A stretch of DNA of 50,494 nt from Flavobacteriales bacterium BRH_c54 (GTDB taxonomy: Bacteria > Bacteroidota > Bacteroidia > Flavobacteriales_E > Vicingaceae): the NCBI GenBank assembly GCA_000961845.1, contig LADZ01000053.1, forward strand, positions 1 to 50,494. Direction: 5' to 3'. Under the pieces are notes generated by a model. That model did not search any database, had not been told where the DNA came from, and was given only the letters and a program-made list of their open reading frames with translations. Positions 1 through 50,494 of the stretch are shown piece by piece (positions within the stretch are counted from its first letter, which is position 1; each line of letters starts with the position of its first letter). The position numbers were made by a program, and so were the translations under genes.

Positions 1-653
1 TCATTAGAAGAAAAAGGTGGTTTTGCTATAGGAAAATCTGATTTATAATATTTTAAAACAAAAGTAGTATCGGTTATTGATTCATTCTTTTTAAGGTAAA
101 AAGTAGTATTATTTTTCAAGTAATTTTTAAATATGATGTTTTGCTTATCATCTAAAACTAAATAATTTTGAGCATTATATATGCTTGATTTATCTAATTT
201 TAATGACTTTTTGATGTATTGATCTCTGTTTAAATCATTAAAAGTAACTTTTATGGTATAGATTTTTCCAAATAACGTATTTAACATAAAAACACCATCT
301 AAAAATTTCTTTTCTTTATTATTTCCATAGTCAACAAAATTAAGCGAGGCACTATCCAACAATGTTTTGGAATCTAATTCATACAATTCATAAGTTACCC
401 TTACATTGGCACTAAAAGTAGAATCTTCTCTCTTTTTGGTATAAAGAATATTAGCAGAATTTATTCTAAAGTGGAACTCTGTTAACGTATCATTTGTATG
501 AAAAGCCAACATATCCGGATCCAACAAATTAATTCCGGGCATATAAATTCCTGCGACATTTCTGTTGGTAGTATTTTGTGAAGAGGAGCAAGAAAAAAAC
601 ATGCCCAACAAAAACAAAATAAATATGATATTAGTTATTTTCTTCATCTTCAT
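1..653 (-). CDS. Partial lipoprotein, possibly GWxTD-domain family (N-terminal part)
   Basis: An open frame runs leftwards from an ATG at 653 (alternative ATG at 647) and leaves the window still open after about 217 residues. It begins MKMKKITNIIFILFLLGMFF followed by SCSSS, a signal peptide with a lipobox Cys, so the product should be an outer-membrane or periplasmic lipoprotein. The remainder is beta-rich with few recognisable motifs (YMPGINLLDPDMLAF, then near the window edge KYYKSDFPIAKPPFSSN). The layout resembles the N-terminal half of Bacteroidota GWxTD-domain lipoproteins, but the diagnostic C-terminal domain lies outside the window, so this is a guess. The start overlaps the end of rmuC by 17-23 bp, implying translational coupling. 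Confidence 0.6.
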   Translation of the reverse strand, partial: MKMKKITNIIFILFLLGMFFSCSSSQNTTNRNVAGIYMPGINLLDPDMLAFHTNDTLTEFHFRINSANILYTKKREDSTFSANVRVTYELYELDSKTLLDSASLNFVDYGNNKEKKFLDGVFMLNTLFGKIYTIKVTFNDLNRDQYIKKSLKLDKSSIYNAQNYLVLDDKQNIIFKNYLKNNTTFYLKKNESITDTTFVLKYYKSDFPIAKPPFSSN

Positions 654-1986
654 AGTTTTCCGGTAAATAAATTTCGGGCATTTGCTTTTTAGTTTTAGCT
701 CCTAAATCTTCTAGTTTTTTAGTGGCATCAATCAAATTACCTCTCCCCGATTTTAGTTTATTAAATGCTTTATCGTAGGCATCTTTAGAGCTATCAATAC
801 CTCGCTTAACTTTGTCCATATCATCTAAAAATCCAACAAACTTATCGTGCAATGCTCCTGCTTGTCGGGCAATTTCTATAGCATTTGCAGTTTGTTTTTC
901 TTGTTTCCACAAAGAAGCTACTGTTCTAAGTGTTGCCAATAAGGTAGAAGGTGTTACAATAACCACTTTTCTATCCCATGCATATTGATATAACTCATTA
1001 TCTGTTCTTAATGCTAATCCAAAAGAAGATTCTATGGGCATAAACAATAATACAAAATCAGGAGCATCTAAACCTTTGCCTGTTCCATAATGTTTTTCAC
1101 TTAATCCTTTAATGTGCGTTTTTACCGAAAGCACATGGTTTTTTAAATGAACATCCTGTTCAGCATCATTATCGCAATTAATATAGTTCTGATAGGCTAC
1201 TAACGAAACTTTTGCATCTACAATAATGTGTTTTTTTTCTGGTAAATTAATGATAACATCGGGCATAATTCTAGCTCCTTCATCATTAGAAGTGGAGTAT
1301 TGTGTAGAGTATTCTACATCTTTTATTAAGCCGGAGCTTTCCAACACTTTTTCTAAAATTAATTCGCCCCAGTTTCCTTGTGTTTTATTATCTCCCTTAA
1401 GTGCCTTGGTTAAGTTTTGAGCCTCTTCACTCATTTGCTGGTTAAGTTTTTCAAGCGATTGTATTTGCTCTATTAACTTGGTTCTGTCTTTAAAATCTTT
1501 TTCATAAGTATCATCTACTTTTTTCTCAAATTGTTGGATATTCTCTTTCAACGGATTTAAAATCTCACTCAATCTTTTTTCATTTGCTTGAGCAAAATCA
1601 GTAGCATTTTGTTTAAGAAGTTTGTTGGCAATTAATGAAAATTCTGTTGTAAATTTTTCTTGTAATTGACTTATTTCGTCTTTTTGCTCTTTCAATTTTA
1701 CTTCTATATTTTGATACGCATTGGTTAGTCGAGCATTCTCAGAAATCAGTTCGCTCTTTTTTTGTTCTAACTCATTATTTTTAGTTTCAATCTTTCTAAA
1801 TGCTTCAAGAGAGGATTCTATTCTTCCTTTAAGATTGCCATTTTCTAAGGTAAGTTCTTTTATCATTTGTTGGCTTTCAGCACCATTATCATTACCATTG
1901 CTTTGTAGTTTTTTTACCAAAAAACCAATAACAAAACCCAAAACCAACCCTATTGCTAAATATACAAATGCCATGAATATAACCAT
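631..1986 (-). CDS. rmuC: DNA recombination protein RmuC homolog
   Basis: The 451-residue product has one N-terminal membrane segment (about residues 5-23), a long Lys/Glu/Gln-rich coiled coil (about 35-200) and the RmuC core. Hallmarks are GNWGELILEKVLESSGL, RIMPDVIINLPEKKHIIVDA and the following KVSL, which places the conserved D-x-K of the restriction-endonuclease-like fold, then FLLFMPIESSF-like residues and TPSTLLATLRTVASLWKQE. RmuC family proteins are membrane-anchored putative nucleases that limit recombination at inverted repeats. Length fits the family. The start may be M1 or M5 (1974); both leave the membrane anchor intact. It overlaps the downstream lipoprotein gene. Confidence 0.93.
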   Translation of the reverse strand: MVIFMAFVYLAIGLVLGFVIGFLVKKLQSNGNDNGAESQQMIKELTLENGNLKGRIESSLEAFRKIETKNNELEQKKSELISENARLTNAYQNIEVKLKEQKDEISQLQEKFTTEFSLIANKLLKQNATDFAQANEKRLSEILNPLKENIQQFEKKVDDTYEKDFKDRTKLIEQIQSLEKLNQQMSEEAQNLTKALKGDNKTQGNWGELILEKVLESSGLIKDVEYSTQYSTSNDEGARIMPDVIINLPEKKHIIVDAKVSLVAYQNYINCDNDAEQDVHLKNHVLSVKTHIKGLSEKHYGTGKGLDAPDFVLLFMPIESSFGLALRTDNELYQYAWDRKVVIVTPSTLLATLRTVASLWKQEKQTANAIEIARQAGALHDKFVGFLDDMDKVKRGIDSSKDAYDKAFNKLKSGRGNLIDATKKLEDLGAKTKKQMPEIYLPENYEDEENN

Positions 1987-2065
1987 TTAAAAAATTGCTA
2001 TAAAATTAAGGTATTTTATTTAAGGAGTTTTCTAAAAATAGGGTTTTCTATTTACCTCCTCCTGC

Positions 2066-2770
2066 TTATCTTTTAAGAATATAGATGGGAGTTCCTTCAT
2101 CAATAATATCGTAAAGTTCTATTACATCTGTATTCTTCATTCTAATGCAGCCATGAGAAGCTGGCTGACCAATAAAACCCTCTTCAGGCGTACCATGAAT
2201 ATAAATGTACCTGTTGTAGGAATCCACATTTCTCCCTTTATTAATCCCCACTTCTTCGCCATCTAACCACAAAATTCTTGTAGTAACATAATCGCCATCC
2301 GCTTTACGTTTGTCGGTAATAATTTCAGCTAGTTTTCCATTAAACTCTCTTGCTTCTAAAATTCCACCTAAAGGTACTTCTTCGCCAATTTTTCTTTTTA
2401 CAGTATGTAATCCGGGCGGTGTTTTGTTACTGTTTTGATGACTTCCTATACCTTTTTTTGCTGTAGAAATAGGATAAGTTTTAACCGTTATCCCATTTTC
2501 TATTAAATACATTTTTTGATGTTTAACAGAAATATAAAGGTATTTATCAAAAATTTTATCGGGATATTTTAAAGACAGATACTCTGTTAAAATGTCTCCT
2601 AACTCTTCTTTAGGTTCTTCTTCTTCAATTTCTTCAACCACTTCTTTTGGAGGTTCTGCTACTGTAGTTTCAACATTTTTAGTTGACTTACAAGACATCA
2701 TCAACATAACAAAACTTGCTAAAAACAAAGATTTATAAAGCGTGATATGTAACAAGTAGTTTTTAATCAT
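2066..2770 (-). CDS. L,D-transpeptidase (YkuD family) lipoprotein
   Basis: The 234-residue protein starts with a hydrophobic segment ending in the lipobox-like MLMMSC (Cys27), so it is probably lipid-anchored in the envelope. An acidic linker (EEIEEEEPKEE) follows, then a YkuD domain from about residue 95. The catalytic signature is complete: HGTPEEG at about 192-198 and SHGCIRM at 205-211, with Cys208 the nucleophile and Arg210. The family forms 3-3 cross-links in peptidoglycan or attaches proteins to it. The frame opens at 2770; an internal start would remove the lipoprotein signal. It stands 22 bp downstream of the SDR gene. Confidence 0.9.
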   Translation of the reverse strand: MIKNYLLHITLYKSLFLASFVMLMMSCKSTKNVETTVAEPPKEVVEEIEEEEPKEELGDILTEYLSLKYPDKIFDKYLYISVKHQKMYLIENGITVKTYPISTAKKGIGSHQNSNKTPPGLHTVKRKIGEEVPLGGILEAREFNGKLAEIITDKRKADGDYVTTRILWLDGEEVGINKGRNVDSYNRYIYIHGTPEEGFIGQPASHGCIRMKNTDVIELYDIIDEGTPIYILKR

Positions 2771-2792
2771 AAGATTAGCAATACTACAAAAA

Positions 2793-3590
2793 TTATTTTT
2801 TATTACTTAGCTTTAGCATTATTTTATAAAACAATTTGGGGAACAAGGTTTTAAATGGGATAGTCAACAGCTCTTTTTTACCAATATAAACGTGTTGTTT
2901 GTCTTTTACTATTGCGTTGACCAAATTTTTAGCAAATACATCAGGTTTCATCCCATTAAGCTGAGCATCGCTATTTTCATTGGTAATGTTTCCTTCACCA
3001 TCTATGGCGTTTACAGAAACTTGTGTATTAATAAAACCCGGAGCAGCAAGTAATACAGAAACATTATCTTTTACCAATTCTAATCTCAACGATTCGTAAA
3101 ACCCATAAAGTGCATGTTTGGTTGCTGCATAAGTGGAGAGTTGGGGTAATCCAAACTTCCCTAAAATAGAAGTTATTACTACCACTTTCCCATATTTTTT
3201 TTGTTGCATTATAGGTAATACGGCTTTGGAGAGAGCTACATTTCCAAAGTAGTTAATGTTCCAAAATTTTTGTTCAACAGCTTCGGTGGTTTCCATAGCC
3301 AAACTTTTCTGACTAATTCCTCCATTATTTATTAATATATCTATAGTACTAAATTTCTCTATTGCTTTATTTACCCATGTTTGAGCATTTTTAAACTGTT
3401 CTAAATCTATAGGTAAAATTAATATTTGCTCATCCGGTAAGTTGGTATTTTTTTTTACGCGTTGCAGTTCTGCTTCTCTTCGTGCCGATAGAATTAACTT
3501 ACAGTTTCTTTTAGCTAATTCATAAACTAATGCCTCTCCTATTCCAGAAGAAGCTCCTGTAACCCATATTACTTTATTTGCTATATTCAT
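2793..3590 (-). CDS. SDR family NAD(P)-dependent oxidoreductase
   Basis: The 265-residue protein is a classical short-chain dehydrogenase/reductase. It has the cofactor motif TGASSGIG at 11-18, NNGG at 88-91, the catalytic Ser at 141 (VVVITS) and YAATK at 154-158 (Tyr154, Lys158). A DHRS7-like C-terminal extension ends in a hydrophobic/basic stretch (LFPKLFYKIMLKLSNKK) that may associate with membrane. Arg37-38 after the second strand (LSARR) suggests NADP(H) preference. The substrate cannot be read from the sequence. A TATTTTTG box (TAnnTTTG class, 3602-3595) lies only 5 bp before the ATG, so the transcript may be almost leaderless. Confidence 0.9.
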   Translation of the reverse strand: MNIANKVIWVTGASSGIGEALVYELAKRNCKLILSARREAELQRVKKNTNLPDEQILILPIDLEQFKNAQTWVNKAIEKFSTIDILINNGGISQKSLAMETTEAVEQKFWNINYFGNVALSKAVLPIMQQKKYGKVVVITSILGKFGLPQLSTYAATKHALYGFYESLRLELVKDNVSVLLAAPGFINTQVSVNAIDGEGNITNENSDAQLNGMKPDVFAKNLVNAIVKDKQHVYIGKKELLTIPFKTLFPKLFYKIMLKLSNKK

Positions 3591-3668
3591 GGAACAAAAA
3601 TAGTGATTTCGCTTAAACTCGAAAGTTTACCTATTAATCTGGTTGAGAAATAATGAATTGTTAAGAAA

Positions 3669-4304
3669 TTAATTATTATTCTCTTCCACCTCAACAACTT
3701 CTTTCTTAAAGAATTTTTTCTGGAAAATGAAGATAAGCACAATACCTACAGAAATAGCGGCATCGGCTACATTAAATACTGGTCGAAAAAACAAAAAATC
3801 TTCTCCACCCCAAATTGGAAACCATTCCGGAAAAGTACCTTCCATCAAAGGAAACCAAAACATATCCACCACCCAACCGTGCAAAAAAGGAGCATAGCCA
3901 CCTTCTTCAGGTAAAAAAGTAGCTACTTGGTTAAAACTTTCGTTGAAAATTACTCCATAAAAAGCACTATCAATAATATTTCCTAAAGCTCCGGCAAAAA
4001 CCAGTGCTCCACATATTTTTAAGCCTTTAGGAGCTGTTTTAGGTAATGTAAATAAAACATACCCAATTCCGGATACTGCTACAATTCTAAACAAACTAAG
4101 GGCTAGTTTGCCGTATTCACCGCCAAATTCCATCCCAAAAGCCATTCCCCTATTTTCAGTAAAATGAATGTAAAACCAATTACCTAATACCGGAAATTCT
4201 TGAGATAACATCATATTGGTTTTTACCCAAAACTTTGAAGCTTGGTCAATAAATAACACCAAAAAGGTAATAAAAAGAGGATGCGTTAAAAAACGGAATT
4301 TCAT
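3669..4304 (-). CDS. lspA: Lipoprotein signal peptidase (signal peptidase II)
   Basis: The 211-residue integral membrane aspartic protease removes signal peptides from diacylglyceryl-prolipoproteins. Family motifs are all present: IDQASK near residue 19, FTENRGMAFGM at 48-58, GALGNIID with catalytic Asp112, VVDMFWFP at 145-152 and FNVADAAISVG with catalytic Asp181. Four membrane segments are evident. It has the periplasmic loop insertion usual in Bacteroidota, and the length fits. Gene order ileS - dksA-like - lspA is typical for the phylum. Many predicted lipoproteins in this window are its likely substrates. Confidence 0.96.
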   Translation of the reverse strand: MKFRFLTHPLFITFLVLFIDQASKFWVKTNMMLSQEFPVLGNWFYIHFTENRGMAFGMEFGGEYGKLALSLFRIVAVSGIGYVLFTLPKTAPKGLKICGALVFAGALGNIIDSAFYGVIFNESFNQVATFLPEEGGYAPFLHGWVVDMFWFPLMEGTFPEWFPIWGGEDFLFFRPVFNVADAAISVGIVLIFIFQKKFFKKEVVEVEENNN

Positions 4305-4319
4305 TTAATTGAAAATTAT

Positions 4320-4363
4320 AAGTTCGAAGTTTAATTTATTATTTAACATCAAACTTCGAACTT
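4320..4363. repeat. 13-bp perfect inverted repeat between dksA-like gene and lspA
   Basis: AAGTTCGAAGTTT (4320-4332) is the exact reverse complement of AAACTTCGAACTT (4351-4363), with an 18-nt spacer. No T-run follows on the minus strand, so it is not a classical terminator. It could be an attenuating or RNA-processing hairpin inside the operon, or a small dispersed repeat. Confidence 0.7.
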
Positions 4364-4374
4364 GAGACTATGGT

Positions 4375-4749
4375 TTACCCTTGAGCTTCTTTTGCTTCAA
4401 TGCTAAGTGTAGCGTGAGGTACAGCTTTTAATCTTTCTTTAGGAATTAATTTTCCTGTAACTCTACAAACTCCGTAAGTTTTATTTGAAATACGAATTAA
4501 GGCATTTTCTAAGTGCTTAATAAATTTTTCTTGTCTCCCTGCTAATTGTGCTACTTCTTCTCTAGAAAGTGTTGCTGCACCTTCTTCCATCATTTTAAAT
4601 GAATGAATAGTATCATCAGTGCCGTTATCACCTTTGTAGTTTAATGTAGCCAAAAGCTCTTCTAAATCTGCTTTTGCAGCTTCTAATTTTTTGTTTATGA
4701 TAGCTTTAAATTCTGCTAAATCTTCATCTGAGTATCTTACATCTGCCAT
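4375..4749 (-). CDS. DksA/TraR family protein with degenerate zinc finger
   Basis: The 124-residue protein has the N-terminal coiled-coil hairpin of the DksA/TraR family (about 8-85, including the DDTIHS region near 45-50) followed by YGVCRVTGKLIPKERLKAVP (92-111). The canonical zinc finger uses four cysteines; only Cys95 remains, with Thr at the CxxC partner position and no second pair in ATLSIEAKEAQG. This is the usual Bacteroidota form, which must fold without the C4 zinc site. It probably acts on RNA polymerase in the secondary channel as a stringent-response cofactor, by family analogy. It lies between ileS and lspA, 20 bp after ileS in genomic coordinates. Confidence 0.87.
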   Translation of the reverse strand: MADVRYSDEDLAEFKAIINKKLEAAKADLEELLATLNYKGDNGTDDTIHSFKMMEEGAATLSREEVAQLAGRQEKFIKHLENALIRISNKTYGVCRVTGKLIPKERLKAVPHATLSIEAKEAQG

Positions 4750-4769
4750 AATTCTTTTTTTTATCGTTT

Positions 4770-7700
4770 TTAATTAAATTTTTCTATTGCAATTAATGTG
4801 GAAAGGTTTTGATCTATTTCTACACTAACACCCTCATTTAGTTCACTTACTACATCTAAACGAGATGTTAAAGTTTCGGTGCAAATATAGTTTTTATTAT
4901 TATTGATTGCTTCATTTATTTCATTGTGTTGCAAAATTTTAAGTGCTATTTTATCTGTCACTTCAAAACCACTGTCTTTACGTAAGTTTTGAATACGATT
5001 TACAAACTCTCTGGCAATACCTTCTTCTTTTAATGCTTTAGAAATGGTAATATCTAAAGCAACCGTAAGTCCTCCTTCGGTTTGTACTAACCAACCCGGA
5101 ATGTCTTGTGTAATAATTTCAACATCATTACTATCTAATTCCACTTGCTGACCTTCAACGGTAATCGTTGCTCCTTGGTTACGTTCAAACTCCTGTATAT
5201 CGTTTTGTGTAAACTGATTTACTTGTGCAGCAATCTGTTTCATTATCTTACCATACTTCGGTCCCAGAGTTTTAAAGTTTGGTTTAATACTTTTTACCAA
5301 TACACCTGAAGTATCTTCCAAATATTCAATTTCTTTTACATTTACTTCCGATAAAATTAAATCGGCAACCTCTTGTAACTGACGTTTAAAAGTTGGGTTT
5401 AAAATAGGTATCATTAGCTTTTGCAAGGGTTGACGCACTTTTATTTGCTCTTTTTTACGCAAACTCAACACCATGGAAGAAACTTGCTGAGCAATATCCA
5501 TACGTTGCTCTAAATCGGTGTCTATCACACTTTCATTTACTGTTGGGAAATCTGATAAATGCACTGATGTTGTGTTTCCTTTACCACTAATACTAGCTAA
5601 ATCAGTATATAATTTATCAGAATAAAATGGAGCTATAGGCGAAGCTAATTGAGCTACTACTTCCAAGCAAGTATAAAGCGTTTGGTAAGCTGCAATTTTA
5701 TCTTCGGAATAATCGCCTTTCCAAAAACGTCTTCTGCATAAGCGAACGTACCAATTACTTAAATGGTCGTTAACAAACTCCTGAATAGCTCTTCCTGCTC
5801 TGGTTGGTTCATACGTATGATAAGCTGCATCAACATCCTTAATCAACGAATTAAGTTTAGAAATAATCCATCTGTCAATTTCAGGACGATTTTCTATAGG
5901 TACTTCTGCTTCGGCATAGGTAAAATTATCTAAGTTGGCATACAAAGCAAAGAAACCGTAGGTATTGTAAAGCGTTCCGAAAAACTTACGTTGTACCTCG
6001 GTAATTCCCTCTAAATCAAATTTTAAATTATCCCAAGGTTGTGCATTGGTAATCATATACCAACGTGTAGCATCCGGACCATATTTATCTAGGGTTTCAA
6101 ATGGATCAACAGCATTGCCTAAACGTTTACTCATTTTCTGCCCATTTTTGTCTAAAACCAATCCATTAGACACTACATTTTTGTAAGCCACATGATCAAA
6201 AACCATAGTAGCAATAGCATGTAAAGTAAAGAACCAACCACGTGTTTGGTCAACACCTTCAGCTATAAAATCTGCAGGGAAAGCCCCCTCCAACTCCCCC
6301 AAAGGGTGAGAGTTTTCCAACGCACTAGCCGCTGCTATCAACTCATTTTTAATGGTTAATAACACATTTTCAATGTCATTAATAACCTCTTCATTTGTAA
6401 AACGAATAACTTTAAACCCTAAAGAATTTAATATCTCTGTTCTTACCTCATCAGCTTGTTTTACTTCAGGTTCATTGTGATAACCACCATCAATCTCAAT
6501 TACTAAATTTTTAGAAAGACAAACAAAATCTACAATAAATTCATCAATAATATGTTGTCGTCTAAATTTATATCCTTCAAGGTTTTTTCCTCTAAGCTGT
6601 TTCCATAAAAATTCTTCAGCTTCTGTTTGTTGTTCTTTATTTTTAGTTTTTAATTCCCTTAAAAGAGTGTAAGAAGAAGTTCTAGCAGTCTGCCAATTAG
6701 GAGCTTCGTCCCTCCCCTTTGGGGAGGTTAGGTGGGGCTTTTCGAAAGGATAGTGGTGTTGTGCGTAAGGCATAGAACCTGAATCGAACCACACATCAAT
6801 TAAATCAGTTTCGCGTTTCATTGGTTTGCCTGAAGCAGCTACCAATACGATATTATCCACATAGTTTTTATGTAAATCGAATTTATCATAATTGGCTTTA
6901 TCCATGTTGCCTATTTCAAAATCGGCTAATGGATTATTAGACATAAAACCTGCTGCTATGGATTTTTCTATTTCGGTTTTCAGTTGCTCTACCGAACTGA
7001 TACAAATTTCTTCATCTCCTGTTTCTGTTCTCCAAATAGGAATTGGAATTCCCCAATAACGAGAACGAGATAAATTCCAATCGTTTAAGTTTTCCAGCCA
7101 GTTACCAAAACGACCTGTTCCGGTACTTTCAGGTTTCCAGTTAATGGTTTTATTCAACGCTATCATGCGTTCTTTTACCGCAGTGGTTTTAATAAACCAA
7201 GAGTCTAACGGATAGTATAAAATAGGCTTGTCGGTTCTCCAACAATGTGGGTAGCTGTGTTCATATTTTTCTACTTTAAAAGCTTTGTTTTCCTCTTTTA
7301 GTTTAATGGCAATTTCTACATCCACTGATTTTTCAGGAACTTCTCCTTCATTGTAGTATTCATTTTTTACGTATTTTCCTGCAAACTCACCCATTTCTGG
7401 TCGGAATTTACCTTGTAAATCTACCAAAGGAACAGGATTATTATTTTCGTCTAACACCAACATAGGTGGCACTCCTGCATCTTTTGCTACTTTGGCATCA
7501 TCCGCACCAAAGGTGGGAGCAATGTGTACTATACCGGTACCATCTTCGGTAGTTACAAAATCTCCGGGAATTACTTTAAATGCATTCTCCGCATTTTCAT
7601 AAGGTAAGGCATAAGGCAATAATTGTTCGTATTGGATTCCTACTAAATCAGCACCCTTGAATTCTTTTATAATAAGTCCTTGCATCTTATCTCCTGTCTG

Positions 7701-8645
7701 ACCAACTGCATAATCATCTTCTTCTCCTCTTAAATAAGCTTCATATAAGTCAAAAATTGAATCATAAGTTTTATTTCCAGATATAGCGGCTCCTGAAAGT
7801 TCAAAATATCTACCAAACAAATCCTTAGCTACTAAAACATTAATAAGTTCTCTTGTATATCGATTAAACGTTTTCACCAACACATAATCAATCTTAGGTC
7901 CAACAGCTAATGCGGTGTTTGAAGGTAAGGTCCAAGGAGTAGTTGTCCAAGCTAAAAAGTAAGCTTCTTCAACACCTAACTTAGTAGCATCTTTTATCTT
8001 AAATTGAGCAACACAAGTCGTATCTTTTACATCTTGATAACAGCCGGGTTGGTTCAACTCATGAGAGCTTAAGCCTGTGCCTGCTTTTGGCGAATAAGGT
8101 TGTATGGTATAACCCTTATACATCAAGCCTTTTTGGTGCAATTGTCCTAACAACCACCACACCGATTCAATGTATTTGTTCTCGTAAGTAATATAAGGGT
8201 CATCCATATCTACCCAATAACCCATTTGGCGGGTAAGGTTATTCCATACATCGGTATAACGCATTACTGCTTCTTTACAAGCGTTGTTGTATTCTTCAAT
8301 GGTAATTTTTTTACCAATATCTTCTTTAGTAATTCCTAATTCTTTTTCTACGCCTAATTCTACCGGCAATCCGTGCGTATCCCATCCGGCTTTACGTTTT
8401 ACTTGGTAGCCTTTTAAAGTTTTGTATCGGCAAAAAATATCTTTAATAGAACGAGCCATTACGTGGTGAATTCCCGGTAACCCATTAGCTGAAGGTGGCC
8501 CTTCAAAAAATACAAACGGTTTATTCTCATCACGTGAAGTAACACTTTGTTCAAAAACCTTGTTTTCTTCCCATTTATCCAGCACTTGCTTGGCTACATT
8601 AGGAAGGTTTAATCCCTTATATTCGTTGAACTTGCTCATACTCAT
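4770..8645 (-). CDS. ileS: Isoleucyl-tRNA synthetase with in-frame DUF559 endonuclease insertion
   Basis: The 1291-residue enzyme charges tRNA-Ile. It has the class I signature ANGLPGIHH (53-61), an editing domain (LAWTTTPWTLPSNTALAVGP), the tRNA-contact region DVWFDSGSMPYAQ, the KMSKR loop at about 837-841 and a C-terminal anticodon-binding domain. GIHH and KMSKR resemble the eukaryote-like type 2 IleS lineage. The protein is about 154 residues longer than expected because residues about 636-788 are foreign: they interrupt the normal run from HYPFE to AFPADFIAEGVDQTRGW. The insert encodes a PD-(D/E)xK-type DUF559 domain (KFRRQHIIDEFIVDF, VIEIDGGYHNE). The frame is open throughout, so a chimeric polypeptide is predicted unless the insert is removed. 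The start may be 8645 or 8639 (MSMSK). Confidence 0.95.
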   Translation of the reverse strand: MSMSKFNEYKGLNLPNVAKQVLDKWEENKVFEQSVTSRDENKPFVFFEGPPSANGLPGIHHVMARSIKDIFCRYKTLKGYQVKRKAGWDTHGLPVELGVEKELGITKEDIGKKITIEEYNNACKEAVMRYTDVWNNLTRQMGYWVDMDDPYITYENKYIESVWWLLGQLHQKGLMYKGYTIQPYSPKAGTGLSSHELNQPGCYQDVKDTTCVAQFKIKDATKLGVEEAYFLAWTTTPWTLPSNTALAVGPKIDYVLVKTFNRYTRELINVLVAKDLFGRYFELSGAAISGNKTYDSIFDLYEAYLRGEEDDYAVGQTGDKMQGLIIKEFKGADLVGIQYEQLLPYALPYENAENAFKVIPGDFVTTEDGTGIVHIAPTFGADDAKVAKDAGVPPMLVLDENNNPVPLVDLQGKFRPEMGEFAGKYVKNEYYNEGEVPEKSVDVEIAIKLKEENKAFKVEKYEHSYPHCWRTDKPILYYPLDSWFIKTTAVKERMIALNKTINWKPESTGTGRFGNWLENLNDWNLSRSRYWGIPIPIWRTETGDEEICISSVEQLKTEIEKSIAAGFMSNNPLADFEIGNMDKANYDKFDLHKNYVDNIVLVAASGKPMKRETDLIDVWFDSGSMPYAQHHYPFEKPHLTSPKGRDEAPNWQTARTSSYTLLRELKTKNKEQQTEAEEFLWKQLRGKNLEGYKFRRQHIIDEFIVDFVCLSKNLVIEIDGGYHNEPEVKQADEVRTEILNSLGFKVIRFTNEEVINDIENVLLTIKNELIAAASALENSHPLGELEGAFPADFIAEGVDQTRGWFFTLHAIATMVFDHVAYKNVVSNGLVLDKNGQKMSKRLGNAVDPFETLDKYGPDATRWYMITNAQPWDNLKFDLEGITEVQRKFFGTLYNTYGFFALYANLDNFTYAEAEVPIENRPEIDRWIISKLNSLIKDVDAAYHTYEPTRAGRAIQEFVNDHLSNWYVRLCRRRFWKGDYSEDKIAAYQTLYTCLEVVAQLASPIAPFYSDKLYTDLASISGKGNTTSVHLSDFPTVNESVIDTDLEQRMDIAQQVSSMVLSLRKKEQIKVRQPLQKLMIPILNPTFKRQLQEVADLILSEVNVKEIEYLEDTSGVLVKSIKPNFKTLGPKYGKIMKQIAAQVNQFTQNDIQEFERNQGATITVEGQQVELDSNDVEIITQDIPGWLVQTEGGLTVALDITISKALKEEGIAREFVNRIQNLRKDSGFEVTDKIALKILQHNEINEAINNNKNYICTETLTSRLDVVSELNEGVSVEIDQNLSTLIAIEKFN
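6280..6741 (-). mobile_element. 462-bp in-frame DUF559 endonuclease insertion bounded by 27-bp imperfect inverted repeats
   Basis: The left end 6280-6306 and the reverse complement of the right end 6715-6741 align over 27 bp with 22 matches: both begin AAAGCCCC and both end CCCCAAAGGG. Between them is a 154-codon open segment encoding a DUF559/Vsr-like domain (FLWKQLRGKNLEGYKFRRQH; VDFVC; VIEIDGGYHNEPE; KVIRFTNEEVINDIENVL). The length is a multiple of three, so the ileS frame is kept. No transposase gene or internal start is evident. DUF559 proteins are very common and dispersed in Bacteroidota; a mobile or homing-like element is my inference. The right end also contains the palindrome CTCCCCTTTGGGGAG. 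Confidence 0.85.
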
Positions 8646-8705
8646 TTTTTATAATGAAGTGCGAAATTAATAAATTATGGGAGCAAAGAAGCAAAAAAAT
8701 TAATT

Positions 8706-8756
8706 GTTAATGGTTATTTGTTAACTGTACTCTTCTCGCAAAGACGCAGAGACGCT
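8706..8756. repeat. Dispersed intergenic repeat pair, copy 1
   Basis: The 215-bp gap between ileS and the LemA gene contains GTTAATGGTTATTTGTTAA (8706-8724) and, 9 bp later, the 23-bp block TCTCGCAAAGACGCAGAGAC followed by GCT (8734-8756). Both recur at 11306-11475, one exactly but inverted and the other with one mismatch. This looks like non-coding dispersed repeat material. Confidence 0.7.
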
Positions 8757-8860
8757 AAAATTTATTGATTCTTAACTATTTTACCCTTGCCAATCCACAG
8801 CATCGGTGTTATACGTATTCTAAAATTGCAAAATTCAAAAAAAGTACTACTTTTACCTCT

Positions 8861-9418
8861 ATGGAAGCAGGAAGTATATTTTTAGTGGTTGTAGCATTGA
8901 TTTTGCTATTAATGGTGTATAATTACAACAAAATCATCAAAAAGAAAAATGCCATCAGAAGAGCAGAATCGGCATTAGATAGCTATTTGAAAAAACGTTT
9001 TGATCTTATTCCAAATTTGGTACATATTGCCAATACATCTATTGCCAACGAGCAGCAATTAATCTCAGAAATTTCTAATCAGCACACGAAATTACTTACG
9101 CAAAACACGGATAATCTTCACTCTCCTGAGTTTAATAAAATTTACCACGATGTAGCTTTGTTGGTAAATAAAGTTACACACGACAAAATAATTTCAACCA
9201 ATAATAATTACGTGCAATTACAACAAACTTGGAACAAAACCGAAGAACATATTGCTGCTGCCAGAAGATTTTACAACGATGCCATTTATGAATACAATAC
9301 CACTATCAACTCTTTTCCTGCATCTATGCTAACTAATTTATTCAAATTTGAACCCGTTGCTTATTGGGAAATTGAAGAAGAGGAAAGAAAAAATATTGAT
9401 GCTAAAAACCTCCTCTAA
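8861..9418 (+). CDS. LemA family protein
   Basis: I chose the ATG at 8861, giving 185 residues, over an upstream ATG at 8765 because only the former places the membrane segment at the N-terminus (MEAGSIFLVVVALILLLMVY). LemA hallmarks follow: NKIIKKKNAIRRAESALDSY, KKRFDLIPNLVHIANTSIAN and a helical bundle ending near FKFEPVAYWEIEEEERKNID. LemA proteins are short, membrane-anchored, four-helix proteins of unclear function, often paired with other membrane proteins. The next gene, of the DUF3137 family, begins 12 bp downstream, and this pairing recurs in Bacteroidota. The cytoplasmic or periplasmic side of the bundle cannot be assigned from sequence. Confidence 0.9.
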   Translation: MEAGSIFLVVVALILLLMVYNYNKIIKKKNAIRRAESALDSYLKKRFDLIPNLVHIANTSIANEQQLISEISNQHTKLLTQNTDNLHSPEFNKIYHDVALLVNKVTHDKIISTNNNYVQLQQTWNKTEEHIAAARRFYNDAIYEYNTTINSFPASMLTNLFKFEPVAYWEIEEEERKNIDAKNLL

Positions 9419-9430
9419 TCTTCTTATGAT

Positions 9431-10402
9431 TTGAATAAAGACTTCGATATATTTTATAAAGAACAACTCCAACCTGTTTTAGATAATCTAGAAACAACAA
9501 GAAAAGAGATTCATAGTAAAATAATCCGATATGCTCTTTACTCCATTGTTTTCTATGTTTTAGGGTTCTATTTTTCTTCTCTCGTTGATAAAGATCATAG
9601 TTGGTACGTTGTTTTAGCTTTCTTTACTTTTTTTACTGCCATTGCTTTACCCGGCTATAACATTTCTATAGGTTTAGGAAGGTTTAAAAAAGTAAAACAT
9701 ACTTATAAAAACAAAGTGTTGGTAGAGTTGTTATTGTTCTTATATGATAATGTGGAATTCCTTTCTCGACAAAAATTTTCCAGAAAAGTGATGAATAATA
9801 GTGGGATTTTAGATAACACCCTGTCTCATGAATTTGATGTAGTTGAAGGCGAAGATTATGTAAAATGCATTATAGGCAACACCACCATTCAGTTTGCAGA
9901 AATGTATATTGTTCGTTCGGATGTTATCTTTTCAAAAACACTATTTCAGGGAATTTTTATTTCTGCAAAATTCAACAAGCTACTAAAACATAAAACTTTA
10001 GTCTTATCGAGAAAAAAGCTTACTAATACACGGAAGTTCAGACTAAAATTACAATCATTTTTTAATGAAGGACATATCATTAACTTAGAAAATAGTAAAT
10101 TTAATGAGCTGTTTGTGGTGTATGGCGAAGATGAAATAGAAACCCGTTATGTACTTTCTTCAAGCATGATGGAAAAACTGATTGCCTACCAAGAAAAACT
10201 AAACAAAGACATTGCTTTTTCTTTTGTTGAAAACAGAATGTATGCTGCAATTTACACCAATAAAAACCATTTTGAGCCTTCTATTTCTAAACCTTTAAAC
10301 GATAAAGCCCAAATAGTACAACATTTTGAATTGTATAAAATGCTCACCGACATGGTGTTAGATTTAGATTTAAAACTACGTTTGTGGGATAAGTTGGAGT
10401 AA
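9431..10402 (+). CDS. DUF3137 family membrane protein
   Basis: The 323-residue product begins NKDFDIFYKEQLQPVLDNLE, has two close membrane segments (about 34-52 and 57-77) and then a soluble domain with conserved-looking GNTTIQFAEMYI and FKGIFISA-type strands, ending KLRLWDKLE. This fits the DUF3137 family found next to LemA genes. The only start in frame is TTG at 9431; the nearby ATG at 9426 is out of frame and hits a stop after two codons. A one-base deletion upstream of the present start could explain this, but TTG initiation is enough. Function unknown; the pairing suggests a LemA/DUF3137 membrane unit. Confidence 0.8.
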   Translation: MNKDFDIFYKEQLQPVLDNLETTRKEIHSKIIRYALYSIVFYVLGFYFSSLVDKDHSWYVVLAFFTFFTAIALPGYNISIGLGRFKKVKHTYKNKVLVELLLFLYDNVEFLSRQKFSRKVMNNSGILDNTLSHEFDVVEGEDYVKCIIGNTTIQFAEMYIVRSDVIFSKTLFQGIFISAKFNKLLKHKTLVLSRKKLTNTRKFRLKLQSFFNEGHIINLENSKFNELFVVYGEDEIETRYVLSSSMMEKLIAYQEKLNKDIAFSFVENRMYAAIYTNKNHFEPSISKPLNDKAQIVQHFELYKMLTDMVLDLDLKLRLWDKLE

Positions 10403-10503
10403 GGGAGTGGTTAAATATATCCTTCTTCGCTTTAATCATGTTTTGTTTAATGACAATTCTATGTTTCGTAATGCTTTAAACTTTAGTTTAAAAATAAAAT
10501 CTT

Positions 10504-11052
10504 TTAATTTAATGTATCAGAAGTTTGAGAATTGGTTTGATTAATTAAAATGGTGTCAGCGTAATTATTTTGAATTAACCCACCTTTTGATGATTCTGTT
10601 TGGGGTACTAATGTATTCTCCAGTTTTTGTTCTAATTTATCTAATCTTTCGTTTGTTGAATTGTCCGTAGAGATTGTAAAGAAAAGAGTAGATATAGCAG
10701 TAATTGCAATTATTATCTGAAAAAATCCAGATGCATAATTATTAAAAAGTTCAGAGTTTATGGTTTTCCCTTCAATTAAATATTTATTAGATGATGCAGA
10801 AGCAATTCCTTCGGCTTGTATTATAAATCTCGGTATTACATTTGTGTTTTCATCAATCACTTCTCCCCTTTTCCATAGAACATTTAATTGCCCATCAACA
10901 TCATTATAAGACAAATTTAAGGTGTCAGCAATTTCTTGTATTGTCAACATTGATTCATCTATGTTTTTTTTATTTAGTTGCTGTATACTTCTTTTCTGTC
11001 TTAAAAGTTCTAAGATTTTGTGTCTAATTCGATATGACTTTGGTACAAACAT
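10504..11052 (-). CDS. Hypothetical winged-helix protein with C-terminal membrane segment
   Basis: I do not recognise this 182-residue protein as a named family. Residues 1-75 look like a helix-turn-helix or winged-helix domain (RIRHKILELLRQKRS; MLTIQEIADTLNLSYNDVDG; LNVLWKRGEVI). A single hydrophobic segment follows (about 105-125, FFQIIIAITAISTLFFTIST), then a short coiled coil (ERLDKLEQKLENTL) and a polar Asn/Thr-rich tail. The arrangement suggests a membrane-tethered DNA-binding protein with a periplasmic tail. The gene stands alone between a convergent DUF3137 gene and a repeat-rich gap. The region just before its start carries inverted TGTATGA repeats that could be its own operators. 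Confidence 0.65.
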   Translation of the reverse strand: MFVPKSYRIRHKILELLRQKRSIQQLNKKNIDESMLTIQEIADTLNLSYNDVDGQLNVLWKRGEVIDENTNVIPRFIIQAEGIASASSNKYLIEGKTINSELFNNYASGFFQIIIAITAISTLFFTISTDNSTNERLDKLEQKLENTLVPQTESSKGGLIQNNYADTILINQTNSQTSDTLN

Positions 11053-11079
11053 TTATAATACATTACAACTTATATGTAT

Positions 11080-11154
11080 GTATGACTCAATCATACACAC
11101 CTTAACCAAATACAGGTAGACATGTATGATAAAGCTCAAAAAAGCATCATACAT
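11080..11154 (-). promoter_or_regulatory. Inverted GTATGA/TCATAC repeats upstream of the winged-helix gene
   Basis: Two inverted repeats lie within 103 bp of the start codon: GTATGA-5 nt-TCATAC (11080-11096) and ATGTATGAT-15 nt-ATCATACAT (arms 11122-11130 and 11146-11154, 9 bp perfect). All four arms share TGTATGA or its complement in whole or part. They are good candidates for binding sites of the adjacent regulator; this is inferred from position and symmetry only. Confidence 0.55.
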
Positions 11155-11498
11155 ATTTCCCCCAAACATACAAAAAATAGTTTATAAATCAGTCAATTGG
11201 TTGTTAGTGTTTTGTACTTCTATTTAACAGACTGCTTCAGCTCCAATGCAATAAGCCAACGCATAAACTTCGTGGCAAGGGTTTAACCGCAAAGTACGCT
11301 AAATCTCTCGCAAAGACGCAAAGACGCTATTGATTTGAAAGCCAAAAAACCAATAACAACTCATTCGTGCATTGGTGGCTACCCCTTAAGATTCCCGATA
11401 ATTTTTCCGTTGCACTGCTAAATTTCGAGAATGACGAAAATATTGGGGAAACACCTTTAACAAATAACCATTAACTAAAACGGCTTTGTGTGATGGAA
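11155..11498. other. Non-coding repeat-rich gap
   Basis: No gene was found. The stretch holds the second copy of two dispersed repeats shared with 8706-8756: the CGCAAAGACGCAAAGACGC block at 11306-11328 and, inverted, the 19-bp TTAACAAATAACCATTAAC at 11457-11475. It also holds a CGCAAAGTACGC-like variant near 11288 and a GATTCCCGATAA/GAGAATGACGA pair (about 11391-11437) resembling another dispersed Bacteroidota repeat. This looks like accumulated repeat debris. Confidence 0.65.
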
Positions 11499-11527
11499 AA
11501 GTCCTCCTTCGGGGGATTTAGGGGGCT
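11499..11527 (-). repeat. Solo relic of the ileS-type element end
   Basis: Read on the minus strand this begins AGCCCCCTAAATCCCCCGAA and continues into GGAGGACTTTTCCATCACAC. It aligns with the left end of the ileS insertion read on the plus strand (AGCCCCCTCCAACTCCCCCA, then AGGG...GTTTTCCAACGCAC). The similarity extends past the inverted repeat, so this appears to be a degenerate end of the same repeat family with no endonuclease domain attached. Confidence 0.6.
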
Positions 11528-11562
11528 AAAAAAACCCGCACCCTAAATGAATAAGATGCGGG
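11528..11562 (-). terminator. Rho-independent terminator of the type A ice-binding gene
   Basis: CCCGCA (11535-11540) pairs with TGCGGG (11557-11562). On the minus strand the stem is followed directly by seven T (complement of 11534-11528). It lies 23 bp beyond the stop codon of the ice-binding-like gene. Confidence 0.85.
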
Positions 11563-11585
11563 AAGAGTTTTAAAAAAACTAAAAA

Positions 11586-13202
11586 TTATTGTTGAGAAAC
11601 TAGTTTGCCTGATTTTATGAGTTGGTTATCTCCAATTACTTTATAAAAATAAACTCCCGAAGAAAGGTTACTTGTATTAATAGTAGTTGAAGTTGAAGTA
11701 ATGTTTGTACTCATTATTTCTTCTCCTAAAATAGTATATAAACGTAATTCAACTTTGTTGAAGTTATCCATATTATCTAAGGTAATGGTTGTTGAGTTAG
11801 TAAATGGGTTAGGATAAATAGTAACCGTTGTGTTTGCATTTATTTCATTAATAGAAACTACATTACAATTACCCAAAACAATATCAGCAGCACTATTAAT
11901 AGCATTGGTTGTTAACGAACCAACTCCGGTTAACGCTCGTCCATTAATTTCAACTCCGGTATATAAATCAATTGCTCCTTGAGAAATAATGGTTCCATTA
12001 AAAATTGAACTATCGGCTATATCTACAGCACCGTTTACCATCCAAAATACATTTTTTGCCTGAGTTCCATTAATAAGAACTACATTAGAAAAAGTACTTG
12101 TTTGGAATGCTCCTTCTACTTTTATAACAAATACTGCACTGGCAACTCCTTGTGCATTAAGATAAAGTGTATCAGTAAAAGTTGTTCCACCGTTTAGAAT
12201 ATAAGTATGTGGTGTTAATACCAAGTTACCTCCAAACTGTGCAGGATAAAGTAATTCAATATCATGAGGAAGAGCAACTGCATAGTTGTAAGCCACTAAT
12301 AAATCTGCAGCAGCATTTGCTGTAGAAATATCTGGAGTAGCATGAATAGTTCCGGTAACTAATAACGCATTGAAACCTGTAGTTAATCCTACATTCGTTC
12401 CAACATCACCAACAACATTACTTGTTCCTGCATTTTGAACTGGTCCATCAGCAGAAAATATTCCGTAACAACCTGCTTCTCCAAGAGAAGGAGCTATTGG
12501 TCCTGTAAGTACAGGACTTCCGCAACCAATTGGCGTATAAGCTAATACTCCGTCAATCATAATCGCTCCTGTGGTAGAAAGTGCTCTACCTTCTAAGGTA
12601 TCATTACTGTTCATAGTAATTCCAGCATTATTAGCAATTACAGTTCCTTTCATAGAAGTTCCTGCTGCCATACTTACCAAACCTTCCACTTTCCAAAACA
12701 CATTACATGCTTGAGCTCCGTTAATTAATTTAACTTTTGAATTGGCATTGGTAGAAAGTGGTCCGGAAATTTGAAAAATAAATACTGCACTTGGATTATT
12801 TTGTGCATCTAAAATAAGCGTTCCATTTAATGTAGAAGCTCCTGTTACAGCATAAATACCTGCATTGAGTGTTGTTCCGTTTCCAAGTAAAGGTGCGGGA
12901 AAGAACCCTGGAGTGGCATTATTTAATTGATTATAAGCAACCAATAAATCTGCTGCTGCTTGTGAGGTTACTCCATCAGCTGCGTGCATTCCGCCATTTA
13001 CATTTCCAAAACCAGTATTAGAACCGTTGTTGGTTCCTACTTTTCCTGTTAAATGAGTAATGCCTGTATTGGTTACTGCACCATCAGTAGAAAATAAAAC
13101 AAAATTGGCTGTAGTACCTAAGTTAGGTGCTTGTCCGAAAATGATAGTGGGGGTTGAAAGCAGAAAAGCTGCTGTCAAAAAGGTAGATAAAGGTTTTTTC
13201 AT
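11586..13202 (-). CDS. Secreted ice-binding-like protein, two DUF3494 domains, T9SS type A sorting domain
   Basis: The 538-residue protein has a signal peptide (MKKPLSTFLTAAFLLSTPTI, cleavage near IFGQA) and two tandem DUF3494 beta-solenoid domains, about 25-225 and 230-445. Domain marks are LILDAQNNPSAVFIFQISG, NSKVKLINGAQACNVFWKVE and GTVIANNAGI in the first, and LYLNAQGVASAVFVIKVEG, INGTQAKNVFWMVNGAVDI and GRALTGVGSLT in the second. The C-terminus (ITVYPNPF-like NTTVTIYPNPFTNSTTITLD to LIKSGKLVSQQ) is a T9SS type A sorting domain, so it should be secreted or LPS-anchored at the surface. DUF3494 proteins bind ice or act as adhesins; activity here is inferred. It has its own regulon-type promoter and a strong terminator. 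Confidence 0.92.
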   Translation of the reverse strand: MKKPLSTFLTAAFLLSTPTIIFGQAPNLGTTANFVLFSTDGAVTNTGITHLTGKVGTNNGSNTGFGNVNGGMHAADGVTSQAAADLLVAYNQLNNATPGFFPAPLLGNGTTLNAGIYAVTGASTLNGTLILDAQNNPSAVFIFQISGPLSTNANSKVKLINGAQACNVFWKVEGLVSMAAGTSMKGTVIANNAGITMNSNDTLEGRALSTTGAIMIDGVLAYTPIGCGSPVLTGPIAPSLGEAGCYGIFSADGPVQNAGTSNVVGDVGTNVGLTTGFNALLVTGTIHATPDISTANAAADLLVAYNYAVALPHDIELLYPAQFGGNLVLTPHTYILNGGTTFTDTLYLNAQGVASAVFVIKVEGAFQTSTFSNVVLINGTQAKNVFWMVNGAVDIADSSIFNGTIISQGAIDLYTGVEINGRALTGVGSLTTNAINSAADIVLGNCNVVSINEINANTTVTIYPNPFTNSTTITLDNMDNFNKVELRLYTILGEEIMSTNITSTSTTINTSNLSSGVYFYKVIGDNQLIKSGKLVSQQ

Positions 13203-13245
13203 GATAAATTTAGTTTAGTAAGGCGCGAGATTAGTTCTCACTAAA

Positions 13246-13305
13246 CAAAGGTGAGCATGATTACTACGGAATGTGTTACATAACTTGTGGCATATGTTAC
13301 ACAAT
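13246..13305 (-). promoter_or_regulatory. Regulon promoter A (two palindromes plus -7 box)
   Basis: In gene direction: ATTGTGTAAC (13305-13296), GTTATGTAAC (13284-13275) exactly 21 bp on, then 21 bp to the -7 box CACCTTTG (13253-13246). The ATG of the type A ice-binding gene is 43 bp beyond. The proximal palindrome occupies the place of the usual -33 TTG. Upstream flank GTGTGAATT matches sites D and E (GCGTGAATT). Confidence 0.85.
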
Positions 13306-13333
13306 TCACACATTTCTATTATAAAATTTGTTC

Positions 13334-13376
13334 TTAACCCTCTCCTTAACCCCCCTCTCTCTTCATAAAGAGGGGG
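13334..13376. repeat. C-rich repeat with 8-bp hairpin
   Basis: TTAACCCTCTCCTTAACC precedes CCCCCTCT (13351-13358), which pairs perfectly with AGAGGGGG (13369-13376) across 10 nt. It resembles the C-rich ends of the ileS insertion in style but does not align closely. It sits between the OmpA-gene terminator and promoter A and is probably a dispersed non-coding repeat. Confidence 0.55.
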
Positions 13377-13408
13377 AAAAATTATCGCATGATAACTTTG
13401 GAGTGAGT

Positions 13409-13444
13409 AAAAAACCACTACCCTTTAAAAAAGAGTAGTGGTTT
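13409..13444 (-). terminator. Rho-independent terminator after the OmpA-family gene
   Basis: AAACCACTAC (13412-13421) pairs with GTAGTGGTTT (13435-13444), a 10-bp perfect stem extendable by CTTT/AAAG inside the loop. On the minus strand it ends in a run of T. It lies 25 bp past the stop at 13469 and separates the type B operon from the type A ice-binding gene. Confidence 0.85.
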
Positions 13445-13468
13445 AAAATCAACTAATCAAAAAAAAAA

Positions 13469-15433
13469 TTACTCTTTTAAAACAATAAATTCTGTACGTC
13501 TATTGTTTTGATGTTGTTTTTCAGAACATTTAGTAACATCTTCTCCCTCGCAAGGACAAGCGTTTACCAATTTAGATTCTCCATAACCTTTACTTGTAAT
13601 TCTACTCGGTTTAGATATTCTTGTTTTAATGTAATTTGCCGAAGCTTTTGCTCTGTTGTTAGATAGTTTCTGATTAAAATTTTCTGAACCTCTACAATCG
13701 GTATGCGATCCCAATTCAATTGTCATGGTTGGATTTTCATTCATCACTTTAACAATTTCATTCAAATCAGCAATAGCATCTGGTCGGATATTATATTTAT
13801 CGTAATCAAAATAAATGGTTTGCGGATTAAAGCCCAATACTTTTCCTAAATCGTCACCTTTTTTAGGTTTTTTAATTACCTTTTCGGTAACTACTTCAGC
13901 TACTTTTTCCTCTTCTTTAAGCAATACAACATCTGCTACTACGTTTTCTTCATCACCAAAAGTGTTGGTAGTATTATTACCATCTTTGTAGTTGTCTTTT
14001 TCTCCAGTTAACTTAAAGTTTTTATTGGCATCAACATCAAAACTAAAAACTCCATCGTTGTTAGTAGTAAATGAGTTTAACACATTGCCTTTATCATCAA
14101 GTAAGGTTACTAAAGCGGTAGCAATAGGGTTGCCATCTTTATCTTTAGTAATTCCAGTTATTTGTTTTTGCACATCTACCTCTTTGGTTTTCAACAAATC
14201 AAGATAAAAAATATTATCGCTTCCTTCACTTCTGTTAGAAGAAAAATAGCCTTTCTTCATGTTGTTATCTACAATTAAAGCATAATCATCAAATTTAGAA
14301 TTTAAAGGAGCTCCTGCATTAGTTACAGTTCCTACTTGATTACCTTGCATTTCACAAATAAAAATATCCAAGCCACCTAATCCGAAGCGACCATTAGAAG
14401 AGAAAAATAAAGTATTGCTTTTTTCTTCTAAAAATGGAAACATTTCATCGCCTTCTGTATTTATTTTATTCCCTAAATTTTTTGGTTTACCCCAAACTTT
14501 CCCTTCTCTGGTAACACTATAAATATCCGAACCACCGAAACCTCCTGGTATATCACTGGTAAAATACATGGTATTTCCATCTGCTGATAAGGAAGGATGT
14601 CCTACAGAATATTCAATATTATTAAGATGAAAAGGTTGTGGTTCTGACCATTTTTCATCAGCATATTCACTAAAATGAATTTCCAATTCTACCACTTTAT
14701 TTCCTTTTTCAACTTTGTAGTTATTTTTGGTAAATGCCATAAAAGAGCCATCTTTACTAAAACTTGCGGGCCCATCATGCATTTTCCCATTTAATCCTTT
14801 ATCGAACATTTTAGGTTCTTTTAGTTGGCTACTATCTATATCTGAAACATATAAATTATAAAATGGATTTCCTGTCCAGTTGTTATTTCTAACAATCATT
14901 TTAGGTTTAGATCTGCTAGAAGCAAAAACAATTTTGTCTTGATAATAAGCTGGAGCAAAATCTTCTCTGTCCGTATTAATATCTAATGTGGTTATCTTAT
15001 ATTTACCATCATCTTTTGAAAAGTTAGCCAACTCACCTTTGTTGGCAGAATAATCCTTTCCACGTAAATCACTTGGTTTTAACGCCACAAATTTATCCAT
15101 GGCAGTGTTTGAGGCTTCTTGTTTGCCATTTATTTTCAAAACCATTGCGTATTGATAATAATCTTCAGGCAATAGGTCTGTGTTTTTTTCAATTAAGATA
15201 GAGTAAACTCTTTCCGCATCAAGATTTTGTTCGAGATTACGGTGACTTTCAGCCAACCTACGATGTCCTTCAACTGTAAGGTCTTTTGTGTTTGAGTAAT
15301 AATCAATTGCTTTATCAAAGGAATATACAAAAAAGTGTTTATCGCCTTTTATTTCTCTGTTTGATTTATCTTCTGCAAAGGCATTAATGCCGAATCCAAG
15401 AAGTGCTATGACCAGAATGAATAGATTTTTCAT
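13469..15433 (-). CDS. OmpA family protein with TPR, WD40-like and carboxypeptidase-regulatory domains (PorE-like)
   Basis: The 654-residue envelope protein has, in order, a signal peptide (MKNLFILVIALLGFGINAFA), a TPR-like helical region (about 30-115), PD40/WD40-like propeller repeats (about 150-420; FSKDGSFMAFTKNN, LSADGNTMYFTSDIPGGFGG, LFFSSNGRFGLGGLDIF), a carboxypeptidase-regulatory-like domain (about 425-510; TKDKDGNPIATALVTL) and an OmpA C-terminal peptidoglycan-binding domain (about 530-654; IYFDYDKYNIRPDA, GSHTDCRGS, NRRTEFIVL). This is the architecture of PorE and of the OmpA partners encoded beside PorP/SprF genes. It probably anchors the SprF-type complex to peptidoglycan. It follows the SprF gene by 32 bp in the same operon and ends at a strong terminator. 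Confidence 0.9.
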   Translation of the reverse strand: MKNLFILVIALLGFGINAFAEDKSNREIKGDKHFFVYSFDKAIDYYSNTKDLTVEGHRRLAESHRNLEQNLDAERVYSILIEKNTDLLPEDYYQYAMVLKINGKQEASNTAMDKFVALKPSDLRGKDYSANKGELANFSKDDGKYKITTLDINTDREDFAPAYYQDKIVFASSRSKPKMIVRNNNWTGNPFYNLYVSDIDSSQLKEPKMFDKGLNGKMHDGPASFSKDGSFMAFTKNNYKVEKGNKVVELEIHFSEYADEKWSEPQPFHLNNIEYSVGHPSLSADGNTMYFTSDIPGGFGGSDIYSVTREGKVWGKPKNLGNKINTEGDEMFPFLEEKSNTLFFSSNGRFGLGGLDIFICEMQGNQVGTVTNAGAPLNSKFDDYALIVDNNMKKGYFSSNRSEGSDNIFYLDLLKTKEVDVQKQITGITKDKDGNPIATALVTLLDDKGNVLNSFTTNNDGVFSFDVDANKNFKLTGEKDNYKDGNNTTNTFGDEENVVADVVLLKEEEKVAEVVTEKVIKKPKKGDDLGKVLGFNPQTIYFDYDKYNIRPDAIADLNEIVKVMNENPTMTIELGSHTDCRGSENFNQKLSNNRAKASANYIKTRISKPSRITSKGYGESKLVNACPCEGEDVTKCSEKQHQNNRRTEFIVLKE

Positions 15434-15465
15434 GTTTTTATAGTTTATATTTTTGCTATTAAATG

Positions 15466-16404
15466 TTAAAAATGTCGTGGGGAATGAATTTGTTTTTTAC
15501 TGGCAAAGATGAAATCATATCGTAATACAATTTCATGGCTACCTTCATTGTATAAAAAAGTTTCTAACCCATACGACTTGTCAAATGAGTATCCCAAATA
15601 AAACTGATTGGTAAGTGCTAATCCGATTAAAGCACCATAAGCATCTCCTGTACGATACATTGCTCCAAGATGAAGTTTTTTAATCAATATAAAAGTGGCT
15701 GTAATATCGGCTTGTAAAGGTGCTGCTGCGGTTAGTTTAATAAGTGTTGTAGGTTTAAACCCTATGTTGTGAGAGATATCGAACATTGCTCCTGCAATAA
15801 AGAAATAATGTCTTTGCTGCTCTGCAACCAAAGTATTTCCGTTATCATTGGTTTCTGAATAACTATTTTGCATTAAGTTAGGAACAGAAACTCCGGCATA
15901 AAAACGCTCTCTAGAATAATAAGCACCAAAACCAATATTAGGTGTTATCTGATTCTCTAGATTGTTTTCAAAAACAGGATCATTTGGTTGGTCAATATTA
16001 AGTGTATTTAGCGTTGCTCTATTAATATCTGCTCCACCTGTTAAACCAAGAGCCAATTTTGAGTTTTGATTCAGCTTCATTCTGTAAGCAAAATGTGCAT
16101 TTACAGAGGTGTTGCTGCTCGGACCAATTTTATCATTCATCAACGATAGTCCAACACCAATATGCTCGTTTATAATTGGAGCGTGCATGGTGATAGTTTG
16201 CGTTCTTGGTGCTCCTTGAAAATCTACCCATTGTGAACGATGCAATGCCGTTACTGTTAGTGCATCTCTACTTCCGGCATAAGCTGGGTTTACTACCAAT
16301 GTATTGTACATATAATGTGTGTACATTGGCGTTTGTTGTGCATTTGTGGTTAAACTCCCTAAGGAGATAAGCAATGCAAATGTTATTTTTATAAGTGTCT
16401 TCAT
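15466..16404 (-). CDS. PorP/SprF family type IX secretion membrane protein
   Basis: The 312-residue protein has a signal peptide (MKTLIKITFALLISLGSLTT, cleavage before QQTP) and the family opening QQTPMYTHYMYNTLVVNPAY then AGSRD, with aromatic beta-strands to the end, as expected for an outer-membrane barrel. PorP/SprF proteins serve type IX secretion and are often dedicated to one type B (CHU_C) cargo encoded beside them. Here the gene lies directly after a type B ice-binding-like gene (37 bp) and before an OmpA partner, the classical trio. The C-terminus (LRYDFIFASKKQIHSPRHF) is slightly extended. Confidence 0.93.
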   Translation of the reverse strand: MKTLIKITFALLISLGSLTTNAQQTPMYTHYMYNTLVVNPAYAGSRDALTVTALHRSQWVDFQGAPRTQTITMHAPIINEHIGVGLSLMNDKIGPSSNTSVNAHFAYRMKLNQNSKLALGLTGGADINRATLNTLNIDQPNDPVFENNLENQITPNIGFGAYYSRERFYAGVSVPNLMQNSYSETNDNGNTLVAEQQRHYFFIAGAMFDISHNIGFKPTTLIKLTAAAPLQADITATFILIKKLHLGAMYRTGDAYGALIGLALTNQFYLGYSFDKSYGLETFLYNEGSHEIVLRYDFIFASKKQIHSPRHF

Positions 16405-16441
16405 GATTTATAGATTAACTTTGTGAGTGTTATAATTTAAA

Positions 16442-19186
16442 TTATCTGTTTAGATAAATGGTTCCTTTATAAATTGCTGATTCATCACCTAAATCAAGTA
16501 CATAGAAGTAAGTTCCTACAGGCAATTCATCTCCTCCAATTCTAATACCTGTTGAAGAGGTACCATCCCAAGTATTGGTATAAGGATTTGCTTCAAATAA
16601 TTTATCTCCCCAACGGTTAAAAACCATAAAAGAATTAGATGGGAATCTATCAATTCCTCTGATTACGAATAAATCATTTATGTCATCTCCATTCGGAGAA
16701 AATCCTTCAGGGATATTAAAATCATTATTAGGGTCATTTGGATCAATAGAATCACAATCATTTGTTACTTCAATAGTAAATGTTACGGGAGTGCCTTCAC
16801 AACCACCAAAACTTGGGGTTACTGTAATGGTTGCTAATTCTGTACTTGCTCCTGTATTAGTTGCAGTAAAAGCGTTTATGTTTCCACTACCACTTGCTGC
16901 TAATCCTATAGAAGTATTGTCGTTTGTCCAATTGTAAACAGCTCCAGGAGTATTTCCACTAAAGTTTATTGCTGCAGTTGTGTCGTTATTACACAAACTT
17001 TGACTAGCTACGGTATCAATAGTTGGAACTGGGGCTACAATTATTGTAAAACTAGTGCTAATTCCATTACATCCGTTTAGAGATGGTGTTACGGTAATTA
17101 ATGCGGTGTCTATAGTTGTACCATTATTAATAGCAGTAAATGAAGTAATGTTTCCATTTCCATTTGCTGCTAATCCTATAGTGGTATTGTTATTTGTCCA
17201 ATTAAAAGATGTTCCTACAATATTTCCATTAAAGTTTATTGGCGAGGTTGTTTCACCAGCACATAAACTTTGGTTGGGTATGGTATCAATTATTGGAACT
17301 GGATTTACTATTATTGTAAAACTAATGCTTGCACCAACACATCCATTTGCAGAAGGTGTTACGGTAATTAATGCGGTATCTATGGTTGTACCATTATTAG
17401 TAGCAGTAAAAGAAAGAATATCTCCATTTCCAGTTGCTGCTAACCCTATAGCGGTATTGTTGTTTGTCCAATTGTAGGTTGTTCCCAAAGGAGTTCCTGT
17501 AAAAATTATATTGGTTGTAGTATCATTATGGCAAACCATCTGATTACTTACACTATCAATTATAGGTGTTTCAACAACCTCTACTTGAAAATTTGCAGAA
17601 ACTGTTCCTGGTCCACAAGCACTACTACCCTGTACGGTAATGTTAAAAGTACCCGTTGTAGCGGTTGGACTAAAATCTACGGTAATACTATCGGTGTTAG
17701 CTCCAGAAATAATGGTTACTCCAAGAGGTAATGTCCATGAATAGCTAGTAGCATTGCTTATAGCAGATACATAGTAAACAATTCCTGTAGCACCCTGACA
17801 GACAGTATCGGGTCCCATTACAACTCCTGCAGCACCTGTAGTGCCTGAAGGGGTATTTACTTGGGCTGCGTAGGTGCTTAATGCCCCTACTGTTGTAAGA
17901 GCTCTTCCGTTAAGAATAACACCTGTAAACAAGTTAATTGCTCCTGCACATACAAAAGTTCCATTAAAAATAGAGAAGTTATTTATATCTACTGCACCAT
18001 CAATTTTCCAATACACATTTTGTGCTTGTGCTCCATTTAGTAATACTACGTTTGAAAATGTACTTGTTGCAAAAGCACCATTAATTTGGAAAATAAAAAC
18101 TGCATTGGGATTACCCTGTGCATCAAGATAAAGCGTATCGGTAAGTGACACTGCTCCGAGCATAAGGTAAGTATGTGGAGTAAGCACTAAATTATGACCA
18201 AAAATAGATGGCTCCATTAATTGAATATCGTAAGGTAAGGCGTTTAAATTATTGTAAACTACTAGTAAATCTGCCGCACACTGAGCGGTAGAACCATCAG
18301 GAATAGGGTGAATAGTTCCTGTAACTTTTAAAGGATCATAACCTAAAGCACTTCCTAAATTAGAACCTACATCGCCTATAACAAATGTGGCAAAATCATC
18401 CTGAACAGGACCATTTGAACTAAATATTGCATAACATTCTACTGAGTTTAGTACTGGTAAAGCAGGCCCAGTAAGTATAGGTCTTCCGCATCCTAAAGGA
18501 ATATAGATAGTAGTTTCATTAACAGATATAGCTGAGTTTATTGCAAAAGCTCGTCCTACTAATGAGTCATTTGCACCCATTAATATTGCTCCTTGAGTAA
18601 TAATAGTACCTTGTAAAGTTACTCCTACATCAACAGTAACAGCACCATCAACCATCCAAAACACATTACATGCTTGAGCTCCGTTTATTAATTTAACTTT
18701 AGAATTTGCAGATACATTTAATGCGCCATCTAATTGAAATATAAAAACTGCATTTGGGTTGTTTTGTGCATCTAAAATAAGATCTCCTGTAAACCAAATG
18801 GCTGCGTTTACAACGCTATGAACTCCAGAATTAAGAACAGTTCCACCTCCAAAAGGAGTTGCCATTACGTTCGTTGGTGTTAACCCTGCTAAATAAGCAT
18901 AGGCTGCATTTACATCAGTTGAGGCACTTGCAAAAGTAGTTCCTCCTTGGTAAAGAACACCATCTACATTTCCAAAACCTGAAATGGAAGCAGGTGCAGC
19001 ACCAATATCGCCAGTAACATGTGTTTTATAAAGTAAAGTGCTAGAGCTGGTTACTGCTCCTGCGGTAGATAAAATAGCAAAATCGGTTGCTGAGCCCAAA
19101 TTGGGGGGGGCTTGCCCTGAGCTTATTTTTGGAAAAGCCAAAAATGCAGCAAGCAATACGATTGTCAATAGTAAGTTGTTTTTCAT
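16442..19186 (-). CDS. Ice-binding-like adhesin: two DUF3494 domains, PKD/Ig-like repeats, T9SS type B sorting domain
   Basis: I chose the ATG at 19186 (914 residues) over one 13 codons upstream because it begins a clean signal peptide (MKNNLLLTIVLLAAFLAFPK). Two DUF3494 domains follow (about 25-235 and 240-440; LILDAQNNPNAVFIFQLDG, LINGAQACNVFWMVDGAVTV; LYLDAQGNPNAVFIFQING, LNGAQAQNVYWKIDGAVDIN). An Ig/PKD-like region contains three near-repeats of about 84 residues with the core YNWTNNNTAIGLAA-GNG. The end is a CHU_C/type B sorting domain (IPEGFSPNGDDINDLFVI, FNRWGDKLFE, GTYFYVLDLG). It heads an operon with SprF and OmpA genes, its probable export partners. Regulon promoter B lies 36 bp upstream. 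Confidence 0.92.
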   Translation of the reverse strand: MKNNLLLTIVLLAAFLAFPKISSGQAPPNLGSATDFAILSTAGAVTSSSTLLYKTHVTGDIGAAPASISGFGNVDGVLYQGGTTFASASTDVNAAYAYLAGLTPTNVMATPFGGGTVLNSGVHSVVNAAIWFTGDLILDAQNNPNAVFIFQLDGALNVSANSKVKLINGAQACNVFWMVDGAVTVDVGVTLQGTIITQGAILMGANDSLVGRAFAINSAISVNETTIYIPLGCGRPILTGPALPVLNSVECYAIFSSNGPVQDDFATFVIGDVGSNLGSALGYDPLKVTGTIHPIPDGSTAQCAADLLVVYNNLNALPYDIQLMEPSIFGHNLVLTPHTYLMLGAVSLTDTLYLDAQGNPNAVFIFQINGAFATSTFSNVVLLNGAQAQNVYWKIDGAVDINNFSIFNGTFVCAGAINLFTGVILNGRALTTVGALSTYAAQVNTPSGTTGAAGVVMGPDTVCQGATGIVYYVSAISNATSYSWTLPLGVTIISGANTDSITVDFSPTATTGTFNITVQGSSACGPGTVSANFQVEVVETPIIDSVSNQMVCHNDTTTNIIFTGTPLGTTYNWTNNNTAIGLAATGNGDILSFTATNNGTTIDTALITVTPSANGCVGASISFTIIVNPVPIIDTIPNQSLCAGETTSPINFNGNIVGTSFNWTNNNTTIGLAANGNGNITSFTAINNGTTIDTALITVTPSLNGCNGISTSFTIIVAPVPTIDTVASQSLCNNDTTAAINFSGNTPGAVYNWTNDNTSIGLAASGSGNINAFTATNTGASTELATITVTPSFGGCEGTPVTFTIEVTNDCDSIDPNDPNNDFNIPEGFSPNGDDINDLFVIRGIDRFPSNSFMVFNRWGDKLFEANPYTNTWDGTSSTGIRIGGDELPVGTYFYVLDLGDESAIYKGTIYLNR

Positions 19187-19222
19187 AATGTTGTATTTAA
19201 ATGTGAATTTGTTTTCACCTGG

Positions 19223-19282
19223 CAAAGGTGAGTTACATTTTAAGCTAATGAGTTACATAACTTTTTAAATAAGTTACATAAT
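19223..19282 (-). promoter_or_regulatory. Regulon promoter B
   Basis: In gene direction: ATTATGTAAC (19282-19273), GTTATGTAAC (19261-19252) 21 bp later, 21 bp, then CACCTTTG (19230-19223). It drives the type B ice-binding/SprF/OmpA operon; the ATG is 36 bp beyond the -7 box. Confidence 0.87.
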
Positions 19283-19300
19283 TCATTGATTTTTGCAGAA

Positions 19301-19331
19301 ATACACCTCTCCTTAATAAGGAAAAGTGTAT
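19301..19331 (-). terminator. Possible hairpin terminator after the YtxH/holin-like group
   Basis: ATACAC (19301-19306) pairs with GTGTAT (19326-19331), and TCCTT with AAGGA inside, giving an interrupted stem. The downstream T content on the minus strand is weak. It lies 35 bp past the last gene of that group and just before promoter B. Confidence 0.4.
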
Positions 19332-19365
19332 GTTATTTTAAGGTGGGTTCTATAAATTGATTTTT

Positions 19366-19746
19366 TTATGCTTTCTTTTCAAAGACAACACTGAGGATGT
19401 CCATAAACTTTGTTCTGATATCATCAGCATTTTTGGAAACCACACTTGTAACTCCCATTTGAAGAAAGCTACCTAAGATTTGTTTTAGGGGATTATTGGT
19501 TGACCCTACAGCTAATTTTTTTGAGAAATAGCCGGCAGCTAAACTTATGGAAGTGTTTAATAAATCTTCTTTAAAATCAGGAGCTGTAACCAACTCTTTA
19601 AAAGTACTTCTTATAAAGTTGATTGGTTTTATACTTTCGTAAGTTAAATTAAATTGTTCTTTTAATAAAATTGCTTCTTGAGTTTGTTTGTTTTCAAGCA
19701 ACAAAATAGCTGCGTTCAGTTCGGTAATATTTGATATTGTTCCCAT
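19366..19746 (-). CDS. Hypothetical protein in YtxH/holin-like stress cluster
   Basis: The 126-residue protein is not a family I can name. It is largely helical, with no signal peptide; a Gly/Ala-containing stretch (LLNTSISLAAGYFSKKLAVG) and FLQMGVTSVVSKNA could be weakly amphipathic or membrane-associated. It begins 1 bp after the holin-like gene ends, so the two are almost certainly cotranscribed and translationally coupled. Similar small proteins accompany YtxH and holin-like genes in other Bacteroidota, from memory of neighbourhoods, which suggests a shared envelope-stress role. It ends the local transcription group. Confidence 0.7.
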   Translation of the reverse strand: MGTISNITELNAAILLLENKQTQEAILLKEQFNLTYESIKPINFIRSTFKELVTAPDFKEDLLNTSISLAAGYFSKKLAVGSTNNPLKQILGSFLQMGVTSVVSKNADDIRTKFMDILSVVFEKKA

Positions 19747-19747
19747 T

Positions 19748-20095
19748 TTATTTTTTATTAAAAATTTCTGAGATGATTGAATTACTTACTTTACGTTTTA
19801 TAAAATTGTGCAAGAAATAAAACAAAACACCTCCTAACACAATATAAAAAGTAGCAACACACAAAAAGCCTAAATAAGGTTTCCCTAATAAATCGCCTAA
19901 CCATAGAGCTAATCCAATACTTGCAAAAACCAAAAACATAGAAAGAACAATAACAACAGCTCCACGAGATACAAAAGTTGAAACAACCTCTGCAGTTTTG
20001 CTTATTGTTTTGAGTTTATACAACTCAAAACTTGTTTTTCCATAATCTTCAATTTTTTCAAACAAAGGTTCTATATGATTAAATGTATTTCCCAT
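19748..20095 (-). CDS. Phage-holin-superfamily-like small membrane protein (stress cluster)
   Basis: The 115-residue protein has an N-terminal helix (HIEPLFEKIEDYGKTSFELY) and two adjacent membrane segments (about 46-68 and 74-97; IVLSMFLVFASIGLALWLG, FLCVATFYIVLGGVLFYFLH), then a basic tail. This matches the 'phage holin family' or Holin-X-like proteins that are chromosomal in Bacteroidota and unrelated to lysis. There are no phage genes around it. It sits between the YtxH gene and a coupled hypothetical gene, a common arrangement with general-stress proteins. Confidence 0.78.
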   Translation of the reverse strand: MGNTFNHIEPLFEKIEDYGKTSFELYKLKTISKTAEVVSTFVSRGAVVIVLSMFLVFASIGLALWLGDLLGKPYLGFLCVATFYIVLGGVLFYFLHNFIKRKVSNSIISEIFNKK

Positions 20096-20132
20096 TTTTT
20101 ATAGTATGCTAAAAAGATGTTTTTGAAATTAA

Positions 20133-20402
20133 TTATTTAACGCCATCATTGCTAAATGCTTCGGCTTTACCTTTTACTTTTTCGTAAGCTTCTGTAGCTT
20201 CTTCTTTTCCTTCTTGAAATTTGTCAGCAACATCATCCATTAAACTTTCAAATTTCTTTTTTAAGTCGTTAACGGTATCAGAGCTTTTTTTCGCAATTTT
20301 TTTTCTTGTTACTGATCCTTTGTCTGGTGCAAATAATACACCTAAGATTGCACCAGCGGCTGCGCCTGCTAATACACCTACTAAAATTTTTCCTGTGTTC
20401 AT
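20133..20402 (-). CDS. YtxH domain-containing protein
   Basis: The 89-residue protein has the YtxH signature: a Gly/Ala-rich hydrophobic segment ([20 protein letters not shown]) followed by [17 protein letters not shown] and an amphipathic helix ([19 protein letters not shown]). YtxH proteins are small membrane-associated proteins linked to general stress responses in Bacillus. Length is typical. It stands 34 bp downstream of a small lmo0937-like gene and 37 bp upstream of the holin-like gene, all on the same strand. Confidence 0.88.
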
Positions 20403-20436
20403 AATATTGAGTTTTAAATGGTTTGTAATTTTTTTT

Positions 20437-20583
20437 CTATTTACCTCTAATTACTCTTAGTATTACTGCAATAAGTGCTATTACTAAGAGTATATGGATA
20501 ATTCCTCCTGCATTATATCCTAAGAAACCTATTGCCCAGAGGATTACTAAAATAATGGCAGCAGTATAAAGTATATTTCCCAT
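20437..20583 (-). CDS. lmo0937-like small membrane protein (DUF5670-type)
   Basis: This 48-codon gene starts at ATG 20583 and ends TAG at 20437. The product begins [20 protein letters not shown], continues [20 protein letters not shown] and ends ILRVIRGK: two membrane helices around a GYNAGG turn. This is the pattern of lmo0937 family membrane proteins, which are frequent beside YtxH and CsbD stress genes. Function unknown. It lies just after a strong hairpin and before ytxH. Confidence 0.85.
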
Positions 20584-20635
20584 GATTTTTATTTTTTAAT
20601 TTGTGAGTATTAATTTGTTTTAAATAAAGTTACAA

Positions 20636-20655
20636 GGTGCTTATTGCTAAGCACC
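20636..20655 (-). terminator. Hairpin downstream of the outer-membrane barrel gene
   Basis: GGTGCTTA (20636-20643) and TAAGCACC (20648-20655) form a perfect 8-bp stem with a 4-nt loop. On the minus strand it is followed by TTGTAACTTTATTT, a poor but T-rich tail. It probably separates the promoter C transcript from the lmo0937/ytxH genes or attenuates read-through into them. Confidence 0.7.
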
Positions 20656-20709
20656 TCATAACTTCGCCTTACTAAAAACTAAATTAAATAAGAGCTGTTT
20701 AACTACTTT

Positions 20710-21339
20710 TTAAAACTTGAAACCAACTGTGGCTTGTAACCAGGTGTTTTTGTAACGAGGAGTGCTTGATGTTCCATCGCCTTTGTTATCTTGTAAATCC
20801 CATGCAGCTCTTGCTCCAATTACAAAATGATTAATGTTAATGTCTAAACCAAAAGAAGCTCCCAATGTGTTTTTACGAATATTTTCATTTTCAAATTCAT
20901 CTTCTTGCTCAGTGTTAAGAAATGACGATTCAAATTTATCTTTTCTAGACATTAAATAAGAGAATTGTGGACCTGCAACTATGGTTAAAAATGAAGAAGG
21001 TTTTAAAGCTAAATAGATGGGAATATCTATATAGTTGGTTGTTCTGGTAAATTCATATTCTGAACCTAAAACACTACCTGTTGCTTTAAATCCTTTTTGA
21101 GAAAATAATACCTCTGGTTGAATTCCTATGTATGTTCCAATTGGAATAGCAAGGAATGCTCCTGCTGCTAATCCTAATTTAGGATCTGCATCAAATTCTT
21201 CTCCTTCAGTATCATAAACATTGGCATAGTTCATCCCTATTTTTGCCCCAATGTGTATTTTTTCTCTATCATCGTCTTGTGCATATCCATTAACGGTAAT
21301 AAACGTTAATGCGATTGCCATTATTCCTAATTTTTTCAT
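20710..21339 (-). CDS. Porin-family outer membrane beta-barrel protein
   Basis: The 209-residue protein has a signal peptide (MKKLGIMAIALTFITVNGYA before QDDD) and alternating aromatic strands typical of the small OMP beta-barrel (PorT-like, OMP_b-brl_2) family: HIGAKIGMNYANVYD, LGLAAGAFLAIPIG, IGIQPEVLFSQKGF, YIDIPIYLALKP, FLTIVAGPQFSYLMS and a terminal Phe (ATVGFKF) expected for BAM recognition. The role is unknown. It follows the lipoprotein gene at 21379 by 39 bp and is likely cotranscribed from promoter C. Confidence 0.88.
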   Translation of the reverse strand: MKKLGIMAIALTFITVNGYAQDDDREKIHIGAKIGMNYANVYDTEGEEFDADPKLGLAAGAFLAIPIGTYIGIQPEVLFSQKGFKATGSVLGSEYEFTRTTNYIDIPIYLALKPSSFLTIVAGPQFSYLMSRKDKFESSFLNTEQEDEFENENIRKNTLGASFGLDININHFVIGARAAWDLQDNKGDGTSSTPRYKNTWLQATVGFKF

Positions 21340-21378
21340 ATCTATTATTTTTAATACTAATTAATACTAATTGGTTTG

Positions 21379-21822
21379 TTATTTTTTGGTGTTGTTAACG
21401 GTTAAGTCAGTAAACGCTTTCCCTAATTCGTCCATATCATGGCTAAATTCAGTTTTAAACGCTTCCCATTTTTGTTTTCCATCCGCTTGGTAATCGTCCA
21501 TTTTCTTTCCCATATCGCTGTTTTTTTGTTCTAACTCAGCAATTTGTTTTTTGTATTCGGCTTTAACCTCTTTTTTTTCATTTTCTATTCTTAAATTGAA
21601 GTCCGCAATACTTTTGTTGTTTGCTGCAATTTTATCAGCTGTTTCCATTCTGTAATTTTCAATATCAAATAGATAGGCATCATTTGCTTCTTTAAGTTCT
21701 TTGTCTGCATCTTTTACAGCTTGTTCGGCATTTTCTACTTTTTCGGCTGAAGAATTACAACTTGTAAATACCGTTCCTGTAATAAGTGCAACTACTGTAA
21801 TTGCTAAAATTGTTTTGTTCAT
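21379..21822 (-). CDS. Coiled-coil lipoprotein
   Basis: The 147-residue protein has a lipoprotein signal (MNKTILAITVVALITGTVFT followed by SC; Cys21-22 region) and an almost fully helical, charged body (AEKVENAEQAVKDADKELKE; KKEVKAEYKKQIAELEQKNS; MGKKMDDYQADGKQKWEAFK). It is probably a periplasm-facing coiled coil anchored in a membrane, reminiscent of Lpp-like or stress-linked spacers, but I do not recognise a named family. It is the first gene after regulon promoter C, which places it in the proposed stress regulon together with the downstream barrel gene. Confidence 0.82.
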   Translation of the reverse strand: MNKTILAITVVALITGTVFTSCNSSAEKVENAEQAVKDADKELKEANDAYLFDIENYRMETADKIAANNKSIADFNLRIENEKKEVKAEYKKQIAELEQKNSDMGKKMDDYQADGKQKWEAFKTEFSHDMDELGKAFTDLTVNNTKK

Positions 21823-21860
21823 GGTTTCATTTTTTTAATTGTGAAGTAATTTTCACTTGG

Positions 21861-21920
21861 CAAAGGTGAGATGCTTTAAGAGGTATTTTGTTATGTAATT
21901 TTATAAATTTGTTACATAAT
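21861..21920 (-). promoter_or_regulatory. Regulon promoter C
   Basis: In gene direction: ATTATGTAAC (21920-21911), ATTACATAAC (21899-21890) 21 bp later, 21 bp, then CACCTTTG (21868-21861). The ATG of the coiled-coil lipoprotein gene is 38 bp beyond. The proximal copy has the central CA/TG inverted, consistent with a palindromic site. Confidence 0.85.
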
Positions 21921-21940
21921 TAACTTGTTTTCAGTATTAT

Positions 21941-22507
21941 TTATAAGTGGAAAGCCAGTCCCACTTTAGACACACCAGTAGATAAATCTAAAAATGCTCC
22001 TAATGTATTATTAAAATGATATTCTGCACCTATATGTAAATCTAAGTATAAAGCACTTCCTCTTCGGTAATAATCTTTATCTCCATAATAATCTCTATCC
22101 CAACTAGATTTAACAATTGCAAAACCAAGTGATCCTGCAAGATAAAAATCCCACTTATCATTTGCTCCTAATAAACTATCGAAATAATAAGATCCTTTTA
22201 CACCAACTGGAATAACTGTTTCTCTATAAGTATAAAATCTTTCGGGGTTATTATTGTTTCCCCAATTGTATCTTTTAGAATAAGAATAAAAACTAACAAA
22301 AGGAGCTAAAGTAAAATTGTTAGCTACATCAATTTCATAGTTTAGTTGAAAAACAGGTAAGGTATGACCTACATAACTATAGTATCCAGAATAGCCACCT
22401 ATTCCCAATCCTAAATTTAGTGTGTTTCCATATTTTTCTTGTGCTGAAGCATTAAAATGCGTCAAACAAAAAGTGAATAACAGTTGTAAGATTACTTTTT
22501 TACTCAT
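21941..22507 (-). CDS. Outer membrane beta-barrel protein
   Basis: I chose the ATG at 22507 (188 residues) because it begins a signal peptide (MSKKVILQLLFTFCLTHFNA then SAQEKYG). A start at 22606 would add 33 polar residues, most of them encoded by an inserted repeat. The body is aromatic and Gly-rich with barrel-like strands (LNLGLGIGGYSGYYSYVGHT, FTLAPFVSFYSYSKRYNWG, WDFYLAGSLGFAIVKSSW, ALYLDLHIGAEYHFN). It ends STGVSKVGLAFHL. The family is otherwise unknown. It has its own regulon-type promoter (D), and promoter C begins 20 bp past its stop. Confidence 0.8.
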   Translation of the reverse strand: MSKKVILQLLFTFCLTHFNASAQEKYGNTLNLGLGIGGYSGYYSYVGHTLPVFQLNYEIDVANNFTLAPFVSFYSYSKRYNWGNNNNPERFYTYRETVIPVGVKGSYYFDSLLGANDKWDFYLAGSLGFAIVKSSWDRDYYGDKDYYRRGSALYLDLHIGAEYHFNNTLGAFLDLSTGVSKVGLAFHL

Positions 22508-22560
22508 TTTTTTAAATTTTAAGTTTTTGTATGACTCATTTGTCTTTATTTTTTTTGTAA

Positions 22561-22604
22561 GTATTCGTGAGTTCGCTGTGCTCAGTTCGTGAAACTTCGT
22601 ATTC
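22561..22604. repeat. Small repeat in a 5' leader, flanked by 6-bp direct repeats
   Basis: A 32-bp block containing GAGTTCGCTGTGCTCAGTTC lies between direct repeats GTATTC (22561-22566 and 22599-22604). It lies in the leader between promoter D and the barrel gene and lengthens that leader to about 135 nt against 30-40 nt for the other regulon members. Similar TTCGCTGTGCTCAG sequences recur in Flavobacteria from memory. The 6-bp repeats look like a target-site duplication. Confidence 0.55.
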
Positions 22605-22648
22605 ATTTTAATTAGTTTTTAGCTTATGATTGATTTATCATAACATAA

Positions 22649-22708
22649 CAAAGGTGATTACTATTGGTCCGTAAGTTGTTACACAACTATTCATAAATGT
22701 TGTAAAAT
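22649..22708 (-). promoter_or_regulatory. Regulon promoter D
   Basis: In gene direction: ATTTTACAAC (22708-22699, the most diverged copy), GTTGTGTAAC (22687-22678) 21 bp later, 21 bp, then CACCTTTG (22656-22649). It precedes the outer membrane barrel gene at 21941-22507. The flank GCGTGAATT matches site E. Confidence 0.8.
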
Positions 22709-22734
22709 TCACGCTTTTTATAAGGAATAGTTTT

Positions 22735-23823
22735 TTATTTGATAAGCTTACTTACCTGTTTTTGAATCTTTTTAACCAATGGTATTTCTTTTTTTCTAAC
22801 CACTATCTCACCTATTAAATATCCATAAGGTTTTAATGATGCTACATTATCGAACACTATTTTTAAAATAGCGATGGTGGGTATGGCAATAAAAATACCT
22901 GGAATACCCCAAAGCAGTTCTGCAATAATTAATGCAATAATGGTAGCAAATGGATTTATTTTTACTTGCGAACCAACAATAAGAGGCTCTAATACCCAAC
23001 CTTGTATTAATTGTACTATGCCATAAGTTGCAGCAATTCCTCCTAACATTGGTAAACTTGCTCCATTAACTGCCGCAACCAACAAGGTAAGTGTTGTGCC
23101 TATAATGTTTCCAACAAAGGGAATAACTTCTAATAACCCACATAGAATGGCAAAAAATAGTGCATTTTTTACACCCAAAATACTAAATCCAATAAAATAC
23201 ATTACCCATAATACACTAATCATTTTAGCGAGTCCAAGTAAGTATTGTTGAGAAACTCTTGTGCTGTGAAAAATTACTTTTTCTACTTCTTTTTTTTTGG
23301 TTGAAGGATAGAGCTTAATTAAGAAGTTTTTTAAATGAGACCTATAATAAATGATACAAAAAACGTAAACCAAAATAAGAATAAATTGGGTTAATATACT
23401 AGTTATAGAGCCTGCTATCAATTTTATAAAATCAGCTACAAAAGGTTGCTGTTCTTTTAATGCTGATACTTGGTTTTCTGTGGAGATGCCAAAATGAAAC
23501 AATATGTATTGTTGGGCTCTATAAAATTGATAGACTGTTTTTTCCTTTATAAGGGCGAAATCTTTTACTAATTCATTAAGCTGCCAAGCGAGTAAAAAAC
23601 CAATAGCTGTTACCACTATCAACATCGTTATTAGACAAATAAGGGCTGCTAACCCTTTGGGTATTTTTTTACTTTCTAACCATTTACTAAAAGGCAAAAA
23701 AAGTGTTGCCAAAACACCTCCTATTAACAATGGAATTAAGAATCCTTGAGCGTAATATAATCCTGCAAAAACAAGAAATAACACTACTATTTTTTTTATG
23801 ATGGAAATGGAAGTTATGGTCAT
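22735..23823 (-). CDS. AI-2E family transporter (PerM/YdiK-like permease)
   Basis: The 362-residue protein has about seven to eight membrane segments (for example IVVLFLVFAGLYYAQGFLIP, LICLITMLIVVTAIGFLLAW) and family marks in the C-terminal half: ILCGLLEVIPFVGNIIG, VQLIQGWVLEPLIVGSQVKI and PTIAILKIVFDNV. The superfamily covers putative quorum-signal exporters and Na+/H+ antiporters, so the substrate is open. It has no regulon-type promoter of its own. A bidirectional terminator separates it from the upstream ice-binding lipoprotein gene. Confidence 0.9.
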   Translation of the reverse strand: MTITSISIIKKIVVLFLVFAGLYYAQGFLIPLLIGGVLATLFLPFSKWLESKKIPKGLAALICLITMLIVVTAIGFLLAWQLNELVKDFALIKEKTVYQFYRAQQYILFHFGISTENQVSALKEQQPFVADFIKLIAGSITSILTQFILILVYVFCIIYYRSHLKNFLIKLYPSTKKKEVEKVIFHSTRVSQQYLLGLAKMISVLWVMYFIGFSILGVKNALFFAILCGLLEVIPFVGNIIGTTLTLLVAAVNGASLPMLGGIAATYGIVQLIQGWVLEPLIVGSQVKINPFATIIALIIAELLWGIPGIFIAIPTIAILKIVFDNVASLKPYGYLIGEIVVRKKEIPLVKKIQKQVSKLIK

Positions 23824-23855
23824 CTTTTAGATTTTAAATAACACTAGTTGGATAC

Positions 23856-23890
23856 AAAAAAAGCATTGCTTGATTAGCAATGCTTTTTTG
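23856..23890. terminator. Strong bidirectional-type terminator
   Basis: AGCATTGCT (23862-23870) and AGCAATGCT (23876-23884) form a perfect 9-bp stem with 5-nt loop, with an A-run before and a T-run after. It ends the transcript of the ice-binding lipoprotein gene (stop at 23908) on the minus strand. Confidence 0.9.
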
Positions 23891-23907
23891 TTTATTTAAT
23901 ACAATGT

Positions 23908-24714
23908 TTAAGGTTTTGTAAGGGTACTTCCTTCAAGCGTTACTGCTGCAATTCGGGCTAATAACCTACCATTTATTGCTACTCCTGTATTTACAGAAAT
24001 AGATTGGTCGGCAAGAATATTACCTTTAAATACTGCTGTTGATTTTAGAGTAGCTGAAGTTCCTACTTGCCAAAATATATTTTCAGCTAATGCGCCTCCT
24101 TGGAGATACACTTTTCTATTGGTTTCCACATTAAGTGTAGATGCTATTTGAATAATAAAAACTGCATTACTATTACCTTTTGCATCAAAAGTAAGGTTAC
24201 CTGTAGAAATTTCTAATGAACCGCTTGATTTATAAAGCCCTGGTGTAAGTGTTAGTCCACCGATATTTCCTGCAAGAAGAACCATATCAACAGATGTACG
24301 ACCAGCGGCATCATTATAAGCAGTAGTTAAATGTCCTTTTGCAGCTGTTAATCCAACAGCATCGGGCACTGAACCTGCTGGACCAGAAGCATCTGTAGTA
24401 TAAACAACACCCACTATTTCATTTGCTCCAAACCCTGTAATGTTACTTCCTGCTGCCGGACTTAATCCAACATTTCCTGTAATAGCTGATGTAGGAACAT
24501 TTGATATTAAAGAACCTGCAAGTATAGCAAATCCTCCTGCTGATTGAAGATCAACGGTTGCTTGAACTTCTGTTTGCAATGGAATTACTGTAGGATTAAC
24601 ATACCCTCCGCCTCCACCTGTACTAGGTGCTGGTGAATCTTTGTCTTTTGAACATCCTGCAATTAAAACAATTGTTGCTATTGCGAAAGTTGTAATTAAA
24701 TTTTTAGTTTTCAT
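23908..24714 (-). CDS. Ice-binding-like lipoprotein, single DUF3494 domain
   Basis: The 268-residue protein has a lipoprotein signal (MKTKNLITTFAIATIVLIAG then Cys21), a short linker (SKDKDSPAPSTGGGGGYVNP) and one full DUF3494 domain (about 50-265): LQSAGGFAILAGSLISNVPT, GNVGLSPAAGSNITGFG, LTFDAKGNSNAVFIIQIAST, YLQGGALAENIFWQVGTSAT, FKGNILADQSISVNTGVAIN, GRLLARIAAVTLEGSTL. This resembles canonical bacterial ice-binding proteins more closely than the two T9SS-sorted paralogs. The lipid anchor would hold it at a cell membrane. It is the last gene of the group headed by promoter E and ends at a strong terminator. Confidence 0.93.
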   Translation of the reverse strand: MKTKNLITTFAIATIVLIAGCSKDKDSPAPSTGGGGGYVNPTVIPLQTEVQATVDLQSAGGFAILAGSLISNVPTSAITGNVGLSPAAGSNITGFGANEIVGVVYTTDASGPAGSVPDAVGLTAAKGHLTTAYNDAAGRTSVDMVLLAGNIGGLTLTPGLYKSSGSLEISTGNLTFDAKGNSNAVFIIQIASTLNVETNRKVYLQGGALAENIFWQVGTSATLKSTAVFKGNILADQSISVNTGVAINGRLLARIAAVTLEGSTLTKP

Positions 24715-24767
24715 TTTATTTAGTTTTTAGCTATCCGTAAGGCCACGGATAAGGTGAGTTTTTATTT

Positions 24768-24920
24768 TTATAAAAGGATAATTAGTAATAAAACAATGAT
24801 GATAATGACTCCAAGCGAAAGATAAACTCCACCACTATTTTGTTTTAATTGTTTTTCTATCGATTTAATTTCTTCACGTAATTCTTTTTTTTCAGCATGT
24901 TTAAGTTCCAATTTGTTCAT
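24768..24920 (-). CDS. Small membrane protein, truncated paralog of the 25121 gene
   Basis: This 50-codon gene (ATG 24920, TAA at 24768) encodes MNKLELKHAEKKELREEIKS, then IEKQLKQNSGGVYLSLGVII and IIVLLLIILL: a charged helix followed by one C-terminal membrane segment. It is strongly similar to the C-terminal half of the 99-residue protein encoded at 25121-25420 (KQNNGGVYLSVGAIIIIILL), but lacks that protein's signal peptide. Nucleotide similarity extends to just before the ATG, suggesting a 5'-truncated duplicate that may still be translated. It starts 10 bp after the CsbD-like gene. Confidence 0.7.
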   Translation of the reverse strand: MNKLELKHAEKKELREEIKSIEKQLKQNSGGVYLSLGVIIIIVLLLIILL

Positions 24921-24930
24921 TTCATCTTAT

Positions 24931-25110
24931 TTATCTTTCTTTTAATAATAATCGAAACTTTTCTTTTATTTTATTAAGTTTCATTTGACATCTACCCAAA
25001 AAATCATCTTTACTACCGTTTACAAACACAATATCACTATCAGTTATTACAGAAGCTTTTTCTAATTTTTCATTATTAGTAGCTTTATCATTAGGTGCTT
25101 TGTTTTTCAT
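24931..25110 (-). CDS. CsbD-like small stress protein
   Basis: This 59-codon gene (ATG 25108-25110, TAA at 24931) encodes MKNKAPNDKATNNEKLEKAS followed by VITDSDIVFVNGSKDDFLGR and CQMKLNKIKEKFRLLLKER. The core ITDSDIVFVNGSKDDFLGR resembles the (L)TDDDL-x-x-x-EGKEDELLGR region of CsbD general-stress proteins, but the usual N-terminal W..GKVKEK segment is not obvious. It lies in the promoter E group among other envelope-stress genes, which supports the reading. It could also be a degenerate CsbD copy or an unrelated small protein. Confidence 0.6.
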   Translation of the reverse strand: MKNKAPNDKATNNEKLEKASVITDSDIVFVNGSKDDFLGRCQMKLNKIKEKFRLLLKER

Positions 25111-25120
25111 TGGGATTAGT

Positions 25121-25420
25121 TTATAAAAGAATAATCAACAATAAAATAATGATAATGATGGCTCCAACAGAAAGATAAACTCCTCCATTATTTTGTTTCA
25201 ATTGTTTTTCAATTGATCTAACTTCTTTACGAAGTACCTTTTTTTCGCTATGTTTAAGGTCAGATTTGTCCATTTCATTAATCTCATCTAATCTATTTAA
25301 TAGTACTGTAGATTCAGCTGAGATTTCAACAGGTGGTTTAACAGGTGTGTTGTCTGCTTTTAAAGTTGGAGTTATTGACAATAATCCTATTGTTAATAAT
25401 GAGTAGGTTAATTTTTTCAT
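25121..25420 (-). CDS. Small secreted/tail-anchored membrane protein
   Basis: The 99-residue protein has a signal peptide (MKKLTYSLLTIGLLSITPTL, cleavage near LKADN), a charged helical middle (LKHSEKKVLRKEVRSIEKQL) and a strongly hydrophobic C-terminus (GGVYLSVGAIIIIILLLIIL). Function unknown. It begins 49 bp after the Lys/Glu-rich gene from promoter E and has no promoter box of its own that I can see, so cotranscription is likely. A truncated paralog lies two genes downstream. Confidence 0.78.
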   Translation of the reverse strand: MKKLTYSLLTIGLLSITPTLKADNTPVKPPVEISAESTVLLNRLDEINEMDKSDLKHSEKKVLRKEVRSIEKQLKQNNGGVYLSVGAIIIIILLLIILL

Positions 25421-25469
25421 GTTAATTCGTTTTTAGTTTTTATAATAATTTGACGTAAGGGTATTTTGG

Positions 25470-25883
25470 TTAATCGTTATCTTTTTTTGGATCGTCTTCT
25501 CTTTGTTTAACTTTTTCTTTCTGCTTTGCGTTTTCTTTCTTTTTAGCTTTTTTAACGGCAGCTTCTTTTTTTGCTACTTTTTTATCCGCCTTATCTTTTT
25601 GTTCTTCTTTCTTACTTACTTTTTCTTCTGCTTTTTCTACCGCTTCTTCTTTATTCTCTAAATTAGTTTCAGCTTTTTCTAGCTGTCCGGCTTTTTTGTT
25701 TGCATTTTTTTCTGCTTTCTCTAAGCCTGATGCGTTATCTTTTTTCTTGTCTAAGTCTTTTTGTTCTTCCTTAATTTCTTTCTCCGTTCCTTCTAGCACT
25801 GTTTTTTCTTGAGCAAGCAAGGTAGTAGGAAGTATAAACAATCCTAAGGCTGTAAATAGAACTAATTTTGTAATGGTTTTCAT
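25470..25883 (-). CDS. Secreted Lys/Glu/Ala-rich coiled-coil protein
   Basis: The 137-residue protein has a signal peptide (MKTITKLVLFTALGLFILPT, cleavage after LLAQ) and a low-complexity, highly charged helical body (KEIKEEQKDLDKKKDNASGL, AEEKVSKKEEQKDKADKKVA, KEAAVKKAKKKENAKQKEKV). It looks like a periplasmic, probably heat-stable or desiccation-type coiled coil. No named family can be assigned, and low complexity makes homology searches unreliable. It is the first gene after regulon promoter E. Confidence 0.75.
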   Translation of the reverse strand: MKTITKLVLFTALGLFILPTTLLAQEKTVLEGTEKEIKEEQKDLDKKKDNASGLEKAEKNANKKAGQLEKAETNLENKEEAVEKAEEKVSKKEEQKDKADKKVAKKEAAVKKAKKKENAKQKEKVKQREDDPKKDND

Positions 25884-25929
25884 AATGATAAATTTGGTTT
25901 TTAGATATAAAGGATTTGTTCCTTACATG

Positions 25930-25989
25930 CAAAGTTGGGCTGTTTTAAAACAGGATGTGTTACATAACTTAAGAGATAAGTTACATAAT
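25930..25989 (-). promoter_or_regulatory. Regulon promoter E
   Basis: In gene direction: ATTATGTAAC (25989-25980), GTTATGTAAC (25968-25959) 21 bp later, 21 bp, then CAACTTTG (25937-25930), a variant of the CACCTTTG box. It precedes the Lys/Glu-rich gene by 46 bp and probably reads through to the ice-binding lipoprotein gene. The flank GCGTGAATT is as in site D. Confidence 0.83.
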
Positions 25990-26084
25990 TCACGCATTTT
26001 TAAATAAAGGAAAAGTAGGCGTTATTTGGTAGCGAAGAGCTATCACTAATAGGTAGGAAATTCTACTGTAAATTACTAGAAAGA

Positions 26085-26519
26085 CTATATCTTGTCCATG
26101 TACCAGTTCAACTGGCTTTCTATTTTTTTAAACTTAAAGATATTGGTAATGATACTTTGCAGACGAAGAAAAGCAGTTTCACTTTTTACTACATAGTCAA
26201 AAGCTTTGTGATGCATACAATTTACAGCAACATTTATATCATCTTGCGAGGATAGCATTACTACAGGAATGTCTTTATTAAATTCTTTTATTTCATCCAG
26301 TACATCTATTCCATTCATGGCATCTAAATCAATCCCATTAAGGTGATAATCTAAAATTACAACATCTGGATTTTTAGATATATTCTCCAGACAAAGTTCA
26401 CCTGTTGCGAATGTTTCTATTTCAAAGTCAGCATTTTGAAGAAACTCAATTTCCAATGATTTTAAAAATACAGCATCATCATCAACAAGGAAAAGTTTTA
26501 TTTTTTTTTCATTTTTCAT
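26085..26519 (-). CDS. Stand-alone receiver-domain response regulator
   Basis: The 144-residue protein is a single REC domain: acidic pocket LVDDD (11-15), phosphoacceptor Asp57 (VVILDYHLNG), switch Ser in VVMLSSQDD and the conserved Lys in YVVKSE. No DNA-binding output domain follows; the tail is FKFKKIESQLNWYMDKI. It may be a phosphorelay shuttle or act by protein contact. It overlaps the 3' end of the hybrid kinase gene by 11 bp, so it is translationally coupled to it. The nearest downstream feature is regulon promoter E, 95 bp away. Confidence 0.92.
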   Translation of the reverse strand: MKNEKKIKLFLVDDDAVFLKSLEIEFLQNADFEIETFATGELCLENISKNPDVVILDYHLNGIDLDAMNGIDVLDEIKEFNKDIPVVMLSSQDDINVAVNCMHHKAFDYVVKSETAFLRLQSIITNIFKFKKIESQLNWYMDKI

Positions 26520-28545
26520 TTTTCATTTTTTTTAGGTCATTTTTCAATTCTTCACATGCTTGTAAACATACCTTTTCTAATTGTAATATAAGGTCGGGAA
26601 GTTTGTCTATTTGTTTATTGGCACCACTATATTCCTGAACTTTTTTTGCTATATTTTCATAATCTTTATGCATACCCATTATAGAAAAAGAAGGTATCAT
26701 TTTGTGAGCTACTGCATTTACCGAAACCCAATCTTTTTGCTCCAAGCCTTTTTTCATTGCCTTTACTAAAACGGGTGTTTGTTCCAAATAAAGTGCAATC
26801 ATTTCTGTTAATAATTTGGGGTTAGATTTTGTACGCTCAATTAAATAATCTAGGTTGCAATATTTTATGGTTGTTAATAGGCTTGTTTCTTTTATTTTAT
26901 TCCCTCTATTGTAAGAATATTTTTTTACTAACTTAATTATTTTACTGTGCAATAATCTATCATCAACAGGTTTTGCTATATAATCATTCATGCCCACAGC
27001 TTTGCATTTTGCTAAATCAGCAGTGGTTACATCGGCAGTTAATGCCATAATAGGGATTTTAGAATTCATAGTGTTTCTAATAAATTCAGTAGCTTCAAAC
27101 CCATTCATTTCGGGCATTTGTAAGTCCATTAAAATAAGATCGTAAGCTGTGTTTTGTAGTTTTTCTATGGCTATTTTTCCATTTGAAGCAATGTCCAATT
27201 CAAATCCAAAATCTTCTAACAATGTTTTCATTAACAATTGGTTAAGAGGAATGTCTTCCACTACTAATATTTTCAGTTTACCAACTTTAGTATTAGGTTC
27301 TATTGCTTCAGTTTCTATTTCAAATTCAGCATTTGTTTTCATAAAACTCAACGTAAAACTAAAAGTACTTCCTTCGCCTATTTTACTTTTCACATGAACA
27401 CTTCCTTGTTGAGACTCTACCAATTGTTTCACAATGGCAAGCCCTAATCCTGTTCCACCATATATTCTTGATGTACCACTTGTTGCTTGCTGAAAATTTT
27501 CAAAAATGCCACCTATTTTACTTGCTTCAATACCAATACCAGTATCTTTAACTGAAAATTTAATAACCACTTTTTCATCGTCTTCTTTTACTAACTTAAC
27601 ACTTACTGTAATCTTACCGTGCGATGTAAATTTTACTGCATTACTAACCAAGTTTAAAATAATTTGATGTAAACGCACCGAATCACCAATCAATACTTTG
27701 GGAATTTTATTATCGTATTCTTTAATTAGAATTAAATTTTTTTCCTGAATTTTTGGTTCAAACAAATGCAGCATAGCCGATATAGAAGAAGCTATATTAA
27801 AGGGGGTTTGTTCAAACTTCATTTTTCCGGAATCTACTTTTGCCAAATCAAGTATATCGTTTATAAGTACAATTAACGAGTTACCACTTAGTTCTATCGC
27901 ACTTAAATATTCTTGCTGTTTTTCTGTGAGGTCTGTTCTGAGCAATACTTTCGTAAACCCAATAATTGCATTCATCGGAGTTCGAATTTCGTGACTCATG
28001 TTTGATAAAAACTGTTGCTTTGATTTTACAGCATTCTGTGCTATTTGTGTAGCGTTTTCTGCTCTTACTTTCGCTTCCTCAGCAATAGCTGTTGCCAACT
28101 CTGCAAATACTTTAGCTGAGTTAGATTCTCTAACAATTCTTTTTTGCTCAGTAACATCTCTCGCCACAATTACTACACCCAATACATTTCCCTTATCATC
28201 TTTATAAACTGAGCCGTTAAATAACACATCGGTTAGTTTGCCTTTTTTTTGACGCAATGTAAGTGGTGAGTCTATAACTGAACCTTTTGCAAATACTTCC
28301 TGATAAACTTCACGGGCTTTTTGAGGCTCTGTAAAATAATCAAAAAAATCGGTTCCGGTCAGTTGCTTTCGGGTTCTTCCTGTAATGTTTACAGTGGCTT
28401 GATTCATGTCCATAATTTTTCCTTCGGTACTTATAGTTACCAAAGGATCAAGGCTTGCTTCAATCAAACTTCGTGCATACTGAGATTCCTCTCTTTCTTT
28501 TTTTGCTATCAACATTTTATGGATTTGTATCTGGTAAATTTCCAA
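26509..28545 (-). CDS. PAS-containing hybrid sensor histidine kinase with receiver and HPt domains
   Basis: The 678-residue protein has a PAS domain (about 25-135; SLDPLVTISTEGKIMDMNQA), HisKA with His185 (FLSNMSHEIRTPMNAIIGFT), HATPase_c (N-box NLVSNAVKFT at 298-307, DTGIGIE, GGTGLGLAIVKQL), a receiver domain (phosphoacceptor Asp474 in LILMDLQMPEMNGFE) and a C-terminal HPt domain (His614 in VNAVAHKMIPSF). There are no membrane segments, so it is a cytoplasmic phosphorelay kinase sensing an internal cue. An alternative start at 28515 (MLIAKKERE) would remove the 29-bp overlap with the AraC-type gene. Kinase, receiver and AraC-type genes form one operon. Confidence 0.93.
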   Translation of the reverse strand: MEIYQIQIHKMLIAKKEREESQYARSLIEASLDPLVTISTEGKIMDMNQATVNITGRTRKQLTGTDFFDYFTEPQKAREVYQEVFAKGSVIDSPLTLRQKKGKLTDVLFNGSVYKDDKGNVLGVVIVARDVTEQKRIVRESNSAKVFAELATAIAEEAKVRAENATQIAQNAVKSKQQFLSNMSHEIRTPMNAIIGFTKVLLRTDLTEKQQEYLSAIELSGNSLIVLINDILDLAKVDSGKMKFEQTPFNIASSISAMLHLFEPKIQEKNLILIKEYDNKIPKVLIGDSVRLHQIILNLVSNAVKFTSHGKITVSVKLVKEDDEKVVIKFSVKDTGIGIEASKIGGIFENFQQATSGTSRIYGGTGLGLAIVKQLVESQQGSVHVKSKIGEGSTFSFTLSFMKTNAEFEIETEAIEPNTKVGKLKILVVEDIPLNQLLMKTLLEDFGFELDIASNGKIAIEKLQNTAYDLILMDLQMPEMNGFEATEFIRNTMNSKIPIMALTADVTTADLAKCKAVGMNDYIAKPVDDRLLHSKIIKLVKKYSYNRGNKIKETSLLTTIKYCNLDYLIERTKSNPKLLTEMIALYLEQTPVLVKAMKKGLEQKDWVSVNAVAHKMIPSFSIMGMHKDYENIAKKVQEYSGANKQIDKLPDLILQLEKVCLQACEELKNDLKKMKNEK

Positions 28546-29101
28546 TATCCTCTATAGGGTTTCTTCGCATGCTTTTCATTTGTTTAAAATGAGAAGGAGT
28601 AAGTCCTGTAACTTTTTTAAATTGATTAGATAAATGAGCAACACTACTGTAATTCATCTTCCAAGCAATTTCTGTAATGTTCAATTCTCCATAAATAATT
28701 AACTCCTTTATTCGTTCAACTTTATGAGAAATAATAAATTGCTCTATAGTAGTTCCCTGCACTTCTGAAAATAAGTTGGACAAGTAAGTATAATCATGGT
28801 TTAACTTTTCACTTAAATAAACCGAAAAGTTTATCTTTATAAATTCATCTGTATGATGTATCATTTCAATAATTACATTCTTTATTTTTTCAATTAACAT
28901 AGCTCTTTTGTCGTCCATTAATTCAAGCCCTAATTGAAACAGACCTATTTTTAAATCTTCTCGCTGTTTCGCTGTAATGTCTTCCATAATCTCAACCTCT
29001 CCTAGTTCAATAGGCATAAAATGAAGGTTAAGTTTTTTCAACTCTTCTTTAACAGCCATTTTGCAACGGTTGCTAACCATGTATTTGATGTATAATTTCA
29101 A
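28517..29101 (-). CDS. AraC-family transcriptional regulator
   Basis: The 194-residue protein has an N-terminal region (MKLYIKYMVSNRCKMAVKEE, then LGEVEIMEDITAKQREDLKI) without a cupin domain and a C-terminal AraC-type double helix-turn-helix (about 95-180; ELNITEIAWKMNYSSVAHLS, QFKKVTGLTPSHFKQMK). It is the first gene of an operon with the hybrid kinase and receiver. AraC-family proteins often bind direct repeats spaced about 21 bp, which matches the spacing of the regulon palindromes, so it is the leading candidate activator; this is inference. Its own promoter has a normal -33/-7 pair and no palindromes. Confidence 0.92.
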   Translation of the reverse strand: MKLYIKYMVSNRCKMAVKEELKKLNLHFMPIELGEVEIMEDITAKQREDLKIGLFQLGLELMDDKRAMLIEKIKNVIIEMIHHTDEFIKINFSVYLSEKLNHDYTYLSNLFSEVQGTTIEQFIISHKVERIKELIIYGELNITEIAWKMNYSSVAHLSNQFKKVTGLTPSHFKQMKSMRRNPIEDIGNLPDTNP

Positions 29102-29150
29102 ATGTAAAAAAGATTAAATTTATTCGGAAGAGTACGATAAGAAAGTAATA

Positions 29151-29182
29151 CAAAGGTGGGCTTTTTATTTGACAATAAGCAA
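29151..29182 (-). promoter_or_regulatory. Constitutive-type promoter of the AraC/kinase operon
   Basis: In gene direction: TTG (29182-29180), 21 bp, then CACCTTTG (29158-29151), fitting the Bacteroidota -33/-7 pattern. The spacing equals that of the regulon promoters, but the -33 TTG is present and the GTTATGTAAC sites are absent. The start codon is about 50 bp beyond. Confidence 0.6.
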
Positions 29183-29321
29183 GATATAACAATATTTAAG
29201 TTATTATGGGAGTAAATAGAATTTGTAGAACTAAGGTTTTTTTTCATACTCAATTGATAAACACACGCCTAATATTGAAATCGTCCTTAAGTATTAGAAA
29301 ACATTACATCTAAAAAAATCC

Positions 29322-29329
29322 TAACTTTG
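29322..29329 (+). promoter_or_regulatory. -7 box TAACTTTG upstream of aroQ
   Basis: TAACTTTG matches the TAnnTTTG consensus exactly and lies 20 bp before the aroQ ATG. No clear TTG is found at the expected -33 position. Confidence 0.55.
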
Positions 29330-29349
29330 TTACCAAACACCAACTATTT

Positions 29350-29772
29350 ATGCAACTGATTATTATCAATGGTCCAAATTTGAACCTTTTGGGCAAAAGA
29401 GAACCCGAAATTTATGGAAACAGCTCTTTCGAAGAATCTTTAGAGCAACTAAAGAAAAAGTTTCCTATGGCTGATATTGATTATTTTCAAAGTAATATTG
29501 AAGGAGAAATTATTGACAAACTTCATGAAACAGGGTTTTCCCATAATGGAATTATATTAAATGCCGGAGCTTACACACATACATCAATAGCCATAGCAGA
29601 TGCAGTTGCGGCTATTAAAACACCTGTTATTGAAGTACATATTTCTAACATTTATGCCCGAGAAAGTTTTAGGCATCATTCGTACATGGCAAAACATTGT
29701 TGGGGAACAATTTCCGGTTTCGGATTAACTTCTTACGAGCTTGCTATAAACGCATTTGTTAAACAAGCTTAA
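29350..29772 (+). CDS. aroQ: Type II 3-dehydroquinate dehydratase
   Basis: The 140-residue protein catalyses the third step of the shikimate pathway (3-dehydroquinate to 3-dehydroshikimate). Type II signatures are present: INGPNLNLLGKREPEIYG with Arg17 and catalytic Tyr22, FQSNIEGEIIDKLH, NAGAYTHTSIAIADA and EVHISNIYARESFRHHS. Length is normal for the dodecameric type II enzyme. It stands as the first plus-strand gene after the AraC operon, with a TAACTTTG box 20 bp upstream, and is followed 41 bp later by the DUF4175 gene. Confidence 0.97.
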   Translation: MQLIIINGPNLNLLGKREPEIYGNSSFEESLEQLKKKFPMADIDYFQSNIEGEIIDKLHETGFSHNGIILNAGAYTHTSIAIADAVAAIKTPVIEVHISNIYARESFRHHSYMAKHCWGTISGFGLTSYELAINAFVKQA

Positions 29773-29813
29773 AATCAAAACAAAAAAACAAGTTTTACGT
29801 TTGGGGTAAACAC

Positions 29814-32800
29814 ATGAGCCAAAACAACTACCATATATTAATTCAAAAGTTGGATGCTTTCATCCGAAAGTATTACAAAAACCGCTTAATTAAAGGTGGA
29901 ATTTATGCTTTTGGCTTACTCATGGCGGCTTTTCTTTTTATTACAATAGTCGAATATTTTATTCAATTTAATACCCTCGGCAGAACCATTTTATTTTACA
30001 CCTTTGTACTAAGTGCAGCGTATGTTTTGGTTTATTTTATAGTAATTCCCCTATTAAAACTTTACCAATTTGGAGAAATTATTAATCACAAACAAGCTGC
30101 AACCATTATAGGAAATCATTTTGATGAAGTAAGAGATAAACTGATAAATGTATTACAGTTAGAAGAACAAAAAGCCATTAATCAATATAATAATCAGCTG
30201 GTTTGGGCAAGTATAGAGCAAAAATCTGTTGAGCTAACTCCTGTACCTTTTTCTAACGCTATACAGTTTAGCGAAAACAAAAAACACCTTAAATGGATAG
30301 CCATTCCTTTGTTAACCGCATTATTAATTAGCGTAATTTCTCCCACTATTTTTACAGAAGGAACCAACAGATTACTTAACCACAACGTTTACATACAGCC
30401 TGTTGCACCTTTTCAGTTTAATGTAGAAAATGAATCTCTTGTTGTCTTAAAAAACAACGATTTTGATTTAGATATTTTACTCTCAGGAAATGAATTGCCA
30501 CACAAAGTTTATATAGAAAAAAATGGCGTAAAATATCCACTATCAAAAACAGATAATAGAAACTTTGCTTACACTTTTAAAAATGTTCAAGCATCAGAAA
30601 GTTTTAAATTATATGCCTCTGGGTTTTATTCTGAAGAGTTTAACCTAAAAGTTATTCCCAATCCTACGCTAAACAATTTTACCATTAAATTAGATTATCC
30701 AAATTATACCAACAAAACAGATGAAACACTTTCAAATTCGGGAGATTTAATTGTTCCTGAAGGCACTAAAATTCAATGGAATTTTTCTACAGAAGATGCA
30801 GATTTTTTACACTTTATTTTAGGCGATAGTGTGATGGATTTGGCAATTAAAGACGAGCAAGTAACTTTTAATTTAAATGCTTCACAATCTAAAAAATATG
30901 GCTTTTTGCCTAAAAATAATTTTGTTGCCAATAGTGATACTGTTTTATATGCCCTTCAGGTAGTTAAAGACCAATATCCTTCCATAGAAATTCAAGAAAA
31001 AAGAGATTCAGTAAGTGAAGAAAAAGTTTATTTTAAAGGTTTAATTAGTGATGATTACGGTTTTACTAAGTTAAATTTTAACTACAGAATAAAAACAAAA
31101 AACGATAGTCTCCCACAAAGAAACGAACTCAACTCATTAACCATTCCTTTTAATAAAAACAACATTAGCGAAGAATTTTTCTATTACTGGAACTTAAAAG
31201 AAATAGGCTTATCTCCCGGAGAAGAACTAGAATATTACTTTGAAATTTGGGATAACGATGGCATACATGGAACAAAATCTACTCGCTCGGCATTAAAAAC
31301 TTTCAAATCTAAAACTACCAAAGAAAGAGATGAAATTACTGATGGAAATAATAATAAAATTAAGTCAGATTTAAGCGAAAGTATTGCTGAAGCTAAAGAT
31401 ATCCAAAAAGAATTGCAAAAACTGAAAGAGAAACTGAATGAGAAGAAAGAAATAGGTTGGGAAGAAAAGCAAAAAATGAAAGAATTGCTCGAAAAGCAAA
31501 AAGAACTTCAAGAGCGTGTAGAAAAAATTGAAGAAGAAAATCAGAAAAACAACATGCAGCAGAATGAATACAAACAATACAACGAAGAATTGTTACAAAA
31601 ACAAGAGCAATTACAAAAGCTGTTTGATGAATTGATGACTGATGAGATGAAGGAAATGATGGAGAAATTACAGGAAATGATGGAGCGTTTGGATAAAAGC
31701 TTATTAGAAGAAGAATTGGAAAAAATGGAGCTTTCTAATAAAGACTTAGAAAAAGAACTAGATCGTTCGTTAGAACTTTTCAAACAAATGGAATTTCAAC
31801 AAAAATTAGATGATGTAAAATCTAAAATGGATGAGTTGGCTGAAAAACAAGAAAAACTAGCTGAGGAATCTGAAAATAAAGATGCCAATAGCGAAGAATT
31901 AAAAGAAAAACAAGATGACTTGAATAAAGAATTTGATGAACTTTCTAAAGAAATGGATGAGTTAAAAAAGATGGATGAAGAATTGGAGCGTCCAAATGGT
32001 ATGGAAGATAACAAAGAAGAAAAAGAATCTATTGCCAACGACATGCAAGAAAGTTCGGAGCAGTTGGAAAACAATAAAAGCAGTAAAGCTTCTAAAAGTC
32101 AGAAAAGTGCTGCTCAAAAAATGAAAGAGATGTCAGAAAAAATGGCATCACTACAATCGCAAGCAGCAGACCAAGGCGAAGATATGGAATCGCTAAGACA
32201 ACTGTTAGATAATTTAGTGCACCTTTCTTTCGAGCAAGAAGCACTAATGGAGGTTTATAAAAACACCAATACTCAAAGTCCTGAATATGTAAAACTAGCT
32301 CAAAAACAGAAAAAATTAAAAGACGATGCAAAAATGATAGAAGATTCACTTTTTGCTCTTTCAAAACGTGTGGTGCAGTTGCAATCGGTTGTCAACAAAG
32401 AAATTAATCTTATCAATGCTAATATGGATAAAACGCTTGAATTTATGAGCGAAAGGATAAAACCAATGGCAGCTTCTCGTCAGCAATACATTATGACTTC
32501 ACTAAATAACCTAGCGTTACTTTTTGATGAAGCACTACAACAAATGCAACAACAAGCGCAAAAGCAAGGAGAGGGAAGTTGTGATAATCCAGGAGGCAGT
32601 GGCAAGCCTAAACCAGGGCCTGGAAGCATGGGCAGCCTTAAAAAGATGCAAGAACAACTGAGTAAACAATTAGAGCAAATGGAAAAAGCCTTGAAAGAAG
32701 GACAAAAGCCAGGTGGTAAAAAACCAGGGCAAAAACCAGGTGAAGGTTCTATGATGCCTGGCGGAATGGGAACAAGCGAATCGTTGGCAAAAATGGCTGC

Positions 32801-33176
32801 ACAACAAGCCAAAATAAGACAAGAACTTCAAAAGCTTAAAAACCAAGGAGCACAAGGTACTGAAGGAATGTCTAAATTAATGGAAGAAAATGAACAAGAT
32901 ATTGTAAACAAACGCATCACACAAGAAACATTAAACCGTCAGCAAGAGATTTTAACACGCTTGTTAGAATCTGAAAAAGCAGAACGAGAAAGAGAGTGGG
33001 ATGATAAAAGAGAGTCTAAAGAAGGAAAAACTGTTGAAAATAGTAACCCAAATTTATTTTTTGAGTATAACAAGCAAAAGGAGAGTGAAGTAGAATTGCT
33101 ACAAACAACGCCACCTCACTTAACTCAATTTTATAAAAATAAGGTAACACAATATTTTCAGGAAATAAATAGATGA
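29814..33176 (+). CDS. DUF4175 family membrane protein
   Basis: The 1120-residue protein has three membrane segments in its first 180 residues (about 27-47, 58-80, 158-176), a periplasmic-type beta-rich domain (about 185-500), a very long Glu/Lys/Gln-rich coiled coil (about 510-790), a second helical region with a Gly/Pro/Lys-rich linker (about 920-1000, for example GGSGKPKPGPGSMGSL) and a helical C-terminus. This matches DUF4175 proteins of Bacteroidota, of unknown function and probably envelope-spanning. Its stop overlaps the start of the next gene (ATGA, 33173-33176). Confidence 0.88.
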   Translation: MSQNNYHILIQKLDAFIRKYYKNRLIKGGIYAFGLLMAAFLFITIVEYFIQFNTLGRTILFYTFVLSAAYVLVYFIVIPLLKLYQFGEIINHKQAATIIGNHFDEVRDKLINVLQLEEQKAINQYNNQLVWASIEQKSVELTPVPFSNAIQFSENKKHLKWIAIPLLTALLISVISPTIFTEGTNRLLNHNVYIQPVAPFQFNVENESLVVLKNNDFDLDILLSGNELPHKVYIEKNGVKYPLSKTDNRNFAYTFKNVQASESFKLYASGFYSEEFNLKVIPNPTLNNFTIKLDYPNYTNKTDETLSNSGDLIVPEGTKIQWNFSTEDADFLHFILGDSVMDLAIKDEQVTFNLNASQSKKYGFLPKNNFVANSDTVLYALQVVKDQYPSIEIQEKRDSVSEEKVYFKGLISDDYGFTKLNFNYRIKTKNDSLPQRNELNSLTIPFNKNNISEEFFYYWNLKEIGLSPGEELEYYFEIWDNDGIHGTKSTRSALKTFKSKTTKERDEITDGNNNKIKSDLSESIAEAKDIQKELQKLKEKLNEKKEIGWEEKQKMKELLEKQKELQERVEKIEEENQKNNMQQNEYKQYNEELLQKQEQLQKLFDELMTDEMKEMMEKLQEMMERLDKSLLEEELEKMELSNKDLEKELDRSLELFKQMEFQQKLDDVKSKMDELAEKQEKLAEESENKDANSEELKEKQDDLNKEFDELSKEMDELKKMDEELERPNGMEDNKEEKESIANDMQESSEQLENNKSSKASKSQKSAAQKMKEMSEKMASLQSQAADQGEDMESLRQLLDNLVHLSFEQEALMEVYKNTNTQSPEYVKLAQKQKKLKDDAKMIEDSLFALSKRVVQLQSVVNKEINLINANMDKTLEFMSERIKPMAASRQQYIMTSLNNLALLFDEALQQMQQQAQKQGEGSCDNPGGSGKPKPGPGSMGSLKKMQEQLSKQLEQMEKALKEGQKPGGKKPGQKPGEGSMMPGGMGTSESLAKMAAQQAKIRQELQKLKNQGAQGTEGMSKLMEENEQDIVNKRITQETLNRQQEILTRLLESEKAEREREWDDKRESKEGKTVENSNPNLFFEYNKQKESEVELLQTTPPHLTQFYKNKVTQYFQEINR

Positions 33177-33592
33177 CTACAACAATGACACTCAAAAGAA
33201 TTCAATTACCATCTAACAAAGAAAGCGTGCTGCAAATAGAGCAGTTTATTGATTCTTTTTGTGAAAAAAGAGAAATCACTCAAGATTGCTATGGAAACAT
33301 TTTAATTGCTCTTACAGAAGCAGTAAACAACGCTATTCAGCATGGTAATGGATACAAACCAGATACTTTTGTTGTGATTGAATACGAAGTGTCAGATGAC
33401 GAAGTGTTGTTTATTGTAAGAGATCAAGGAAATGGTTTTGATTATGAAAAAATACCAGACCCAACCTTACCGGAAAATATTTTAAACACAAACGGTAGAG
33501 GTGTTTTTTTAATGCAAAATTTAGCCGATAAATTTGCTTTTGAAAACAATGGTAGCATTGTAAAATTAACTTTCTGTTTATCTTCAAATTAA
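33173..33592 (+). CDS. Anti-sigma-factor-like ATP-binding protein (HATPase_c_2)
   Basis: The 139-residue protein is a single GHKL ATPase domain of the RsbW/SpoIIAB type: N-box ALTEAVNNAIQHGN, G1 box VRDQGNGFDYEKIPDP, G2-like TNGRGVFLMQNLADK. Such proteins phosphorylate anti-anti-sigma factors or bind regulators; no partner STAS or sigma gene is in the window. It overlaps DUF4175 by 4 bp and is followed 6 bp later by ybeY. This order recurs in Bacteroidota, so the protein may have a housekeeping rather than classical sigma-control role. Confidence 0.88.
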   Translation: MTTTMTLKRIQLPSNKESVLQIEQFIDSFCEKREITQDCYGNILIALTEAVNNAIQHGNGYKPDTFVVIEYEVSDDEVLFIVRDQGNGFDYEKIPDPTLPENILNTNGRGVFLMQNLADKFAFENNGSIVKLTFCLSSN

Positions 33593-33598
33593 CATCCC

Positions 33599-34024
33599 TT
33601 GAGAGCTATAACTTTCCACACAGAAGATATTTCTTATACCGTTAAGAATAAAAATCACATTAAATCTGTTATTAAAACTGCTATTGCCGATGAAGCTAAA
33701 AAACTCGGAGAAATAGCTTTTATTTGCTGTTCTGACGACTATCTCCATAAAATTAACCAAGAATACCTTAAGCACGATACATTCACGGATATCATCACAT
33801 TTGACTATTGTGAAAACGATTTGATTTCTGGAGATATTTTTATAAGCATAGAAAGGGTTAAAGAAAACGCCATAAAATTCAATCAAAACATTGAAAATGA
33901 GTTGTTTAGAATAATAATTCATGGTGTATTACATTTGTTAGGATATAAAGACAAATCTCCTAATGATAAAAAAATAATGACAGAGAAGGAAGATTTTTAC
34001 TTAACTTTGTACTCAAATAAGTGA
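33599..34024 (+). CDS. ybeY: Endoribonuclease YbeY (16S rRNA maturation)
   Basis: The 141-residue protein carries the UPF0054 signature IHGVLHLLGYKDKSPNDKK, in which two of the three canonical zinc-binding His residues are present and the third position reads Asp/Lys instead of His. This variant is frequent in Bacteroidota. YbeY takes part in 16S rRNA 3'-end maturation and ribosome quality control. The frame starts with TTG at 33599, 6 bp after the preceding stop; no in-frame ATG gives a full-length N-terminus. It is followed by a parS site and mnmG. Confidence 0.9.
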   Translation: MRAITFHTEDISYTVKNKNHIKSVIKTAIADEAKKLGEIAFICCSDDYLHKINQEYLKHDTFTDIITFDYCENDLISGDIFISIERVKENAIKFNQNIENELFRIIIHGVLHLLGYKDKSPNDKKIMTEKEDFYLTLYSNK

Positions 34025-34069
34025 CAATTAACTTTATAAATCCCACAAAAGATATTTTTAACACAATAA

Positions 34070-34085
34070 TGTTTCACGTGAAACA
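34070..34085. promoter_or_regulatory. parS site 1 (ParB-binding centromere site)
   Basis: TGTTTCACGTGAAACA is a perfect 16-bp palindrome identical to the widely conserved chromosomal parS consensus. It lies in the 164-bp gap between ybeY and mnmG. Chromosomal parS sites cluster near oriC, so this region is probably origin-proximal. Confidence 0.9.
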
Positions 34086-34188
34086 ACCACGAGAAAAAAT
34101 GATATCTTTCAAGAGAAAATCTATAGTGGTTGTTACATCTGACTAATAAAAAATATTAAAATTAACAGATGAAACATAATTTATATAT

Positions 34189-36054
34189 ATGAACAATCAA
34201 TACGATATAATAGTAGTTGGAGGTGGTCATGCAGGTTGTGAAGCAGCAGCTGCTGCGGCAAATCTTGGCTCAAAAACCCTCTTAATCACCATGAACATGG
34301 ATGCTATTGCTCAAATGTCATGTAACCCGGCAATGGGAGGAATAGCCAAAGGACAAATAGTTAGAGAGATTGATGCTTTAGGAGGTTATTCTGGTTTAGT
34401 AAGCGACAAAAGTGCTATTCAGTTTAAAATGCTAAACAGATCAAAAGGACCAGCCGTTTGGAGCCCAAGAACACAAAACGACCGTATGCTCTTTTCAAAA
34501 GAATGGAGATTAATGTTAGAAAACACTCCTAATGTTTTCTTTTGGCAAGATATGGTAAATGAATTAACTTTTAAAGATGGAAAATGTGTTGGTGTTAAAA
34601 CTCAAATTGGAATTGAGTTTAAATCTAAAGCCGTAATTCTAACCAATGGAACTTTCTTAAATGGCTTAATTCATATCGGAGAAAAACAATTTGGAGGAGG
34701 TAGAGCAGGAGCAAGGCCATCAAAAGGATTAACAGAACAATTGGTAAGTTATGGTTTCGAATCGGGAAGAATGAAAACAGGAACACCGCCAAGAGTTGAT
34801 GGAAGAAGTATAGACTATACTAAAATGGAGGAACAACCAGGTGATAAAAACCCTGGTACTTTTTCTTATTTAGACACTACCACAAAACTTACCAAACAAA
34901 GAAGTTGTCACATTGCCTATACCAACCAAAATGTACACGATGTCTTACAAACAGGCTTTGAAAAATCACCTATGTTTTCAGGAAGAATTCAAGGCTTAGG
35001 ACCAAGATATTGTCCTTCTATTGAAGACAAAATTGTACGCTTTTCTGAAAGAGAAAGACATCAATTATTTGTTGAACCAGAAGGTTGGAATACAGTAGAA
35101 ATTTATTTAAATGGATTCTCCACTTCACTTCCAGAAGATGTTCAATACAAAGCCATGCAACTAATTCCGGGTTTTGAAAAAGCGTTAATGTTTAGACCGG
35201 GCTACGCCATAGAATATGACTTTTTTCAACCTACACAACTTAAAAACACATTAGAAACTAAATTAGTTGAGAACTTATATTTTGCTGGACAAATAAACGG
35301 AACTACCGGTTACGAAGAAGCGGCAGGACAAGGTTTGATGGCTGGAATAAACGCTCATTTAAAAACAAACGAAAAAGAAGCTTTTATTTTAAATAGAGAC
35401 GAAGCTTATATAGGTGTTTTAATAGATGATTTAATCAACAAAGGCACAAACGAACCTTATAGAATGTTTACGTCAAGAGCAGAATATAGAATACTTTTAA
35501 GACAAGATAATGCAGATGTGCGTCTGACCGAAAAAGGATATAAATTAGGATTAGCTTCTGAATTAAGAATGAAAAAAGTAGCCGAGAAGAAACAACATAT
35601 TGAAAAAATCATCAAACGATTTGAAGAAGTTTCTATCTTACCTAAAGAAGTAAATTCGTATTTAGAACAACAAAATTCTTCACCTTTAAAACAAAAAGTA
35701 AAAGCCATTTCTGTTATAACAAGACCAAATATTGCTATAAAAGAATTGAGTTTATGCAACACCAAATTGTCAGATGAAACCAATTTATATACAGAAGATG
35801 TATTAGAAAGTGCTGAAATTTTAATGAAGTACGAAGGTTATATAAAAAGAGAAAAAGAAGTAGCAGATAAAATATCCAGATTGGATGATATTAAAATTCA
35901 TGATACCATTGACTATACTAAACTTGGATCTTTATCTGCTGAAGCAGTAGATAAACTTTCTAAAATTAAACCTTCAACTATAGGACAAGCATCAAGAATT
36001 AGTGGTGTTTCTCCATCAGATGTTTCTGTTTTGATGGTTTACATGGGAAGGTAA
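34189..36054 (+). CDS. mnmG: tRNA uridine-5-carboxymethylaminomethyl modification enzyme MnmG
   Basis: The 621-residue FAD protein (GidA) installs the carboxymethylaminomethyl group at wobble U34 together with MnmE. Marks are the FAD motif [20 protein letters not shown] (10-29), [72 protein letters not shown] and the C-terminal [20 protein letters not shown]. Length is typical. mnmG is classically near oriC, and here it lies between two parS sites, which supports that placement. The gene ends at a rho-independent terminator 43 bp downstream. Confidence 0.97.
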
Positions 36055-36076
36055 AATTTAAAACAAAATCATAAAT

Positions 36077-36092
36077 TGTTTCACGTGAAACA
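36077..36092. promoter_or_regulatory. parS site 2
   Basis: The same 16-bp palindrome TGTTTCACGTGAAACA recurs 2.0 kb from the first, 22 bp after the mnmG stop and 5 bp before its terminator stem. It is intergenic, as the first site is. Confidence 0.9.
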
Positions 36093-36097
36093 AAAAA

Positions 36098-36128
36098 AGC
36101 AGGACTAATATTGGTTCTGCTTTTTTTA
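36098..36128 (+). terminator. Rho-independent terminator of mnmG
   Basis: AGCAGGAC (36098-36105) pairs with GTTCTGCT (36114-36121) with one mismatch, preceded by an A-run and followed by seven T. It ends the plus-strand operon. Between here and 36313 I see only AT-rich sequence without a gene. Confidence 0.85.
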
Positions 36129-36313
36129 TTATATCTTGAGAAAATTGAGTGTATTAAAAATAGCTCATCATCTGTTTCAATGATTCAACAAACAAAAAAT
36201 AACTTTTAAACGAAAAATCAGTGTCTTTTTTAAAATAAGCTAAAATTAAGCGATTTAAAACAAGCAAACCCTTTTGTAGAGTACTATCATTAATTTTTAG
36301 AAAAAACTCAGGA

Positions 36314-36340
36314 AATCAACTATTTTATAAATAGTTGATT
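36314..36340 (-). terminator. Hairpin downstream of pdxA
   Basis: AATCAACTATTT (36314-36325) and AAATAGTTGATT (36329-36340) form a perfect 12-bp AT-rich stem with a 3-nt loop, 16 bp past the pdxA stop. On the minus strand a T-run follows after about 10 nt. It is probably a terminator. Confidence 0.65.
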
Positions 36341-36356
36341 ATCAAACATTTGATGT

Positions 36357-37391
36357 CTATTTTTTAATTTTTAGCTTATCACTATTAATTTCTTCAGACA
36401 ATTGACGATTTTTAGCAATATCACACGCTAAATAAACAGCCGTTCTAAATGAACTTTCAGAAGCTAAATTCTTTCCGGCTATTTCATAAGCCACTCCATG
36501 ATCCGGAGAAGTTCTAATAATAGTTAATCCCGCAGTAAAATTAACTCCTTCACCAAAAGACAAGGTTTTAAATGGAATTAACCCTTGATCGTGATACATT
36601 GCCAAAATAGCATCAAACTTCTTATAACTTCCTGAACCAAAAAACCCATCAGCAGGATAAGGTCCAAAAGCATTAATTCCAATACTTTTTGCATTATTAA
36701 TAGCAGGAATTATAATTTGTTTTTCTTCACTTCCTATCAAACCATTATCTCCTGCATGCGGATTTAAGCCCAACACAGCAATTTTCGGAGAGGTTAATAG
36801 AAAATCCTGCACTAATGTCTTATTAAGCGTTTTAAGCTTAGAAAAAATAGCATCTGCACTTAATGATGAAGCAATACTTGAAACTGGAATATGATTAGTA
36901 GCAATTCCTACCTTCAAATTTTCGCTTGTAAGCAACATAATAGACTCTCCATTTGCTTTTGCCTCCAAGTACTCTGTATGTCCTTTAAAATTAAAATCAT
37001 CCGACTGAATAGTATCTTTATTGATAGGAGCAGTTACCAAAGCGTCAATTTTACCTTCAAGCAAATCTTTTGTAGCAGCTTCAAGCGATAAAAAAGCATA
37101 TTTTCCTCCACTTTGGGTAGGATTACCAAAATTTAACTCCACTTCTTCAGTCCAACAGCTGAGCATATTAGCTTTTTTAGGCGATGCTTCTTCAACTTTA
37201 GTTATTTTATTAAAAGCAAAATCTGTTACTTCTAACGTTTTTCTATAATTATTTGCTAGTTTAGTAGAACCATAAACAATAGGCGTACAAAAATCTAACA
37301 TTCTATTGTCCATAAAAGTTTTGATAATAACTTCTAAACCAACACCATTAATATCGCCAATGCTAATTCCTATTTTTATTTTATTTGACAT
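36357..37391 (-). CDS. pdxA: 4-hydroxythreonine-4-phosphate dehydrogenase
   Basis: The 344-residue enzyme oxidises 4-phosphohydroxy-L-threonine in the DXP-dependent pyridoxal-phosphate pathway. Motifs are GISIGDINGVGLEVIIKTF at the N-terminus, APINKDTIQSDDFNFKGHTE with a metal-ligand His, LGLNPHAGDNGLIGSEE and MYHDQGLIPFKTLSFGEGVN with further His ligands, then TSPDHGVAYEIAGK. Length fits the family. It begins 56 bp downstream of the M17 aminopeptidase gene on the same strand. The gap contains CTTCTAACTTCTGTCTTCTT, which looks like a simple repeat. Confidence 0.96.
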   Translation of the reverse strand: MSNKIKIGISIGDINGVGLEVIIKTFMDNRMLDFCTPIVYGSTKLANNYRKTLEVTDFAFNKITKVEEASPKKANMLSCWTEEVELNFGNPTQSGGKYAFLSLEAATKDLLEGKIDALVTAPINKDTIQSDDFNFKGHTEYLEAKANGESIMLLTSENLKVGIATNHIPVSSIASSLSADAIFSKLKTLNKTLVQDFLLTSPKIAVLGLNPHAGDNGLIGSEEKQIIIPAINNAKSIGINAFGPYPADGFFGSGSYKKFDAILAMYHDQGLIPFKTLSFGEGVNFTAGLTIIRTSPDHGVAYEIAGKNLASESSFRTAVYLACDIAKNRQLSEEINSDKLKIKK

Positions 37392-37447
37392 ATTTTTTTA
37401 AGTTTATAAGTTAATAGTTATCTTTCGTCTTCTAACTTCTGTCTTCT

Positions 37448-38854
37448 TCAATAATTCTTTACAAAATCATATAACAATCTTACACCAACACCAGTGCCAC
37501 CTTGAGATAAATAATTAATTTGCTTCTTAATAAATGCAGGTCCCGCAATATCTAAATGGATATAAGGAGCGTTAGTAAAATTCTCTAAAAATTTACCTGC
37601 TGTAATTGCTCCTCCTGCTCCATTACCTAAATTCGTAAGATCAGCTATAGAAGATTTTAATTGTTCATTATATTCATCCCAAAACGGAAATTCCACTATA
37701 CGCTCAAAAGTGTTATTACCACTTTCTTTTAGCTTGTTCATCGTTTTTTCAGGAGTATTTCCCATAGCAACCACACCATAATGCCCAATTGCATTTGCAG
37801 CGGCACCCGTAAGTGTAGCAACATCAATCACCAATTCAGGTTGATATTTATCAGCATAACTCAATGCATCTGCTAATATCATTCTTCCTTCAGCATCTGT
37901 ATTTAGTACTTCAACCGTTTTTCCATTATACATTTTAATAACATCACCGGGAACATAAGCATTTCCACCAGGTCTATTATCAGTAGCCGGAACTAAAACA
38001 ATTACATGGTATGGCAATTTGTTCTTAGCAATAGCAACCATGGCTCCAATAACAGCAGCAGCCCCACCCATATCACACTTCATCATATCCATAGAATTAG
38101 GTGTAGGTTTTAAACTTAGTCCACCAGTATCATAAACTACTCCTTTTCCCACTAAAACTATAGGTTTTTTATTTTTTGCTTTAGCAGGTTTCCATTCTAA
38201 AATAGAAAATGTTGGTGGGTCTATACTTCCTTTATTAACAGCTAATAAACCACCCATTTTTAAAGCTTCTATCTTAGCTTTCGTTAAAACCTCTACTTTA
38301 AAACCATAATTTTTACCCAAATTCTTTATCTCTTTTGAAAGTTGAGTGGCTGTTAAAAAAGATAACGGCTCATTCACTAAGTCTTTAGCAAAATTAGCAG
38401 CTTCCACTAGAACTTCAATTTCTTTTATATTGTCTGATTTATTTTCTGTGTAATAGTTTAACTTATTAAAAGTATTGACTTTTTTGTCGGAAAAATACTT
38501 TAAAAATTGATAGTTAGCTAAACCAATACCCTCTATAAATGGAACTATTTTAATTGTTTCTCCAATTACTGTAGCAGATACCACTTTTTTACTATTAAGT
38601 GTAGTCAACAAGTTACTTGCTGCAATTCTAATTTTTTCTGCAGCCTTATAATCATTTTCTTTATCACATAAAACAACAAAAACATAGGTATTTAGTCTGT
38701 TGATTTCAACTTGCTTTTGTTCGTTTTTTAATTCTTTTTTGATAAAAGAAAGCTCTTCTTTTGTAAAAGATGTTATTGGTAATTCTTTTTCATTCGTGAT
38801 AAGAAAAATCAAGTTTTCTTTAGGGTCTAATTTGCTCGCTTTTTTAATTTCCAT
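37448..38854 (-). CDS. Leucyl aminopeptidase family protein (M17)
   Basis: The 468-residue metalloprotease has the M17 catalytic C-terminal domain: VGKGVVYDTGGLSLKPTPNS with the metal-ligand Lys and Asp, MKCDMGGAAAVIGAM and the family signature NTDAEGRMILADALSYA with metal-binding Asp/Glu and catalytic Arg. An N-terminal macrodomain-like region (about 1-150) is more divergent, as usual. It releases N-terminal residues from peptides, normally as a hexamer in the cytoplasm. Length is slightly below E. coli PepA (503). It is followed by pdxA. Confidence 0.93.
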   Translation of the reverse strand: MEIKKASKLDPKENLIFLITNEKELPITSFTKEELSFIKKELKNEQKQVEINRLNTYVFVVLCDKENDYKAAEKIRIAASNLLTTLNSKKVVSATVIGETIKIVPFIEGIGLANYQFLKYFSDKKVNTFNKLNYYTENKSDNIKEIEVLVEAANFAKDLVNEPLSFLTATQLSKEIKNLGKNYGFKVEVLTKAKIEALKMGGLLAVNKGSIDPPTFSILEWKPAKAKNKKPIVLVGKGVVYDTGGLSLKPTPNSMDMMKCDMGGAAAVIGAMVAIAKNKLPYHVIVLVPATDNRPGGNAYVPGDVIKMYNGKTVEVLNTDAEGRMILADALSYADKYQPELVIDVATLTGAAANAIGHYGVVAMGNTPEKTMNKLKESGNNTFERIVEFPFWDEYNEQLKSSIADLTNLGNGAGGAITAGKFLENFTNAPYIHLDIAGPAFIKKQINYLSQGGTGVGVRLLYDFVKNY

Positions 38855-38938
38855 CGTATTTTTATCGTAATTTTGAAAAGCGAAATTAGGAATTATACTA
38901 TTAAGAAGTTATATAAAATAACTATTTAAAAACTATCC

Positions 38939-40459
38939 TTAACTCTTTGTCACCTCATTTAATCGTTTAATTGCCTGACTCATAGTTATATTTTCAACTT
39001 TACTTTTAAGCCAAACGGTAACTCCCCATAAATATTCATACTTTCTGGTTTTTAATTTTTTTTCTAACATACTTAATGAACGCTGAACTATTGGGTTTTT
39101 CGCTTCAAAAACTGTTGTTCTGTTTTTAATTGCAATATTTAAGAGGCAAATAAGTTCTTTAATATCATTATTGTGTATTAATATTTTATCGTTTTGTGTG
39201 TATTCTTCCAATTTATACAAATGTTTTTTGGCTTGCTCAAATTCAGTTAATTCTATTTTACAAACAATTAGTAATAACCATAACTCCAAAATAGTTTCCT
39301 TTCTTTTATCTAGCTCATTTTTAATTAAAAATCGAGAAGCAAGTTTTGCGGCATTTTTATATTGATAAGATAAAAATAATGCTAAAAAGTGATTTTCTAT
39401 ATGTATAATTTCATATATAACATCTACATTTTTTATGTATCTAGGAAAAATATTTATGACTTGAGTAGAAAATAACAAACTAGATTCAATATTTCCGGTA
39501 AAAAGAAGAGCGTCAGTTTTAAATATTGCCAATATGTTCCATAAATAATTCTTGGTCTTAGGAACTTTTATTTTATCAATATCAATATTTTGTAACTCTT
39601 TAATAATTAGAAAAACATCTTCAAACGAATATAACCTTCGGGCAGATCTTAACATATAATGATAAATCTCAATAATAGAATATGGGTTATACTCATTTTC
39701 TTTTCTTTTTAACAGAATAGGTAAAAGTTGTTTTAAGTTTTGAGCATAGATATTACCGAAAGAATATTGCTCTTCGATAAAGCAAATCAAAAAATTAACT
39801 TTATTGAATTGTAAATTCAAATTAATGTCTTCTTTTATTAATTTAAAATCTAACTCCTTAATTTTTTTCTTGATAATAAAAACCTGCTCTTTTTCCTCTT
39901 TGGTTCTTAATCCTCTACTAGAAATAAGAAAAGAATTAATTGCTCCCGTAAAATGAATAAGCTGTTCTTGAATTAAAATTTTTTTTCCAATACGCTCTTG
40001 TGGAAACCCTTTAATTTGAATGGATCTCCCCAATTCATTTTTTATAACATTAAGCCTAAACAATAAAGACAGATCTGTGCATTTTTTTTCTGTTTGACAA
40101 ATTAAACTATAACAAGCCTTATACAGCCCTTTTTGATATAACATTTCAATTTTTGATAGTGCTACATAAAGCTGAATTTCTGTATTATTATGCTTATGAT
40201 ATTCCGTCAAACATAATAACAAGTGATCGTATAAATATTTTTTTAATGAGCTAAATGCTGTTTTAGCTCCTTTTTTAATCATTATTTCTTTTAATTGATC
40301 TTCATTATACCTATCAGATTCACCTATTTCTTTGAACAGAATAATATAATCAGCATCTCTGTTTTGTTTAAATTGACTGGCCCATTTTACAAAATATCCC
40401 TTTTCATTCTTATTCAATGAATGAACCAATTGAAATAACGTTTCGGAAGTAGGTTTCAT
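38939..40459 (-). CDS. Hypothetical all-helical (TPR-like) protein
   Basis: I cannot name this 506-residue family. There is no signal peptide or membrane segment. The N-terminus (TLFQLVHSLNKNEKGYFVKW) and the rest are predicted helical with TPR-like spacing (for example YKACYSLICQTEKKCTDLSL; ENHFLALFLSYQYKNAAKLA; ELTEFEQAKKHLYKLEEYTQ). Proteins of this size starting with a similar 'LNKNEKGYFKK'-type motif are common in Bacteroidota, from memory. It is probably a cytoplasmic scaffold or regulator. It is divergent from the secreted SBBP gene at 40682; the 222-bp AT-rich gap between them holds no evident gene. Confidence 0.75.
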   Translation of the reverse strand: MKPTSETLFQLVHSLNKNEKGYFVKWASQFKQNRDADYIILFKEIGESDRYNEDQLKEIMIKKGAKTAFSSLKKYLYDHLLLCLTEYHKHNNTEIQLYVALSKIEMLYQKGLYKACYSLICQTEKKCTDLSLLFRLNVIKNELGRSIQIKGFPQERIGKKILIQEQLIHFTGAINSFLISSRGLRTKEEKEQVFIIKKKIKELDFKLIKEDINLNLQFNKVNFLICFIEEQYSFGNIYAQNLKQLLPILLKRKENEYNPYSIIEIYHYMLRSARRLYSFEDVFLIIKELQNIDIDKIKVPKTKNYLWNILAIFKTDALLFTGNIESSLLFSTQVINIFPRYIKNVDVIYEIIHIENHFLALFLSYQYKNAAKLASRFLIKNELDKRKETILELWLLLIVCKIELTEFEQAKKHLYKLEEYTQNDKILIHNNDIKELICLLNIAIKNRTTVFEAKNPIVQRSLSMLEKKLKTRKYEYLWGVTVWLKSKVENITMSQAIKRLNEVTKS

Positions 40460-40681
40460 GTATTTCAGTTATATATTTTCAAAAAACAATTTATTTTAAT
40501 CATTATTTATTGATTATTAATATTTTATCATAATTATTTATTATTTCAAAATATAATTTATCACTACAAATGTAAGTTAAATCTCCTCATCAAGCGTAAT
40601 AAAAATTTAATTTTATGTTCATGCGAATCACTACTTAATGTAAAAAAATTAGTGACCCTACAATCAATCAACAGCTAAACG

Positions 40682-42724
40682 ATGAAAAATTATAGTTATA
40701 TAGTTACTTTTTTAATAAGTATGATTCTTTTATTGTTTAACCTAAAAGCACAACCTACACTCGCTTGGGCAAAACAAATAGAAGGGACAAACAGTAATGG
40801 GGGTAGTTTAGGAGCAAGCGGTGATAAGGGTTGGTCTATAACTGTTGATGGTAATGGAAATGTCTATACTACTGGAGCGTTTGAAGCAACAGCCGACTTT
40901 AATCCGGGAGCCGGAGTTTATAACCTCACTTCTGCTGGAGGTAGTGATATTTTTATAAGCAAACTAGATGTTAACGGTAATTTTCTTTGGGCCAAACAAA
41001 TGGGAGGAACTGGTAATGATCAGGGTTTATCTATAGCCGTTGATGCTAATGGGAATGTTTATACAACAGGAATTTTTAGAGGGACAACCGACTTTGATCC
41101 GGGAGCAGGAGTTTATAACCTCACCGCTACGGTTGGGAATGATATTTTCATAAGTAAATTAGATGCCAACGGCAATTTTCTTTGGGCCAAACAAATGGGA
41201 AGTGGAGGCAATACCCGAAGTAATTCCATAGTCCTTGATGCCAACGGAAACATCTACACTACTGGTAATTTCCAAAATACAGCCGATTTTGATCCGGGAG
41301 CAGGAGTTTATAACCTTACTTCTATAGTTGGTAATGATGTTTTTATAAGTAAGTTAGACGCTAACGGTAATTTTCTATGGGCAAAACAAATAGAATGTGC
41401 TAATACTAATTGGAGTAATTCCATAGCTGTTGATGTTAATGGAAATGTCTATACAACCGGATATTTTCAAGGTACAGCAAACTTTGATCCTGGATCAAGT
41501 ACATATAATTTAACCTCGGTTGGAAATGATGATATATTCATTACTAAATTAAATGGTAATGGAAATTTTCTGTGGACAAAACAGATGGGAGGGACAGGTA
41601 GTGATAGAAGTTATTCCATAGCTATTACTAATGGAAACGTTTACGCTACAGGAGTTTTTGCAGGTACTACTGACTTTAATATAGGATTTGGCAGTTATAA
41701 CCTTACATCTGCTGGAGGGCAAGATATTTTTGTAAGCAAATTAGATATTAATGGAAATTTTCTATGGGCAAAACAAATGGGAGGGGTAAACAATGAGCTT
41801 GCTTATTCCATAGCCATAGATGCTAATGAATATGTATATACAACCGGATACTGTCAAGGTACAGCCGATTTTGATCCTGGGTCGGGAGTTTATAATCTCA
41901 CTTCTACGGGAGGTAGTGATATTTTTGTAAGCAAGTTAGATGCTAATGGAAATTTTCTATGTGCTGCAAATATGGGGGGGACAGGTCATGAACGAAGTCA
42001 TTTTATAGCTGTTGATGCTGCTGAAAATGTATATACAACTGGATATTTTCAAGGTACAGCAGACTTTGACCCAAGTATAGGAAACTACAACCTTACCTCT
42101 GCAATAAGTAGTGATATTTTTATAGTAAAAATAAACACCATTTCTTGTAATTCGATATTACCCATCACTTTATTAAGTTTTGAAGCAACTAACATCCAAA
42201 ACAAAACAGTATCAGTTGAATGGATAACAGCTACAGAAACAAACAATGATTTTTTTACTATAGAACGTAGTATTGACGCAGTAAATTTTGAGCAAATTGG
42301 TACTGTGCAAGGAGCTGGAAATTCAATAACTCTACTCAATTACCAATACATGGATGCAACGTCAAACCTCAAACCTCAAACTTTGAATACGTTGTATTAC
42401 CGCCTTAAACAAACTGATTTTAACGGAAATTATGAATATTCTGATATAAAGGCTGTTAAACTTGAAAATAACAAGCCTTTAATTGATATTGAGATATATC
42501 CCAACCCTACAAAAAATGAAATCTTTATTAATCTACAAAAAGATGATTACCAATTACTAGAATTTAACTTGGTAAATACTTTAGGTAAAGAAATGGAAAT
42601 AACCATTAAAAATACAAAACAACAAACTACACTTTCACTACCATCAGCAATACCTAAAGGAGTCTATTTTTTAACCATACAAGTAGATAGTCAAAGATTA
42701 ACAAAGAAAATTGTGAAAAATTAA
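40682..42724 (+). CDS. Secreted SBBP-repeat beta-propeller protein, T9SS type A sorting domain
   Basis: The 680-residue protein has a signal peptide (MKNYSYIVTFLISMILLLFN then LKAQ) and seven SBBP-type repeats of about 65 residues, each built on WAKQMGG-x-GNVYTTG-x-ADFDPGAGVYNLTSAGG-x-DIFISKLDANGNFL. The last repeat begins CAANMGG in place of WAKQMGG. Seven repeats suggest one closed seven-bladed propeller. After it come a linker domain (LLSFEATNIQNKTVSVEWIT) and a type A sorting domain (IEIYPNPTKNEIFINLQ to RLTKKIVKN). It is probably a cell-surface or secreted protein of unknown ligand. A close relative with a different sorting domain begins 14 bp downstream. A heptamer repeat (TCAAACC) interrupts the linker at 42362-42382. 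Confidence 0.88.
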   Translation: MKNYSYIVTFLISMILLLFNLKAQPTLAWAKQIEGTNSNGGSLGASGDKGWSITVDGNGNVYTTGAFEATADFNPGAGVYNLTSAGGSDIFISKLDVNGNFLWAKQMGGTGNDQGLSIAVDANGNVYTTGIFRGTTDFDPGAGVYNLTATVGNDIFISKLDANGNFLWAKQMGSGGNTRSNSIVLDANGNIYTTGNFQNTADFDPGAGVYNLTSIVGNDVFISKLDANGNFLWAKQIECANTNWSNSIAVDVNGNVYTTGYFQGTANFDPGSSTYNLTSVGNDDIFITKLNGNGNFLWTKQMGGTGSDRSYSIAITNGNVYATGVFAGTTDFNIGFGSYNLTSAGGQDIFVSKLDINGNFLWAKQMGGVNNELAYSIAIDANEYVYTTGYCQGTADFDPGSGVYNLTSTGGSDIFVSKLDANGNFLCAANMGGTGHERSHFIAVDAAENVYTTGYFQGTADFDPSIGNYNLTSAISSDIFIVKINTISCNSILPITLLSFEATNIQNKTVSVEWITATETNNDFFTIERSIDAVNFEQIGTVQGAGNSITLLNYQYMDATSNLKPQTLNTLYYRLKQTDFNGNYEYSDIKAVKLENNKPLIDIEIYPNPTKNEIFINLQKDDYQLLEFNLVNTLGKEMEITIKNTKQQTTLSLPSAIPKGVYFLTIQVDSQRLTKKIVKN

Positions 42725-42738
42725 ATTCTAATTGTCTT

Positions 42739-45627
42739 ATGAAAAATTATAACTACAAAAACGCTAACCTAATTTTAATCCTTCCTTTACTTTTTATGTT
42801 TATAACTGAGCTTTATGCACAACCTACACTCACTTGGGCAAAACAATTTGGAGGAACAGGACAAGAAAGAGGACATTCTGTTGCTGTTGATTCTAATGGG
42901 AATGTTTACACCATAGGAAACTTTGGCGGAACGACAGATTTCGATCCTGGTTCAGGAGTATTTAACTTAAATGCTGCAAATGGTGCTGTGTTTGTTTCAA
43001 AATTAAATACTAATGGAAATTTTATTTGGGCTAAACAGCTTGGTAATGGGACAACTAGTATTCAAGGATACTCATTGGCCTTAGATAATAATGGTAATGT
43101 ATATACTACAGGTACGTATAGAGGAACTGGCGACTTTGATCCAGGAGTAGGAATATTTAACCTTACATCTGCTGGAAACGGAGATATTTTTATAAGTAAA
43201 TTAGATGTTAATGGAAATTTTGTATGGGCAAAAAGTATGGGAGGTGTCAACACCCATGCAAGTCAACACGATAGAGGTTGGTGTATAACTGTTGATAATA
43301 ATGGCTACGTTTATACTACGGGAGATTTCGATGGAACAGGTGATTTTGATCCGGGATCAGGAGTGCATAACTTAACGGCTGCTGGTGCTACTGATATTTT
43401 TGTAAGTAAATTGGATTTGAACGGAAATTTTATTTGGGCAAAACAAATCGGAGGAGGAAGCTCTTCTGTAGCTAATGATTACGGAAGGTCTGTAGTTGTT
43501 GATGCTAATGGGAATGTTCACATAACGGGGTGGTTTAATTATACTGTTGATTTTGATCCGGGACCAGGAGTTCATAATCTTATTTCTTTTAATGGAGGAG
43601 CACCAGATATTTTTGTATTAAAATTAGATGCTAACGGTAATTTTATTTGGGTAAAACAAATGGGAGGTGTTAGTTCTGATTATGGTGAATCTATAGCAAT
43701 TGATGCTGCTGGAAATATATATACTACAGGGCGTTTTATGCTGCAAGGTACTAACCCAGCAGATTTTGACCCGGGACCAGGTGTTTATAACCTTACTTCA
43801 GCAGGAAGTCATGATATTTTTATTAGCAAATTAGATGCTAATGGTAATTTTGTGTGGGCAAGAAGCATGGGAAGTACTGGTAATGATTATGCTGATTATG
43901 GTCGTTCAATAGCAATAGATGCAGTAGGAAATGTTTATACTTCCGGTCGATTTCAAAATACTGTTGATTTTGATCCTGGAGCGGGAATTTATAATCTTAC
44001 TTCAGCAGGAGATGACGATGTTTTTATTAGCAAATTGGATGCTAATGGTAATTTTCTTTGTGCTGCACGAATGGGTGGCATAGGGAGAGACAGGGCTTAC
44101 TCTTTGGCAATTGATGGAAATGAAAATTGCTATGTTACAGGGTTTTTTGCAGACACAGCCGATTTCGATCCTGGGGCAGGAATTTATAATCTAACAACAG
44201 TTGGTGGCTTTGATGTGTTTGCTGTTAAGTTAGATATGAGTGTTTGTACAAACACTCTAATCGCTTCTTTCATACCATCAACAACAACCCTTTGCGAAGG
44301 AGACAGTATTACCTTTACAGACAATAGTGCAGGAACAATTACTTCATGGAACTGGACATTCAATGGAGGAGTCCCTGCTACAGCAAATACACAAGGACCA
44401 CATACGGTTACGTTTAATTCTCCGGGAACATTCAATATAATATTACAAGTAAGTGATGGAGTTGATACAGACGATACAACAATCGTTATTACGGTTCACC
44501 CTACTTCGAGTAGTACTCAAAACCAATCAATTTGTCAAGGGGATAGTATATTTCTGGGAGGAGCTTTTCAAACTAGTGCAGGTACTTATATTGATACATT
44601 ATTTAGTGGGTCATCTAATGGTTGTGATAGCATCATTACAACTAACTTAACAATAACTCCATTAACAACAGGAGTTGATATACAACAAGCTTGTGATAGT
44701 TTTACATGGATAGACAATGTTACTTATACTTCTAGTACCAATACTCCTTCTTTTATTATTACAGGAGGAGCAGCTAATGGCTGTGATAGCGTAGTAATAC
44801 TTGACTTAACCATTAACAGTAGTGTTACAAATAACATAACAACTAACATCTGCCAAGGAGATAGTGTTTTTGTTGGAGGTACTTGGCAAACTACAAGCGG
44901 AGTTTATTATGATACTTTAAACACTACTACTAATTGCGATAGTGTATTAGCTACCACGTTGGTTGTTAATAGTTATTTTTTCGATACTTTGACAATGGAC
45001 TTATGTCAAGGAGATAGTATCTATGTCGGAGGCAATTATCAAACAACTTCCGGAACATATACTGACACAATAACTAATCAAAACAGTTGCGATAGTATAA
45101 TTCAGTCAATAGTAATGGTAATTCCTAGACCTCTAGCAGATTTTGAGGTACAAAACATAACGTTAAATTGCCAGGGCACTCAGGTGCAACTATTGAATAA
45201 TTCTACTCAAGGAAATAATTATTTATGGAGTTTTGGTGATGAACAAACCTCTACAGCAGAAGACCCAACACATGTATTTGCAACATCAGGGAGTTATGAT
45301 ATTACATTAACGGTTGATAGCAATATTTGTTCAAACAGTCATACGCATACTTTATCTATTGCAGAACTCGAATTAATCATTCCAAATGTTGTTACTCCCA
45401 ATAATGATGGTAAAAATGATTTTTTTACTCTCCCTCTTGCAACAGAATTGAAAGAATGTTCAAGTTATAAAATATACAACCGTTGGGGGCAATTGCTTTA
45501 TGAAAGTAAGAATACCGAGAAATGGGATACAAGAACAAAATCAGGAAAATTAGTACCTAAAGGAACTTATTTCTACATAGTTGAAATAGGAGCAACCATT
45601 TACAAAGGAACTTTTACTATTCTTTAA
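42739..45627 (+). CDS. SBBP-repeat/PKD adhesin-like protein, T9SS type B sorting domain
   Basis: The 962-residue protein has a signal peptide (LILILPLLFMFITELYAQ), seven SBBP repeats matching those of the preceding gene, a PKD domain (about 510-590; FIPSTTTLCEGDSITFTDNS), four modules with ICQGDSIFLGG or similar and NGCDSI (about 590-800), a second PKD domain (FEVQNITLNCQGTQVQLLNN, YLWSFGDEQTS) and a CHU_C type B sorting domain (IPNVVTPNNDGKNDFFTLPL, YNRWGQLLYES, GTYFYIVEIG). It is probably a large surface adhesin exported by type IX secretion. No PorP/SprF gene is nearby, unlike the type B ice-binding gene. Confidence 0.88.
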   Translation: MKNYNYKNANLILILPLLFMFITELYAQPTLTWAKQFGGTGQERGHSVAVDSNGNVYTIGNFGGTTDFDPGSGVFNLNAANGAVFVSKLNTNGNFIWAKQLGNGTTSIQGYSLALDNNGNVYTTGTYRGTGDFDPGVGIFNLTSAGNGDIFISKLDVNGNFVWAKSMGGVNTHASQHDRGWCITVDNNGYVYTTGDFDGTGDFDPGSGVHNLTAAGATDIFVSKLDLNGNFIWAKQIGGGSSSVANDYGRSVVVDANGNVHITGWFNYTVDFDPGPGVHNLISFNGGAPDIFVLKLDANGNFIWVKQMGGVSSDYGESIAIDAAGNIYTTGRFMLQGTNPADFDPGPGVYNLTSAGSHDIFISKLDANGNFVWARSMGSTGNDYADYGRSIAIDAVGNVYTSGRFQNTVDFDPGAGIYNLTSAGDDDVFISKLDANGNFLCAARMGGIGRDRAYSLAIDGNENCYVTGFFADTADFDPGAGIYNLTTVGGFDVFAVKLDMSVCTNTLIASFIPSTTTLCEGDSITFTDNSAGTITSWNWTFNGGVPATANTQGPHTVTFNSPGTFNIILQVSDGVDTDDTTIVITVHPTSSSTQNQSICQGDSIFLGGAFQTSAGTYIDTLFSGSSNGCDSIITTNLTITPLTTGVDIQQACDSFTWIDNVTYTSSTNTPSFIITGGAANGCDSVVILDLTINSSVTNNITTNICQGDSVFVGGTWQTTSGVYYDTLNTTTNCDSVLATTLVVNSYFFDTLTMDLCQGDSIYVGGNYQTTSGTYTDTITNQNSCDSIIQSIVMVIPRPLADFEVQNITLNCQGTQVQLLNNSTQGNNYLWSFGDEQTSTAEDPTHVFATSGSYDITLTVDSNICSNSHTHTLSIAELELIIPNVVTPNNDGKNDFFTLPLATELKECSSYKIYNRWGQLLYESKNTEKWDTRTKSGKLVPKGTYFYIVEIGATIYKGTFTIL

Positions 45628-45701
45628 AAATTTTAAAGTAATACTAGGCGAAACCTGAAAAGCCTTTAAACAGAGTAAGGATAAATTAAAAACTAGTAAC
45701 T

Positions 45702-46187
45702 ATGATAAAAAACAAATCAAAATCCATAATATTACTTATAACAATACTGCTATGGACAGGCTTAATACAAGCACAAGAATCTGTAAACGCATCTGGTGGT
45801 GATGCAACAGGGAGTGGAGGAACAGTCGCCTATAGTGTGGGGCAAATAAATTATATAACTAACACAAGTGCTTCTGGCAATGAAAATCAAGGTGTTCAAC
45901 AACCATACGAATTTTTCATTGTTGGAACCAATGATTTATTACTAGATATTTCAATCACCATCTATCCAAATCCAACTGCAAATAAGCTAACCCTAGAAGT
46001 AAGTGACTATACTACTAAATTATCCTACCAGCTTTATGATATGCAGGGTAAATTATTAAATCATGAACTAATTGTAGCCTCACAAACAAAAGTAAATATG
46101 GATAGCTTTCCACCTGCTACTTATTTTGTTCATCTTATTAATCCAGAAAACAAAAAAGTTCAATCATTTAAAATCATCAAAAACTAA
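45702..46187 (+). CDS. Small secreted protein with T9SS type A sorting domain
   Basis: The 161-residue protein has a signal peptide (SIILLITILLWTGLIQAQ), a short Gly-rich mature part (ASGGDATGSGGTVAYSVGQI then NYITN) and a type A sorting domain (ISITIYPNPTANKLTLEVSD to VQSFKIIKN) that fills most of it. Such mini-cargo proteins are common in T9SS bacteria; function unknown. It lies 74 bp after the SBBP adhesin and 6 bp before the next gene, so it is probably in one operon with it. Confidence 0.85.
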   Translation: MIKNKSKSIILLITILLWTGLIQAQESVNASGGDATGSGGTVAYSVGQINYITNTSASGNENQGVQQPYEFFIVGTNDLLLDISITIYPNPTANKLTLEVSDYTTKLSYQLYDMQGKLLNHELIVASQTKVNMDSFPPATYFVHLINPENKKVQSFKIIKN

Positions 46188-46193
46188 AAAATC

Positions 46194-47213
46194 ATGAAAA
46201 AAATAATTACAATTTTTGCAGTATTATTTATAACTGCAAGTGTGTTTGCTCAATCACCTGAAAAAATGAGTTACCAAGCCGTGGTACGTGACGGAAGTAA
46301 TAATTTGGTTACATCTACTGCGGTTGGTATGCAAATAAGTATTTTACAAGGCTCAACAAGTGGTACAGCAGTATATGTTGAAACACAAACACCAACATCT
46401 AATGCTAATGGATTGGTAAGTTTGGAAATTGGAGGAGGAACTGTTGTAAGTGGAGATTTTACTACTATCGATTGGGGAAATGGTCCATATTTTATAAAAA
46501 CAGAAACAGACCCTTCAGGAGGGACAAATTATACCATTACAGGAACAAGCCAGTTTTTAAGTGTTCCTTATGCGTTACATGCAAAAATTGCTGATTCTAT
46601 TAATGGAGGAATTATTGTAACCGCAAGTGACACAACTAATTGGAATAACAAGCAAAATAATCTTATTGCTGGAAATGGTATCAACATTGTTAATGACACC
46701 ATAAGTGCAACTGGTGGTGGTTCGACAAATGAATTCTATCTGGGGCAAGATACTTTAGGTGGCATTATATTTCATATTTATATCGGTAGTGATGGTCAAC
46801 AACATGGTTTAATTGTGAACCCTTACGACACAAGTGGAGTTAGGTGGCAACAACCCACATCAGCAACAGGAGCAATATCTAGTTGGGATGGAAAAAGCAA
46901 TACAGCACTAATGACTAACAGTCCTGCACAAGCTTATGTTTTAAGTTTAACTACTGGTGGTTTTACAGATTGGTACCTACCTGCCATTGATGAACTTTCT
47001 ATTTTATGGCAAAATCGTATGCATGCTAATAGGGCACTTGATAATGGTGGTTATACACTACTGACATGGTCTGGAAACAATATACGTTATTGGAGTAGTA
47101 CTGAGAATAATGCAAGCCAAGCATTTTATTTTGATATGGTAGAAGCTTTTATTGATACTAACTCAAAGATAAGCACCATTGGTGGTTATGTACGTGCCAT
47201 TCGTGCATTCTAA
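46194..47213 (+). CDS. Secreted protein with DUF1566/Lcl-like C-terminal domain
   Basis: The 339-residue protein has a signal peptide (MKKIITIFAVLFITASVFAQ), an N-terminal region common in Bacteroidota surface proteins (PEKMSYQAVVRDGSNNLVTS; FLSVPYALHAK), a linker (NNKQNNLIAGNGINIVNDTI) and a C-terminal domain resembling DUF1566/Lcl (GQDTLGGIIFHIYIGSDGQQ; WYLPAIDELSILWQNR; YWSSTENNASQAF; GGYVRAIRAF). The last domain is carbohydrate- or surface-interaction related in other bacteria. There is no T9SS sorting domain, so it may stay in the periplasm or outer membrane. Confidence 0.85.
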   Translation: MKKIITIFAVLFITASVFAQSPEKMSYQAVVRDGSNNLVTSTAVGMQISILQGSTSGTAVYVETQTPTSNANGLVSLEIGGGTVVSGDFTTIDWGNGPYFIKTETDPSGGTNYTITGTSQFLSVPYALHAKIADSINGGIIVTASDTTNWNNKQNNLIAGNGINIVNDTISATGGGSTNEFYLGQDTLGGIIFHIYIGSDGQQHGLIVNPYDTSGVRWQQPTSATGAISSWDGKSNTALMTNSPAQAYVLSLTTGGFTDWYLPAIDELSILWQNRMHANRALDNGGYTLLTWSGNNIRYWSSTENNASQAFYFDMVEAFIDTNSKISTIGGYVRAIRAF

Positions 47214-47224
47214 TTTATTATACA

Positions 47225-47922
47225 ATGAAAATGGTTGGATTAATAGGCGGAACATCATGGCGTTCTACTATTGAGTATTATAAATACATAAATGCAACCA
47301 TTAATGAGGTTAAGGGAGGAAAAGTAAATCCTCCTTTAACCATTTATAATCTAAACCAACAAGAAATTCATGATTTACAACAAAAAAATAATTGGGAAAA
47401 AATAACTGAAATATATGTATCTGTAGGAAAAAAACTTATTGCTACCAATGTCAAAGCTCTAGCATTTTGTGCCAATACTCCACACAAGGTTTACGAAAAA
47501 GTAAACGCCCAACTAAGTGTTCCTTTTATTCATATTGCTGATGGTATTGGGGTAGAAGCTAAAAAAGAAGTCATACTAAACTCGGGCTTATAGGTACAAA
47601 GTTTACTATGAATGAGAAATTTATTAAAGCATATTTAAAAAACAATTACTCCATAGAAGTAAAAGTACCTAATGACGACCAAATAGAAAAATTACATCGC
47701 ATTGTAATAGATGAACTAACACAAGGCAAATTTTATAAAAAATCAAAAATATATACACTTCAAGTAATTAAAAAACTAGCTAAAAAAGAAAATTTAGACG
47801 GAATTATTTTAGGCTGCACCGAATTTCCCTTATTAATCAGCCAACAAGACATTGAACTTAGACTTTATAACTCTACAAAGTTGCACGCTAAAGAAATTGT
47901 AAATTTTATTTTAGATTATTAA
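47225..47922 (+). pseudogene. Aspartate/glutamate racemase family protein, broken by a -1 frameshift
   Basis: Two frames together make one enzyme of about 232 residues. The first (47225-47593) runs MKMVGLIGGTSWRSTIEYYK to EVILNSGL and carries the first catalytic Cys (LAFCANTPHK). The second (47608-47922) runs MNEKFIKAYLKNNYSIEVKV to the end and carries the second Cys (ILGCTEFPLL). At about 47588-47592 the text GGCTTATAGGT gives a TAG stop; one extra A (GGCTTAATAGGT) would give Leu-Ile-Gly-Thr-Lys-Phe and restore the frame. The gene is therefore either a recent pseudogene or a sequencing/assembly error. The family interconverts L- and D-Asp or Glu. Confidence 0.85.
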
Positions 47923-47933
47923 AAATAAAACAC

Positions 47934-50494
47934 ATGAAACATATAAAAAAACTTCTGTTAACTGCAAGTATACTAATTCTTCTATTCTTTAAAACAACTC
48001 ATTGTCATAGCCAAATTACTAATTATGGTACTGATTTTTGGTTTGGCTTTACAGAGGTATACGATACAAGTTTGACCACAGGAGCTTCTTACGCTGTTTA
48101 TATTTCCTCTCTTGTAAATACTACTGGAAACATTTCAATTCCTGGTCAGGCATTTTCTCAAAACTTTTCTGTTTCTCCCGGTATAATTACCAGTATTATT
48201 TTACCACCCGCTATGGTCAGAGTGATAACTTCTGAAATATTAGAAAATAAAGCCATTCATATTACTACAAATAATGATATAGCTGTTTATGCCCATACAT
48301 ACCATAAATTTAGAAGTGAGGCTTCGCTTATTTTACCTGTTAGTGCTTTGGGGAGTGATTATTATGTTGCCAGTTACAATCCTAGTGGTACTTTCCCCTC
48401 CGAATTTTTAATAATAGGTTCAGGTGTACCTGTAACTGTAGAAATTACTCCTACCGCTAATACCATTGGTGGAAATTTAGCAAATATACCTTTCAATATT
48501 ACTATAAATCCAAATCAAATTTATCAGGTTCAAAGTATAGCAGGTGATTTAACAGGAAGTAGGGTAAGAGCATTAAATTCCGTAGATAAATTTTCTGTGA
48601 TAGGTGGAGGGAAATTTCCTGCCATACCAACACCACCTGGATCTGGCACCAAAGACCCTATATATGAACAGTTATTTCCAGTTTCTACATGGGGAAGAAA
48701 TTATATTTTTATTCCTACTCCATTATTAAATGATGATATATGCAGAATTATTGCTTCTCAGAATGGAACAGTCATTAATATTAACGGTACACAAGTAGCT
48801 ACACTAAATGCAGGTCAGTTTTATGAACAAAGTATCACAAGTGCTTCATCTATTTCTGCTAATTTACCCATTTCAGTAGCAAGATATTTGAAATGTGGAA
48901 ACTGCGTAGCTAATCCAATTACATCTCCAAGCAATATTCAGAAGATGAGCGACCCTGCAATGGTAATTATAAATGCTAACGAACAAATGTATTTAGACAC
49001 CATTACTTTCTATGCCTCTTCAAATTTTGAAATGGACTCTAACTACGTACAAGTTATCACACGCACAGCTGATGTTAATACTATTTTTCTTGACGGAAAT
49101 AATATGGGAGCTAATTTCTTAACGCTTGCCGCAAGTCCACTTTATTCTTACATGAATATACCTATAGATACTGGTACGCATACACTAACAAGCAATGGTT
49201 GTGGTTTTCTTGCCTATATAACTGGATTAGGAGGTGCGGAATCTTATGCTTATGCTGCCGGAGTTTCACTTCGAAATATTTCCATGAACAGCCTTGGTCC
49301 AGACTCAGCATGTATCGGAGATAATATACAATTTTCAGTAGGTTCATTTGGTTCTACAACAACTTGGAATTGGAACTTCGGGGATGGAAATACTTCCAAT
49401 CTACAAAATCCTTCACATACATATTCTTCTGTAGGAAATTATACGGTTACATTAATAATTACAACTAATAACGGGTGCCCCGATACTTTAAGTCAATCTA
49501 TAGAAATAACATCTTGTTGTCCAAGGTTTTTTACCCAAAGTCCTACCATTTGTTCAAACGATAGTATGGTAATTAATGGCAATGTTTACAATACATCCGG
49601 AACATTCATTGATACTATTTTTAATGGAGCAACTAATGGTTGTGATAGCATCATAACCACTAATTTAACTGTAAACCCAATAGGTACAAATACAGACATA
49701 CAAATCGCTTGTGATAGTTTAACGTGGATAGATGGGATAACATATTCATCAAGCACAACTACTCCAACCTTTACTATAATAGGCGGTTCAACTAGTGGTT
49801 GCGATAGCGTGGTAACGCTGAATTTAACGATTAATTCAGCTACAACATTTACCCAAAACCCTACCGTCTGCTCAGGCGATAGTATAGTGATTAACGGAAG
49901 TGTTTATACTACAGCAGGAACATATAATGATACTATATTTAATGGAGCTGCTAATGGTTGCGATAGCATTATTACTACCAATTTAACTATAAACTCAATT
50001 GCAACATTTACCCAAAACCCTACCGTCTGCTCAGGCGATAGTATAGTGATTAACGGAAGTGTTTATACTACAGCAGGAACATATAATGATACTATATTTA
50101 ATGGAGCTGCTAATGGTTGCGATAGCATTATTACTACCAATTTAACTATAAACTCAATTGCAACATTTACCCAAAACCCTACCGTCTGCTCAGGCGATAG
50201 TATAGTGATTAACGGAAGTGTTTATACTACAGCAGGAACATATAATGATACTATATTTAATGGAGCTGCTAATGGTTGCGATAGCATTATTACTACCAAT
50301 TTAACTATAAACTCAATTGCAACATTTACCCAAAACCCTACCGTCTGCTCAGGCGATAGTATAGTGATTAACGGAAGTGTTTATACTACAGCAGGAACAT
50401 ATAATGATACTATATTTAATGGAGCTGCTAATGGTTGCGATAGCATTATTACTACCAATTTAACTATAAACTCAATTGCAACATTTACCCAAAA
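47934..50494 (+). CDS. Partial giant secreted protein: IgGFc-binding-like domain, PKD domain, tandem modules
   Basis: An ATG at 47934 opens a frame still open at the window end (853 codons so far). It has a signal peptide (KLLLTASILILLFFKTTHCH then SQ). Residues about 30-450 resemble the IgGFc-binding N-terminal domain (NYGTDFWFGFTEVYDTSL; ITTNNDIAVYAHTYHKF; LPVSALGSDYYVASYNP). A PKD domain follows (GPDSACIGDNIQFSVGSFGS, NWNFGDGNTSNLQNPSHTYS). Then come CxxDS...NGCDSI modules like those of the 42739 protein, becoming four identical 53-residue copies (TQNPTVCSGDSIVINGSVYT...). The C-terminus, probably with a type B sorting domain, is outside the window. Confidence 0.8.
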   Translation, partial: MKHIKKLLLTASILILLFFKTTHCHSQITNYGTDFWFGFTEVYDTSLTTGASYAVYISSLVNTTGNISIPGQAFSQNFSVSPGIITSIILPPAMVRVITSEILENKAIHITTNNDIAVYAHTYHKFRSEASLILPVSALGSDYYVASYNPSGTFPSEFLIIGSGVPVTVEITPTANTIGGNLANIPFNITINPNQIYQVQSIAGDLTGSRVRALNSVDKFSVIGGGKFPAIPTPPGSGTKDPIYEQLFPVSTWGRNYIFIPTPLLNDDICRIIASQNGTVININGTQVATLNAGQFYEQSITSASSISANLPISVARYLKCGNCVANPITSPSNIQKMSDPAMVIINANEQMYLDTITFYASSNFEMDSNYVQVITRTADVNTIFLDGNNMGANFLTLAASPLYSYMNIPIDTGTHTLTSNGCGFLAYITGLGGAESYAYAAGVSLRNISMNSLGPDSACIGDNIQFSVGSFGSTTTWNWNFGDGNTSNLQNPSHTYSSVGNYTVTLIITTNNGCPDTLSQSIEITSCCPRFFTQSPTICSNDSMVINGNVYNTSGTFIDTIFNGATNGCDSIITTNLTVNPIGTNTDIQIACDSLTWIDGITYSSSTTTPTFTIIGGSTSGCDSVVTLNLTINSATTFTQNPTVCSGDSIVINGSVYTTAGTYNDTIFNGAANGCDSIITTNLTINSIATFTQNPTVCSGDSIVINGSVYTTAGTYNDTIFNGAANGCDSIITTNLTINSIATFTQNPTVCSGDSIVINGSVYTTAGTYNDTIFNGAANGCDSIITTNLTINSIATFTQNPTVCSGDSIVINGSVYTTAGTYNDTIFNGAANGCDSIITTNLTINSIATFTQ
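49851..50494 (+). repeat. Identical 159-bp tandem repeats, at least four copies, running off the window
   Basis: The unit starts ACCCAAAACCCTACCGTCTG and recurs at 49851, 50010, 50169, 50328 and 50487 (a partial copy), each exactly 159 bp apart. I see no base differences between full copies. 159 bp is 53 codons, so the reading frame is preserved. The neighbouring unit at 49518-49850 is related but diverged. Confidence 0.95.

Follow-up and report, generated by a model that had tools for sequence, protein, structure and literature searches.

The five promoters analyzed here very probably carry activator sites for an AraC-type regulator (28517-29101) and belong to a kinase-coupled general/envelope-stress regulon. 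Observed directly were the sites, their statistics and their link to one regulator family, along with the conserved gene order and a gene fusion; binding of the sites, activation rather than repression, input from the kinase and the role in stress are what we infer from them. The window, that is, the whole stretch of 50,494 nucleotides that was analyzed, contains the five sites at exactly the coordinates given by the original prediction, all on the minus strand, each spanning 60 bp and with identical internal spacing:

25930..25989, minus strand: regulatory site 1 (61.5 bits with the PWM); distal repeat 25980-25989, proximal repeat 25959-25968, -7 box 25930-25937 (CAACTTTG); heads a 137-aa coiled-coil protein and the genes after it
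22649..22708, minus strand: regulatory site 2 (45.0 bits); distal repeat 22699-22708, proximal repeat 22678-22687, -7 box 22649-22656; heads a beta-barrel-like protein, 21941-22606, whose true start may be 22507
21861..21920, minus strand: regulatory site 3 (38.4 bits); distal repeat 21911-21920, proximal repeat 21890-21899, -7 box 21861-21868; followed by the lipoprotein 21379-21822 and then same-strand genes (barrel, YtxH, holin-like, 126 aa)
19223..19282, minus strand: regulatory site 4 (54.5 bits); distal repeat 19273-19282, proximal repeat 19252-19261, -7 box 19223-19230; heads a T9SS type B ice-binding protein and PorP/SprF and OmpA-family genes
13246..13305, minus strand: regulatory site 5 (63.2 bits); distal repeat 13296-13305, proximal repeat 13275-13284, -7 box 13246-13253; heads a T9SS type A ice-binding protein

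The -7 box reads CACCTTTG in the four sites other than the one at 25930. The sites had been described as pairs of palindromes with a box at a fixed distance. Over a wider set of sites, asymmetric direct repeats 21 bp apart describe them better: a distal TGTGAATnATGTAAC and a proximal rTTATGTAACAc, followed by a cAccTTTG-type -7 box. A palindrome does not serve as the main description, since in 70 sites the core varies at its second base and a conserved, asymmetric TGTGA extension is present on the distal copy. The distance to the box is indeed constant in the window, but among 280 sites it is one base shorter in 41 and longer in 2. A search of the first 29 relative loci for repeats 21 bp apart upstream of any TTTG box returned mostly known sites, along with some control matches. 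The boxes of the 70 sites, chosen with TTT as a requirement, are nAnnTTTG-like, close to the published sigma-A consensus TAnnTTTG (PMC9723704, PMC6847099). No distinct alternative-sigma consensus was found at the site promoters, the box being sigma-A-like instead.

The five sites are real, and chance falls far short of explaining them. Single boxes are common in AT-rich sequence and were no commoner than expected (32 matches versus 27.9), which is the point in favor of chance or recent duplication as the source of the repeats. Against this, the two-box pattern (18 fixed bases, up to three mismatches) matched the window four times, with 0.20 matches expected (SD, 0.49) and at least four found in none of 100 shuffles; the fifth site, at 22649, differs from the two boxes at four positions. 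When the -7 box was included (up to three mismatches), the 2.9-Mb genome gave four matches, all within this cluster, and its backward-read control gave none. For a PWM, 70 training sites were taken from other genomes, TTT being required in their choice. Although it contains no window sequence, the PWM found exactly the five sites (38.4 to 63.2 bits), with nothing else in the window at or above 8 bits; 0 of 3.52 million reversed positions reached 6 bits. A profile (R1) built from 40 of 189 sites returned the five sites from the genome with E values of 2e-14 to 8e-9, the next match having an E value of 0.02, and no further convincing site among the 150 of 4,545 first-look candidates that were scored. 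In shuffled and reversed controls, the paired pattern was rare or absent. Since distant genomes furthermore retain the architecture with differing spacers, we give next to no weight to chance or duplication.

The candidate reader of the sites is encoded about 0.5 to 3.1 kb upstream of the first site, together with a kinase, in an apparent operon of three genes:

28517..29101, minus strand: AraC-type (HTH_18) regulator, 194 aa, of the MVSxRC subtype, with a ferredoxin-like N-terminus; predicted reader of the sites
26509..28545, minus strand: soluble hybrid histidine kinase, PAS-HisKA-HATPase-REC; the ORF overlaps the regulator gene
26085..26519, minus strand: stand-alone receiver-domain protein; the ORF overlaps the kinase gene

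The original prediction had recognized a regulon, which stands, and had left the AraC-type regulator and the kinase nearby unlinked to the sites. The match of the regulator to HTH_18 (PF12833, E 7e-17, 61.9 bits, cutoff 33.6) places it in the AraC/XylS family. In its AlphaFold2 model (mean pLDDT, 86.5), the DNA-binding domain matched AraC-family domains with both Foldseek and VIA-align, the latter with Z scores of 11.1 to 13.8 to the AraC, SoxS, MarA and AraT domains. The hybrid kinase also had an HPt match below cutoff.

Sites lie near close orthologues of the regulator (69 to 84% identity) in 74 of 80 named loci, and no site reached 20 bits in 6 of the 80. The labels of the orthologous loci name, among others, Flavobacteriaceae, Sphingobacteriaceae, Chitinophagaceae, Saprospiraceae, Cytophagales, Prolixibacteraceae and Paludibacter. 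Regulator and sites are both present in Flavobacterium fluvii (L086), F. rhamnosiphilum (L066) and F. aquariorum (L070), for example. The PWM placed 228 sites in the 74 loci, 219 of them on the regulator's strand, a count that is partly in-sample because the 70 training sites were drawn from the same 80 loci; the PWM-free two-box search gave 170 matches in 66 of the 80 loci, compared to 10 in reversed sequence. Allowing up to two mismatches, a spacing of 21 bp gave 92 matches and every other spacing from 15 to 31 bp gave 0 to 2. Of the ice-binding ORFs, 28 of 34 have a site, compared to 172 of all 907 ORFs (p 4e-16). In 68 of the 73 loci that leave room for it, the kinase gene follows the regulator gene directly, a receiver outside the kinase lies within 5.5 kb in 71 of the 73, and in two loci (L105 and L111) regulator and kinase are one ORF. 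A site also precedes the regulator gene itself in 51 of the 80 relative loci, unlike in the window, where no repeats were found before the regulator gene (best score, -33) and a -7-like box lies at about 29160.

Among 396 genomes, the strict pattern was present in 16 of 24 with a regulator homologue at E<1e-85 (and missing from 8), in 8 of 31 with one at 1e-85 to 1e-70, and in 15 of 341 others (Fisher p 1e-13, uncorrected for kinship); the backward control gave 0 in all 396. The order-level genome set consisted of the same 46 genomes as the family-level set. In the regulator search, up to eight candidates were scored per genome, and full scoring was applied to seven pattern-positive genomes without a regulator match and to G010. 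It revealed weaker regulator homologues in G092 and G185 and no homologue at E 1e-8 in the site-bearing G010, G011, G159, G194, G234 (13 sites) and G276. These six genomes may have a second reader of the motif. They would speak for a different DNA-binding protein, such as a LytTR response regulator, as the one that reads it, with the AraC gene as a passenger of the cluster. LytTR response regulators bind 10-bp direct repeats with spacers of about 11 bp, and the spacing alone would also fit them. We consider another reader very improbable, as the LytTR domain is absent from the 39 window proteins scanned with Pfam and heavy-metal loci show the same geometry of repeats and box, the evident common element there being a paralogous AraC regulator.

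These paralogues carry a CxxC motif (MVCxRC), have the same two-domain architecture as the window regulator and are 44 to 55% identical to it. Genes for HMA, P-type ATPase or RND-type proteins adjoin them in 12 of 14 loci by reading, confirmed by Pfam in 9; L054 and L055, both on short contigs, have no metal-transport gene beside the paralogue. Apart from L045 (a near-copy of L044), L054, L055 and L056, the loci gave ten paralogue promoters, several of them near relatives, with an alignment seeded with two of them. Their variant repeats differ in the 5' part of the half-site (TCTTGTAAC / TAGTGTAAC) and retain the 21-bp spacing. In a leave-one-out test, nine of the ten beat all 300 shuffles, the L058 promoter being equalled by 1 of 300; the -7 box stands at the identical distance in nine of the ten, L057 having no box. 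With the S-type PWM, 5 of 11 heavy-metal promoters reached 20 bits, against a null set that includes true promoters. Since the variant repeats keep both the spacing and the box distance, this geometry appears to belong to the regulator, which argues for the AraC-type protein as the reader of the five sites.

The S-type regulators form one clade (support, 100/96; 50 of 62 rows) in a tree for which 62 of 102 rows were used. The window regulator, a probable relative of copper sensors, is of common ancestry with the CxxC AraC regulators linked to heavy metals, and we infer the direction of the Cys/Ser change between the subtypes. No published description of the CxxC paralogues was found among the matches listed for the open-access literature. 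The N-terminus of the window regulator has the predicted order strand-helix-strand-helix-strand and is possibly a ferredoxin-like domain of the HMA type. With VIA-align, it matched the HMA chaperones Atx1, CopZ, GolB and HAH1 (Z 7.0 to 7.6), a prephenate dehydratase ACT-type domain (Z 8.1) and other ferredoxin-like folds (near Z 7). The modelled likeness to HMA is weak: Foldseek gave E values of 0.05 to 0.15 to the chaperones, Pfam HMA did not match the window regulator, and the CxxC metal-binding motif is absent from it, MVSxRC standing instead. In the CxxC paralogues, five of nine matched Pfam HMA, all below cutoff (E 0.005 to 0.2).

The genes behind the sites are the following:

25470..25883, minus strand: coiled-coil protein whose N-terminus is signal-like; the first gene to follow site 1, with its ATG 46 nt from the box
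23908..24714, minus strand: ice-binding (DUF3494) lipoprotein (PF11999, E 6e-61); putative distal gene behind site 1
22735..23823, minus strand: AI-2E family transporter; also on this strand and possibly transcribed from site 1
21379..21822, minus strand: lipoprotein, sll1863 family stress response protein (NF052504, 47 bits, cutoff 35)
20710..21339, minus strand: outer-membrane beta-barrel protein (PF13568, E 3.5e-23)
20133..20402, minus strand: YtxH-like protein (PF12732, E 1.3e-17)
16442..19186, minus strand: ice-binding protein with two PF11999 domains and a CHU_C (T9SS type B) tail
15466..16404, minus strand: PorP/SprF-family protein (PF11751, E 1.3e-81)
13469..15433, minus strand: OmpA-family protein (PD40, OmpA)
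11586..13202, minus strand: ice-binding protein with two PF11999 domains and a Por_Secre_tail (T9SS type A)

A cold- or ice-specific regulon, as originally proposed, would be consistent with the finding that all five ice-binding domains found in the genome, in three genes, lie inside the cluster. Furthermore, ice-binding is the commonest family among 150 first genes of orthologous regulons (Ice_binding 30, CsbD 12, receiver 8, OmpA 7, DUF5670 5, YtxH 3, ferritin/Dps 2, BON 2). The census covers 150 of 156 proteins, with proteins of more than 450 aa cut; duplicates, the 51 sites that head a regulator gene, sites with no ORF called behind them and starts farther than 140 nt from the box had been set aside. 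However, CsbD, DUF5670, YtxH, ferritin/Dps, BON and receiver genes share the same promoters, and groundwater, lake and bog samples are named in record titles of the orthologous loci, which makes cold or ice specificity unlikely. Because these families and OmpA stand beside Ice_binding, the target set reads as general/envelope-stress genes. As a regulon, the proposed cold/envelope-stress set is strongly supported, and its first genes read as broader than cold. As had been stated, no described regulon with this signature was found in the titles and abstract openings of the matches listed for the open-access literature.

In our model, two regulator subunits would bind the two asymmetric half-sites, 21 bp or two helix turns apart. 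The proximal core would lie at about -42 to -34, taking the published -7 position, from where an activator could contact RNA polymerase at target promoters whose -7 box (cAccTTTG) is presumably suboptimal. A site at this position could also hinder polymerase, so that the regulator would repress by blocking the promoter. This is quite unlikely, as the two repeats stand in fixed phase to the box and position -12 has C in 56% and T in 27% of the 70 sites, while T-12 is described as nearly invariant in Flavobacterium johnsoniae promoters in an excerpt of PMC6847099. The fixed phasing and the non-T base at -12 rather suggest dependence on an activator. The PAS hybrid kinase most likely controls the activity of the regulator, because it is co-encoded with it and fused to it in two relatives. 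The output would be a local regulon for general/envelope stress, with every ice-binding gene found in the genome among its members.

More tentatively, many Bacteroidota may share this as a general-stress regulon, under a kinase-coupled AraC activator descended from a metal-sensing regulator that lost one of its metal-binding cysteines. If so, it would be a functional counterpart of the sigma factor-based general stress responses in a phylum that, to our knowledge, has neither RpoS nor SigB, and ice-binding surface proteins would be among its main outputs. The sites provide a precise operator for a probable stress regulon recurring from Flavobacteriaceae to Paludibacter, in a phylum on whose stress control the literature searched says little, and a regulatory context for DUF3494 ice-binding proteins. 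They also suggest how metal-linked regulators and a kinase-linked stress activator may be connected in evolution.

AraC at araI1-I2 and MarA/SoxS at class II promoters are activators at promoter-proximal direct repeats. The system described here resembles AraC/XylS activators in the two-HTH C-terminal domain and in direct half-sites 21 bp apart that extend to the -33 region, but differs in having a small ferredoxin-like N-terminus in place of a sugar-binding one, in the coupled hybrid kinase and in the Bacteroidota -7 box. The CxxC AraC paralogues share the two-domain architecture, repeat spacing and box distance, whereas they keep the CxxC motif and have heavy-metal transport neighbors and another 5' part of the half-site. 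LytTR regulators such as YpdB of Escherichia coli are alike in repeat length and spacer, and differ in that their domain has no counterpart among the scanned window proteins. CsbD, YtxH and Dps-like proteins are target classes of the RpoS, SigB or EcfG general stress regulons; here, similar targets are preceded by a sigma-A-type Bacteroidota -7 box with a putative activator site instead of an alternative-sigma promoter.

The five 60-bp promoter sites of the original prediction lie exactly at the coordinates claimed for them:

25930-25989, minus strand: site 1
22649-22708, minus strand: site 2
21861-21920, minus strand: site 3
19223-19282, minus strand: site 4
13246-13305, minus strand: site 5

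In all five, read in gene direction, a distal repeat is followed 21 bp downstream by a second, proximal repeat and then by a −7 box (CACCTTTG at four sites, CAACTTTG at the 25930 site), and the span from the first base of the distal repeat to the last base of the box is 60 bp. The paired pattern exceeds chance in the window, with 4 matches against an expected 0.20 and 0/100 shuffles reaching that number. In the 2.9-Mb genome, the composite pattern with at most three mismatches gave 4 matches, confined to the cluster (control, 0). Single boxes occur at chance frequency (32 versus 27.9 expected; sd 5.5), and therefore, the signal resides in their pairing and phasing. A PWM derived from relatives' sites, blind to the window sequence, matched these five window sites and no others, and a search of the whole genome with a 40-site profile ranked the same five above chance level (150 of 4545 first-look candidates scored).

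Which protein reads these sites? The window has 53 ORFs of at least 80 aa; Pfam was run on 39 window proteins, the remaining ORFs mostly overlapping scanned ones. The clear transcription factor among the 39 is a 194-aa AraC-type protein (HTH_18, E 7e-17), whose gene has the same orientation as the five sites and heads a row of overlapping ORFs:

28517-29101, minus strand: AraC-type regulator, overlapping the hybrid kinase ORF
26509-28545: hybrid kinase ORF
26085-26519: receiver-only ORF, overlapping the hybrid kinase ORF

Site 1, starting at 25989, comes next after the receiver-only ORF. Among 73 loci with enough sequence, the kinase lies immediately 3′ of the regulator in 68, and a receiver outside the kinase is present in 71. 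A check of site-headed ORFs for fusions revealed regulator and hybrid histidine kinase as a single ORF of 1085 aa at one locus (L105:1741-4995, read by eye), and a single ORF of 864 aa at another (L111:778-3369) has Pfam HTH_18, PAS, HisKA, HATPase, and REC domains. A DksA/TraR zinc-finger protein (4375-4749) is located outside the cluster.

In the best 80 orthologue loci from a scan of the named genomes (regulators 69-84% identical), the two-box motif occurred 170 times, at 66/80 loci (reversed control, 10). With up to two mismatches, 92 matches had a spacing of 21, and each other spacing from 15 to 31 had 0-2. The PWM applied to the window above was trained on 70 sites from this set, selected for TTT at the box; it gave 228 sites of at least 20 bits in 74/80 loci, 219 of them on the regulator's strand, a partly in-sample count. 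The median box-to-ATG distance was 40 nt (all 280 sites, where an ORF was called). A site precedes the regulator's own gene in 51/80 loci, in 45 of them at −67 to −112 from the match start; the window's own regulator promoter, with a −7-like box without repeats, is an exception to this arrangement.

The strict pattern, scanned for in 396 genomes belonging to the class, was present in 16/24 genomes with a regulator at E<1e-85, in 8/31 at 1e-85 to 1e-70, in 4/63 at 1e-70 to 1e-55, in 4/69 at 1e-55 to 1e-40, and in 7/209 with no regulator at 1e-40; its backward control was 0 in 396/396. Cut at 1e-70, the association has a Fisher p of 1e-13 with kinship ignored. At the family level, the S-type (MVSxRC) regulator was found in 6 of 8 pattern-positive genomes versus 10 of 46 overall (p 5e-4). 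Counting against the association, six site-bearing genomes (G010, G011, G159, G194, G234, and G276) gave no regulator homologue at E 1e-8; G234 has 13 sites. Many sites stand at G234:C62 (L151-L153) and G276:C24 (L155), together with genes that by eye are typical of the regulon, and no regulator homologue was detected in either genome. In G234 and G276, either the regulator gene is absent from the assemblies or the sites are read by something else.

The strongest argument tying the geometry to the regulator comes from its MVCxRC paralogues (44-55% identical). At their 14 loci (L044, L045, and L047-L058), HMA, P-type ATPase, or RND-type genes adjoin the paralogue in 12 by reading, and Pfam confirmed such metal-transport genes in all 9 loci scanned. 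In the paralogue promoters the motif is a variant, resembling AAATCTTGTAAC / AATAGTGTAAC, with an unchanged 21-bp spacing. The distance from core start to TTTG or TTTA is also unchanged (55 nt) in 9/10 promoters tested, and the leave-one-out score exceeded all 300 shuffles in 9/10, several of the ten being near relatives. Since paralogue and ice-binding loci share little except the regulator type, the operator geometry would belong to the regulator. The CxxC paralogues with their variant operator are likely a second, heavy-metal-linked regulon family.

An AlphaFold2 model of the regulator (20-sequence alignment, mean pLDDT 86.5) has an N-terminal strand-helix-strand-helix-strand domain plus an AraC DNA-binding domain. 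The C-terminus matched AraT, MarA, SoxS, and AraC (VIA-align Z 13.8, 12.5, 11.9, and 11.1). The N-terminus matched the metallochaperones Atx1, CopZ, GolB, and HAH1 (Z 7.0-7.6) and prephenate dehydratase (8.1); because the latter outscores the metallochaperones, the modelled fold is classed as ferredoxin-like and only possibly as HMA. Pfam HMA matched 5/9 paralogues below the cut-off and gave no match in the window regulator. MVSxRC regulators form one clade (support 100/96; tree of 62/102 rows), a topology that would fit one Cys/Ser exchange, in an inferred direction.

In F. johnsoniae, promoters have TAnnTTTG at −12 to −5 with a nearly invariant T at −12, according to PMC6847099. By that numbering, the distal core lies near −63 to −55 and the proximal core at −42 to −34, on one helix face. 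The −12 base across 70 sites is mostly C (56%; T, 27%) and not the nearly invariant T of that source, which fits promoters that would require an activator. In our model, two AraC-type subunits would occupy the two half-sites, the proximal subunit would touch the polymerase, and kinase signalling would be the input to the regulator.

The five promoters had been read as a cold/envelope-stress regulon. First genes behind sites (n = 150, named loci) include Ice_binding (30), CsbD (12), receiver (8), OmpA (7), DUF5670 (5), GH130 (3), YtxH (3), ferritin/Dps (2), BON (2), and MlaE (2). A site lies upstream of 28/34 ice-binding ORFs; for all ORFs of 100 aa or more, the figure is 172/907 (p 4e-16). The five ice-binding domains found in this genome, in three genes, are all inside the cluster. 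Other cluster genes encode an sll1863-family stress lipoprotein, YtxH, an outer-membrane barrel, PorP/SprF, and an OmpA-family protein. The site-headed genes are a stress and envelope set, for which cold induction is possible. Within 24714-25121, a short ORF (24931-25110) matches CsbD weakly, at 13 bits against a cut-off of 40; read by eye, it resembles an incomplete duplicate of the protein at 25121-25420.

Elsewhere in the window, a class I (isoleucyl-type) tRNA synthetase gene (4770-8645) carries between its synthetase blocks a nuclease-like domain (DUF559/MTES_1575, aa 668-769) that is in frame and possibly an inserted element, and an Asp/Glu racemase family protein (PF01177) is divided between neighbouring ORFs (47225-47593 and 47608-47922).

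The part of the literature searched, judged by listings, gave no description of the regulon, the operator, the regulator architecture, or the kinase fusion; the DNA-binding family itself is known, as is the concept of an activator regulon.
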